Below the pieces are notes generated by a model. It was not told where the DNA came from. It saw only the letters and a list, made by a program, of their open reading frames with translations, and did no database searches. Source: Asterias amurensis (taxonomy: Eukaryota; Echinodermata; Asteroidea; Forcipulatida; Asteriidae). From it: DNA of 64,000 bases. The first letter of the stretch is position 1, and every line of letters begins with the position of its first letter. This document shows, one piece after another, positions 1 to 64,000 of this stretch. The translations under genes and the position numbers were made by a program. The stretch is from positions 18,533,501 through 18,597,500 of the forward strand of contig NC_092650.1 in NCBI RefSeq assembly GCF_032118995.1, given 5' to 3'.

Positions 1-753
<753 letters not shown>

Positions 754-1199
754 ATACCTCTCAGCATTAAGGGAACGGTGTCAGTCGAAGGTTGTGTGAC
801 GGCTTCATGGTCATCGTGTGTAATCTTATTGAAGACCAGAACAGACACACAAACAAAAGCTAAAGCCGACGCCAGGCGGTCATTGTAAGCGTCAATAAGA
901 TTAATAGGACTGCCAAAATTAAGAGGAAATAAAGTTATAATCATTTAGTGCCATGAGCACTTTTGTGGATTTATGCGCTTTATAAGTTTTCATTATTATG
1001 AGTATTTGTTTTTCTTCACACCCCATCATTTATTAAAAGTTCTTTCTAGTTCTTTTTCATTTTGTTTATTTAACTTATTAATATTGGTTGTGAAGACAAA
1101 ATACTTATTCATAACAATGAACCCGGTTCCAATGAACTTGATTGTGCAAAATTCCACAAAAGTGCTCAAGGCACTAAATAAAATATCCAATATCCAATG
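754..1199. other. AT-rich spacer, no gene seen
   Basis: Unique-looking sequence between the GTT microsatellite and the 52-bp tandem repeat. Only short open frames without splice or domain support. Confidence 0.5.
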
Positions 1200-1470
1200 T
1201 CCAATATCCAATATATAAAAGCAACATCGATATTCGCTGTACAATATGTGGATGCCAATATCCAATATAAAAGCAACATCGATATTCGCTGCTGTGCAAT
1301 ATGTCAATGTCCCATATCCAAAATAAAAGCAACATCGATATTCGCTGTACAATATGTGGATGCCAATATCCAATATAAAAGCAACATCGATATTCGCTGT
1401 ACAATATGTGGATGCCAATATCCAATATAAAAGCAACATCGATATTCGCTGTACAAACATTATGTGAATG
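1200..1470. repeat. Tandem repeat, about 52-bp unit, five copies
   Basis: The block AAAAGCAACATCGATATTCG recurs at about 1217, 1269, 1325, 1377 and 1429, that is every 52 bp with one 56-bp unit. Each is followed by a CTGTACAATATGTGGATGCC-type segment. Open frames on both strands here come from the repeat. Confidence 0.9.
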
Positions 1471-1727
1471 TCCAATATCAAATATCGAACTAACTCCACT
1501 GTCATCTATAAGACCCGTTATTAATATACTATGCTTGTTGCTTGTCTAGACTACTTACGTTGCAATACCTGGCCTTCCATTCAAGAAAGTCGGCCAGAGA
1601 TTCACTCTGCGCTCCAGAAAACAGAAAAAGACTATGATCGGGAGCTGATCAAAATAAAACATAAACGAGAGCATGTTTGTGTTTGTGGTTCACTCATCCA
1701 TTTCTATTATTAATGATTATGTTTTAA

Positions 1728-2066
1728 GACACTGGACACTATTGGAAAGTGTCAAAGACTATAGTCTTCTCACTAGGTGTATCTCAACATATGCAGAAAA
1801 TAGCAAACCTATGAAAATTTGAACTCAATTGGTCGTCGAAGTTGCGAGATAATAATGGCAGGTAAACACACTTGCCACACGAAGTTGTGTGCTTTCAGAT
1901 GCTTGACTTCGGGACCTCAAAATCTAACTCTGAGGTGTCGAAATCAAGTCTGTGAAAATTACTTTATTCGAAAACTACGTTACTTCAGAGGGAGCTGTTT
2001 CTCACAATGTGTTATACTATCAACAGCTCTCCACTGCTCGTTATTTTGAGTAATTATCAATAGTGT
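1728..2066. mobile_element. MITE family A copy (TTAA-type ends)
   Basis: Starts with CACTGGACACTATTGG and ends with GAGTAATTATCAATAGTG, approximate inverted terminal repeats. Internal blocks shared with the other family A copies in the window: ACTTCAGAGGGAGC, TTCTCACAATG, and the ACCTCAAAATCTAA/CTGAGGTGTCGAAATC hairpin. No coding capacity. Confidence 0.85.
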
Positions 2067-2217
2067 AAAATTTTCCATGACGACCAAGGGTCGCATTACA
2101 TGAAATTGACAGGAAATGCAAACTTCCAAAAATCACAAAATTAATAGGCCTACATGGAAATGAAATCCTTTCACTCATCCCCGATGCTTGTAAGTGGAAT
2201 GTTGGTCAATATCAAAT

Positions 2218-2565
2218 AAAAGGCACTGGACAACTTGAATTTGTGGTTTTCAAATACCAGTATTCTCACTTGGGGAAGGTCTATCCCAACATATGCATTA
2301 AGTAACTAATCCGTGAAAAGTTAGACTTGTTGCACATGATTGTGTAATTGCTTTCGGATGCCAAAAGGCTTCAGCCTGACGTCTTTCAAGACTTGAGTGA
2401 GAAAATAAATCACCTCTTTCTCAAAAAACTACATTATATCAGAGGGAGCCGTTTCTCACAATGTTTTATACTATCAACAGCTCTCCATTGCTCGTCACCA
2501 AGTAAGTTTTTATGCCAACTTATTATTTTGAGTAAATACCAATAATCTACAGTGCCTTTACAATG
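2218..2565. mobile_element. MITE family A copy, diverged
   Basis: Begins AAAGGCACTGGACAAC and ends CTACAGTGCCTTTAC, giving inverted ends. Shares the AGAGGGAGCCGTTTCTCACA block with its relatives. The middle has diverged. Confidence 0.8.
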
Positions 2566-2763
2566 CATTATTTAAAGAAGATCGTGTGCGTCCATTATTC
2601 AAACAGTTATTTTGACCGAGGCAATGAGTAGCATACGAACCGAAGCTAGAAGTGTGTAATTCAACCACGTATTGAAGACAAAATTGTTCCCGCATGTGGA
2701 GACGCTGCTTGTCAAATTCATCCTAACAATTGAATATTAAAAGAGGAAGTTAGTATAGACGAT

Positions 2764-2960
2764 GTGTCCTGTGACATCACATGTTTACAAAAGAGCCACC
2801 AAGCCTGGACTGTACACAGCCTAAGGGAAGAAAATATAAAATCTTATATTTTTAATGGAGATTGCGCTGTCCAATTTTTATCACCTTTTGATATGATGAA
2901 AGGGGACGCATCTCAAAACTTGTCAAGCTTTTTCTTTCACAACTCTTGGATTAATTCATT
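2764..2960 (+). repeat. Dispersed repeat K
   Basis: CCTGTGACATCACATGTTT... GTACACAGC... GAAGAAAA is repeated in the same orientation at about 57,733-57,900. Only two copies are seen, so the full element boundaries are unknown. Confidence 0.55.
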
Positions 2961-3011
2961 CATTAATGGTGTGTTAAGGAAATTATGACACGAAATCTCA
3001 ACTTTCCCATA

Positions 3012-3252
3012 TGACCTGCCGTCGATTTCACAAAGAGTTAGGACTCGTCTTATCTCGAGTTTGGACGAGTTACTCTTCTCGAAATCAAATTCGTGAAAAA
3101 TTACTTCTTTCTCGAAAACTACGTCACTTCAGAGGGAGCTGTTTCTCACAATGTTCTAATACCATCAACCTCTCCCCATTACTCGTAATCAAGTAAGGTT
3201 TTATGATGATAACTATTTTGAGTAATTACCAATAATGTCCACTGCCTTTAAA
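3012..3252. mobile_element. Composite: second inverted-repeat family joined to a truncated MITE A
   Basis: 3,020-3,085 carries GATTTCACAAAGAGTTAGGA and TATCTCGAG, shared with 60,972-61,020. From about 3,088 it switches into the 3' half of MITE family A and ends at TGTCCACTGCCTTTAAAG. At both sites this same second family is fused to a family A fragment. Confidence 0.65.
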
Positions 3253-4150
3253 GCTCATAAACATGACTTTTGGTAACTGGTACAGAATAGGCCATTACTA
3301 GGTAATAATTTAGTAAACTCACCTTGTTCAAGTCGGCTTCTAATTAGAGGAACAGGGTTTGAAATAGCGCAAAATATGGTTGACGATTGATGTACTATGG
3401 ACCACTGGGGATTATTGTGCACGAAAAAGGCTGCGAATTTCACTTAACAAAGGCATGTTATAATATTTCACAATGTTGTTTGACCTTTGTTGGGTATGCT
3501 TGGCTGGTTTTCTTACAAGTGCATTCAACACAATCCCAATCGGTTTGGCGGGTTGTTTTTCTTCCAAAAAGCTGACCCCTCTGCCAGCACCACTATACCA
3601 TAGCATTCCTTTTATGGCGTTAGTGTGGTCTCTTTTTAAAGCAGGTTGCAAGATAGTATTCAACCTCATCTGAAAGTATACCGCCGGTAACGTCTTGGAT
3701 CAAGACTATGCAAACCGTCGTCTGAAGGAGAGTTGGGCTGGTAATAATAATAACAATAGAACAGTGTTTATATAGCACAGTGTGAATAAAACAGATGCAT
3801 TGTAAATGTAAATCAGATAGGTCGTACAGTCTGACGGCCAAAGTGTAAATTTAATGTTAAACTGAGATACTTCAGAGTAAGAAAATGTCATGAGGCTTGC
3901 GTTTTAATACATTGGAAAAAAATATCAGACTGGTTACAATGACGGAATTTGCATGCTATGAATATTCATTAGATATGTCATACAGTGAGAGTATGTGGAG
4001 GTAGCCTGGAGGCGGTATCTCACAAATTCAGCACAATCATCTTTTTACTTTTTACAATCTTCTAAGTGAGGCGGGTTTAGATACGCCCATTTATGTTAAT
4101 AGGCCCACGTCCGTCAAGGTAAACAGTTCCCCTATGGACCACACCTTGGC
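3253..4150. other. Gene-free spacer
   Basis: No open frame with recognisable motifs, splice context or repeat structure on either strand. Confidence 0.5.
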
Positions 4151-4151
4151 A

Positions 4152-4330
4152 TAGGCCCCTTTTCGAGACGACGGCTTCGGCTTTGGATTCAGCGCAGGAT
4201 AGCTTGGCACCGTCGGTTGATTTGATACTTTACGCGTGCTTTGCGTATACGCGATCTTCAGGGCTTCATACGAGAGAGCAAAGCCTAGAGCCGAATCCAA
4301 AGCCGAAGCCGTGGTTTCGAACAGGGCCAT
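4152..4330. mobile_element. Inverted-repeat element family E
   Basis: Left end CCCCTTTTCGAGACGACGGC then TTCGGCTTTGGATTC; right end GAATCCAAAGCCGAAGCCGT then GGTTTCGAACAGGGCC. These are terminal inverted repeats of about 35 bp. Related copies lie at 15,025-15,205 and 33,625-33,755. Confidence 0.8.
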
Positions 4331-4561
4331 AGGAGAGTGAGTTACGGAACAACAGGACCACCAAGGCAACAAATCCCAACGGAAGCACAGCACTGTGGCG
4401 ACGTAAATTTGGTCATTACAAACAGAGGTCAATAATTCGAACACAATTTTCGTTACACCGTTTCCAAAGAAAAACAAAAGAAGACAGAAGTTCTTTGGTG
4501 AATAACTTCAAAGCCAGCTTTATTCGTTTGCTTTACATGGTTTTATTTCAACCCATGTTGA

Positions 4562-5205
4562 TGTTAGGCGCGATCGGTCAATTTGCGCGATCGGTCGATC
4601 GCGCTGCGCTATTGAAAGATCAATTTGGTCGCGCAGCAATCAGTCGATCGCGCAACAATCGGTCGATCGCGCAACAATCGGTTGAACATCTTTGCGCGAT
4701 TGACCGATCGCGCTACGAGTATTTTTTCCGTGATCAGCCGATCGTGCAGGAAATGCTTTGCGCGATCTACCGATCGTGCAGGAATGGGTTTGCGCGATCG
4801 ACCGATCGTGCAGGAAAAGTTTTGCGCCATCGACCAATCGTTCAGGAAAAGTTTTACGCGATCTGACGATCGGGCAGGAATGGGTTTGCGAAATCGCAAT
4901 AAAATTAATTGCAAGAAAAATGTTCAGTATCACCATAGTGATTGATTTATATTGTGACGTCACACTTTAGTTAGCAACTATACGACTGATCAAATTTGCA
5001 GTTACGATCAATCTTACATCTTTGTGAATTCGGCCTGCATATCGGTCGATCGCGCCAAACAATTCCTGCACAATCCGCCGAACGCGCAAAACCATTCCTG
5101 CACAATCCGCCGATCGCGCAAAACCATTCCTGCACAATCGGCCGATCGCGCAAAACCATTCCTGCACAATCGGCCGATCGCGCGAAACCATTCTTGCACA
5201 AAGTC
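4562..5205. mobile_element. GATCG-rich foldback element (family D), right end lost
   Basis: The left arm (4,565-4,890) and right arm (5,035-5,200) are built of short tandem units such as CGATCGGTCGATCGCG and GATCGTGCAGGAATGG, in opposite orientations. A shared core carries TTCAGTATCACCATAGTGAT, GTGACGTCACAC and CATCTTTGTGAATTCGGCC. The intact relative is at 57,944-58,885. Here the right terminus is replaced at about 5,206 by the GTCGCCCC element. Open frames on both strands arise from the repeat units. Confidence 0.85.
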
Positions 5206-5815
5206 GCCCCTACCCGGCTCGCCCCGGGTTGAAACAAAGCCGCCCCCTGGCAATGTCGCCCCCGGCAATGTCGCCCCCTAGCAAAGTCGCCCCTGACAAT
5301 GTCGCCCCATGCTAATGTCGCCCCCCTAGCAAAGTCGCCCCCAGATGTTGTTAGGAAAATAATTAAGGCTACAATAATTATGGTAAAAAAAATATAGTTA
5401 AAACATTTTCAGAAAAAAATTCCGTATGAAGTAATGTGCTTGTGGAATGTCTAATTAATAGGGCCTATCTATTGAAAATCTACTCTGTAAATGTTTTAAT
5501 ACAGGTTTCCTGGTCATTAACCCTAACCCTAACCCTATACCCTAACACTAACCTTAACCCTAACCCTAACCCTAACCCTAACCCTAACTGTAAGTAGACT
5601 TTACTTTATATTCTTTCCGATACAATAATATTAAGCCATTATTACCGAAAGAATCCTTAACTATTTTCTGGGGGCGACTTTGCTAGGGGGCGACATTGTT
5701 TGGGGGCGAAAGGTGTCAGGGGCGACTTTGAAACAACTTGGGGCGAGCCGATTAGGGGGCGACTTTGCAGGGGGCGACTTTGTTGGTGGCGAGCTTGCTA
5801 GGTGGCGAGATGACC
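5206..5815. mobile_element. GTCGCCCC foldback element with internal telomere-like repeats
   Basis: The left arm (5,206-5,345) has tandem GTCGCCCC(C)... units with spacers such as TAGCAAA or GGCAAT. The right arm (5,668-5,812) has the reverse complement GGGGCGACTTTGCTAG. The arms enclose an AT-rich core of about 320 bp that includes a CCCTAA tract at 5,518-5,588. Confidence 0.8.
5518..5588. repeat. Interstitial telomere-like repeat (CCCTAA)n
   Basis: About eleven CCCTAA hexamers with a few variants (CCCTATAC, CACTAA, CCTTAA). TTAGGG is the usual metazoan telomere repeat. The flanks continue as ordinary sequence, so this is not a chromosome end. Confidence 0.9.
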
Positions 5816-5939
5816 AGCCTCCGTTCAGACAGGTAGATGTTAGTTTCCAAACGCCAGGAGTCGATTGCTTCTCGAAAGGATCCGATGTAATCGGTAGTCG
5901 TCAAACGGAGCAGTAATACATAGACTCGCTACAATTCCT

Positions 5940-7247
5940 TGAGCTTTTTCTCCCTAAGATTTTTTTGTGTATTTTTGTATGGTAGATATATCGATGTTTT
6001 GGAGTTTCGTTCTTTAGTTCAGACATTTGTTTAATTTATTTTTATTCACTAACATTAATATACAAAAAGATCATGTTTTTTTGCTGATTTGTAAAGTTTA
6101 TTTTCAAGATTTAACAAAGCAATGCGTATCCACAGGATACGAACTCTTCATCAACTAAAAGTGGTCGATTCGAAATCAGTTTATCAATACGTTATCATTC
6201 AAATGAAGCCAATCAAAGACTGCCCTTCCCTATACAAAGGACTCATGAAGCATTTCTGATTTTATCATATTTTTTTATAAAGCTCCATTATATTTATTTA
6301 CGATTTTTGAACATTACACACCACGAGTCCATTTGAAGCATACTGGGCGTGTGCATTACACCGCTGTGCGTACAGTTTAAGATTTCATCAACGACACGGG
6401 TCGATTTGTAAAACAGTTTATCAACACGTTATCATTCCAACGGAGCCAATCAAAGACTGTAACTACCTAACCAAAGCATTCATGTAGCATTGCTGATTTT
6501 ATCATATTTTTATGATGCTCTATTATATTTGTTTCAGATTTTTGAAAATTACACACCACGCGTCCCTTTGCAGCATACTGTGCGCGTGTACAACACTGCT
6601 GTGCGTACAGTTTACAATTTCATCAACGCCACGGGTCGATTTGTAAAACGGTTTATCAATACGGTATCATTCAAATTATGCCAATCGAAGACTGCCAGTA
6701 CCTATGCAAAGCATTCATGTAGCATTACCGATTTTTTCATAATTTTATAAAGCTCCGTTATATTTATTTCAGATTTCTGAAAATTACAAACCACGAGTCC
6801 CTTTGTAGCATACTGTTCGCGTGTACTACACTGCTGTACGCACAGTTTAAGATTTCATCAACGCCACGGGTCGATTTGTAAAACAGTTTATGAACACGTT
6901 TTCATTCAAATTAGACCAATCAAAGACTGTCATTACCTAAACAAAAGATTCATGTAGCATTACTGATTTTATCATATTTTTATAAAACTCCATTATATTT
7001 ATTTAAGATTTTTGAAAATTACACACCACGAATCCCTTGCAGCATACTGTGCGCGTGTACTACACTGCTGTGCGAACAGTTTAAGATTTCATCAACGCCA
7101 CGGGTCGATATGTAAATTGGTTTAATATCAATACGTTATCATTCAAACGAAGCCAACCCAAGACTGTCATTACCTAAACAAGGCATTCATGTAGCATTAC
7201 TGTTTTTATCATATTTTTTTGATGCTCCATTATATTTGCTAACATAG
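5940..7247 (+). repeat. Tandem array of about 236-bp units ending at an exon
   Basis: The phrase CATTCATGTAGCATTACTGATT (with variants) recurs at about 6,241, 6,476, 6,711, 6,947 and 7,183. Each unit also has TCCATTATATTTATTTCAG-like sequence, ACACCACGAGTCCC, CATACTGTGCGCGTGTA and ATCAACGCCACGGGTCG. The last unit is cut off at 7,247, where the NLR exon begins. The acceptor-like TTATATTTATTTCAG occurs in most units. Confidence 0.85.
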
Positions 7248-10200
7248 TTGGATTCGATGACAAGAATAAGAAAGAATATATCCATAGATACTTCAGCAAC
7301 TATGATTCCGAACACCATGATCATGTTTATTCTGAAATAAATAAGTCTGAAACACTCCGTAGTTTAGGGGAGATTCCTCTGTTTCTTTGGCTAATGTGTT
7401 CATCTTTAACACAGCCCGGAAGTCAACTACCTGACAGGATTTCAGAACTGCTTCGTCTCGCCACCAGCTTAATGTATGAGCAAAAGATAAGCAAAGATTG
7501 CACATCCAAGCCCCAGCAGAAAATAACCGAAGAGGGGTTTAATTTGCTGATGACCAAACTTGGGCGGGTTGCACTTGGAGGTTTGATGTTTACAAGTCGT
7601 GGAAAGTATTCCTTCGCAGTTTCAGAGTTTGATTCAGAGGACGATGTCAATTTGGGATGTGATGTCGGCTTGCTGGCCCGAGTACAAACCATGCACGGTA
7701 TGAAAAAGGTCGAACGAGTCAAGTTCTACCACACGATATTAATGCAGTTTTGTTGTTCCGTTTACCTGTCTGGTATTACGGAGTCTGGCAATACTGGCAA
7801 ATTCAACGAGCACATGTCAACATTGTTAGAAGGAGACGTAGAAAGATTTGGATACTTATTCCGTTTCTGCAGCGGACTGAACATGAAAGCTGCACAATGC
7901 GTTGTAGAAATGACCAAGAAGCACCTTTCGGTTTACAATAAAAACACTCCTGTTGATTGCGAAAGGTATATCTGTTTGCATAAGATAATGATGTTGGCTT
8001 TGTTTGAAGCCAAGCTTGGTGTGACTGTCAAAACCCTGGAGCTAGATGAGTGGGTAAGATTTCCATACGAGCTGAAAGGAGAAGACCTACTGGCAGCACA
8101 TTACTTTGTTCAAAACCTACAGCAACGATCCAGTCTTCAGCATGTTTCACATTTAACGATAATATGTCAAGGACAGACCGATTTAGATCTCCTAACACAA
8201 ACAATGGCTGGAATAGTGATGTGTGATTTAACATTAGAAGTAGTAGGAATCAATATGAGCGACAAGATACATAAACTCAAAAACATTTCTAAATGTGTAA
8301 TATCACTGACACTAAATAAATGTCAGTTAAGCTGTGCCTCTGTCCCTGGACTTTTCAAGTTACTTAAATCTGCTACCAAGTTGAAGATACTTAAGTTGAG
8401 TGAAAACAATTTGCACGGTTTGAAATCGGTTCAGATGCCCAACAATCTTTCCTTAGGGTACTTGATACTTAATGACAGTAAGCTGACAAAGGATGATATC
8501 GGGCCACTTTTCTCCATCGTGGCTGCAGCAGGTAGTGTAACAAAACTGCGTATACATGAAAATGATCTCCATGGTATTAAGGCGGAAGAGATAACTCCTG
8601 TTTCCTCATTGGACGAATTGCATCTAATTGCATGTGGTATACAGATTGATGATATTGGGCCACTTTTCTCCATCGTTGCTGCTGCAGGTAGTGTAACAAA
8701 ACTCGTTCTATGCGGAAACGATCTCAATGGTATCAAGGCGGACGAGGTTACTCTTGTTTCTTCCCTAAAGGAATTGCATCTATACGCATGTGGTATACAG
8801 AGTGGTGATATTGGGCCAATTTTCTCTATCTTGGCTGCTACAGGTAGTGTAACAAAACTCGTTCTAATCGAAAACAATCTTCACGGTATTAAGGGGGATG
8901 CGATAACTCGTATTTCTTTATTGAAGGAATTGCATCTTTACGAGAGCGGTATACAGATTGATGATATTGGGCCACTTTTCTCCATCGTGGCTGCAGCAGG
9001 TGATATAACAAGGCTCATTCTATACAGAAACGACCTCCATGGTATCAAGCCGGACGAGATAACTCGTGTTTCTTCTTTGAAGGAATTGCAATTAAGCTCT
9101 TGTGGTATACAGAGTGATGATATTGCGCCACTTTTCTCCATCGTGGCTGCTGCAGGAAGTGTATCGACACTTACTTTAGTCGAAAACGATCTCCATGGTA
9201 TTAAAGGAGACGAGATAACTACCTTTTCCTCCTTGGATGCATTGCATCTAATTGCATGTGGTATACAGAGTGATGATATTGGGCCACTCTTCTCCATCGT
9301 GGCTTCTGCAGGTAGTGTAACGAAACTTGTTCTAGAACAAAATAATTTCCATGGTATTAAGGCAGACAAGATAACTCCCGTTTCTTCATTGAAGGAATTG
9401 CAAATAAGCTCCTGTGGTATCAAGGGTGACGATATTCGGCCACTTTTCTCCATTGTGGCTACTGCAGGTAATGTAGCGAGACTTGCTCTTCATACAAACG
9501 ATCTCCATGGTCTTAAGGTGGACAAGATAACTCCTGTTTCTTCCCTGATTGAACTGCACCTAGAGGCGTGCGGTATACAAAGTGATGATATTGGGCCACT
9601 TTTCTCCATTGTGGCGGCTGCAGGAAGTGTATCGACACTTGTTTTAGATAAAAACAATCTCCATGGTATTAAGGGAGACGAGATAACTCTCGTTTCTTCC
9701 TTGATTGAATTGCATCTGTACGAGTGTGGTATACAGAGTGATGATATTGGACCACTTTTCTCCATCATGGCTGCTGCAGGTCGTGTAACTAAACTGTTTC
9801 TACGCAAAAACAATCTCCACCGTTGTATCAAGGGAGACCGGATAACTCGTATTTCTTCCTTGAAGAAAATCTATCTAACCTCATGTGGTATAAACAAGAA
9901 TGATATTGAACCCATTTTCTCAATCGTGGCTGCTGCAGATAGTGTAAGGACACTTGTTTTACGCAAAAACGATCTCCATGGTATTCAAGGGGACCAGATA
10001 ACTCAAGTTCCATCCTTGGAAGATTGTATCTAGAGGAGTGCGGTATACAACGTGATGATATTGGGCCACTCTTCTCCATCGTGGCGGCTGCAGGATGTGT
10101 ATCGACACTTTTTTTAGGCAAAAACGATCTTCATGGTCTTAAGGGAGACGAGATAACTCATGTTTCGTCCTTGAATGAACTGCATCTTTACGCGTGTGGT

Positions 10201-10569
10201 ATACAAAGTGCTGATATTGGGCCACTTTTCTCCATCGTGGCTACTGCAGGAAGTATTAAGAAGGTTTATCTTCAGAAAAATAATCTACATGGTATTCAGG
10301 TGGACCAGATAATGCCTGGTTCTTCGTTGGAGGTATTCAGTCTGGAAGATTGTGGTCTGCAGATTAATGACTTTCAGGCACTTTCTTCGTCCCTGAACAT
10401 GCTAATCTGGGGTTCCGTTCTTTATACACCACCGCCTACTTTCATAGAGCTGCTTAATTTTTTTTTCAAATCATCCTGTTTAGCTTTGCAAACAAGTGTG
10501 CTCAAGTGCAAGCTTTTCTCAAAGGTTTGGGGAACAAATTCTTATTTGTGCAAAGCACCGGAGGGTTAG
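7248..10569 (+). pseudogene. NLR-like gene fragment: NACHT C-terminal part plus LRR array, one frameshift
   Basis: The frame is open from a likely splice acceptor (TTTGCTAACATAG before 7,248). A TGA lies just upstream, so any ATPase part must sit in earlier exons, which I do not find. The first residues (GFDDKNKKEYIHRYF, then LRSLGEIPLFLWLMC) resemble the end of NACHT ATPases in NLR receptors. A helical region of about 250 residues follows. From about 8,290 the protein is an LRR domain with a 156-bp (52-residue) unit, each a pair of ribonuclease-inhibitor-type LRRs built on DDIGPLFSIVAAAGSVTKL and NDLHGIKGDEIT. I count ten units before and two after a frameshift. At about 10,015-10,020 one A is missing from the expected TTGGAAGAATTGTATCTA, which moves the frame and stops it at 10,033. 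The alternate frame continues the LRRs to a TAG at 10,567-10,569. Unit 9 has one extra codon. NLRs are innate immune sensors, but this copy is truncated and broken unless the deletion is an assembly error. Confidence 0.75.
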
Positions 10570-10696
10570 CATGCCTGATACCCATGTTAACATTGTTTCA
10601 TGTGGCCACGGCGTTGTACACCCATAACACATGGCAGAAATTGAATGCATTCTGGTTCGCTTGTTCACTTTGAAATACTCAGAAATGCTAGAAACT

Positions 10697-11114
10697 TAAA
10701 GGAAGCGGACACTATTGGTAATTACTCAAAATAAGTATTAGCATAAAACCTTTCTTGGTAACGAGTAATGGGGAGAGGTTGATAGTATAAAACATTGTGA
10801 GAAACGGCTCCCTCTGAAGTAATGTAGTTTTCAAGAAAGAAGTAATTTTCCACAAATTTGATTTCGAGACCTCAAATTTAGAACTTGAGGTCTCGAAATC
10901 AACCATCTAAACGCACACAACTTCGTGTGACAAGGGTGGTTTTTTATAATTATTATCTCGCAAGTTCGATGATCGATTGAGCTCAAATTTTCACAGGTTT
11001 GTTATTTAATGCTTATGTTGAGATAACTGTGAAGGCTAGTCTGTGAAGGCTAGTCTTCACCAACTGTGAAGGCTAGTCTTTGACAATTACCAATAGTGTC
11101 CACTGCCTTTAAAT
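10697..11114. mobile_element. MITE family A copy, full length
   Basis: Ends GGACACTATTGGTAATTACT and AATTACCAATAGTGTCCACT are inverted, with TTAA at both outer edges (ACTTAAAGG ... CCTTTAAAT). The internal palindrome GATTTCGAGACCTC...GAGGTCTCGAAATC is intact. About 420 bp, no coding capacity. It has a short internal duplication of AACTGTGAAGGCTAGTCT. Confidence 0.9.
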
Positions 11115-12122
11115 AGGGATCAGTATGGCCCCGTGCATTTGTTGTAACTGTGTATATAGTGCAGACGTCAGGCCGCGCGACGTTTAGACACTGGCTTTAC
11201 CATAACTTTCATGTAATTGTTCTCTAAAAAAAATGGTGAGCGTAAATGACATTGGCCATAAGTGACGTATGTCGTCATCAACCATTCGTTAAAACAGCTT
11301 TGATTGGAGAGAGGAGCAAGACCATTCCAATGTTGAATGTAATGTATATACATATGAAGTCAATAAGAGTTGATGTAGTTTGTTTAAATGTCCCACATTG
11401 TACATACACACATAGTATAGGCCATATACAGTGAAATTCACGTTGGTTGGCTTGTCTAAAGTACAATACACTAACACATTTTGAACGGAAAAGATATTTT
11501 AAACTTGTTTATAATAATGTATTTGTCTATAATTGTAGTGTAATGGGTAGGCCCAACACTTCTGATGTTTTCCCTATTTTTGTTATATTGATCAAAATTA
11601 GGCCCAAAACTCAAGGAATTGAAAAAAATAGAAACACTTCTGTCGTTGACGGCGTGCGTCTAAATGACAAGACTTCGAAGTCCTTTGTGGGGTGTTGCAT
11701 TTTGTTTTACCTCCATGTTGTGCGACGAAGCGGCTATACAAAACGGAGCCCAAAAGTATGACGTAAAGTGAGTGATTCTTTCTGAAAAGCACAAGAGTAG
11801 AAGGTTGTTCAAATTCTTTTTCGTTTTTACACAACATTAAAATCATTTTGTTTATCCTCATAGTGGACTCAATTTACTTATTGATTGACAACTTTTTAAA
11901 TGGATTTCTGCAAAGAATATTATGTTATTTCCGTTTTCGTATAAGTGAGTCTTTACTCACCGAATTCAATGTGTACGGTTAACGAGTCAATGTGTGGGAA
12001 AGTCATTTCTTTGCGTGCTTGAAATGAATAAGTGCAAGCTAATAACAATTTCGTCACTGACGCCTGACTTCTTTCAATAACTATTTTTTAAGTGTACAAT
12101 TTAGTCTAAGAAAAGGTTGTTT
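11115..12122. other. AT-rich spacer, no gene seen
   Basis: Several open frames of 60-104 codons overlap on both strands, with low-complexity composition and no motif, splice or start support. I regard them as chance. Confidence 0.5.
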
Positions 12123-12922
12123 TAAAGGCACTGTGTGCACGTTTGGTAATTACTCAAAATATATATAGGTTTTCTCGGTCAAGTTCGGCAAATGAGCAGT
12201 CAATTTCACTAATTGTATGCGTTCGAATTAAAGCTGTTTTGCCTCTCCATTTCTTACTGCGTTTCATATTCAGAATTCGGCCATTCAATTTCGTTTTGGG
12301 TCGAGTCAAATTCCTTTAGCACTCTGTTCAATTTAGCGTAGCGTCATTCTTTTTCGTGACACACACGCCCCAAGAAGCGTCTGCGAATTTGAATGCTGCT
12401 TTGATGAATTGTTAAATTGAATGACTGTTTTGTTAATTCGAATGACGCAACACTACATTTGACTAATCCCAAAACGAAATCGAATAGCAAACTTTGAGTA
12501 GCATTCGATTTTGCGCGAAATAGAATAGCTTGGTGGTTAAATTGGCTGCTCATTTTCCGAAATTGACCGAGAAAACCTATATTAGCATAAACAAATATCT
12601 TGGTATTGAGTAACGGAGAGCTGTTGTGAGTGTATAAAACATTGTAAGACACGACTCCCTCTGAAGTAACGTAGTTTTTGAGAAAGAGGTAATTTCTCAT
12701 CAAACTAATAAAAGACTTCTGGCCAGAAGCCTTATATTCCTATCTGACTCCATAAAATTTGTACAACAAGGATATTTTTTCTTTCATCATTTTCTTTCAA
12801 TTTCAACTACCAATTGAGCCCGAGTTTTCACAGGCTTGTTATTTTATGCATATGTTGGGATACACCAAGTGAGAAGACTGGTCTTCGACAATAACCAAAC
12901 GTGTTCAGTTCCTTTGGCAATC
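12123..12922. mobile_element. MITE family A copy split by a nested element
   Basis: The left part (AAAGGCACTGTGTGCACGTT, then GGTAATTACTCAAAATA) stops at about 12,170. The family A sequence resumes at about 12,582 with TTAGCATAAAC and runs to ACAATAACCAAACGTGTTCA near 12,915. Removing the insert restores the normal family A order. Confidence 0.8.
12171..12581. mobile_element. Nested foldback element inside a MITE A
   Basis: Terminal inverted repeats of about 40 bp: the left starts AGGTTTTCTCGGTCAAGTTC and the right ends GAAATTGACCGAGAAAACCT. Further inverted pairs lie inward (ATTTCGTTTTGGG near 12,290 and CCCAAAACGAAAT near 12,468), so most of the 410 bp can fold. ATAT flanks both sides, a possible target duplication. 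Confidence 0.8.
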
Positions 12923-13611
12923 TCTTATTTAGAATCGCTTTCTTACTGGAAAAAAACATTTTTTTGTATGGATAAGTCACATGTTTTGGTGACTGGTTCA
13001 ATCATTTATGTGGCTTCGGGTGTAATGTTTTCCTTCCCTTTTACTTACTCAAATGTATTTGTTTGTATAAATTATACCACTAACTTAATGGAGACTATAA
13101 ATTGTATCATTTCCTATGCATGCTCACATTGTGTCCAAATCTCCCTTGCCTCCACCAGAATGTAGCTGTATTGTTTCCTTTTTAATTTTGTGTCCACAAT
13201 TTTTTGTTCACCCTTCTTAATGCTGTTTTCCCAGTTCCTGTTTGTCTGTTTAACTCAAGTAGAATTGTTAATTGTATTTAACAAAATAAGCTTGCACATA
13301 TATTTTTGATGTAATTTTATTTCAAATGCCATTATTGTCTGTGACTTTTTATTTGGTGCTGTATTTTTATATATTGAATTGAATTGTATAGATGTCGTGT
13401 ATCGATGTCTCATTGTAGTATTTGCAAGCCTGTATCTATACCGTTTTTACGAGTACTTGCGAAAAAGAGAACCGAATTGCATAAAGTTATGGACATAATA
13501 ATATTCGAAGAATTTTTGGTGAAATGTTGGCTATCTATCGTTTATAATTGTAGCTGGACATTTTGTATATGACTGGGTGGGTGGGGTTGTGGGATGGAGG
13601 TGTGCTCCTCA
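12923..13611. other. AT-rich spacer, no gene seen
   Basis: T-rich on the plus strand, with a TTGAATTGAATTG stretch near 13,375 that could be an old retroelement tail. No supported gene. Confidence 0.4.
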
Positions 13612-14002
13612 TTGAAGGCAGTGGACACTATTGGTAATTACTCAAAATAATTATTAGCATAAAACCTTTCTTGGTGACGAGTAATGGGGAGAGGTTGATG
13701 GATATGAAACATTGTGCGAAACGGCTCCCTCTGAAGTGCCATAGTTTTCGAGAAAGAAATAATTTTCCACGAATTTGATTTCGAGACCTCAGATTTAGAA
13801 CTTTGGGTCTCGAAATCAACCATTATAAACGCACATAACTTCGTGTGACAAGGGTGTTTTTTTATGTCATTATTATCTCGCAAGTTCGCTGACCGACTGA
13901 GCTCAAATTTTCACAGGTTCGTTATTTTATGCATATTCTGAGATACACCAACTGTGCAGGCTAGTCTTTTACAATTACCAATAGTGTCCACTGCCTTTAA
14001 GT
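13612..14002. mobile_element. MITE family A copy, full length
   Basis: Starts AAGGCAGTGGACACTATTGG and ends CCAATAGTGTCCACTGCCTT. Internal CGAGACCTCAGATTTAGAAC then TTTGGGTCTCG hairpin. About 390 bp and very close in sequence to the 10,697 copy. Confidence 0.9.
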
Positions 14003-15024
14003 AATTACTTGTGTGAAATTTTGTTTCAACAAAATAACATTGTAATGATTTTAATGAATAAAACAAACACTGACTGATATGGCGTTGAAAGAGTGTGATT
14101 TATTTATTATTTTACTTAAAGAAATCATTGTAAGAGGGGAATTGGGGTCCGATTAGTGTGTAGAGTGGCGAGTTCAAGTGCGACTGTCCAGAATAGCAGA
14201 AGCAGAAATAAGCTAAAGAAGTGCACCACTTAGGTCAATATGAGTTGAACGTGGTTTCAGTGACTGAAATTCTACCGTTCATTTTAAACAACGATGACGT
14301 CATAATAGGCTACAGCCAGTGCAGTGCCATAGTGGTGATACGTGTAAGAGTGGTCTAAAAATGAATTGAAACTTGGAACTCTACACGTAATGAACTTGGC
14401 ACAATTGAATGACGTCATACTTTCATGACGACATTATTAGGCATCACATGCCATTAATTATCTTTCAATAGTATAGGGCCCTATTTGAAAAAATAAAACT
14501 CTTGAACCACAAACTGGAATTTAACAATCTAAAAACTATCATCGGATTTGAAGAATCTTCATATAATAAACTAATAATACACAGAACCAAATTGTTCCTG
14601 ATATTATGGTTCAAACCGAAAGTTGAATCGAAAATCGTGAACTTTTAATCATGAGACTAGACATAAACCACGAGGGAAACACCTGGTTTCTGTGATGTCA
14701 CACAAAAATCAAAAATGTTTGTTTCTTTGTTTGATTTTTAACTATTTGTTATTTATTGATACCCAATTTATTTCTCATCTTATTAAATTTGTATTTTTGT
14801 TTTATTGTTTTGCTATTGATTATTTTGGGAGGGGTGGAATCTCCGTATCCTGCCTCCACTTTTTAAATCGTTATGAAAGAAATTGGTAATTTTACTCAAG
14901 TGAGATATTCCTAAGTGGTAAGAGTACGGTCCAGGCTCAAACCGGGGTCCAGCGGTGAACAGGGGCACCTGAAACCACTGACTCAGCAACCTGGCTCTGG
15001 CTGCCATGCCCTTATTAAAGAACA
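14003..15024. other. Spacer, no gene seen
   Basis: AT-rich sequence without supported open frames or clear repeats. Confidence 0.45.
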
Positions 15025-15205
15025 CTAGGCGAAACCACGGCTTCGGCTTTGGATTTGGCTTCAGGCTCCGTCCTCTCGTCTACTGATGGCCTCATGAGCG
15101 GATGCGCAAAAGCACACGCAAAAATAATTGTCAAACAACCGCGGGGCCAAGCTAGCCCGAGCCGAATGTAGCCGAAGCCGTGGTTTCGAAAAGGGCCTCC
15201 AATGC
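15025..15205. mobile_element. Inverted-repeat element family E
   Basis: Left end GAAACCACGGCTTCGGCTTT; right end AGCCGAAGCCGTGGTTTCGA. It has the same ends as the 4,152 and 33,625 copies. No coding capacity. Confidence 0.85.
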
Positions 15206-17000
15206 ATATGCCCCCTCGGCTAGTTAAGTTAGACGCATGGTTAGGCCAAAGATGAAGGGAAAACTCAAATAAAGGACTTCGTAGACCAACAAGGGTCAGC
15301 ATGGGCCACAAGAGGTCACATGAGGTCGCAGCTACCATCCAGTTGAGGCATATAACCAACACGACGTATGAAGCTCAACCGCGGATGGTTGTGATTAAAA
15401 TACGCATGCGCAAGTTGTGATTAGTCTCTTGCAGTCGTAATGTTGTGTTTATTTTTGAGCCAATACTATTTTCTGTATTAAACCATCTTAAGTTCAACCC
15501 CGTCATATTTTGTAACGTAACTGCTTTGGGTAAACTGTCTACTGGTTGGATCATGAATGGAGGTTTTCTTACCCTGTTGTTCGCACTATTTCCCAAATAA
15601 ACAGTGTGATTTGCATATTCATGAATATGCATTTAGGCAGAAGTTCAACCCAGTGTTTTGCATCTCAACTTGTTAACACGGGAGGGCGCCAAAAAGCTCT
15701 AAAAGGTGCTCATAGATTCATAGCCGCAACCAATGCTTGTGCTAATTAAACTCAAAAGTTATTTTAAAAACTATTTTAAGTATCTGAACCTCTTGAAAAC
15801 CAATCAAATATATTTTCGTACAACTAATAAAACATCTGATTTCTTTTCAATTTTTGGCAGGTCAGCTTTTCGGAATTTTTGCTAATTAGGCCATACCCCG
15901 GAAAAAAAACACAGACAAATAATGTGTTTTTTTCCTAAACCGCTGCAAGTATGATCACTTTTTCACTTCCCAAGCCAAATAGGACCAACCTCAAAGCCTA
16001 CATTTATCACATATCCTCAAAAGCTGAAGCACATAGCACCCAGGTTGTGATAAATAATGTTATAGGCCCCTAGCGACACAATTAATTGCATGACCCCAAA
16101 ACAATATTATTAAACAGAATTTGAGGGCATGGAATGATAACCCTGTTTTGCGCATGACTTTTGGCCTATAGTGGCACCCTGACAACTAATGGGGCTTATT
16201 CTTCTCTCGTCACCTCTTGGCTATTGTGAAAATATATTCCATCAAAGATAATTGAGCTAAAACAGAACACGAACAAGCATAAACAATTATACAAATTCCC
16301 CCTTTTTAAAAACCTTTTTCTTTTCAGAAGAAAGCAACAATAATAAGCCCAAATACTGTGAACAGAAACCGAGACACAAAGTCATTTATTAATGTTTGGT
16401 CCGTTCCGGCCACGCCCTTCTAATTGTGTTCTTTTTAGATCTAAATAATTTGTTTTAGTGTTCGGGCGCGAGCAATTTCAAAATATACCAATACTTTTTA
16501 GCACTGACAATTAATTACGTAGGGGCTTTGAAAAGACAGGAGAATACGGGAACACAAAGTTATAATATAATAGATGTTAAATTTGCATCGGGGATAAAGT
16601 TATAATAATTACCAGGAATATCACTACCGAGTAAGCATTAATCGTCATAATTATTACGAACCGGTATATCTCATTTACGAAAAACTGCTATGATATATAC
16701 CAATTCATGATAGTTGTATTAGGGGGGCTATAGTTCAAATGAAATGTAAGTCATTATTGTGACTTTTACACAAATTAAAAATGACACGGCATGAATTAAA
16801 CTTAACTTTACTGGCTAACTTAAATCCATAAATAAATTGAGTTTATATCAATATTGGTTTGAAAATTTGTGACTAGTGGAAACTTTTGAAAAGTTGTCAG
16901 TGAAGCAATTTCATTGAAACCACGCAACTATTTACCGTGACATTGACATTCTTACCGATCCATAATAATCTTGACAGTAAGGAATGTATCGTGTATGTTG
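15206..17000. other. Spacer, no gene seen
   Basis: AT-rich, with short open frames only. A palindromic CATATTCATGAATATG lies near 15,613. Nothing else is recognised. Confidence 0.45.
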
Positions 17001-17004
17001 AATA

Positions 17005-17520
17005 TCTTCAATCTATCTTAAGTTTCTGTTGTATTTGTTGGTATAATTCACTCTCCCAGGCAAATTGTAAGAAACTCCAGCGCATCCCCAAAAAGGCCAG
17101 CAGGATTATTGGAGCAGACACTATAAGAGCATGCAAGAAATCATGGAAGATTACATTATGACTCAGTTTAATAAGATTTAACCATGATTTTTTTTAGAAC
17201 CACTCAGGCAGGGTCCGACAACTATGTCTCAAGACCAACAGTTTTAAGAACTCTTTAAAAACAGTTTTCTACCTAGCGCAGTATTAACCTTTGTAACAAT
17301 AGTTGATCGAGATAACGTGGTGCATTTTAAAATTTGTTGATTATTGTGTATTTTATGATCTGTATTATCCCCCTTTCTATTACTTTAATTTTATAAATAT
17401 ATTCTTGTTGTCTATTGTTTTTATGCTTCTCCTTGAATTAGATTCTCCTTATAGGCCCAACACAGGGAAAACAAATTTCATGCTGTTACCATGACAATAA
17501 ATATTTTGAATCTTTGAATA
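17005..17520 (+). mobile_element. LINE (non-LTR retrotransposon) 3'-end relic
   Basis: Translation around 17,030-17,115 gives ICWYNSLSQANCKKLQRI, then PKKASRIIG. This is the pattern seen near the C-terminus of many LINE reverse transcriptases (CWYGxLS..N...LQRI...ASKIIG). A degraded frame follows with stops, including a KTNSFKNS-like piece near 17,235. The tail is T-rich and ends in CAATAAATATTTTGAATCTT, then TGAATATC (17,492-17,520), like a simple LINE tail. Only the terminal part is present, typical 5' truncation. Confidence 0.65.
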
Positions 17521-19103
17521 TCAAGTTGTCTTCCAATGCAGAAAAGCGTTAAAGTTACAGGCCTTTTACGGTTCGAATGGTTTTAGGCTTTCCTCTCTTG
17601 TTTGTCATAACAGAAGTTGCATTTTCCAATGAAAAAGGAACCAAAATCTAATAATAAACACAAACATACATGCGCATAAACGCAGCAACATGTTCTTCAA
17701 TAATTTTGATCAAGATTTTTTTCACAACCATGGATGAAGGAAAATACAATATTTCCTGCCTCCATGTTACATTTATGCGGAGTTCCTTTACCCTTCCAAA
17801 TATCAGTCAACTTAGTGCTGTATATAACAAACAAAAGTACACTGAACATGGAGATCCATTGGTTGACAATTTGCATCGAAAAATTTCATTAAAAACTTTG
17901 ATGTAACAAACTGTCTCCCTTCCTCCACCGTTGACAATAACTTTTGCCTCAAAAACTTAACTCTAGAATGTGAATGAAATGAAGATTCACACACAAAGTT
18001 GAAAATAAATCAGAGGAAGCTATTATTGCATTTGGTGCGTCTATTCGCACAATCTTTATTTCTTTAATGATAGGCAAATACCGTATTATTCCATTGTTGT
18101 TTATAAAAAACATTGTTAATTTGCAGTTGGAAATACGTTGTACAAAAGGTTAAAATGATGCAAAGAAACAATCCCTCTTCAAAGTTGTGGTTGCAGCCAT
18201 TTTAACTATTATTTATGTAATGTTGAAATTTGATTATAACGAGGATTACAAAACCATACTATTATATTGCTGAAATATCTTTGATGACGAGTTGTTTTAT
18301 TTGTTAAAAGAAGTTTAAAAAAAGTAAAAGTGGTACCAATCTCCCTAGACGCATTTTTTTCCACCAAAGGTTATTTCAACAATTCAAAGTACATACATAC
18401 ATCATAAAAGTATGGAACTTTAATCTAAACATGAGAATAAAATGTATGCATTTGTACAATTCGTTTTTACAACAATACATAGCAGTACAACATTGTCCAT
18501 GTCCAACTTGTATAATCAAGAAGAAATTGCACATTATTTTAATGTATAAAGGTTCATGTAAATGATACTACAGAAACTGCTTTAAAAACAACCAAGCTTC
18601 TTTAACTGTTCCCTTTTTCCAGAAATAGAAACGATAATACCACACAAAATTGTCTTGAGCCATTAATGAAAGCTGAACTTTGATGCGTTGGAAGGATGAA
18701 ATCATCTGCTCTACAACTTGGCCTTCTATCTTGAACATCCATCTGTTTGTATCAGAAGGAACAGGCCAATAAAAGAATACAAAAAGGAAATACATACTTA
18801 GTTGAATTTAATAAAATCATGTAGAAATTATGAAATGAGTGGCTGTGGCAAATATTTGTTTTGTTTCAAGGCAGGGTAACACACAAGTACATGTCAGAAG
18901 ACTACACATTCATTTCTCATGTGTTTATTTTGAATAAAGACAAAAACAACTGTTAGAAAATTATTGTTGGTATGACAAAGCTTCCTTCGGCTTACATTGT
19001 CTGTAAACTTGCCTCAAAGTTTATAGTTGTAATTCTCTTTTTAAGCTATTTTATGCTATAAACCTACATTTTTATGAATGTATGTATTCAGGTTTTTAAT
19101 GGA
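17521..19103. other. AT-rich spacer before the minisatellite
   Basis: No supported gene, repeat or RNA is visible. Confidence 0.45.
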
Positions 19104-21022
19104 ATTGTGTAGTTCCCTTTGCATTGTGTATGGTTGTGTAGTTTCCCATTGACTTGTGTATGGTTGTGTAGTTTCCATTTGACTTGTGTATGGTTGTGTA
19201 GTTTCCCGTTGACTTGTGGCTGGTTGTGTAGTTTCCTATTGACATGTGTATGGTTGTGTAGTTTCCCATTGACTTGTGTATGGTTGTGTAGTTTCCCATT
19301 GACTTGTGTATGGTTGTGTAGTTTCCCATTGACTTGTGTATGGTTGTGTAGTTTCCCATTGACTTGTGTATGGTTGTGAAGTGTCCCATTGACTTGTGTA
19401 TGGTTGTGTAGTTTCCCATTGACTTGTGTATGGTTGTGTAGTTTCCCGTTGACTTGTGTATGGTTGTGTAGTTTCCCGTTGACTTGTGTATGGTTGTGTA
19501 GTTTCCCATTGACTTGTGTATGGTTGTGTAGTTTCCCATTGCATTGTGTATGGTTGTGTAGTTTCCTATTGACTTGTGTATGGTTGTGTAGTTTCCCATT
19601 GACATATGTATGGTTGTGTAGTTTCCCATTGACTTGTGTATGGTTGTGTAGTTTCCCATTGACTTGTGTATGGTTGTGTAGTTTCCGATTGACTTGTGTA
19701 TGGTTGTGTAGTTTCCCGTTGACTTGTGTATGGTTGTGTAGTTTCCCATTGACTTGTGTATGGTTGTGTAGTTTCCCATTGACTTGTGTATGGTTGTGTA
19801 GTTTCCCATTGACTTGTGTATGGTTGTGTAGTTTCCCATTGAGTTGTGTATGGTTGTGTAGTTTCCCATTGACTTGTGTATGGCTGTGTAGTTTCCCATT
19901 GACTTGTGTATGGTTGTGTAGTTTCCCATTGACTTGTGTATGGTTGTGTAGTTTCCCATTGACTTGTGTATGGTTGTGTAGTTTCCCATTGACTTGTGTA
20001 TGGTTGTGTAGTTTCCCATTGACCTGTGTATGGTTGTGTAGTTTCCCATTGAGTTGTGTACGGTTGTGTAATTTCCCACTGACTTGTGTATGGTTGTGTA
20101 GTTCCCAATGAGTTGTGTACGGTTGTGTAGTTTCCCATTGACTTGTGTACGGTTGTGTAGTTTCCCATTGAGTTGTGTACGGTTGTGTAGTTTCCCATTG
20201 AGTTGTGTATGGTTGTGTAGTTTCCCATTGACTTGCGTATGGTTGTAAAGTGTCCTACTGACTTGTGTCTGGTTGTGTAGTTTCCCATTAACTTGTGTAT
20301 GGTTGTGTAGTTTCCCATTGCATTGTGTATGGTTGTGTAGTTTCCTATTGACTTGTGTATGGTTGTGTAGTTTCCCATTGAGTTGTGTATGGTTGTGTAG
20401 TTTCCCATTGACTCGTGTATTGTTGTGTAGTTTCCCATTGACTTGTGTATGGTTGTGTAGTTTCCCATTGACTTGTGTATGGTTGTGTAGTTCCCATTGA
20501 CTTGTGTATGGTTGTGTAGTTTCCCATTGACTTGTGTATGGTTGTGTAGTTTTGCCATTGACTTGTGTATGGTTGTGTAGTTTCCCATATACTTGTGTAT
20601 GGTTGTGTAGTTTCCCATTGACTTGTGTATGGTTGTGTAGTTTCCCATTGACTTGGGTATGGTTGTGTAGTTTCCCGTTAACTTGTGTATGGTTGTGTAG
20701 TTTCCCATTGCATTGTGTATGGTTGTGTAGTTTCCTATTTACTTGTGTATGGTTTTGTATTTTCCCATTGACTTGTGTATGGTTGTGTAGTTTCCCATTG
20801 ACTTGTGTATGGTTGTGTAGTTCCCATTGAGTTGTGTACAGTTGTGTAATTTCCCATTGACTTGTGTATGGTTGTGTAGTTTCCCATTGACTTGTGTATG
20901 GTTGTGTAGTTTCCCATTGAGTTGTGTACGGTTGTGTAGTTTCCCATTGAGTTGTGTATGGTTGTGTAGTTTCCCATTGACTTGTGTATGGTTGTGTAGT
21001 TTCCCATTGACTTGTGTATGGT

Positions 21023-22335
21023 TGTGTAGATTCCGATTGACTTGTGTATGGTTGTGTAGTTTCCCATTGACTTGTATAGGGTTGTGTAGTTTCCCATTGA
21101 CTTGTGTATGATTGTGTAGTTTCCCATTGACTTGTGTATGGTTGTGTAGTTTCCCATTGACTTGTGTATGGTTGTGTAGTTTCCCATTGACTTGTGTATG
21201 GTTGTGTAGTTTCCCATTGACTTTTGTATGATTGTGTAGTTTCCCATTGACTTGTGTATGGTTGTGTAGTTTCCCATTGACTTGTGTATGGTTGTGTAGT
21301 TTCCCATTGACTTGTATATGGTTGTGTAGTTTCCCATTGACTTGTGTATGGTTGTGTAGTTTCCCATTGACTTGTGTATAGTTGTGTAGTTTTTCCATTG
21401 ACTTGTGTATGGTTGTGTAGTTTCCAATTGCCTTGTGTATGGTTGTGTAATTTCGCATTGACTTGTGTATGGTTGTGTAGTTTCCCATTGACTTGTGTAT
21501 GGTTGTGTAGTTTCCCATTGACTTGTGTATGGTTGTGTAGTTTTCCATTGACTTGTGTATGGTTGTGTAGTTCCCATTGACTTGTGTACGGTTGTGTAAT
21601 TTCCCATTGACTTGTGTATGGTTGTGTAGTTTCCCATTGAGTGGTGTACGGTTTTGTAGTTTCCCATTGAGTTGTGTATGGTTGTGTAGTTTCCCATTGA
21701 GTTGCGTACGGTTGTGTAATAAATTTGAGTTGGAAACTTACCATAATTTTATAATAATAACATGGTTGTGTAGTTTCCCTTTGACTTGTGTATGGTTGTA
21801 TAGTTTCCCATTGACTTGTGTATGGTTGTGTAGTTCTCATTGAGTTGTGTACGGTTGTGTAATTTCCTATTGACTTGTGTATGGTTATGTAGTTTCCCAT
21901 TGACTTGTGTATGATTGTGTAGTTTCCCATTGAGTTGTGTACGGCTGTGTAGTTTCCCATTGAGTTGTGTATGGTTGTGTAGTTTCCCATTGACTTGTGT
22001 ATGGTTGTGTAGTTTCCCATTGACTTGTGTATGGTTGTGTAGTTTTCCATTGACTTGTGTATGGTTGTGTAGTTTCCCATTGACTTGTGTATGGTTGTGT
22101 ACTTTCCCATTGACTTGTGTATGGTTGTGTAGTTTCCCATTGACTTGTGTATGGTTGTGTAGTTCCCATTTTGTAGTTTCCCATTGAGTTGTGTATGGTT
22201 CTGTAGTTTCCCATTGACTTGTGTATGGTTGTAAAGTGTCCTACTGACTTGTGTATGGTTGTGTAGTTTCCCATTGACTTGTGTATGGTTGTGTAGTTTC
22301 CCGTTAACTTGTGTATGGTTGTCTAGTTTCCCATT
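21023..22335. repeat. Higher-order duplication inside the minisatellite, copy 1
   Basis: This stretch matches 24,105-25,417 at a constant offset of 3,082 bp, including rare variants: GATTCCGATTGACTTG, CTTGTATAGGG, TTTTTCCATTG, GCCTTGTGTATGG, TTTCGCATTG, the flank-derived spacer, and the GTTCCCATTTTGTAG deletion. Confidence 0.85.
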
Positions 22336-24104
22336 GCATTGTGTAAGGTTGTGTAGTTTCCTATTGACTTGTGTATGGTTGTGTAGTTTCCCATTGACTT
22401 GTGTATGGTTGTGTAGTTTCCCATTGACTTGTGTATGGTTGTGTAGTTTCCCATTGACTTGTGTATGGTTGTGTAGTTTCCCATTGACTTGTGTATGGTT
22501 GTGTAGTTTCCTATTGACTTGTGTATGGTTGTGTAGTTTCCCATTGACTTGTGTATGGTTGTGTAGTTTTCCATTGACTTGTGTATAGTTGTGTAGTTCC
22601 CATTGACTTGTGTACGGTTGTGTAATTTCCCATTGACTTGTGTATGGTTGTGTAGTTTCCCATTGAGTGGTGTACGGTTTTGTAGTTTCCCATTGACTTG
22701 TGTATGGTTGTGTGGTTTCCCATTGAGTTGCGTACGGTTGTGTAATAAATTTGAGTTGGAAACTTACCATAATTTTATAGTAATAACATGGTTGTGTAGT
22801 TTCCCTTTGACTTGTGTATGGTTGTATAGTTTCCCATTGACTTGTGTATGGTTGTGTAGTTCCCATTGAGTTGTGTACGGTAGTGTAGTTTCCCATTGAC
22901 TTGTGTATGGTTGTGTAGATTCCCATTGACTTGTGTATGGTTGTGTAGTTTTCCATTGACTTGTGTATGGTTGTGTAGTTTCCCATTGACTTGTGTATGG
23001 TTGTGTAGTTTCCCATTGACTTGTGTATGGTTGTGTATTTTCCCATTGACTTGTGTATGGTTGTGTAGTTTCCCATTGACTTGTGTATGGTTGTGTAGTT
23101 CCCATTGAGTTGTGTACAGTTGTGTAATTTCCCATTGACTTGTGTATGGTTGTGTAGTTTCCCATTGACTTGTGTATGGTTGTGTAGTTTCCCATTGAGT
23201 TGTGTACGGTTGTGTAGTTTCCCATTGTGTTGTGTATGGTTGTCTAGTTTCCCATTGACTTGTGTATGGTTGTGTAGTTTCCCATTGATTTGTGTATGGT
23301 TGTGTAGTTTCCCATTGACTTGTGTATGGTTGTGTAGTTTCCCATTGACCTGTGTATGGTTGTGTAGTTTCCCATTGACTTGTGTATGGTTGTGTAGTTT
23401 CCCATTGACTTGTGTATGGTTGTGTAGTTTCCCATTGACTTGTGTATGATTGTGTAGTTTCCCATTGATTTGTGTATGGTTGTGTAGTTTCCCATTGAGT
23501 TGTGTATAGTTGTGTAGATTCCCATTGAGTTGTGTATGGTTGTGTAGTTTCCCAATGACTTGTGTATGGTTTTGTAGTTTCCCATTGAGTTGTGTATGGT
23601 TGTGTAGTTTCCCATTGACTTGTGTATGGTTGTGTAGTTTCCCATTAACTTGTGTATGGTTGTGTAGTTTCCCATTGACTTGTGTATGGTTGTGTAGTTT
23701 CCCATTGACTTGTGTACGGTTGTGTAGTTTCCCATTGACTTGTGTATGGTTGTGTAGTTTCCCATTGAGTTGTGTATGGTTGTGTAGTTTCCCATTGTTT
23801 CCCATGTGTAGTTTCCCATTGACTTGTGTATGGTTGTGTAGTTTCCCATTGATTTGTGTATGGTTTTGTAGTTTCCCATTGACTTGTGTATGGTTGTGTA
23901 GTTACCCATTGACTTGTGTATGGTTGTAAAGTGTCCTACTGACTTGTGTATGGTTGTGTAGTTTCCGATTGACTTGGGTATGGTTGTGTAGTTTCCCGTT
24001 AACTTGTGTATGGTTGTGTAGTTTCCCATTGCATTGTGTATGGTTGTGTAGTTTCCCAATGACTTGTGTATGGTTTTGTAGTTTCCCATTGAGTTGTGTA
24101 TGGT

Positions 24105-25417
24105 TGTGTAGATTCCGATTGACTTGTGTATGGTTGTGTAGTTTCCCATTGACTTGTATAGGGTTGTGTAGTTTCCCATTGACTTGTGTATGATTGTGTA
24201 GTTTCCCATTGACTTGTGTATGGTTGTGTAGTTTCCCATTGACTTGTGTATGGTTGTGTAGTTTCCCATTGACTTGTGTATGGTTGTGTAGTTTCCCATT
24301 GACTTTTGTATGATTGTGTAGTTTCCCATTGACTTGTGTATGGTTGTGTAGTTTCCCATTGACTTGTGTATGGTTGTGTAGTTTCCCATTGACTTGTATA
24401 TGGTTGTGTAGTTTCCCATTGACTTGTGTATGGTTGTGTAGTTTCCCATTGACTTGTGTATAGTTGTGTAGTTTTTCCATTGACTTGTGTATGGTTGTGT
24501 AGTTTCCAATTGCCTTGTGTATGGTTGTGTAATTTCGCATTGACTTGTGTATGGTTGTGTAGTTTCCCATTGACTTGTGTATGGTTGTGTAGTTTCCCAT
24601 TGACTTGTGTATGGTTGTGTAGTTTTCCATTGACTTGTGTATGGTTGTGTAGTTCCCATTGACTTGTGTACGGTTGTGTAATTTCCCATTGACTTGTGTA
24701 TGGTTGTGTAGTTTCCCATTGAGTGGTGTACGGTTTTGTAGTTTCCCATTGAGTTGTGTATGGTTGTGTAGTTTCCCACTGAGTTGCGTACGGTTGTGTA
24801 ATAAATTTGAGTTGGAAACTTACCATAATTTTATAATAATAACATGGTTGTGTAGTTTCCCTTTGACTTGTGTATGGTTGTATAGTTTCCCATTGACTTG
24901 TGTATGGTTGTGTAGTTCTCATTGAGTTGTGTACGGTTGTGTAGTTTCCTATTGACTTCTGTATGGTTATGTAGTTTCCCATTGACTTGTGTATGATTGT
25001 GTAGTTTCCCATTGAGTTGTGTACGGCTGTGTAGTTTCCCATTGAGTTGTGTATGGTTGTGTAGTTTCCCATTGACTTGTGTATGGTTGTGTAGTTTCCC
25101 ATTGACTTGTGTATGGTTGTGTAGTTTTCCATTGACTTGTGTATGGTTGTGTAGTTTCCCATTGACTTGTGTATGGTTGTGTAGTTTCCCATTGACTTGT
25201 GTATGGTTGTGTAGTTTCCCATTGACTTGTGTATGGTTGTGTAGTTCCCATTTTGTAGTTTCCCATTGAGTTGTGCATGGTTCTGTAGTTTCCCATTGAC
25301 TTGTGTATGGTTGTAAAGTGTCCTACTGACTTGTGTATGGTTGTGTAGTTTCCCATTGACTTGTGTATGGTTGTGTAGTTTCCCGTTAACTTGTGTATGG
25401 TTGTCTAGTTTCCCATT
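24105..25417. repeat. Higher-order duplication inside the minisatellite, copy 2
   Basis: Partner of 21,023-22,335 with offset 3,082 bp. It differs by only a few substitutions (for example CCCACTGAG for CCCATTGAG before the spacer, ACTTCTGTATGG for ACTTGTGTATGG), so the duplication is recent compared with unit-to-unit divergence. Confidence 0.85.
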
Positions 25418-28400
25418 GACTTGTGTATGGTTGTGTAGTTTTCCATTGACTTGTGTATGGTTGTGTTGTTCCCATTGACTTGTGTACGGTAGTGTAATTT
25501 CCCATTGACTTGTGTATGGTTGTGTAGTTTCCCATTGAGTGGTGTACGGTTTTGTAGTTTCCCATTGACTTGTGTATGGTTGTGTGGTTTCCCATTGAGT
25601 TGCGTACGGTTGTGTAATAAATTTGAGTTGGAAACTTACCATAATTTTATAGTAATAACATGGTTGTGTAGTTTCCCTTTGACTTGTGTATGGTTGTATA
25701 GTTTCCCATTGACTTGTGTATGGTTGTGTAGTTTCCCATTGAGTTGTGTATGGTTGTGTAGATTCCCATTGACTTGTGTATGGTTGTGTAGTTTTCCATT
25801 GACTTGTGTATGGTTGTGTAGTTTCCCATTGACTTGTGTATGGTTGTGTAGTTTCCCATTGACTTGTGTATGGTTGTGTATTTTCCCATTGACTTGTGTA
25901 TGGTTGTGTAGTTTCCCATTGACTTGTGTATGGTTGTGTAGTTCCCATTGAGTTGTGTACAGTTGTGTAATTTCCCATTGACTTGTGTATGGTTGTGTAG
26001 TTTCCCATTGACTTGTGTATGGTTGTGTAGTTTCCCATTGAGTTGTGTACGGTTGTGTAGTTTCCCATTGTGTTGTGTATGGTTTTGTAGTTTCCCATTG
26101 ACTTGTGTATGGTTGTGTGGTTTCCCATTGAGTTGCGTACGGTTGTGTAATAAATTTGAGTTGGAAACTTACCATTATTTTATAGTAATAACATGGTTGT
26201 GTAGTTTCCCTTTGACTTGTGTATGGTTGTATAGTTTCCCATTGACTTGTGTATGGTTGTGTAGTTTCCCATTGAGTTGTGTATGGTTGTGTAGATTCCC
26301 ATTGACTTGTGTATGGTTGTGTAGTTTTCCATTGACTTGTGTATGGTTGTGTAGTTTCCCTTTGACTTGTGTATGGTTGTGTAGTTTCCCATTGACTTGT
26401 GTATGGTTGTGTATTTTCCCATTGACTTGTGTATGGTTGTGTAGTTTCCCATTGACTTGTGTATGGTTGTGTAGTTCCCATTGAGTTGTGTACAGTTGTG
26501 TAATTTCCCATTGACTTGTGTATGGTTGTGTAGTTTCCCATTGACTTGTGTATGGTTGTGTAGTTTCCCATTGAGTTGTGTACGGTTGTGTAGTTTCCCA
26601 TTGTGTTGTGTATGGTTGTGTAGTTTCCCATTGACTTGTGTATGGTTGTGTAGTTTCCCATTGAGTTGTGTACGGTTGTGTAGTTTCCCATTGTGTTGTG
26701 TATGGTTGTGTAGTTTCCCATTGACTTGTGTATGGTTGTGTAGTTTCCCATTGATTTGTGTATGGTTGTGTAGTTTCCCATTGACTTGTGTATGGTTGTG
26801 TAGTTTCCCATTGACCTGTGTATGGTTGTGTAGTTTCCCATTGACTTGTGTATGGTTGTGTAGTTTCCCATTGACTTGTGTATGGTTGTGTAGTTTCCCA
26901 TTGACTTGTGTATGTTGTGTAGTTTCCAATTGACTTGTGTATGGTTGTGTAGTTTCCCATTGACTTTTGTTTGGTTGTGTAGTTTCCCATTGACTTGTGT
27001 ATGGTTGTGTAGTTCCCCACTGACTTGTGTATGGTTGTGTAGTTTCCCATTGACTTGTGTATGGTTGTGTAGTTTCCCATTGACTTGTGTATGGTTGTGT
27101 AGTTTCCCATTGACTTGTGTATGGTTGTGTAGTTTCCAATTGACTTGTGTATGGTTGTGTAGTTTCCCATTGACTTGTGTATGGTTGTGTAGTTTCCCAT
27201 TGACTTGTGTATGGTTGTGTAGTTTCCCATTGACTTGTGTATGGTTGTGTAGTTTCCCATTGACTTGTGTATGGTTGTGTAGTTTCCCATTGACTTGTGT
27301 ATGGTTGTGTAGTTCCCATTGAGTTGTGTACGGTTGTGTAATTTCCCATTGACTTGTGTATGGTTGTGTAGTTCCCCATTGACTTGTGTATGGTTGTGTA
27401 GTTTCCCATTGAGTTGTGTATGGTTGTGTAGTTTCCCATTGACTTGTGTATGGTTGTAAAGTGTCCTACTGACTTGTGTATGGTTGTGTAGTTTCCCATT
27501 GACTTGTGTATGGTTGTGTAGTTTCCGATTGACTTGTGTATGGTTGTGTAGTTTTGCCATTGACTTGTGTATGGTTGTGTAGTTTCCCATTGACTTGTGT
27601 ATGGTTGTGTAGTTTCCCATTGAGTTGTATATGGTTGTGTAGTTTCCCCTTAACTTGTGTATGGTTGTGTAGTTTCCCATTGAGTTGTGTATAGTTGTGT
27701 AGATTCCCATTGACTTGTGTATGGTTGTGTAGTTTCCCATTGACTTGTGTATGGTTGTGTAGTTTCCCATTGACTTGTGTATGGTTGTGTAGTTTCCCAT
27801 TGACTTGTGTATGGTTGTGTAGTTTCCCATTGACTTGTGTATGGTTGTGTAGTTTCCCATTGAGTTGTGTATGGTTGTGTAGTTTCCTATTGACTTGTGT
27901 ATGGTTGTGTAGTTTCCCATTGACTTGTGTATGGTTGTGTAGTTTCCGATTGACTTGTGTATGGTTGTGTAGTTTCCCGTTGACTTGTGTATGGTTGTGT
28001 AGTTTCCCATTGACTTGTGTATGGTTGTGTAGTTTCCCATTGAGTTGTGTATGGTTGTGTAGTTTCCTATTGACTTGTGTATGGTTGTGTAGTTTCCCAT
28101 TGACTTGTGTATGGTTGTGTAGTTTCCGATTGACTTGTGTATGGTTGTGTAGTTTCCCGTTGACTTGTGTATGGTTGTGTAGTTTCCCATTGACTTGTGT
28201 ATGGTTGTGTAGTTCCCCATTGACTTGTGTATGGTTGTGTAGTTTCCCATTGACTTGTGTATGGTTGTGTAGTTTCCCATTGACTTGTGTATGGTTGTGT
28301 AGTTTCCCATTGACTTGTGTATGGTTGTGTAGTTTCCCATTGACTTGTGTATGGTTGTGTAGTTTCCCATTGACTTGTGTATGGTTGTGTAGTTCCCATT

Positions 28401-31400
28401 GAGTTGTGTACGGTTGTGTAATTTCCCACTGACTTGTGTATGGTTGTGAAGTTTCCCATTGACTTGTGTATGGTTGTGTAGTTTCCCATTGACTTGTTTA
28501 CGGTTGTGTAGTTTCCCATTGAGTTGTGTATGGTTATGTAGATTCCCATTGACTTGTGTATGGTTGTGTAGTTTCCCATTGAGTTGTGTATGGTTGTGTA
28601 GTTTCCCATTGACTTGTGTATGGTTGTGTAGTTTCCCGTTGACTTGTGTATGGTTGTGTATTTTCCCATTGACTTGTGTATAGTTGTGTAGTTTCCCATT
28701 GACTTGTGTATGGTTGTGTAGTTCCCATTGAGTTGTGTACAGTTGTGTAATTTCCCATTGACTTGTGTATGGTTGTGTAGTTTCCCATTGACTTGTGTAT
28801 GGTTGTGTAGTTTCCCATTGAGTTGTGTATGGTTGTGTAGTTTCCCATTGAGTTGTGTATGGTTGTGTAGTTTCCCATTAACTTGTGTATGGTTGTGTTG
28901 TTTCCCATTGACTTGTGATGGTTGTGTAGTTTCCCATTGACTTGTGTACGGTTGTGTAGTTTCCCATTGACTTGTGTATGGTTGTGTAGTTTCCCATTGA
29001 GTTGTGTATGGTTGTGTAGTTTCCCATTGACTTGTGTATGGTTGTGTAGTTTCCCATTGACTTGTGTATGGTTGTGTAGTTACCCATTGACTTGTGTATG
29101 GTTGTAAAGTGTCCTACTGACTTGTGTATGGTTGTGTAGTTTCCCATTGACTTGGGTATGGTTGTGTAGTTTCCCGTTAACTTGTGTATGGTTGTGTAGT
29201 TTCCCATTGCATTGTGTATGGTTGTGTAGTTTCCTATTTACTTGTGTATGGTTGTGTAGTTTCCCATTGACTTGTGTATGGTTGTGTAGTTTCCCATTGA
29301 CTTGTGTATGGTTGTGTAGTTTCCCATTGACTTGTATAGGGTTGTGTAGTTTCCCATTGACTTGTGTATGATTGTGTAGTTTGCCATTGACTTGTGTATG
29401 GTTGTGTAGTTTCCCATTGACTTGTGTATGGTTGTGTAGTTTCCCATTGACTTGTGTATGGTTGTGTAGTTTCCCATTGACTTTTGTATGATTGTGTAGT
29501 TTCCCATTGACTTGTGTATGGTTGTGTAGTTTCCCATTGACTTGTGGATGGTTGTGTAGTTTCCCATTTACTTGTGTATGTTGTGTAGTTTCCAATTGAC
29601 TTGTGTATGGTTGTGTAGTTTCCCATTGACTTGTGTATGGTTGTGTAGTTACCCATTGACTTGTGTATGGTTGTGTAGTTTCCCATTGACTTGTGTATGG
29701 TTGTGTAGTTTCCCATTGACTTGTGTATGGTTGTGTAGTTTCCCATTGACTTGTGTATGGTTGTGTAGTTCCCATTGAGTTGTGTACGGTTGTGTAGTTT
29801 CCCTTTGACTTGTGTATGGTTGTGTAGTTTCCCATTGACTTGTGTATGGTTGTGTAGTTACCCATTGACTTGTGTATGGTTGTAAAGTGTCCTACTGACT
29901 TGTGTATGGTTGTGTAGTTTCCCATTGACTTGTGTATGGTTGTGTAGTTTCCCGTTAACTTGTGTATGGTTGTGTAGTTTCCCATTGCATTGTGTATGGT
30001 TGTGTAGTTTCCCATTGACTTGGGTATGGTTGTGTAGTTTCCCGTTAGCTTGTGTATGGTTGTGTAGTTTCCCATTGCATTGTGTATGGTTGTGTAGTTT
30101 CCTATTTACTTGTGTATGATTGTGTAGTTTCCCATTGACTTGTGTATGGTTGTGTAGTTTCCGATTGACTTGTGTATGGTTGTGTAGTTTCCCATTGACT
30201 TGTATAGGGTTGTGTAGTTTCCCATTGACTTGTGTATGATTGTGTAGTTTGCCATTGACTTGTGTATGGTTGTGTAGTTTCCCATTGACTTGTGTATGGT
30301 TGTGTAGTTTCCCATTGACTTGTGTATGGTTGTGTAGTTTCCCATTGACTTTTGTATGATTGTGTATTTTCCCATTGACTTGTGTATGGTTGTGTAGTTT
30401 CCCATTGACTTGTGTATGGTTGTGTAGTTTCCCATTGACTTGTGTATGTTGTGTAGTTTCCAATTGACTTGTGTATGGTTGTGTAGTTTCCCATTGACTT
30501 GTGTATGGTTGTGTAGTTTCCCATTGACTTGTGTATGGTTGTGTAGTTACCCATTGACTTGTGTATGGTTGTAAAGTGTCCTACTGACTTGTGTATGGTT
30601 GTGTAGTTTCCCATTGACTTGTGGATGGTTGTGTAGTTTCCCGTTAACTTGTGTATGGTTGTGTAGTTTCCCATTGCATTGTGTATGGTTGTGTAGTTTC
30701 CTATTGACTTGTGTATGGTTGTGTAGTTTCCGATTGACTTGTGTATGGTTGTGTAGTTTCCCGTTGACTTGTATAGGGTTGTGTAGTTTCCCATTGACTT
30801 GTGTATGATTGTGTAGTTTCCCATTGACTTGTGTATGGTTGTGTAGTTTCCCATTGACTTGTGTATGGTTTTGTAGTTTCCCATTGACTTGTGTATGGTT
30901 GTGTAGTTTCCCGTTGACCTGTGTATGGTTTTGTAGTTTCCCATTGACTTTTGTATGGTTGTGTAGTTTCCCATTGACTTGTGTATGGTTGTGTAGTTCC
31001 CCATTGACTTGTGTATGGTTGTGTAGTTTCCCATTGACTTGTGTATGGTTGTGTAGTTTCCCATTGACTTGTGTATGTTGTGTAGTTTCCAATTGACTTG
31101 TGTATGGTTGTGTAGTTTCCCTTTGACTTGTGTATGGTTGTGTAGTTTCCCATTGACTTGTGTATGGTTGTGTAGTTTCCCATTGACTTGTGTATGGTTG
31201 TGTAGTTTCCCATTGACTTGTGTATGGTTGTGTAGTTTCCCATTGACTTGTGTATGGTTGTGTAGTTTCCCATTGACTTGTGTATTGTTGTGTAGTTTCC
31301 CATTGACTTGTGTATGGTTGTGTAGTTTTCCATTGACTTGTGTATGGTTGTGTAGTTCCCATTGAGTTGTGTACGGTTGTGTAATTTCCCATTGACTTGT

Positions 31401-31664
31401 GTATGGTTGTGTAGTTTCCCATTGACTTGTGTATGGTTGTGTAGTTTCCCATTGAGTTGTGTACGGTTGTGTAGTTTCCCATTGAGTTGTGTATGGTTGT
31501 GTAGTTTCCCATTGAGTTGCGTACGGTTGTGTAGTTAATTTGAGTTGGAAACTTACCATAATTTTATAATAATAACATACCTCGAGAATTTGCTGACTGA
31601 GTGAAAACTAAACTGATGCCAATCCATTATCTTGGTGATTTTTTAGCAATCGTGTCTCTGTCTC

Positions 31665-31693
31665 TCCCCCCCCCTCCCCCCCCCCCCCCCCCT
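31665..31693. repeat. Poly-C tract
   Basis: A run of C broken by one T, just downstream of the minisatellite, preceded by GTCTCTGTCTCT. Confidence 0.95.
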
Positions 31694-32339
31694 CTGCTCT
31701 TTACGTCCGCAGCCGCCTTGAAGAGAAAACGCCACGGGTCGTCGGAATAAGTTAGTATAGGTAACAAATATTCATGATTCTCATCTTGACTGATGAAGAG
31801 GAAACGACACGGACAAGAGACTAAGCAAGCACTGGTTCCAACAGCACATACATTGTTCGTAAACCAAATGAGAAACAGGGAACCAGCGGCAGTTACCATA
31901 GAACGTGCATGGTTGTAGTTCGTGGTTTAGCTTCATACGTCTGTTCTGTTATAATTATATCTCATCCAGTTCCCGTGTTATGTATAAAAATAGACGTTGA
32001 GTCACGTTGGCCCAACCAGTGCAAAAGGCTGCCTTGGGGATGGGCGCCCCCTTGCTGTAGGCAATAAGGTTTGTATTATTACAGTATGTAGATCTAAGCA
32101 CAATGACCTGCTGCCTCGGATTGGTGGTTGCTGGTTCGAGTCCCACAGGAGCTGGGTCAAATGAGATCGTATTTATATAGTGCATACAATATTACTGTTG
32201 CAGTTTAGCACTATTGTAAAGCCGCAGCACTGACCTTTAATCGTACGGTACAGTACAGCTAGCATTATATGCAAACCGCGATATTTGTGTTTGTGTGCGC
32301 TCGATATATTGATAGCTGTATATTGTTGTTTATTTGTTG
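31694..32339. other. Spacer with a possible tRNA-derived SINE piece
   Basis: At about 32,120-32,150, GGTGGTTGCTGGTTCGAGTCCCACAG-type sequence (in short: GGTTCGAGTCCCAC) resembles a polymerase III B box. No cloverleaf can be completed. Otherwise nothing is recognised. Confidence 0.4.
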
Positions 32340-32428
32340 CCCGTGCGGCGTCCTATCGTGAATTGGCGGTTAATTCAAAATGGCGGCGCCCGTCAGGAAC
32401 AGGAATTATCAGAACACTGCCGTTCAGG
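32340..32428 (+). promoter_or_regulatory. Likely HAUS4 promoter-proximal region and first exon
   Basis: Locally GC- and CpG-richer than its surroundings (CCGTGCGGCGTCC, AATGGCGGCGCCCGTC). It contains an ATG in a good context (CAAAATGGCG) at 32,380 and a splice donor CAGG|GTAAAA at 32,428/32,429. No TATA box is obvious. Confidence 0.5.
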
Positions 32429-35400
32429 GTAAAATACTTTCGATATGCCTCTTCAACTCATAACAGTTAAGCAGGGTTAGCACCCAAAATGAAGCCTTCG
32501 TGTTTATGGTTACATGTTGTTCTGATTATAATCATTAGAAATGGTACGGTGACCACTGAATGATGAATTTTTATTTACATGATGATCATCATGATCATGA
32601 TGAAACTGCCGGAACTGCCTGCCCATTTTTACTTTCAAAATTCAGTCATTACGACTGATGATAAAAGACATCATTCATTATAATCATTGCATAGAGGTGA
32701 GAATCCTACCTCAATGAATGATATAATTATAAAATATAGTTAGTTTTACATGTGGTTTGGTCACAATAACACATACAAAGTGGGGTAGGGCAGATACTGT
32801 CTTTGACATTTTATTATCAATGTTGGCGACATGCTTTATTCTAAACTTAGCTATCTACTCATTATTCTAGCTGCTTATAATAGTTGCGATAACATAATCC
32901 TCTTCCCGACAGCGTGGCGAAGAAGGGTTCTGTTAATGCAACTAGCTGCTTAAATGGGTGAATGCCTCTAGAAACTTTAAGGCTCCTAACGGGGGAGGGA
33001 GCCTTATATCGTAGGCGGTCCTGTTTTTGTTTTAACCCTCAAATCACGGTACGGTCTTTACGTCATTACGCGCGATGTAAACAACCCCTGGATACAAAGT
33101 TACATTTTCTACTTGCAAAACATTGACTCTCCTCTCTGTTGACCAAACTTAAGAGATAGATAATGCTCCACCAATATTAAGTTGTACTTGTAAATACAAA
33201 AGCTTTGGGTTTTTCCACTTTTTCTACAATTCCCGATGATCAAATTACATGACTCGAATTTCAGCTGAGCAATGATGCTGCGGTAACCGGGCTGTATGTA
33301 ATAACCTTGAGATTACCATTTTATTTATTAAGACTCTATAATGCGGAGGAAGAAATTTGAAGAATAATAGACAAGATTTAAATTTTTCTTTGGTTTTTGT
33401 TATCTCCGTTCAGTAAATATGAGCTTGCCAGTGCACCTCACAGCAAGAGATAGTGAGCAATATCCAGAGCTAGTCGGGCTCCTTGGCAGCCTCTCCCAAC
33501 ACATCACAGAAAATGGAGTCAGTTTACCACTTCAGAAGGACCTCAGTCAGGTATGATGGGCAGAATATTCCCGAACTCTGACTGACCTTTCAGCAGCCAT
33601 CTTGGGTTTCCTCTCTTTCAAAACCCCCTTTTCGAAACCCTGGTTTCGGCTTAGGATTCGGCATCAGGCTCCAATCTCTCATCTGAAGCCCTGACTAAGC
33701 ACGCACAATTGTCAAAACAGCCAAAGCCCTGGTTTCGAATAGGACTAAAGTTGTGTAACCAAAAGGCTGAAAAAGCCTAAATTAGTCTGCCCCCCCCCCT
33801 TCAAGGTTCCCTTTAATGCTTATGCAATGCACACAGGGATTGTGTCATGATAAAACCATATGGCTGTGAAACCACATCCTAGTCGGCTTTAGCACTGTCT
33901 AACAGGCACCATCAGCCTGTATGGTTTGAAGTCCCACAGTAAAAGTGTACAACTTCACAATTACTTGCGAAGCCCAATCCTGGTCAGAACATTCTCGTCA
34001 CCGCAGTTCAACCGAACTTGCAAGAAGGCTCAACCTATGACCAAAGCTTAAACATGTTTCTGGTTGGGGTCGCCAAAATGCACCCCCTAAGGTATTTTGG
34101 ACTGTCTTCTGTAGTTCTCAATCAACACTCATTTCTCAATTTACAGGCAGAGGAATCACTGAAACGAGAGAAACAGTCTTATCTACAGTTCCACATCCTC
34201 CATCATGAGCTCAAGGAATTCATCATGGATCATGATATCGCCAGCCATGATGTGGCGCCAAGCTCTGCTTCATCCCAGGTCTGGACCGATTTTCATTTTA
34301 AAAACAAGACTTTATCAGGGTTCTTGGTTTGACATGCGCTTTTCACTGAATAATGCGCTTTTCACTGAATAACGCACAGTGACATTGACCACCAAAATGG
34401 CGCATCCAAGATTATTCTGGTGATGACATCAGGTGAATCGAGTCAATACCAACAAATCGAACCGAAACCTAACAATGTCATAGTACAGTGTCCACCATAC
34501 CTCGAAATGGCTTATATGAATTGTCTGAGCATGGAGCTATGGTCTGAGACTCCAATGGCATTTCACCAGTAAATAAACAATCCTGGTGCTGCCAACTATT
34601 ATTAGTTCACCCACTTATAACTTTAAAACAATAGTCCGTTTGTTCTTTTCTGCAGTTCCACGAAGCAGTCAAACATTGTCTGTACACAGCCGAGGCAGCG
34701 GACTATGTACATCCCAACCCCAGCACCTCCACAGGGACAGAGGAACCCTGCACACTGCTCGGTCTGACCAAGGAGCAACTCAACAGAGCTAACCCACACA
34801 ACAAGGTAGTCAGTTTACCTTAAAGCCATTATACACTTTCGGAACAGAAAAAAAAAAAATCACAGATTTACAAATAACTTACAGGGTTTACAGAAGGTAA
34901 TGGTGAAAGACTTGTCTTGAACTCATGTTCCATGAAGTGCTTTACTTTTTGAGAAAACATTAAAACAATTATCAATTCTCGATATCGAGAATTATGGATA
35001 TATTTTAAGCACATGTCATGACACGGTCGAAACGTGCAGAAACAGGGGTGGGTTTTCTCATTATTTTCTCCCGACTCCGATGACCGATTGAGCCTAAAAG
35101 TTCACAGGTTTGTTATTTTATAAAGTTGTGATACACGAAGTGTGGGCCTTAGGACAATAATGTTTACCGAAAGTGTCCAATGGCTTTAAATCACAACTTG
35201 GAATAGTTTGAATCCCATCCGAGTAATATGCCTGTGATTTGTTTTCTCTCAGAACTCAGGAAAGAACCGAGTATACCAGGCATGTAAGCTTTGTTTTTGA
35301 AAGGGCTAGGGCACCAAGGTATTTTTTCCTTGGTAAAGGGCACCCTATGAGGAAATTGTAAATTTCTACTGGAGCAGTTCAAGGGCACCAAGGCAATAAC

Positions 35401-38400
35401 CAGTGGTATGGAGGCAATCGCCCTCGTTGCCTCTGTAAATTATCACGCCTGGTATACAGTGCTCACACACACACCGGAAATGAATATTGTTTATCCCTGA
35501 CGCAAATTTAACATCTATTTGGACACATTTAGTCGACCCGTACTTGACCATTTAGAAGTCTAGTCAAACCACTTCTGCCTTCTGCCTTTATACTATAGTG
35601 TCACTTGTTCCCTTCTTCGCTTTACACAATTGTTAGAGCACATAACAAGCTATCAGGACTGTGGAAGAAATCGTGGTCCTGAGGCTGGTTCCAAACGGTT
35701 GACCACAAATTCAGTCAAAGAATGACTTCTGAGTTGACTGCCAAATGCTATTACCATTGTTGCATTTAGAGTGGTTAGAGTTTTTTCATCAATAAAAAGT
35801 GCACCATCAAAGCAAATAAAGTTCTTTTTCTGTTTGTGATTTGTGATGCTCAGAGACTGAAAGCCTTGCAGCAGCAGTTAATCCCCAAAATTGAAGACAG
35901 ACTCCGAAGGAAATGCGAGGAGCTGGTGGGGTTCCATCACTCCCAACCTGACAACGGTAAGTCTTACCCAGGGACAAACAAAGACGTTTAAATCAGACAA
36001 CACAATTTTGCTAATCACTTCTCGGCAAAAGCCCCAAAATCAGCAGGGAACAAACAGTGCAAAACATTATGAATATTTTTAGCCGGTAACCCTTCTGTGC
36101 ATTTGATACTCAAGCAATCAGTCAATCAATCAGAAGACATTTATATAGTGCCGAATTCAACACAAAATTATTCTAAAGACAATTACATGAAATTAATTAC
36201 AATACACTTGTTGAAAAAGATAACATTTGAGCAGTTTCTTGCAAATTTTTCATAGTCTGGGCCTCTTTGGTGGGACTTTTAAGAGTGTTCCTTTCTTTTG
36301 GTCCACAGTAGGAGAGTGAGCGATCTGCAAGTGTACCTTTTGTATTTTTGTACACAATTCTCAGTCGCTGTTCTGTTGTTGTGTACATATGGTTTTCATG
36401 TTGCTGGCAATTGGGGTTTCTTTCCTGCCTCATTTTTATTTTCAATGTTTTTAAAATGTGTACCGTTAAGTATATTGCATTGTTGTTTTAAAGTAAATTT
36501 TATGGTTGTTTTCAAGTGTATTTATATTCAACTTGACGACAGCTAGAACAAGCTAGTCGAAACATTGAGACCAATCCAAGAACTGACTCCGCGGTAGTGC
36601 AGTAAATTACAATCCTATAAGCTAAAGTAGTAGTCCCAGCCAATTTTCTATACCTTCTGCCCAGGTAGTAGTTAAAAAGCAGGACAGTTCTTTTCAGAAT
36701 TGAGAAGTCTCCCGAACAATCCAATAAATCTACTCCGCGGTAGTAGAATATAGAAAGACAGTTCTCTAAAGAACAAACTCTACCTGCCAAGTAGATACAC
36801 ACACATGGTGTTTAGCAAGCCAAATATAAATTAAATCCAACTTCTTTTATACAATGAGGTTGCGAATAAAATGCTATTCTGTTCTATTTTAGAGGGTGGT
36901 CAGATGGCGTTTGCTAAGGCGACCAGACTGCCTGATCTACTGCAGAGTGAATGCACGAAGCTGGATGAAGAGAGACAGAAACTGAAGCTCGACAGAGCTC
37001 AGAGGGATAAACATTTCTGGCAGTACTATCAGGTATAGTCCCATTGCAAAACCCAGAGCGCACTTTGCTGTCCTTTTTTGGGTGTCAAAAACGTGCACAC
37101 AAAAGGATGGTACAAAAGGATGGTACATGTGTTAACGCACCTCCAAACAGAGCATGCCCACCATTTCTGACTTTTCGAAAAGTCTGTTCCTTTTGTGCAC
37201 GTTTTGACACACAAAATGGCGGACAGGAGTTGCTGCGCTAGGGTCTATTGGGCTCAAATTACTGCTTCATTAACGCTAACCCTCACATGAGTCTTTCAAA
37301 ATCATATGCGAGTTTTAAAGATTTTTGAGGATTCAGACATTTATTTGGACAATGGAATGCTGACACAATTTTTTTCAAAAACCTACTGGAAGATTTGATG
37401 ATTTTAGTGGATTCCAAGGCACCTACCTACACTCATATTGGTTGATTTTGGAGAATTGAGGCAGTAGGGATCCTACATAAACTCTGCTTATCTTCTGTGA
37501 GTAGTTTTAAGGAAACTGTTAATACACTGTTCACACAAGCTTAATAAAGTATTGTTCTGTTTTCTCTCACAGGATATGTTTATGTATACTAAATTTCTTT
37601 CTATTCTATTTCCGATTTACTGGGCCATGAGCCTTTTTGTAAAAGACACTGGCATATAATATATATTCATATTATAATTATAAAGGCTGTGCGAGCTTAG
37701 GTATCCCATAGACCTTTATCATGTTGCAGTCATCTTGAATTTCTCCCATTGATATCAATGTTGAACCAAACCGAGGCTGGAAGAACAAAATAGTCTGGTT
37801 CCTATTAGCAAAATGAATATATTTTTTTTTTTTTTTCAATTGTTTTTTTTATGCAAGTCGCCTGACACACAAGGCCTGAAGGCCACTTCAAGGTGTGGGC
37901 TACAATTATTTTGTCCAGAGGCCATTGCCACCTACTCCTAGGGCTGAAACAGGGTTACCCCTTTCACAGTCCATACATTCATTATTGTCATTCGATATGA
38001 GGAACATGACCAATACAAGATGGAGACAGCATGGTAAAGGTTTATTGCATAGAGTTATATATAAGAACTAGAGGGCGCACTGGCCCATATACGCAGGCCG
38101 CCATTTTCTAAGTTGACAAAACTGGCATCTTTAGCGTGTGTTTGTGCGGCCATTTTGTAAGTTGAACAAAACAGCATCGCGTAGCGTTCAATAAACACAA
38201 ACTCCAACTTGTGTTTCATATTCAACGCGCGTACATAATGGCGCCAGCGTGTCTCCTTGTGGTCCCGTCGCCTTTGTGCAAGAAGCATCACCTGTGCGTG
38301 CTCTAGTTCTTATATATAACCCTATGGTTTATTGACAGTCTTCCAAACCATGCTAAGAATCAGGGGCCAATTTCATAGCGCTGCTAAGCACAAAAATTTG

Positions 38401-41400
38401 CTTAGCATGAAATTTTGGCCTCGATAAAAACAAAATTACCAACCAAATTTCCACGTGGTTTTGAGGATAAACAAACAACAGTTGAATACAAGTAACAAGC
38501 AATATGCAACAAATGGAAATATGGTTGGTAATCCTGTTTTTATCAAGGAAGAAATTTCATGCTAAGCAAATTTGTGTGTTTAGCAGCGCTATGAAATGGG
38601 CCCAGTATGACAGTTTGAGTGATTTTGATTTGATATCCTGCAGGCTCTGATGGATTCTCTGAGTGTACTAGAACTGCTCATAACCAAACATCGACTGCGT
38701 CTACAAGCAGACAGTGATACTATCACTAGCAACTGGCTGGCTGCACGGTGCCACGCCATGTGTCTTAAACTGAGGTAAATATCTTTGACAATTTTGAAAT
38801 CATATCCCACAGGAGAAGCACCATGAATACAGTAATAATACATCTAGTTTCTATCTTCGAGAGTCTCAAAGTCAAAGCGCTTTAATCATTATTATCGGCA
38901 CCCCTGAACAAAGATATTGACAAAATTAATAGAGACACTGCCAACATAGGGCTAGATAGCTCAGTCGGTAAAGCGCCGGCACGTTAATCCGAGGTCGTTG
39001 GTTCGAATCCCACTCTAGTCAATTCTTTGTTCAACCCCAAAAATCATTATTTATTTCCAGACATTTTGTTTATGAGACCATTCAGCAGCCACTGCCAGAA
39101 GCACCAGGGCCCAATTTCATAGAGCTGCTACAAAATTATGATTAGGATAACATTTCTTCCTTGATAAATACAGGATTACCAACCAAATTTCCATTTGTTG
39201 CATATTGCTTGTTACTGGTATTCAACTGTTTTTTGCTTAAATCCTGAAAATCTGGTTGGTTATCCTTTTTTTATCGAGGAGAATTTCATTCTAAGCAATT
39301 TTTTGTGCTTAGCAGCTCTATGAAATTGGGCCCTGGGCAAAACCAATCACAACAAATCATTCAACGTAAAGTACATGAAATAAGACAGACTGGGGGTGTT
39401 GGGTGGGGGAGTTTGATTACAAAGTCCTAAGTAGCAATCATAACATTTATCAAAAAAAACTATCACAGTTACTATACTTTTTGTTCATAAAATTATTTAT
39501 CTATTTTCCCTGAATAGCTTATAAAAACCCTTTGCCTCATTGACTTGTTACACACCTATAGCCCTTTCCACACTGTTGGATGGTGAAACAGTGGGCTTCA
39601 CAATCTACCAGTTAGTAGGAAGGTTATATGGAAATATTGACTGCTATGAGGGGCACAGTTAAAATTATAGGCCCAAGGTGATGTCAAAACCATGGCTATG
39701 CCCGAAGCGAAGCTACGGGCATAGACATCACGGCGGGCCTAATTTGAACTGTGCCCCGATTATTATTCAGTCAATATTTCCTTTAAAGGCAGTGTACACT
39801 ATTTGTAATTAGTCAAATAATTATTAGCATAAAACCTTACTTGGTAACAAGTAATGGGGAGAGGTTGGTAGTATAAAACATTGTGAGAAACGGCTCCCTC
39901 TGAAGTGGAGTAGTTTTGAGAAAGAAGTAATTTTTTGCAAATTTGATTTTGAGACCTCAAGTTTAGAATTTGAGGTCCCGAAATCAAGCATCTGAAAGCA
40001 CACAACTTCGTGTGACAAGGGTGTTTTGTTCTTTCATAGTTATCTCACAACTCCGACGACCAATCAAGCTCCAAATTTCACAGGTTTTTTATTTTATGTT
40101 GAGATACAGCAAGTGAGAAGCATGGTCTTTGACAATTACCAATAGTGTTCACTGACTTTAAATACCGAATAAAGATTCGTCTAATCAACAACAGTGACTA
40201 CGGTGAAAGGTCGTCTGCAAAGAAAGGTCGCGCCCTGACACAGACCGCTAGTCGTACATGTACATATCATACAGTACACAAGCATGACCTATTTGCGACC
40301 GTTATTTTCAGGGTGGGCACAGTCTGTTGACTATGCCCCCGAGCAAACCATGACATCATCTTGATAGAAAAAGGGGGCACAGGTATTTCCATGTCTCCAT
40401 TTTTAGCCAATCAGATTAGAGGATTCTTTATGAGGTATGTTAGATGTTGTAATGTAAGTGCACAAATTCAAGACTTGTAATGACCGCTTGTTTCCTTTTT
40501 TGTCACCAGGGTGTTTGAGGCAAGACTGCTGTGTGACACATATACACCGGAGGTAGTCACTGCTCTCAAACAAATAAAGTAAGTTAATTGGAATACATTT
40601 GAAAAGAGCATAATATATGCTTTTACTGTTTGGGAGCGTCTCAAAAGTCGGAACGGCTGGAACGTTCCGCCGCGTCAGAGGTCCTAGATTGTCCACGAAT
40701 GATATTGCAAAATGTATTTAGGTTTATTTACACCTAGTTCAGCTTTAATCGTTTTACCATGGTATATCGATGTTAAAATAAACCTAGTTTTAAAATATAA
40801 CAAATACTTATCTCTGCACTGTTGTTGATGATTGATCTCGACAAGCACTGACGGGAGTTAATAAGCTGTAGAATGCACTGACGTGAAACGACAAACTAAC
40901 TGAAACAACAAAATCCACTTGATCGCATCACATAGTCTAATAAAAACATTAATATTAGTAAGGGTTTAATTTCTCAAAAGTCTAGTGCATCATTGCGGTA
41001 CCCGCTGCTAAAAAACATTGGATTCAAACTGCCTCTAGCTACCGGCAATCTCGGTGGTCTAGTTGGTAAGACACTGCTCTAGAATTGCAAGGGTCATGGG
41101 TTGGAATCCCACCCGAGTAATATGTGATTTTTTTTCACAGGACTCGGGGGAAAGTACCGAGTATACAGTGCAAGCACATATCGGTGTAAGGGTCACACCA
41201 AAATTAATATCTATTGGACTATTTGTCGTTGCAGACATCATCTAAACAGGGCTATCCAGGAGAAAGACAAGGACGTGACCAGACTGAGTCAGGCACTGCA
41301 GTCTTATCAGAGCATAGGCATGGGATTCGATGAACTCGTTAAAGAGTATGAACAACTACAGGCAGCGATCGACAACAAGAAATGGGCACTGACCGAGCTG

Positions 41401-41448
41401 AAGCAGAGTCTGGTGTCGGACTCCAATGCAGAGTGGAAGACGTACTAA
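32380..41448 (+). CDS. HAUS4: HAUS augmin-like complex subunit 4
   Basis: HAUS4 is a subunit of the eight-protein augmin complex, which recruits gamma-tubulin ring complexes to existing spindle microtubules so that new ones branch from them. Coding exons: 32,380-32,428, 33,414-33,550, 34,147-34,278, 34,656-34,805, 35,854-35,956, 36,893-37,032, 38,644-38,774, 40,510-40,578, 41,235-41,448. All junctions are GT-AG and the phases agree. The product is about 374 residues, close to the roughly 360 of vertebrate HAUS4. Features matching the family as I remember it: LLGSLSQHITENGVSL near the N-terminus, FHEAVKHCLYTAEA, LLGLTKEQL, DTYTPEVVTAL, and a coiled-coil C-terminus with FDELVKEYEQLQAAIDNKKW followed by AL. 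The start at 32,380 is inferred because exon 1 splices in frame and restores the usual N-terminal length. The alternative is the ATG at 33,419 (356 residues). The gene is convergent with the CNBD1-like gene. Confidence 0.88.
33625..33755. mobile_element. Inverted-repeat element family E in HAUS4 intron
   Basis: Left CCCCTTTTCGAAACCCTGGT then TTCGGCTTAGGATTCGG; right AGCCAAAGCCCTGGTTTCGA. Related to the 4,152 and 15,025 copies. Confidence 0.75.
34820..35190. mobile_element. MITE family B copy
   Basis: Starts TTAAAGCCATTATACACTTT then CGG and ends CCGAAAGTGTCCAATGGCTT then TAA, so it has inverted ends with TTAA edges. Internal blocks CAGAAGGTAATGGTGAAAGA, CGATATCGAGAATT and GATGACCGATTGAGCC are shared with the 41,990, 45,196 and 54,004 copies. 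It lies in HAUS4 intron 4. Confidence 0.9.
35191..35480 (+). mobile_element. SINE tail plus repeat H
   Basis: 35,205-35,275 (AATCCCATCCGAGTAATATG ... ACCGAGTATACCAG) matches the body of the tRNA-derived SINE at 41,043. Within it, 35,280-35,460 (GGGCACCAAGG, CCTTGGTAAAGGGCACC, GGAGGCAATCGCC) matches 49,308-49,495. The SINE text resumes at about 35,452 (TATACAGTGCTCACACACAC), so repeat H probably inserted in it. Confidence 0.65.
36530..36810 (+). repeat. Dispersed repeat L
   Basis: Shares CCAATTTTCTATACCTTCTG-like, AGGTAGTAGTT, GGACAGTTCTTTTCAGAA and the TACACACACATGGTGTT end with 52,388-52,600. The left part contains CTAGTCGAAACATTGAGACC, reminiscent of retroelement 3'-end motifs. Possibly a degraded retroelement end. 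Confidence 0.6.
38048..38327. mobile_element. Inverted-repeat element family F
   Basis: Ends ATAGAGTTATATATAAGAAC then TAGAGGGCGCA and TGCTCTAGTTCTTATATATA then ACCCTATGG are inverted. The interior has two GGCCGCCATTTTCTAAGTTG / GCGGCCATTTTGTAAGTTGA half-repeats. Another copy lies at 63,186-63,485 in the opposite orientation. Confidence 0.85.
38363..38602. mobile_element. MITE family C copy
   Basis: GGGGCCAATTTCATAGCGCT ... AGCGCTATGAAATGGGCCC. The two halves are near-complete inverted repeats (TTGCTTAGCATGAAATTT against AAATTTCATGCTAAGCAA). It lies 41 bp upstream of HAUS4 exon 7. Confidence 0.9.
38950..39021 (+). repeat. tRNA-like head of a SINE (not a functional tRNA)
   Basis: A 72-base cloverleaf-like stretch. 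Acceptor arms GGCTAGA/TCTAGTC pair over 7 positions with one G-U. Box A-like TAGCTCAGTCGGTAAAGCG and box B-like GGTTCGAATCCC are present. The D, anticodon and T stems each have a mismatch or weak pairing. A similar, more decayed copy with the same flanks is at 62,688-62,759, which argues for a SINE. Confidence 0.7.
39107..39334. mobile_element. MITE family C copy
   Basis: GGGCCCAATTTCATAGAGCT ... AGCTCTATGAAATTGGGCCC: perfect 20-bp inverted ends and an internal pair CAACCAAATTTCCATTTGTT / GGTTGGTTATCC. Confidence 0.92.
39610..39783. mobile_element. Foldback element family J
   Basis: GAAATATTGACTGCTATGAG ... CAGTCAATATTTCC ends. The middle is a hairpin around GCCCGAAGCGAAGCTACGGGC. Same architecture as 49,483-49,652. 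Confidence 0.75.
39784..40161. mobile_element. MITE family A copy
   Basis: TTTAAAGGCAGTGTACACTA ... AATAGTGTTCACTGACTTTA, with the GAGACCTCAAGTTTAGAATT then TGAGGTC hairpin. It abuts or interrupts the family J element. Confidence 0.88.
40630..40690 (+). mobile_element. Solo end of inverted-repeat family G
   Basis: GGGAGCGTCTCAAAAGTCGG, then AACGGCTGGAACGTTC, matches the left end of 52,157-52,387. No right end is seen. Confidence 0.6.
41043..41215 (+). mobile_element. tRNA-derived SINE adjoining HAUS4 last exon
   Basis: Box A-like GGTCTAGTTGGTAAGACAC and box B-like GGGTTGGAATCCC sit in a head of about 75 bp. A body follows with ACTCGGGGGAAAGTACCGAG, TATACAGTGC and a tail ACACCAAAATTAATATCTAT. 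Relatives: 42,530-42,670 (+), 57,545-57,690 (-), 35,205 and 60,405 fragments. It ends about 20 bp before the HAUS4 exon 9 acceptor. Confidence 0.75.
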
Positions 41449-41509
41449 TTATTGAAAACGCCAAACCCCCGCCCCAAAAACTCAAAATTCCTCAAAAAAC
41501 AGTTCACAT

Positions 41510-41652
41510 TCTACAAAATTCAATATAACTTCAGAGGGAACCATTTCTCAGTGTTTTATACTGTCAACAGTACCCCTTTACTCGTTACCAAGTAAGGTTT
41601 TATGCTTAATTTTTTTTTGAGTAATTACCAATAGTGTCCACTGCCTTTAAGG
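41510..41652. mobile_element. Truncated MITE A in HAUS4 3' region
   Basis: AACTTCAGAGGGAACCATTT ... ACCAATAGTGTCCACTGCCT then TTAAGG. Only the 3' third of the element. It starts about 60 bp after the HAUS4 stop and may lie in the 3' UTR. Confidence 0.8.
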
Positions 41653-41989
41653 CACAAAAACAAGTTATGCTATAGGAACAAAATGAGCACCCTCTGCACC
41701 ATCCAAAATATTGGCATTGAACAATCGGAATATGATTTCAACTTTTTATTCCCACTGAAGAGATTTAATTTAAACCAAGACTTCATTCGTTTATTAATTG
41801 ACACTTCGACTGTTTAAAAAGTTACAGATTGTTATAAACATTTTATTAACAATTTCATAAATATATACATTTTTATACAAAATATTTTCACATAATACAT
41901 TTTAAATAAGAAAAATTTAAATACTCAGGTGTTTGCATGATTCAATAGTTCCTACAGCGACTAGGCAATTTTCAGTTTGCAAAGGACAC

Positions 41990-42363
41990 TTAAGGCCATT
42001 ATACACTTTCGGTACAGAAACAAATTTAAAAGTTCACAGATTTACAAATAATTTACAGGGTTTACAGAAGGTAATGGTGAAAGACTCATCTTGAAATATT
42101 ATTCCATGAAATGCTTAATTTTTTTAGAAAACATTAAAACAATATCGATTCTCGATAGCGAGAATTACGGATTTAGTTTAAACACATGTCATGAAACGGC
42201 GAAACGTGGGGAAACAAGGGTGGGTTTTCTCGTTACTTTCTCCCGACTCCGATGACCGATTGAGCCTAAGTTTTCACAGGTTTGTTATTTGATATAGAAG
42301 TTGTGATACACGAAATGTGGGCCTTTGACAATACTGTTTACCGAAAGGGTCTAATGGCTTTAA
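41990..42363. mobile_element. MITE family B copy
   Basis: TTAAGGCCATTATACACTTT then CGGTAC ... CCGAAAGGGTCTAATGGCTT then TAAAAG. Internal blocks as in 34,820-35,190. Confidence 0.9.
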
Positions 42364-42529
42364 AAGAAATTTATAAGTCAGTGGGAATACAAAATTTTTA
42401 CACAAACTTGGATGTGCCCAAACAGTTTCAAAACACATAGCAAGTTTGACATCTAGTCTAAGTAGACCAATCCTAATTGCCGCACCGCAATACACGGGAC
42501 ACTGGCAGATTTGACATTGTATTTTGATA

Positions 42530-42670
42530 CTTCCTGCCTCTCGATGGTCTAGTTGGTATGACACTGCTGTAGAATTGCAAAGGCTGTGGGTTTGAATCCC
42601 ACCGGTTAATATGTTTTTTCACAGAACTCTGGTAAGTACTGAGTAAACAGTGCTTCATGTAACACACATC
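42530..42670 (+). mobile_element. tRNA-derived SINE copy
   Basis: CTCGATGGTCTAGTTGGTAT, GTGGGTTTGAATCCCACC and the body AACTCTGGTAAGTACTGAGT match the 41,043 copy. Confidence 0.75.
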
Positions 42671-42699
42671 ATTAGTATAAAATTGGGGCCAGATAAATA

Positions 42700-42790
42700 A
42701 TAATACTCGGTTTTTATATAGCGCTTTATACACTGTGTCTCAAAGCGCTTCCAACATTATTACCCCTGATCACTGGGCCTTTTCATTTCT
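42700..42790 (+). repeat. Dispersed repeat with AGCGCTTT motif
   Basis: AATAATAATACTCGG, TATATAGCGCTTTATACACT, CTCAAAGCGCTTCC and CCCCTGATCACTGGGCC. Similar text occurs at 38,875-38,915, 47,480-47,560 and 51,363-51,435. Boundaries are uncertain. Confidence 0.55.
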
Positions 42791-42821
42791 TAAATCATCA
42801 GATGTCATCATATGTCATTAA

Positions 42822-43182
42822 AGACACTGGACACTATTGGTAATTGTCAAAGACCAGTCTTCTCACTTGGTGTATCCCAACATATGCACAAAATAACAAA
42901 CCTGTGAAAATTTGAACTCAATTGGTCGTCGATGTTGAGGGAGAATGATGGAAGAAGAAAAGACAAATTAGTCACACGAAGTTGTGTGCTTTCAGATGCT
43001 TGATTTCAGGACCTCAAAATCTGTTTCTGAGGTCTTAAAATCAAATTCAAGTATTTTAATGGAAAAATTACTTCTTTCTCGAATGTTTTATACTATTAAC
43101 AGCTCTCCATTGCTTGTTACCAAGTAAGTTTTTATGCTAACAAATATTTTGAGTAATTACCAATAGTGTCCAGTACCTTTAA
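42822..43182. mobile_element. MITE family A copy just beyond the CNBD1-like stop codon
   Basis: AAAGACACTGGACACTATTG ... CAATAGTGTCCAGTACCTTT. It lies within 30 bp of the minus-strand stop codon, so it is probably in that gene's 3' UTR. Confidence 0.88.
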
Positions 43183-43208
43183 CCATCTTAAGTTTGAATC
43201 GTTCAGGA

Positions 43209-46200
43209 TCATTTGGTTGACCACTTCCCATATCCAGGCCTGATTCCTTTGGTGTTGATCACATCAACAACGACGCCGTGCTTGAACTGGTTCCATTCTC
43301 GCTTCAACTCTTGGTCAATGTACTCATTGTGGATGTCATCCTGGGAATTTTTTTGGGTAAAGAGAAATTTTCAAAATACAAGAAATATGTTAATGAAAGA
43401 AATTTTAGTATTCAAAGGTTGTATTATTTGCCCTGTTGGTAGCATTGGTGTGTAATTAAAAAAGACAATAAATAATGTGTAAATGAAAGAAACTTTAGTA
43501 TTTTAAAGTTGTATTATTTGCCCTTGTTATTATGGTGTAAATTATTGACCAGTTGTGAGAGGAGTTGCTACCACCTTTTGACATGAAATTTTCACAGTTT
43601 TTAATTTTGTTTTTATAGAATCTACATTTATATAGGGTTAAAACAGTGGAATGGTAAAAAAAAACAAAGGTATACAATCCCTTTTAGAAATAACAAGTGC
43701 TTTGAGATGACCCATGGGCGTAGATAAAGCGATTCGTACAAACTATGCTAATAGACCTTTTGCATTGACTTCATCCAGCCACCATCTTAGTGGTAGAACG
43801 GTGACGAAACAATCAAAACGCACATGTTTGTACACAGCGTACAGGATTGGCCAATGAACACCCCTCCTTTTGACCTCTGCTTGAGGGCGCCAAAAAGGTA
43901 CTGAAATGACGTGATGTGCATCAGGTCTATTATAGTTTGTTGACTTACCCTCGTTAGGTTACCATACAGTCTTTCATCTTAGTGGTAAAACGGTGACGAA
44001 AACAATCAAAACGCACATGTTTGTACACAGCGTACAGGATTGGCCAATGAACACCCCTCCTTTTGACCTCTGCTTAAAGGCGCTGAAAAGGTACTGAAAT
44101 GACGTGATGTGCATCAGGTCTATTATAGTTTGTTGACTTACCCTCGTTAGGTTACCATACAGTCTTTCATTTGACTGTCTCAAGAGAGCTTTGGTTGTCT
44201 CCTCAAGATCTGGAAAAACAAAAATGCAAGCAAGGATATTTTTGTAAACATGCCAAATTATGTGTCTTTTTTCTGACACTTTTACAATGTATCTTTAAAG
44301 TCAGACAATTCAATTAAAAATCAATAATTTAGGCCTCTCTCATTCACTTGTAAATAAAAAATTCAAAGATTAATTTAGGCCTCATGTTGATCCAACCTCT
44401 ATAAAGCACTTCACAAAATTAACAAAACTTCTTAAACAATATGAATAAATTATTTAAAATTGACTAGCACTGGACAGAAAACACAGACAAAATACATGTA
44501 AGTGCAACAAAATGGAGACAAGTGGCCATTTGGTACATCAAGGTAAAATAAGCAACAAGTGTTTAAAAGACCTTTTAATGAAATATCCTCAGTTATTACA
44601 AACATCAGCCAATCAGCCTGAAACTGAAACAGTAAGAAATTCTTAAACATCAAAACAAGATATTTCTAATCAGTGTTGTACATGTAGCCAGACCAATTTT
44701 AGTGGTTGGTTCCAAATTCACTTTAGTCCACCAAGGCAAGCTTTTCAACAAAATTATTCACGTTTAGATATGAGGCCATCGTTACAGAAGTACAATCTAG
44801 GGGAAACCTGTGCTAGGCAGAACAGTATGTTTTGCTCAAGAGTGCTGGGCAAAATTTGTTAGTTCCGGGCAGGCCCACCCAGCACCGTCCACCGTGGTTA
44901 CAATCTTGTTTCTAATCAATGCAAGTTTACAGAGGTTTAAAAAAACAAAATTGCAAAAGGAATTATAAAAGGTAAACAAATTTTTAAAAGAATTACAAGA
45001 GGAACATGTGATTTTTTTCAGTGCATCTTGATACATTGTTATTGTCCGTCCTGTAATTCCACTAAGAGCCACGCCAACTTTACACAAACTGGTTCCACTG
45101 ATTACCAGAGGCCCATAGGATTTGCCTTAAAGTGTTTCTTTAATGATTCAAAGACCAAGGTTTTCTCAATTTTAAAAGTTATAAGAAATGCTTTTAAAGC
45201 CATTGGACACTTTCGGTAAACAGTATTGTCCAAAGGCCCACACTTCGTGTATCACAACATTGATAAAATAACAAACCTGTGAAAATTTAAGCTACATTGG
45301 TCAGCGGAGTCGGGAGAAAATAACGGGAAAACCAACCCTTGTTTTTGCACTTTCGCCGTGTCATGATATGTGTTTAAAATAAATCCGTAATTCTTGATGT
45401 CCAGAATTGATAATTATTTTAATGTTTTCTCAAAAAGTAAAGCATTTCATGGAAAAATATTTCAAGAGAAGTCTTTCACCATTACCTTCTGTAAACTCTG
45501 TAAGTTATTTGTAAATCTGTGAACTTTTTTTCTTTGTTCTTTTCCGAAAGTGTCCAATGGCTTTAAAATGATGAAAATGTGATTTGGAGGAAAATTATGC
45601 AAAAACATATTCCAGCTTTAGAGCCGCAAGTAGGGTAAACTTTTGCTGTGCAGCAGATACACCAACCAGCAACCCACAGGATAGGCATAAATAACTTCTA
45701 TTCTGAGATTTCCGATAGCGGCTTGTAAAAAGACTAATTATACAAATGTTGGTACAGTACCTTGTAGTCTCTCTGGTGTGATAATACCCAGTTTGATGTC
45801 TGATGCGGTTACAATGGAACATGTGATAGCCTCTGCGTCCAGCACACTAATCTCACCAAATGACTCCGCCTCTTGCAGTCGCCCCATAACGACTTGTTTC
45901 AGACGTTTTTCCTGGAGAAAAAAAAAGGAAAGAAAAAAAAAACCTTATTAAATGGGCTTCTCCGTCACGAGCAGGCCTGTGACTTTACATGGAATTATGA
46001 ACCCTCTCCCAGCTACTATAGATGAATGATCTGGATGAGAGTTTGTTTTGATCATCACAGTTGAACCAAGCAAGCGCTCGCGCAGCCAATATGGGTATGA
46101 TATTCTATATCTGTGACACAGACTCTTTTAAAACACTCTCAAGTCAAACTGTGAAACATTACCTGACTGCCGTTGGGCATTTTCTGAAGGACGTCTACTT

Positions 46201-49200
46201 GTCTCAAGACGTGGCAGTCTCCAGACTTGATGAAAGCAATGAAGGGACACAGGTAGCCCTCACTCACCAGTACTGTGTAGAAGAAAATACAAACAAGTCG
46301 TTGCTACATTATCATTAAAGAAGCTGGACACTACTGGTAATTGTCAAAAGGAGTCTTCTCACTTGGTGTATCTCAACATATGCATAAAATAAGAAACCTG
46401 TTAAAATTTGAGCTCAAATGGTCGTCGAAGTTGGGAATGATGGAAGAAAAAACACCCTTGTCACAAGAACTTGTATGCTTTCAGATGCTTTATTTTGAGA
46501 CCTCAAAATCTAATTCTAAGGTCTCAAAGTCAAATTCGTGGAAAAATACTTCTTTCTCGAAAAATATGTTACTTCAAAAGGAAGACGTTTCTCCCAATGC
46601 TTTATACCAACAACAGCTCCCCATTACTTGTTACCAAGGAAGGTTTTATGCTATAAATAATGATTTTGAGTAATATTTAGGTCAAAATTAATATTCCTCT
46701 CAATACAGTTGTCTGCGATTGTACAACTGGGGGAATCATGCACCAGGCAAGTTACAAACCCCATTCTTTGTAGGTTTGCAAGTAAGTTTTGAGAAAAAAA
46801 ATTGTCCGGCACATGTGAAAATGCTCAAGTATCTGTTGGGGAAAATAAAGTGATTTAAAAACCAACCTGTATTCTCTGGGAATTTTGTCCATCTGATGAG
46901 TTCAGCTAGTTTGTGAAGTGACTGCCTTGGCCAGAGCTGGTAGCGTTTACACGCCTGTATTAGGTTGATCTTCTCGGATATGTGGCGTTCTCTTATTTGC
47001 TAAGAAATAGCAGAGGAGTGGCAAAAATTGATAACATCCGTAATAATTCAATCAATCATCTTTTGTTGAGTGACACTTGTTGAGTTACTTTGGGGTAACA
47101 CTATCTCTGAATGAGTTGGGGTGGTTCTGAAAAGAACCATTGGTTTTAACTCGACGTTTCAATCAGTATGCTCTGATCCTCTTCTGGAGAAAAGCAGTAT
47201 CTTTTGTTGCTTAATCAAATTAATTTTGCATTGAACATAAACAATTTGGAGTGGCAGACTTTAAAGGTGCAAGCGAATCATTGTGCTGCGCCCTACTAAC
47301 TGAGCTATCTACAGTCATGGCCCAGTTTTTTTGGGCCCCCTTCCCTCATACACCTCGTGTTCAATGTTGGCTTTCATTGCGCAATCTGTGTCCCAGTTAG
47401 TGTTAACAACATTATGCAGGGGAGCCGGGGAACTTGGGAAGGGCATGTTTATTGTCACTTGATCCAAGCATTGGCCGGGATTGTAATAATAATAATAATT
47501 ATCAATACCAAAGCGCTTCTGACATGAATACCCCTGGTCACTGGGCCATTTATTTAATTCCAAAAACCGTCTCAGTTCCCTGGGGAGTATACAGCCGGTG
47601 CTGCGAGTGACCACGCTCTCCAAGCTAATCATTCACAGAAACCATCTCTGCCTTCGCAGGTAAACATTTTTACCGCTGGGTGGAGAGAAGCAATAGTTAA
47701 GTGTCACAACCAGGATTGTAGCCCTCATGTTGGGGGTCTCCCTACATACAGTTTTTCCTGTAGTTCACTAGTTCAAAATATCACTATGAAAAACCGGAAG
47801 AAATAAAAACTCACCTCTGTTATTCTCTTGAAATCATTGCTTGAGATCTTCAAAAACTCACAAGGAACCGATTTGGTAAGAACTGTCAGCACTCTGCAAG
47901 ACAAAAATGTAGATATATGACTCACCTTTAAACAGTGCAAAACGCTGCGAGTATTAAAAGAGGTATCACAGCAAACAATTATTCATAAATACCTCAGACA
48001 GTTTCGCTATTCCTATGACCAGTAAAACGTGTTGAAACATGGGCGTGACAAGCGAGCTTGCACCTGTGCTTATAAAACAGTTTCATCATTCCTATTGGTC
48101 GAGAGCAACGGCTGAAACAGTTGTGCCACATCACGCAATACACGTGACGTGCACAGCATTCCCTTCAAAAGGAGTTACCCGAGGGCCTTACCATTTCATA
48201 GCTGGAGGGGTGTTGTGTTGAAAGAAATCATTGAGCAATTACAACTTTTGCATTTATTTTAGTTTTTGACCAAAAAGTGTTGATGTTTTTTGACCGAAAA
48301 GGTATTTATGAATGGGAATCAAAGTGTGTTGAATCGGTTTTCAACTAGTGGTTTAAACGCCGCCGAGGCCTGGTTCTTGATAATTTACCTCAACTTCGTC
48401 TCGGTAAAATTATCAAGAACCAGGCCTCGTTGGTTTTAAACCACTAGTTGAAAACCTCTCCACCACACATTGATTCCAGTAATAATAAACACACTGTGGG
48501 TTATTTTATGGTGCTTTATCATACCCCTAGGTGCATATCAAAGCATTCACTGTCTCTTACATTCACTATGTGTTTTTCTACTGATAAGAAGAGCTATATA
48601 TATAACCCATCTATACAGCACATTGATGGTTTACAAGGTGCTGCAATGTAATCAGCAGCCACTGCGACACAGAGACAGTATCGTGTTTCACGAACCCCTT
48701 TGCCCAAATTTTAGCGGCTTAGGGTTTGTAGGCTCAAGGTATAAAAGAGAAAGTTAGATGAATTGCCCAAAAGTTTTCTCTGATGAACAGGGATACAAAT
48801 GTTGCCAAGCGCCTTGATCTTGCTACTAGGATATGCACTGTGTAAAAACCAATTATTATTAATCAACCACATCTGTTTTCAATGTATCTGTTTTTAGTAC
48901 ACTCACTTGCTATTAGGTTCTTTTCCTTCCAGTCTTTCCAGAGTTCCGAAACAGTCACCAACTGTAAGCTACAACACACAAACAACATTGGTTATTAAAA
49001 AAATAAATAATTTACACATATAACTAATTTCATGATGGCCATAAACTTCCCTTGAAATGTGTTTTGCTTGAATCGCTATATAGTTTTTAAGAAATTAGTT
49101 ACACAATTAGTTTTGATCCTGCAACATTATGGGAAAAAGTAAAACAAACTTACAGAGTCTATTCAATGTCATTATCAGTGATCTGGAATATGTTGCAGAA

Positions 49201-52200
49201 ATCCCATTTCTTGGGGAAAAGGGGATCCTCAAGGAGCTGGTAGTAGCGGTAATCTATTGAGAGTTTACTCTTAGAAGTCTTTGAAGTTTAAGTGAAACCA
49301 CAGGGCTGTGTGCTTCGTTTTTGAAAGGGCAAGGGCACCAAGGCATTTTCTCCTTGGTAAAGGGCACCATATGATGTAATTGCAAATCCGACTGGAGCAT
49401 TTCAAGGGCACCAAGTAAATGACCAGGGGACACGGAGGCAATCGCCTTCGTTGCCTCCGTGAAGTATCAGGCCTGAAACCAGTATACAAATATTGACTGC
49501 TTCGAGTGCCATGGTTAAAACTATGACTCCTGAGGTGATCCCCGGAGTGTTCTATTTTCCCGAGGCGAAGCCGAGGGAAAATAGAGCGCTACGGGGATCA
49601 CCAAGGGAGTCATAGTTCTAACCATTGCACGAGTAAAAACAGTCAATATTTGTTTTATAACACCCCAAACATTTCTAACTATTGTACTATTATTATTAAG
49701 TTGCAGACCTGAATGCTACAATCCACGAACGACGCGAATACAGATTGCAAACACTTTTACTGTGCTGCATGTAGTATCCTGCAATCCTAAATGGTTACAG
49801 ACTATTAATTTATCATCCTCGTACACGCAACGGACGTCTGGGTACTGCACGCCATGTGCTAGTCTTCGGACTAGCGCATGACAAACCGACGCACTATCAC
49901 ACGGCCGTCGTCTAGCAAAACTAAGACATGTCATGTGACGCGCTCTAGCAGAATACTTGTAAGGGGTGTTATAATACACACTAGCTTTGATTGATGGATT
50001 GATTGACTTGTTTTTGACTAAACTATTGATATAAACAAACCTCAGTAACATCTTTATCCGTGTGAACTGTAGTCGTCATGATGGGCGTTGGGGAGCGGAA
50101 TTCCCCAGGGTCGCCTCTGGTCCTTAACCATGGCTCGGTCTGTGGTACCACTGAACCCCGTAGTATGATGTGAAATCCATTGTTACCAAACACTGCAGTA
50201 GTGGAACATAGAATATAGGTTAAACTTTCCATAAATTAAAACCCCTTTTTATACCTTCAAGCTGCTCCTAGGAAAATGTGCAATTAATATTATACAAATA
50301 TTGAGTGGCGAAGAGGTAACTAGGTGTACGTCTATTCCCCAGAGGAACTTTGAGTGACTCGAAGAGGGGCCTATTTCCTGAGGCCGACGGCACTGGACAC
50401 TTTTGGTAATTTTCAAAGACCAGTCTTCTCATCACATGGTGTATCTCAACATATGCACAAAATAACAAACCTGTGAAAATTTGAACTCAATTGGTCGTCG
50501 AAGTTACGAAAAAATAATGGAAGAACTAACACCCTTGTCATACGGAGTTGTGTGCTTTCAGATGCTTGAATTCAAAACCTCACAATCTAATTCTGAGGTC
50601 TCAAAATCTTGAAAATGTTTCTCAAAAAACAACGTTACTTCACAGGAAGCCATTTCTCACAATGTTTTATACTATCAACATCTCTCCATTGATCGCTAAC
50701 AACAAGTAAGTTTTTTTTGCTAACAATTATTTTGAGCAATAATAAATAGTGTCCAGTGCCTTTAACCACCAGCTATTTGAGGGTGTATGTACTTTTTGTA
50801 GGACAAAAAACACAATGTGCACAGATTTACACTAAACTTACACAGTTTGAAGATAATGATAGTAGAAATCTTCCCTGAAAATATTACTTGCTGAGGTGCT
50901 GTAGTTTGTCGGTAATGAGTAAAACAATGTAATGAAAATAATTTTCGTCTCATGAGACCAAATTTTTATTTTTGTATTTTACAAATGTATTTTCATTACC
51001 TTGTTTTACTCATTTCTCAAAAACTACAGCACATCAGTAAGTAATATTTGAAGGGAAGCTTTCCACTATCATTATCTTCAAACCCTGTAAGTTTAATGTA
51101 AATCTATGGACATTTTGCCACCAGGCCATGACACCATCGCTCTCTTCAACTCACCTGTATAGTCTTCATCTTTCCAGATGTCCATCTGAGCCGTTGTGCA
51201 GAGCTCCTTTAGTTCCTTATTGGATAACTGCTCAGACAGGAGAGGGAACTCTTTCAGGTGTGTGTAGATGATGTCATTGTCTTCGGCAGTCCTCTCGTAG
51301 GGTCTGAGAGAAACATTACATGTAATTACATGAATCAACTAGTTTGGGTTTTTTTGTTTTTTTAATAATAATAATTGTGGCTTCTTATAGCGCACATGTC
51401 TGTCGCTCAGTGGGCTCCAGGCGCTTTAACATACAGTATTTCCTGCCAGATGTGGGACTACGTTTTTGAATTATGAGACCTAATCCTTAAAAAGCACCAT
51501 GTAATGTTTTATAGGGTGCTATGGTGCAGTATGAGATATTCCCTAACTACAAGGATGGATGGCCACTTTAATGTGAGGGGCTACACTGGACTGCAGACCA
51601 GATCAATAGACCATTCCCATGAAATATGTCAATTGCACATAGCGCGTGCGCACTGACGTTTTGGTTGGCAAATTGAGGGAACATCGCGCTGTTTTGTACA
51701 CGGGTAATGGGTGCGTGACGCAGACGCGATTGGGCTTCTGCTTAGTGCACAACTCTATGGCGTTTGCCAACCAACAGGGTCTGTACGCATGCGTGAATGT
51801 TATTAGCATATTTCATGGGAAGGGTCCATTGCCACTGGCATGACTGGGGGTACTCACAAGGCTGACACTAGGACCCTGGCTGGTAGAGCAGAATGCACTA
51901 CCTTTTTATGTCATTATCCCTCTGCAGTCCTCTCATAGGGTCTGAGAGAAATATGACATAACGTGAATCAACTATTTTTCTATTTTTTGTTTGTATGAGA
52001 TATCGCCTTCAGCTGGACGGCAACTTCAAAATGAGGGCTACACTTAAATGATTTGGGCCATTGACCCAGATCCACTGTCACCAGGGACACAGTGGAAACT
52101 TTTGACGGGGCACCAAGGCCAAGACCAGGGGAAAAAGAGGCCGCGGCCTCAATGTTAAGGGAGCGTCTCAAAAGTCGGAACGGTAGGAACGTTCTTTTTG

Positions 52201-55200
52201 GATCGCAAGAGTATCCCCGCCGCTTTTGTCCGTTCCACAGGACCGGTCTTTTGGAACGCTCCTCGTATACTTTGTCATGATGTTGCGATCCTGCGGGCAT
52301 ATGCCCACGATCCATTGGATAGCGGGCATATGCCCGCAGGAACGTTCTTTTGCGCTAGGAACGTGCCCGACTTTTGAGACGCTCCCTAATTCAGCCGATT
52401 TTCTACCTTCCGCCAAGGTAGTAGTTTATAAACAGGACAGTTCTTTTCAGAACTGAGAAGTTTTGATTCTGAAAATCTACTCTGCGGTAGGAGAAAAGTC
52501 TCCCAAATTTTGAAAAATCTACTTTGCATTAGTAGAATTTATAGCAAGACAGGTTCCCAGAAGGTAGTTTACCCAGCAAGAAGATATACACACGGTGTTA
52601 CTGCAAATCAAACATGCAAAGCATCAAGCATTTCTTAAAAGCCAAGATGAACTTTCTCTCAACTCACAGTTTCTTGAGAAGCGTCCTGAGTTCTTTGATT
52701 CTCTTAGCGGCAATGATGACCGGGTCTACAATCTTCCTCTCCTTGTGTAGTTTGGCCATGTGGTCAGCTACGTCATGACTCAACGTCTCCGGTGAAACGA
52801 TGTCAGATAAGCGATTTGTGCTACTCGGGACAGCGGTCGCCGAACCTGGTTGATGAAGAACATTAAATTCTCATCAGTTTAGAAAGAAATTATTGGGATC
52901 TTACAATGTACTGGGTACAAGAAGCATTCTTGAATGCATGCAATCTTAAGGGTAATTTAATGCAGAGTTCTCTCTACAATTTGCCCAGGAAAAGATATTT
53001 TGTTGAAGTATATCATGGGAAAAGGGCAAAAGGGGTCGACAGGCTTTTAGTCGTCTCACAGCACACATCACATGACCCAAATTGCTTTTAACTTTGTCAG
53101 TGGTTTGCAAAGCAGCAAGACTGTATAATTTTTCTGTCTTCTGTAAAGGCAAAATATGAGACTTGGTTATAAAAGACACTGGACATCTTTGGTAATTGTC
53201 AAAGACCAGTCTTCTCACTTAGTGTACATTTTATCTCAACATAGATGCATAAAATAACTGTGAAAATTTGAGCCTGATTGGTCTTCAAAGTTGCCAGATA
53301 ATAATTAATAAAAAAAACAATCTCAGGAAGTTGTGTGCTTTCTGATAGGGTAATCAAGGCTAAGACTATGGGGTAACAGTAGAGGCCTCTGTGGAATTAC
53401 AGGCCTGAAATCAAATCAACGATTTGACACATGAGAAAACCTGGTCAAAGGGTTGAGGGAGATCTCATCTCTTGTACATTTTTTTAAATAAATACATTTT
53501 TATAAACTAATATATGTTTAAGAAGTAACTGTACATATATAAATAAATAAATAAATAAATAGTAAACTTGCATACCATGGCAGTTTAATGGCTATGGCTA
53601 ACGGCCAAGATTCTGTGATTCACGATGAATGGCAAGTCAATTTACTCACAGATCAAAATGATCATCCTGGTGCTAATAATGAGAACCTTTGTTGTCTTCT
53701 CCTTTGTTATGTCAAGGTTTCATTATATCAATGATATTTTCTAAAGAAAAAATATTTTTCTAGAAGCTCCAACACTCTTACCTGTAGCTTCATTGGAGAT
53801 GCTTTTCATTGGTTGGTCCCGCCTCCCAATAGGAATGCTGGGTAATGGTTTATTGTTGGCAAACATCCGCTGGTAGTTCTCCATGAAGAAATGATGGCCA
53901 TCTTCTGTAGACTCAGTGATTGCCCTAAGAAAACACGCAAAGTTTGTTGTGACAGTTAGTTCTTTTTTAATAATAAACTGCTCACAAAAAGTTAAAAATT
54001 TTTTTAAAGCCATTATACACTTTCGGCACAGAAAATAAAGTAAAAAAGCTCACAGATAACTTACAGGGTTTACAGAAGGTAATGGTGAAAGACTTCTCTT
54101 AAAATATTATTCCATGAAATGCTTTACTTTTCGAGAAAACATTAAAACAATTATCAATTCTCGTTGTCGAGAATCACATATTTGTTTTAAACACATGTTA
54201 TATCACACCGCGAAAACAAGGGTGGGTTTTCCCCGTTATTTTCTCCCGACTAAGATGACCGATTGAGCCTAAATTTTCACAGGTTTGTTATTTTTTATAT
54301 CAGTTGTGATACACAAAGTGTAGGCATTTGGACAATACTGTTTACCGAAAGTGTCCAATGGCTTTAATCAAGTATGTCTTTTTTATGTAAAAACTCTCTT
54401 TGTAATGTTATTATCAATGCAAAGTTGAAGCGTTTCTCTTTAAAAAGATACCACATTTTTGCAATGATTACATGTTGCTGAGTTTGGCTACATGAATGAC
54501 AATGAGGCAAAGTCATAAATCAAATGTGCCAAAATTACCGTTTTCTGCGCTGCACAGTCAATAGCTAATGATCAATAATTAAACCGGTCAAGCTTCAGAA
54601 CTATGGATGGTTTACACCAGTGAGCACACCACACACAATTTGCCCTCATTTCTTGAAAAACACCCTTTTTGGGGTATTTACACAAATTCTTTTCTCAATA
54701 AAGTGGATTAAGATCAGTAAGTTGTCTTGCTTGTTTGAAATACAGTGTCAACTTGTTTGTTTACACAGTAACACAAAATTGCCAATGTGTGTCCCCTTAA
54801 AATGTAAGTAATGACTCAATATAATTTTTAGCTTGGTAACAAGCAATAGCGAGCTGTTGATAGTATAAAACATTGTGAGAAACGGCTCCCTCTGAAGTAA
54901 TATGGTTTTTGAGAAAGAGGTAATTTCTCACTAAAATATTTGAATTTGATTTCGAGACCTCAGACTTAGATTTTGAGGTCCCGAAATCAAGCATCTGAAA
55001 GCACACAACTTTGTGTGACAATGGTGTTTTTTCTTCCATTATTATCTTGCAACTTTGACGACCGATGGGAGATTTTTTGGACGCTTGGTGGCAGCAGACT
55101 TACCAGGTAAAATCCATTGTTCTCGGTAATGTGCGCATACTCAGAACTACATAACAATGGAAATTTACCTGGTAAGTCTGCTGCCACCTAGCGTTCCAAA

Positions 55201-56650
55201 GTCTCCCATTGAGCTCAAATTTTTACAGGTGTGTTCTTTTGTGCATATATGTTTAGATACACCAAGTGAGAAGACTGGTCTAACAGTAATGTCTAGTGTA
55301 ATTAAGACCAGATATATACCTTCCTTTCAGACCCTCATGGTTGTTAATTATATCCAAATTGGTGTAGTCGATGACAGGTCTTGGATCCTGCCCTGGAACT
55401 GAAATAAAAAGAATAAACATCGTAATCAAGGGGTGTTACAATCAGGCCTGGTTGAATTGAGAAATAAGACATCTGGCGTACACCGCACTGTCTTTGTTTG
55501 TGTGCTGTATATGCGTGAATGACGCCTGTGCACCGAAATGGAGCAGATAAAATCCAATTAACCTCGATTGGTCTGAACATTCGTGTTTCATAGACATAGT
55601 AATAATTGTTGAGTGCACTTTGACAGCAAAAGCAGCAGTGAGTATCCATGCAGAGTAGGAAATTTAACTTTTTGTATGTTTTTTGTATGTAAAACTCGGC
55701 AAAAAAGGCATAATAAACAAGCATTGTAAATGTACGTTCTCAGAGTCGGACAGTGTGTTGGAGAAGAAAACAAATTCTCTTTTGCCACCACTTATTGATT
55801 TTGTTATGAAAAAATGTGCACTAGGCCTATAATTTACACACAAATTATATTAATATTATTTCTTTCTGATTGTAAAAATTACATTTTTTAAAAAAGTGGT
55901 GGCAGAGTTATTTTTGCCTGCAAGTGCAAGTTGTTAATGACCTAGTAATAGTATACAGTTAGTTATATTAATATCCCAGCAGTGAGTGTGCGATTGTTGT
56001 TTGTAAATTATATTACTCATTATTTTTGTTATTAGTATTATTTTAATTGAGAGATGCAGATACATAGAGCCAGCCGAGCAACTTGATGGGCTCGTCAGGG
56101 GAGGAGGTTGTCAATTGCCAATCAATAGGCACGGCCAGAAACAAATGCATGAAATTCACAGTGTGACACCCACCAGGGCCCCAATTTCATAGAGCTGCTA
56201 AGCACAACAATTTGCTTAGCATGAAATTTCTTCCTTAAAAAAAATTAATATAGACAAAATTTCAATTTGTTGCATGTTTCTTGTTACTGGTATTCAGCTG
56301 TTGTTTGCTTATCCTGAAAATCATGTGGAAATTTGGTTGGAAATCCTGTTTTTATCAAGGAAGAAATTTCATGCTTAGCAAATTTTTGTGCTTAGCAGCT
56401 CTATAAAATTGGGCCCAGTTGTCCACACATCGTAATTTGGGGTTTGGGGCGAATGTGCAGCTCACTTCAAATCGGCACCCATTCCTTCATTCAATTTCAA
56501 TGCAAGTTCAGACTACCAGACTGTTTGTTTCTTACCTTTGTGTCGTATTTTCTGGGGATCTCTTTCACTCCACTTGACAACTTTATTATCACCCTTTCCA
56601 TGAACAATCGTAGACGAAGCCATTTCATTTAAATCACTTTCACCAAACAT
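43209..56650 (-). CDS. CNBD1: Cyclic nucleotide-binding domain-containing protein 1-like
   Basis: Thirteen coding exons on the minus strand, 5' to 3': 56,650-56,536, 55,398-55,320, 53,924-53,782, 52,845-52,668, 51,303-51,155, 50,192-50,041, 48,968-48,907, 47,893-47,815, 46,999-46,867, 46,272-46,163, 45,911-45,761, 44,209-44,142, 43,340-43,209. Every junction is GT-AG and all phases agree, giving about 461 residues. The ATG at 56,623 (AATGAAATGG) has the better context and would give 452. Human CNBD1 is about 436. Two cyclic-nucleotide-binding-like beta-rolls are visible: VFGNNGFHIILRGSVVPQT to DCFGTLERLEG, and VLVSEGYLCPFIAFIKSGDC to MGRLQEAESFGEISVL. The second keeps FGEISVL of the phosphate-binding cassette, but the following segment DAEAITCSIV lacks the usual PR(A/T)A arginine, so nucleotide binding is doubtful. 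The motifs NNGF..IL.G...PQT and MG.L.E.ESFGEISVL match CNBD1 as I recall it. Function is unknown; no membrane segments. Confidence 0.8.
43784..44170. repeat. 192-bp tandem duplication including a CNBD1 exon edge
   Basis: 43,784-43,975 and 43,976-44,170 are near-identical, from ATCTTAGTGGTA(G/A)AACGGT through GTGATGTGCATCAGGTC to CTTACCCTCGTTAGGTTACC. The second copy contains the splice donor and 3' part of exon 12 (44,142-44,209). The first carries a duplicate donor and about 28 bp of duplicate exon. Confidence 0.9.
45196..45567. mobile_element. MITE family B copy
   Basis: TTAAAGCCATTGGACACTTT then CGGTAAACAG ... TTTTCCGAAAGTGTCCAATG then GCTTTAA. Near-perfect inverted ends of about 23 bp and TTAA edges. 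Confidence 0.92.
46316..46680. mobile_element. MITE family A copy
   Basis: TTAAAGAAGCTGGACACTAC ... TGATTTTGAGTAATATTTAG. The right terminus is lost. It lies 44 bp from CNBD1-like exon 10. Confidence 0.85.
47085..47210 (-). repeat. Possible retroelement 3'-end fragment
   Basis: On the minus strand: AAGAGGATCAGAGCATACTG, then ATTGAAACGTCGAGTTAAAA, then GGTTCTTTTCAGAACCACCC. GAAACGTCGA-type motifs with a short TTCTTTTCAGAA hairpin are common near the ends of several retroelement groups. I cannot name the family. Confidence 0.4.
47982..48460. mobile_element. Element family I with terminal palindrome
   Basis: 48,340-48,460 is a long palindrome: GGTTTTCAACTAGTGGTTTA ... GGCCTGGTTCTTGATAATTT / AAATTATCAAGAACCAGGCC ... 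TAAACCACTAGTTGAAAACC. The rest (CATGGGCGTGACAAGCGAGC, AGTTTCATCATTCCTATTGG, ACCCGAGGGCCTTACCATTT) recurs inverted at 61,716-62,235. Confidence 0.85.
49308..49482 (+). repeat. Dispersed repeat H
   Basis: TTTTTGAAAGGGCAAGGGCA, TCCTTGGTAAAGGGCACCAT and GAGGCAATCGCCTTCGTTGC match 35,280-35,450. Confidence 0.8.
49483..49652. mobile_element. Foldback element family J
   Basis: ACAAATATTGACTGCTTCGA ... ACAGTCAATATTTG ends. Inside, GTGATCCCCGGAGTGTTCTA and TAGAGCGCTACGGGGATCAC form a long stem capped by CCCGAGGCGAAGCCGAGGG. Confidence 0.8.
49653..49985. mobile_element. Possible inverted-repeat element
   Basis: TTATAACACCCCAAAC at the left is matched by AAGGGGTGTTATAATA at the right, about 320 bp apart. 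Only one copy is seen here. Confidence 0.45.
50388..50766. mobile_element. MITE family A copy
   Basis: GGCACTGGACACTTTTGGTA ... AAATAGTGTCCAGTGCCTTT then AACC, with CTCACAATCTAATTCTGAGG hairpin remnants. Confidence 0.88.
50800..51115. mobile_element. Foldback element family O
   Basis: CAGATTTACACTAAACTTAC ... GATAATGATAGTAGAAA on the left is inverted on the right as TTTCCACTATCATTATC ... GTAAGTTTAATGTAAATCTA. The centre holds a second inverted pair around TGTAGTTT / AAACTACA. Half of another copy is at 63,850-64,000. Confidence 0.8.
51607..51829. mobile_element. Inverted-repeat element family M
   Basis: Left GACCATTCCCATGAAATATG; right CATATTTCATGGGAAGGGTC. TTGGTTGGCAAA inside is matched by TTTGCCAACCAA. 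About 223 bp. Confidence 0.8.
51906..51985 (-). pseudogene. Duplicated edge of CNBD1-like exon 5
   Basis: TGTCATTATCCCTCTGCAGT, then CCTCTCATAGGGTCTGAGAG, repeats the exon 5 acceptor end (51,268-51,345: TGTCATTGTCTTCGGCAGTC, CTCTCGTAGGGTCTGAGAG). The duplicated intron part CGTGAATCAACTA also matches. The rest of the exon is missing, so it is not a usable exon. Confidence 0.75.
52157..52387. mobile_element. Inverted-repeat element family G
   Basis: GGGAGCGTCTCAAAAGTCGG ... CCGACTTTTGAGACGCTCCC. A second inverted pair, CGGGCATATGCCCACGATCC / GGATAGCGGGCATATGCCCG, lies inside. Confidence 0.92.
52388..52600 (+). repeat. Dispersed repeat L
   Basis: CCGATTTTCTACCTTCCGCC, AAGGTAGTAGTTTATAAACA, GGACAGTTCTTTTCAGAACT and ATATACACACGGTGTTA match 36,640-36,810. 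It sits directly against the family G element. Confidence 0.65.
53169..53340. mobile_element. Truncated MITE A
   Basis: AAAAGACACTGGACATCTTT ... GGAAGTTGTGTGCTTTCTGA. Only the left half remains. Confidence 0.8.
53540..53563. repeat. (AAAT)n microsatellite
   Basis: Six AAAT units. Confidence 0.85.
54004..54366. mobile_element. MITE family B copy
   Basis: TTTAAAGCCATTATACACTT ... CCGAAAGTGTCCAATGGCTT then TAA. Confidence 0.9.
54800..55300. mobile_element. MITE family A copy split by a nested foldback
   Basis: 54,830-55,066 runs from TTAGCTTGGTAACAAGCAAT to GACGACCGAT. Family A resumes at about 55,207 with TTGAGCTCAAATTTTTACAG. The outer ends are eroded. Confidence 0.8.
55067..55210. mobile_element. 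Nested foldback element in MITE A
   Basis: GGGAGATTTTTTGGACGCTT, then GGTGGCAGCAGACTTACCAG, is inverted at the right as CTGGTAAGTCTGCTGCCACC, then TAGCGTTCCAAAGTCTCCC. About 140 bp with 50-bp arms. Two further TAAGTCTGCTGCCACCAACT-like pieces occur at 60,290-60,310. Confidence 0.85.
56172..56415. mobile_element. MITE family C copy
   Basis: GGGCCCCAATTTCATAGAGC ... GCAGCTCTATAAAATTGGGCCC (ends given in part), with the usual internal TTGCTTAGCATGAAATTTCT pair. It lies in CNBD1-like intron 1. Confidence 0.9.
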
Positions 56651-57046
56651 GTGCAGAAGGGGGGAAAAATCAACATTCCGGAAGACCGGTGTCAGGACCA
56701 CAAACGCAACCCACTGACTGTCTTTACAACTTCTGAAGAAATTGTGCTAGGCAACAATAAACAGTCCGCTTGAGGGCGCTATTCCAATATTTATAATTAA
56801 TTGGCCGTGCGCGTGTGTGATGATTGGATGACACGGATTGTCACAAGAGCATCTTATTTCTCCTACATCGCTGGCAATCTCCCCGCATCTATGATGAATT
56901 GAATGATGAACGTATGCGGTGTTGCCATGTCGTCATGTTAATGAGGGCCATCTTGTGATGCTGTTGTTTTCACCGCGAAGATGACGGCTGAGAAAAAAAG
57001 AATTGATTTAGGAAATCAAACAAATCAATGATGTGAAAAATAATCG
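56651..57046. promoter_or_regulatory. Candidate bidirectional promoter between CNBD1-like and CNGB-like genes
   Basis: The gap between the CNBD1-like start (minus strand) and the first plausible plus-strand 5' exon. A plus-strand donor AATCG|GTAAGC lies at 57,046/57,047. Upstream of it is a short open frame starting ATGACGGCTGAG at 56,982 that ends before the donor, so this exon would be untranslated. Neither transcription start can be placed from sequence alone. Confidence 0.35.
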
Positions 57047-57544
57047 GTAAGCATGAATGATGGATGGATGGAGGAGAGAAACTATAAAACATATGTTAGT
57101 TACTAAGTTGGAGTAGAGGAGGGATGAGACGAAAAATGACATTTATTTGATTTATTTTGAGGTTCTGAAAAGTGGAATTACAAGTTGACAGTTGAGCTGT
57201 TTATGTATGGAATAGTCTAGCCCACCTTGTTGAGCTGTAACATAGGTTTCATCACTGTCACCCGTCGAAGGAGGGCTGTAATGGTGACAGTGATGAGACC
57301 GATGTTAAAAGCGGAGCCATTAACAGCTCAACAACGTGGGCTAGGAATGGTCCTAATGTACAGACAGCAGACTCCCTTATTCCTCCATGATTTATGAGAT
57401 GAATTTCAGTGTTCACAGATTGCTGATCACCTCCCCATGATCACTAGTCACAGATTTAATGTTTGTTGTTCACCATTGAAATGTGTTTTGTGGTGGGATT
57501 TTGATAATGCTTACAAATAATATTATTTTTTTTTTGTTTTTACT
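57047..57544. other. Intergenic or first intron; contains a palindromic element
   Basis: 57,217-57,350 has inverted ends TAGCCCACCTTGTTGAGCTG / CAGCTCAACAACGTGGGCTA and an inner pair CATCACTGTCACC / GGTGACAGTGATG. Nothing else is recognised. Confidence 0.7.
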
Positions 57545-57690
57545 CATATGCACCGATGTGTGTAAGCACTGTATAAGTACTTTCCCGAGTCCTGTGAAAA
57601 AAATCACTGGCATTTTACCTGGGTGGGATTCGAACCCATGACCTTTGCAATTCTAGAGCAGATATTAATTTTTGGTGATATTCTATATCC
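57545..57690 (-). mobile_element. tRNA-derived SINE copy, reverse orientation
   Basis: The plus strand shows GTGGGATTCGAACCCATGAC (inverted B box), TTTGCAATTCTAGAGCAG and CTTTCCCGAGTCCTGTGAAA, the reverse complement of the 41,043 SINE. The box A end is cut off. Confidence 0.75.
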
Positions 57691-57732
57691 CCGATACAAT
57701 TTAACAGCTTACAAATGAGTTACTTACAAAGA

Positions 57733-57900
57733 CCATGTGACCTGTGACATCACATGTTTTGCAAAAGGGCAGGAGCCAGGCGTTAATTTCCTGCAAGTTG
57801 TACACAGCTGAATGGAAGAAAAATTCAAACTTCATTCTATGGCACAGTACGATTATTATTGACTTTTGACGTAAAAAAAAGAGGCATTAAAACTTGCTTT
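57733..57900 (+). repeat. Dispersed repeat K
   Basis: CCTGTGACATCACATGTTTT ... GTACACAGCTGAATGGAAGA, as at 2,764-2,960. Confidence 0.55.
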
Positions 57901-57943
57901 AATAACTGTTATGTACAATTTATTCTTCTGTACGGTAGTTATG

Positions 57944-58885
57944 TTGGGCGCGATCGGTCAATCTGCGCAATCAACCGATCGCGCTGCGCTATTGAACGAT
58001 CAAATTAAGATCAATTGGTCGCGCAGCAATCGGTCGATCGCGCAACAATCGGTCGATCGCGCAACAATCGGTCGATCTCGCAATGACATCTTTGCCCGAT
58101 TGACCGATTGCGCTACAAGTATTTTTTCCCGTTATCGGCAGATCGCGCAGGAAAGGCTTTGCGCGATCTACCGATCGTGCAGGAATGGGTTTGCGCGATC
58201 GACCGATAGTGCAGGAAAAATTTTGCGCGATCAACCGATCGTGCAGGAAAAGTTTTGCACGATCTACTGATCGTGCAGGAATGGGTTTGCGCGATCGACC
58301 GATCGTGCAGGAATGGTTTCGTGCGTTCGATCGTGCAGGTAAACTATTCCTTGGGGCGATTTCTCAAAGCAATAACATTCATAGCAGGACAAATTTTCAG
58401 TATCACCATAGTGATTTATATAGTGACGTCACACTACGATTGATTTGCAGTTACAATCAATGTTACATCTTTGTGAATTCGGCCCCTGAACATCAGCCGA
58501 TCGCGCAAAACAATTCCTGCACAATCGGCCGATCGCGCAAAACCATTCCTGCACAATCGGCCGATCACTCATAACCATTCCTGCACAATCGGCCGATCAC
58601 TCATAACCATTCCTGCACAATCGGCCGATCGCGCGAAATCATTCCTGCACAATTGGCCGATCGCGCCGAGCCATTCCCGCACGATCGGTTGATCGCGCAT
58701 GTTCGTTGCCGAATATTGCGCGATCGACCGATTGTTGCGCGATCGACCGATTGTTGCGCGATCGACCGATTGCTGCGCGATCGACCGATTGCTGCGCGAC
58801 CAATAGATATTTCAATAGCGCAGCGCGATTGGTCGATAGCGCAGCGCGATCGGTTGATCGCGCAGATTGACCGATTGCGCCCAAC
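57944..58885. mobile_element. GATCG-rich foldback element (family D), complete
   Basis: Terminal inverted repeat: left TGTTGGGCGCGATCGGTCAA, right TTGACCGATTGCGCCCAACA. Each arm of about 400 bp is itself a tandem array of 17-30-bp GATCG-containing units. The core (58,340-58,490) has TTTCAGTATCACCATAGTGA, GTGACGTCACAC and CTTTGTGAATTCGGCC, shared with 4,905-5,035. No coding capacity. Confidence 0.9.
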
Positions 58886-59164
58886 AGTTACACGATACAG
58901 AATGTATTTTTATTCATTAAAGATCAACTTGCCTGCCAGGAAATGCCGTGGATTGTTCAGGTCACTCTTTTTGTAAACAAAGAAAAAAGTTCCACACTTA
59001 ATAATTGCCCTTAAAATTTTGCGGAACATTGTTTTGTTATTCTGGAATTATGGTTTCAGTATGGTATTTTTTTCTAAAGATGACAAAAAATTTTTGAATG
59101 TTTGGACTAACTTTCACTAACCAAGAAATTTGTTGTTATTTTAAACCAATAGACAGTTGTGTGA

Positions 59165-62100
59165 ATGTCGCAACCAAGCAAGACCACCAATCTCCCAGCC
59201 AAACTCAAACCCTTGAAAGTCATGGCCCATCAGAGACTGGAAACGATGGAGCTGCACAACCTCCAACCCCTAGGCAGTACGACCTTACTGCCACCGGTAC
59301 CCGCAACCACCCCAACCATCTGCTTGTCCGCACCGACTACCAGTCACCAGAAATCTCATGAGTCCCACCATCATCTTGAAGTCAGTCTTATTCCAGTTCC
59401 CGGCCCGGCTAACACAGACCTGGGAGGCAGCACAAATGCCGGCTACATCTCAGACGGGAGTGTCGTGACACCAGTGAATCGATTGGAAAGTGCTTTGAGT
59501 GGAAGTACGTTAGAATTTTTAAGTTTCTACTCTGATAAAATATCATCTATATCAAGCTTTTACTTTCTTGACTTGTCTTTTAAAAATGTCACTACCAGAG
59601 CCCAATTTCATGGAGCTGCTTCAGCACAAAAAGTAGATTTATAAGCACAATAAAATTGTGCTTACCTAAATATGGTTACCATCAGCCAAAATCTCTTATA
59701 TAATCTGGGACTGGGTTTACACCTGCTTAGCAGAAACTTGTTAAGCAGTGTTTTTTGCTTAAGCAGTATGAAGTTGAGCGCAGGGCCCAACTTCATAGAG
59801 CACAAACATTTGCTTAGCATGAAATTTGTGTCTTGATAAAAACAAGATTACCAACCAAATTTCCACATAATTTTCGGGATAAGCAAACAAGAGCTGAATA
59901 CCAGTAACAAGCAATATGCAACGAATGAAAATTTTGTTGGTAATCCTGTTTTTATCAAGGAAGAAATTTTCATGCTAAGCAAATTTTTGTGTTTAGCTGC
60001 TCTATTAAAGTGAGCCCAGAAGTGTTTTGTGTTGAAAACTGATGGTCAGCTAGCAGCGGACTCAACATTTTGACAAATAAGTATTTTTCACCGACACAAG
60101 CAAATTTACTATTTTTCATTATTTTTGTCTTTGCTTGACAGAGCTGAGCAGCTTGAGTCATGTGTCCACAGACAGGGAGGGATACCAGAGTTCCAGGATT
60201 TTGTCCAGCAGTCCGTCGCCATCTGCCGCTGATTCCGTCTTCAGCTCCAATGGGGATCTACACCAACTTACCCTGAATACGGGCAAAAGGTAAGTCTGCT
60301 GCCACCAACTGTCCGGGAACAAAACTACCCTGTTGCATTTATTGGCCCCCTTGGGCCCCTACCATTAGCCTTTTTGAGGTATGGTGGACACTATGCGAGT
60401 GCACTGTTTGGTTTGGGTGTATATGGAAAAAAATTCCCCAGACCAATCAGTATACAGTGCTTACACACACCGGGGTGTAAGGTTAAAACCAAAATTAATA
60501 TTCATTAGGTTAATGTTATAATCTGGAATATTATTAAACACACTATGACTCCTATTTGTCCACTATTGTCCCCGATTTTTAAAAAAAGGGGTCTAGCCCT
60601 GTCAGATTCCCTCGGTCTTCCAAACAACCTGGAGGCGATGATGGCCAAACGGTTCAGCCTTCCAAACGCTGGCACCATCGAGCACCTCAGCCCCACCTCG
60701 GCCAAGATGTCCAGCTTCAAGTCCTCGGACCCGCTGACCAGCAGTAACAGTCACCTCTTGGCCAGTAGGTCGGCCTCGTCGTACAACGGAGATCTCTTGA
60801 CGTCACAGGCAAGCTCCCCCGGGAGCAAGTCATCGCGGGGGATGGGGCGCTGGTTCCAGAAGAGACCCTCGGCTGTCAGCTCAATCAGCAGCATGAGTGA
60901 TGTCAGCTGCATCAGCAACAGGTTCGGAAGATGGGTTGTAAATTATGTTGTAGAATCTTTAGTTGAAGGCAGCCGATTTCACAAAATGCTAGGATTAATC
61001 CTATCTCGAGTTAGAGAGAGTAACTCCTCCTCACTTAGGATGGGTTTAACGCGTCCTATCGTTCGAAGTCCTGAGATTAATCGTCGGCTGGGCACTATTG
61101 GTAATTACTCTATGTTATAAAACATTGTGATATGCTATGTTATAAAACATTGTGAGAAACGGCTCCCTCTGAAGAAACGTAGTTTTTGTATAAAAAAAAG
61201 GTAATTTCGTACTCAAATATTTTAACATTTTAGGCCTGAAGCCTTTTTTTAGGCATCTAAACGTGCATAAATGTGTGCAACAAGACTTTTTTTTTTCTTT
61301 CGCTGTTTTCAAATTTTTCACGAGTCATGCCACAGACACAAATTTGTCACGAGTCCTGCATGCAACCTTGAGAACTGATAAAGACATGCAGCCAGTCTAA
61401 AGCATGCTTTGATCACATTCACTTTGCTTATAGTTCTTACACACACAAAAACAGGAATCCTGAAATCAAAATCTAATAAAATCTTATGTTAATCATTTGA
61501 ATTATGATTTATCCTCAATCAGTCTGGATGAGGATAATGGAGCTGCCAATGCACGACAGAAACTCCAGGATCTAGTGAAGTCGGTCACTCAGCGGGCCAA
61601 GAAGGTTGGCCGCAACGAGGTTGCACCGATCTCAACAGTCTCAGCCACTCTTGCTCCTCCCCCAAGTAAGTGTAAACACATACAAAGATTAATACGGGAA
61701 TCAACGTGTGGTGTGAAAGAGGTTTTCAACGAGTGGTTCAAACCCAACGAGGCCTGGTTCTTGAAAATTTTACCGAGACGAAGTTGAGGTAAATTATCAA
61801 GAACCAGGCCTCGGCAGGTTTAAATCACAAGTTGAAAACCGATTCAACACACTTTGATTCCCATTCTTAAATAGCTTTTCGGTCAAAAAACATCAACACT
61901 TTTGGTCAAAAAGTAAAATAAATATAATTGTTCAATGATTTCTTTTTTCCACACTACCCCTCCAGCTATGATGAAGTGGTAAGGCCCTCGGGTAAACAAC
62001 TCCTTATAAGGGAATGCTGTGTGCGTCGCGCGTATCGCGTGATGTGGCACAACTGTCCCGGCTGTTGCTCTCAACCAATAGGAATGAAGAAACTGTCTTA

Positions 62101-62962
62101 TAAGCACAGGTGCAAGCTCGCGTGTCACGCCCATGTTTCAACACTTTTTACTGGTCATAAACAAACGTTTATACACACCTACGTGACGCGCTCTCCACCA
62201 ATAAGAATAGTGATCTGTCTGAGGTATTTATGAATAATGAATAATAATTCATAATTTTGAAGGAAGCTATATTGAGTTTAGAAACCCAATTATAAAACAC
62301 CTTGTTAAAGGTATAACATGTGCTGTGGCACAGTCTGCAGACAACCTTACTTTTTAGGTACTTAATTCTTGACAGGCATTACACAAAATGGTTGCCACAG
62401 CTTTATTACATGTAAATTTCATCTCAGTTTTGATCTAACAACGATAACATTTCTTGCTAGTACACAAGTGCCCGACCCACATTCTTTTGCAGGTCAGCTC
62501 ATAGTTTAGATTGGAATCGATAGAAATGATTAAACGAAAGACAGATGTTTCGTTTAACCGATAAGGAAAATAAACGTAGATGCACAAACCAAAACTCTAC
62601 AAATCTTACAATTATTGTGGCTTCTGATCACTGCCATCCCTGACAAAAAACATTGACTAACAGGGAGACCACCAACATACATGTAGGGCTGAATAGCTCA
62701 AATGGTAAAGTGCCCATACATTAATCTGCAGGTGATTGGTTCTTGTCCCACTCCAGTCAATTTTTTCTTTGTTTAAACCCTCAAATCGCTATCATCTTTA
62801 CAGTCGGTCACAACATCCGGAAACGGCTTGATTCATTTGCTCCTAGTAGCGCGACGGACACCACGGAAGAAGTCCAAGTGAAGAAATTCAACTGTTGCGG
62901 GATGCACAGAGTGCAAAAATTCCTGCTGAAGTACACCATTCCAGATGCCATCGATCCTACAG
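59165..62962 (+). CDS. CNG-channel beta-subunit-like protein, N-terminal part (continues past window)
   Basis: Five coding exons with GT-AG junctions and consistent phase: 59,165-59,504, 60,142-60,289, 60,589-60,921, 61,523-61,665, 62,804-62,962. About 374 residues, with the next exon outside the window. The start is the ATG at 59,165, preceded directly by an in-frame TGA and 14 bp from an acceptor. Residues 1-280 are Ser/Pro/Thr-rich and probably disordered (SSSPSPSAADSVFSSNGD; SSISSMSDVSCIS). A basic helix follows (QKLQDLVKSVTQRAKKVG), then VKKFNCCGMHRVQKFLLKYT, then IPDAIDPTG. In cyclic-nucleotide-gated channel beta subunits a similar order occurs: a disordered N-terminus, a helix like LQELVK..K.RTEKVKEK, a CC-containing segment, and P.SIDP just before S1. 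I infer a CNGB-type channel from this, but the S1-S6, pore and nucleotide-binding domain are not in the window, so other proteins remain possible. The exon 3 acceptor is weak (TTTTTAAAAAAAG). Confidence 0.6.
59598..60017. mobile_element. Two adjacent MITE C-type copies in an intron
   Basis: 59,598-59,790 runs from GAGCCCAATTTCATGGAGCT to AGTATGAAGTTGAGCGCAGG. 59,788-60,017 runs from GGGCCCAACTTCATAGAGCA to GCTGCTCTATTAAAGTGAGC. The second has the usual TTGCTTAGCATGAAATTTGT arm. Confidence 0.75.
60405..60512 (+). mobile_element. SINE body/tail fragment
   Basis: AGTATACAGTGCTTACACAC, ACCGGGGTGTAAGGTTAAAA and CCAAAATTAATATTCATTAG match the 41,150-41,218 part of the SINE. Confidence 0.6.
60965..61325. 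mobile_element. Composite inverted-repeat / MITE A fragment
   Basis: CCGATTTCACAAAATGCTAG ... ATCTCGAGTTAGAGAGAGTA is followed at 61,085 by GGGCACTATTGGTAATTACT and then family A blocks (ACATTGTGAGAAACGGCTCC). GCTATGTTATAAAACATTGT G is tandemly repeated at 61,102-61,155. Confidence 0.7.
61716..62235. mobile_element. Element family I, reverse copy
   Basis: Begins with the palindrome GGTTTTCAACGAGTGGTTCA ... GGCCTGGTTCTTGAAAATTT / GGTAAATTATCAAGAACCAG and ends near GTGATCTGTCTGAGGTATTT. Interior blocks AATGGGAATC, CTCGGGTAA and CGTGTCACGCCCATG are those of 47,982-48,460 in reverse order. It starts about 50 bp after the donor of exon 4. Confidence 0.85.
62236..62687. other. Intronic sequence, nothing recognised
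   Basis: AT-rich intron of the CNGB-like gene. No repeat or RNA signature seen. Confidence 0.4.
62688..62759 (+). repeat. Decayed tRNA-like SINE head beside an exon
   Basis: GGCTGAATAGCTCAAATGGT ... GGTTCTTGTCCCACTCCAGT aligns with 38,950-39,021, including the following TCAATT(C/T)TTTGTT tail. The tail runs into the acceptor of exon 5 at 62,803. Confidence 0.65.
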
Positions 62963-63185
62963 GTCAGTCCAGCTCATATTACAAGGTTTTGGTTACTTTT
63001 TGTTTAACACAAAACACAGAAAACACAATCCCCCCCTCGTCATCATTATGTTGGTTTTAACGCAGTTGTCTAGCCTGCTTTCTCCATTGCATTGACTCCA
63101 AGCAGTCTTGCCACGTCTTGCGCACGTCTTGCGCACGTCTTGCGCAGTCACGTCTTGCGCAGTCAGCCGACGGTTGTGAGCCCAC

Positions 63186-63485
63186 CCCATAGAGTTATAT
63201 ATAAGTAGAGGGCGCACTGGTGATGCTGCTTGCACAAACGCGACGGGACCGCAAGATGACAAGCGCGCCATTCTGTACGCGCGTTGATTGAATATGAAAT
63301 ACACGTTTGAGTTTTTTTTATTGAACGCTCACGCGATGCTGTTTGTTCAACTTACAAAATGGCCGCACAAACCCAAACTGTGAGATGGTTGTTTTGTCAA
63401 CTTAGAACATGGCCGCCTGCGCGCATGCTGGGGCACGTATATAGGCCAGTGCGCCCTCTAGTTCTTATATATATAACTCTATGGC
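63186..63485. mobile_element. Inverted-repeat element family F
   Basis: CCATAGAGTTATATATAAGT then AGAGGGCGCACTGG ... CCAGTGCGCCCTCTAGTTCT then TATATATATAACTCTATGG. Inverted ends of about 30 bp. Interior as in 38,048-38,327, opposite orientation. Confidence 0.92.
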
Positions 63486-63493
63486 CCACCCAC

Positions 63494-63700
63494 AACTAAG
63501 TTGTTACATCTTTAGACCCAGTTGGTACCTCCTTTCTCTCCACATGACCAAACCACCTCAGCCTGATGAGCGTCCTCAATATGGTTCCGATCCCCTCCAC
63601 ACCCGACTCTCCTCCTCAGAGACGGGCTCTGGCCTGCGCCATGGTGCGGTTCGTGACAGCACACCCATGTAGGCCACGGACATGAGAGAAGAAAAAAAAT
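63494..63700 (-). mobile_element. LINE reverse-transcriptase C-terminal relic
   Basis: On the minus strand, around 63,495-63,580, one frame reads LRTLIRLRWFGHVERKEVPT. RLRWFGHVxR is the common end-of-ORF2 pattern in several LINE clades. The neighbouring sequence needs a frame change, and the piece is short, so it is a dead fragment. Confidence 0.65.
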
Positions 63701-63849
63701 GGAAAAAAAATTAAAATTTTGACACAAAAGTACTCCGGACTTTTTATAAAAAGCACCGGGCGGGTAGAAATTTATGCCGTGGCAGATGGCTGGAAATCGG
63801 AGCTCCTCACTTGACAGGTTGTCAGCCAGAGAAACCCCACACATCCACC

Positions 63850-64000
63850 TCAGTTTTACATTAAACTTACACAATTTAAAGATAATGATGGTAGAAAGCT
63901 TCCCTTAAAACTTTATTTGCTGAAGTTCTATAGTTTTTAAGAATTTTGTAAAACAATTTCACAACAATTATTTTAGCATGTACAATGGATTTATGCGACT
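63850..64000. mobile_element. Half of foldback element family O, cut by window end
   Basis: CAGTTTTACATTAAACTTAC, then AAAGATAATGATGGTAGAAA, matches 50,820-50,870 and its inverted mate. Confidence 0.65.

Follow-up and report, generated by a model that had tools for sequence, protein, structure and literature searches.

A divergent CNBD1-like and CNGB-like gene pair in the sea star Asterias amurensis, very probably the counterpart of vertebrate CNGB3–CNBD1

The window under study, a stretch of 64,000 bp from Asterias amurensis (NC_092650.1, positions 18,533,501 to 18,597,500), holds a CNBD1-like gene on the minus strand and the first exons of a CNGB-like gene on the plus strand, placed as divergent neighbours. 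Such an arrangement had been proposed in an initial sequence-only reading, with at most about 2.5 kb between the coding starts. Both gene models turned out to be real and to run in opposite directions, and the gap between the ATG at 56650 (−) and the ATG at 59165 (+) measures 2,514 bp (56651..59164), a distance between coding starts that is taken from the gene models, upstream non-coding exons being possible in both genes. The two boundaries given in that reading correspond to the final base of the stop codon of the CNBD1-like gene (43209) and to the final base of exon 5 of the CNGB-like gene (62962). On the side away from the CNGB-like gene, the convergent neighbour of the CNBD1-like gene is HAUS4, an exon of which is contained in a plus-strand frame at 41131..41445 (Pfam PF14735, E 6.8e-17, amino acids 34-92 of the frame). 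The genome that was scanned consists of 23 contigs (491.5 Mb), with the window located on contig C3 (28.59 Mb, 5.8% of the genome). The best COX1 match falls on contig C23, and the gene there has an open frame of 517 amino acids when translated with mitochondrial tables 5, 9 and 13, though not with tables 1 and 2, as would suit a sea star.

The CNGB-like gene comprises 17 exons of compatible phases from 59165 to 76459 (+), encoding 1035 amino acids with no internal stop. Exon 1 (59165..59504), in which the ATG is immediately preceded by an in-frame stop, is followed by exon 2 (60142..60289), exon 3 (60589..60921), exon 4 (61523..61665), which is aligned to the LQELVK region in the N-terminal part of CNGB1, and exon 5 (62804..62962), and twelve further exons, including the channel core, lie past the window end, up to 76459. 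In a phmmer comparison with PDB sequences (best 60 of 159 distinct matches at E≤0.001), the top match of this protein was CNGB1 (E 8.2e-149, 500.6 bits), the next ones being CNGB3 (E 7.7e-138, 464.3 bits) and CNGA2 (E 1.6e-109, 370.6 bits). The CNGB-like character first proposed for the gene is thus sustained by the two beta subunits being matched ahead of CNGA2, and with the later exons read the product is still a CNG channel, of 1035 residues. The pore and selectivity filter reads TIGNLPLP and the glutamate of CNGA (TIGET) is missing, while the CNBD (FGEISLL...NRRTA) retains the phosphate-binding arginine, as evidenced by FGEISLLSVGVGNRRTA aligned with CNGB1. Judged from its sequence, the plus-strand gene is a CNG channel of the beta type. 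A second CNGB copy was also considered, the candidate being the strongest other genome match (E 4.5e-94), which is located on another chromosome (contig C4); this candidate was rejected and assigned to CNGA instead, because its uninterrupted frame encodes a TIGETP pore together with a coiled coil at the C-terminus. Weaker genome matches to the CNGB-like core were observed on C6, C1, C10, C9, C19 and C16.

The CNBD1-like gene has 13 exons, the first starting at 56650 and the last ending at 43209 (−). Their splice sites are of the AG/GT type and their phases are consistent, and the joined exons translate into 516 amino acids with a single terminal stop. Exon 1 (56536..56650) has its first ATG at 56650 and a second in-frame ATG at 56623, and its donor is the sole one between 55400 and 59200 under a phase-1 consensus filter. 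Splice sites and phase define exon 2 (55320..55398), exon 3 (53782..53924) and exon 4 (52668..52845), the latter two being also covered by weak tblastn pieces. The first CNBD-like region begins in exon 5 (51155..51303), which is followed by exon 6 (50041..50192) and by exon 7 (48907..48968), picked from seven phase-compatible candidates for its FGTLE motif, present in the human CNBD1 sequence used for comparison. Downstream of exon 8 (47815..47893) and exon 9 (46867..46999), part of the second CNBD is encoded in exon 10 (46163..46272) and exon 11 (45761..45911) contributes FGEISVLDAEAITCS, which is devoid of the phosphate-binding arginine; the gene ends with exon 12 (44142..44209) and exon 13 (43209..43340), which includes the stop codon. 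The choice of some of these exons was guided by this human CNBD1 sequence, which was set down after the frames of the window had been read.

This comparison sequence is what we take to be human CNBD1 and is not a database copy. Most of the CNBD1-like protein can be aligned with it, 121 of 427 positions being identical (28%; blastp, E 2e-54), and the global alignment scores 451, the maximum of 200 shuffles being 28, a result which upholds the CNBD1-like assignment of the minus-strand gene. In a tblastn search of 113.5 kb carried out with this human sequence before exon joining, five ordered pieces were obtained, all on the minus strand, with linked E values of 3.4e-12 and 6.3e-4 and a best score of 45.1 bits; controls (20 shuffles and one reversal) reach at most 26.2 bits, and the two weakest pieces (26.6 and 26.2 bits), being close to this maximum, count by their order alone. 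All 13 genome matches at E≤10 fall at this locus, and no second CNBD1-like locus was found among them, a search from which a distant CRIS-type relative could escape. Within the joined protein, the Pfam profile PF00027 (cNMP_binding) recognises two stretches (E 8e-11), the best of which comprises amino acids 358-452, from exons 9-11. The CNBD1-like exons are absent from the 19 whole-genome PF00027 matches, the domain being recognised in the joined protein only. Since PF00027 matches a CNGB exon as well as this joined protein, the anticipated CNBD fold is present in both gene products.

A reading in which the minus-strand gene is CNBD2/CRIS or another CNBD protein, and not CNBD1, is very improbable. 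It draws on the report of CRIS in sea urchin (PMC3854790) and on the fact that the CNBD1 comparison relied on a sequence not taken from a database. However, the alignment with this sequence covers 427 positions and, furthermore, CRIS has FGE followed by R288, a residue required for its cAMP response (PMC3854790), whereas the FGE domain of the minus-strand protein lacks that arginine: in FGEISVLDAEAITCS, the CRIS/CNBD2 signature of FGE and then a conserved arginine in the phosphate-binding cassette is not found, as there is no arginine after FGE. Separately, the idea that CNBD1 and CNBD2 are 2R-ohnologues, which came from map positions, was dropped because sea urchin, Branchiostoma, Hydra and Drosophila are all reported to have CRIS/CNBD2 (PMC3854790).

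The relationship between the two genes is a different matter. An ancient tandem duplication of one CNBD gene, from which both would descend, had been put forward as a possible origin of the pair and is compatible with PF00027 matching the two products. Nevertheless, the CNBD1-like protein has four solved relatives at E≤0.01, all of them EPAC sequences, each matched by weak separate stretches, and its comparison with the CNGB cytoplasmic half yields E 0.35. The proposal of a tandem origin is disfavoured because the nearest solved relatives are EPACs and the C-terminal CNBD lacks the phosphate-binding arginine, and we regard it as extremely improbable. On the basis of these alignments, a kinship of the CNBD1-like and CNGB-like genes beyond their common CNBD fold is not shown.

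The sequence-only reading had also stated that human CNBD1 and CNGB3 are adjacent and divergent, and published positions bear this out. In dog (CFA29) the gene order is CPNE3–CNGB3–CNBD1, and a deletion is described in which all of CNGB3 is lost together with CNBD1 exons 1-4 (PMC3639114), which implies that the 5' end of CNBD1 faces CNGB3. In human, CNGB3 c.1148 is at chr8:87656008 and c.1663-1205 at chr8:87617644 (PMC7960924), the gene being thus on the minus strand, as positions drop along the cDNA, and CNBD1 is found at higher coordinates, 87,878,670-88,627,447 (PMC10179231), both papers being assumed to use the same assembly. Taken together, the orientation of CNBD1 in dog and the human positions and strand indicate that the mammalian pair is head-to-head, so that our gene models have the same adjacency and orientation as in dog and human. 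The 5' end of human CNGB3 is about 120 kb from CNBD1, the gap being of the order of 100 kb.

In the sea star, part of the gap is occupied by a self-complementary foldback element of 977 bp (57926..58902) composed of inverted arms, with an inverted self-alignment of 72.6% over its entire length, a DNA fold z of −30 versus 20 shuffles, and a relative elsewhere in the window at 4561-5201. The observed/expected CpG ratio is high across the element (1.3-2.0), amounting to ∼1.1 immediately upstream of CNBD1-like exon 1 and to 0.39 around the start of CNGB-like exon 1. If a bidirectional promoter or enhancers used by the two genes alike drove their expression and so held the pair together, this would fit the short divergent gap of 2.5 kb and the maintenance of the same orientation in mammals, but this explanation is unlikely: the repeat element fills part of the gap, the start of human CNBD1 is 223 kb from CNGB3 c.1148 (PMC7960924, PMC10179231), and the cone disease of dogs in which CNGB3 and CNBD1 exons 1-4 are deleted closely resembles that caused by a CNGB3 missense allele (PMC3639114). 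In fact, as mammalian spacing is far larger, a shared promoter is an unlikely cause of the conservation of the pair, and the shared promoter that had been suggested is doubtful. The sequence does not establish a compact shared core promoter, nor does the pair require one.

We have further examined the linkage at the chromosome level. Families with members on human 8q are ATP6V0D (8q21/16q22), ETO/RUNX1T1 (8q21/16q24/20q11), CHD7-type proteins (8q12/14q11/16q12/20q12) and copines (8q21/16q13/20q11). Contig C3 holds every ATP6V0D match of the genome (5/5) and the single ETO NHR2 match (1/1), as well as two of the four BRK domains, a close pair of CHD7-like type 0.57 Mb from the window, and 7 of 16 copine matches, all far from the gene pair. 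Nibrin was not detected in the genome, so that this family gives no reading on C3 linkage. Matrix metalloproteinases (MMPs), a member family of the CNGB paralogon described in vertebrates by Lagman et al. 2022 (PMC9803222), have none of their 43 catalytic-domain matches on C3. Since the ATP6V0D, ETO and CHD7-type matches are found there, C3 is probably derived from the ancestral chromosome that gave rise to the vertebrate CNGB paralogon, with some expected members elsewhere.

These results lead us to consider it very probable that the locus is the echinoderm counterpart of vertebrate CNGB3–CNBD1, inherited head-to-head from a deuterostome ancestor whose CNGB and CNBD1 genes would already have been arranged in this way. 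The comparison spans two lineages, this echinoderm and mammals, and these agree with simple inheritance of the pair. With thousands of gene pairs in a genome, two genes may also become neighbours in both lineages by chance, and more easily so on an orthologous chromosome. Indeed, one may accept both gene names and suppose that the adjacency arose separately in echinoderms and vertebrates by rearrangement of an orthologous chromosome: with only two lineages compared, with C3 seemingly orthologous by three families, which makes a chance rejoining easier than genome-wide, and with other expected neighbours elsewhere or distant (MMPs, copines), such a course is conceivable. Nonetheless, adjacency combined with the same divergent orientation has a roughly estimated probability of ∼5e-4, for an assumed chromosome of ∼1,000 genes, and we find a separate origin rather improbable.

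With respect to function, the plus-strand gene would provide a modulatory beta subunit joining CNGA in a cGMP-gated channel, and the minus-strand gene would encode a soluble protein that has two CNBD-like regions. Lacking the phosphate-binding arginine, the C-terminal CNBD of this protein probably serves in protein interactions as a non-binding, scaffold-type module instead of sensing cyclic nucleotides. Under inheritance from the deuterostome ancestor, persistence of the pair would most likely reflect slow within-chromosome rearrangement, perhaps helped by distal regulatory DNA common to both genes, a shared core promoter or a common ancestry of the two genes being less likely to account for it. 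There is a slim chance that a nucleotide-blind CNBD1 scaffold has been co-regulated with the CNGB channel, and acting on it, since the deuterostome ancestor, in which case the conserved head-to-head order would mark two genes that work together in ciliary photoreceptors or sperm. A goat selection-scan paper says, after STRING network analysis, that CNBD1 regulates CNGB3 (PMC9498695), a statement that is not taken here as evidence of regulation. The conserved pair is ordinary in kind, a special function behind the arrangement being unlikely.

CNGB3 ranks among the major genes of achromatopsia. The characterisation of CNBD1 is described as incomplete (PMC3639114). In literature on CNBD1 with synteny, amphioxus or CNGB3 we found no mention of the pair outside vertebrates, and the string 'CNBD' occurs 0 times in the paper on CNG evolution (PMC9803222). 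If the order is deeply conserved, the pair would be older than the echinoderm–chordate split, the vertebrate CNGB paralogon would go back to a single ancestral chromosome, and there would be reason to ask about CNGB/CNBD1 co-expression.

Compared with known systems, the CNGB-like protein has in common with CNGB1 and CNGB3 the transmembrane core, a beta-type pore, the FGEISLL...NRRTA CNBD and the N-terminal LQELVK region, and differs from CNGB1 in the pore, where the glycine of TIGGLPDP is replaced by asparagine. The CNBD1-like protein shares with the human CNBD1 sequence used here two CNBD-like regions and an FGEISVL domain without the phosphate-binding arginine, whereas its C-terminal tail (exons 12-13, ∼66 residues) is missing from the human sequence. 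CRIS/CNBD2 likewise carries a CNBD and neither channel nor kinase parts, and is reported in echinoderms too, but it keeps R288, the arginine missing from the protein found here, and responds to cAMP (PMC3854790). At the level of the locus, the vertebrate CNGB3–CNBD1 genes, on human chromosome 8 and dog CFA29, are adjacent and divergent like the pair in the window. The gap of 2.5 kb contrasts with one of the order of 100 kb in human, for which 223 kb is an upper bound, and the flanks compare as follows: in dog CPNE3 lies on the other side of CNGB3, and in the sea star HAUS4 lies beyond the CNBD1-like gene.

The strong strand asymmetry of the window over 20-32 kb is accounted for by a 12.4-kb tandem array (19105-31536), in which a 30-bp unit is reiterated in 415 copies with 89% matches. 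A second simple array, of the trinucleotide (GTT)n type, occupies positions 1-753 and runs on upstream into L013, the stretch before the window; around it we observe low-complexity frames that begin about 3.9 kb ahead of the window and extend 0.8 kb into it. Repetition also extends to LRR-rich frames at 7223-10566, whose 156-bp LRR units are arranged as a tandem array, and which perhaps correspond to an NLR gene. Past the window end, in L011/L012, a segment of about 10 kb is present as two near-identical copies (approximately 84.4-90.2k and 94.7-100.3k in window coordinates), the ORFs of which, judged by eye, look Ig-like and C-type-lectin-like.

Closer to the CNBD1-like gene, two isolated tRNA genes are predicted, a tRNA-Asn at 38950-39021 and a tRNA-Ser at 41048-41120, the latter directly ahead of the HAUS4 frame. 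Within the gene itself, the 3' part of exon 12 has been copied by a 193-bp tandem duplication (43783-44170, 96% matches). The near-palindromic foldback element ahead of the CNGB-like gene (57926-58902) carries internal 19- and 32-bp repeats, and a related copy is noted near the window start, at 4561-5201.

Elsewhere in the assembly, the nuclear contig C5 holds two copies of COX1 separated by 16.4 kb (G000:C5:658874-676634), which suggests either that the whole mitochondrial genome was inserted in tandem or that the arrangement is an artefact of assembly. On another contig, C4, lies a CNGA gene (G000:C4:4124535-4125707) in which a single uninterrupted frame of 490 aa runs from roughly S3 through the C-terminal coiled coil, whereas the CNGB core is divided among many exons.
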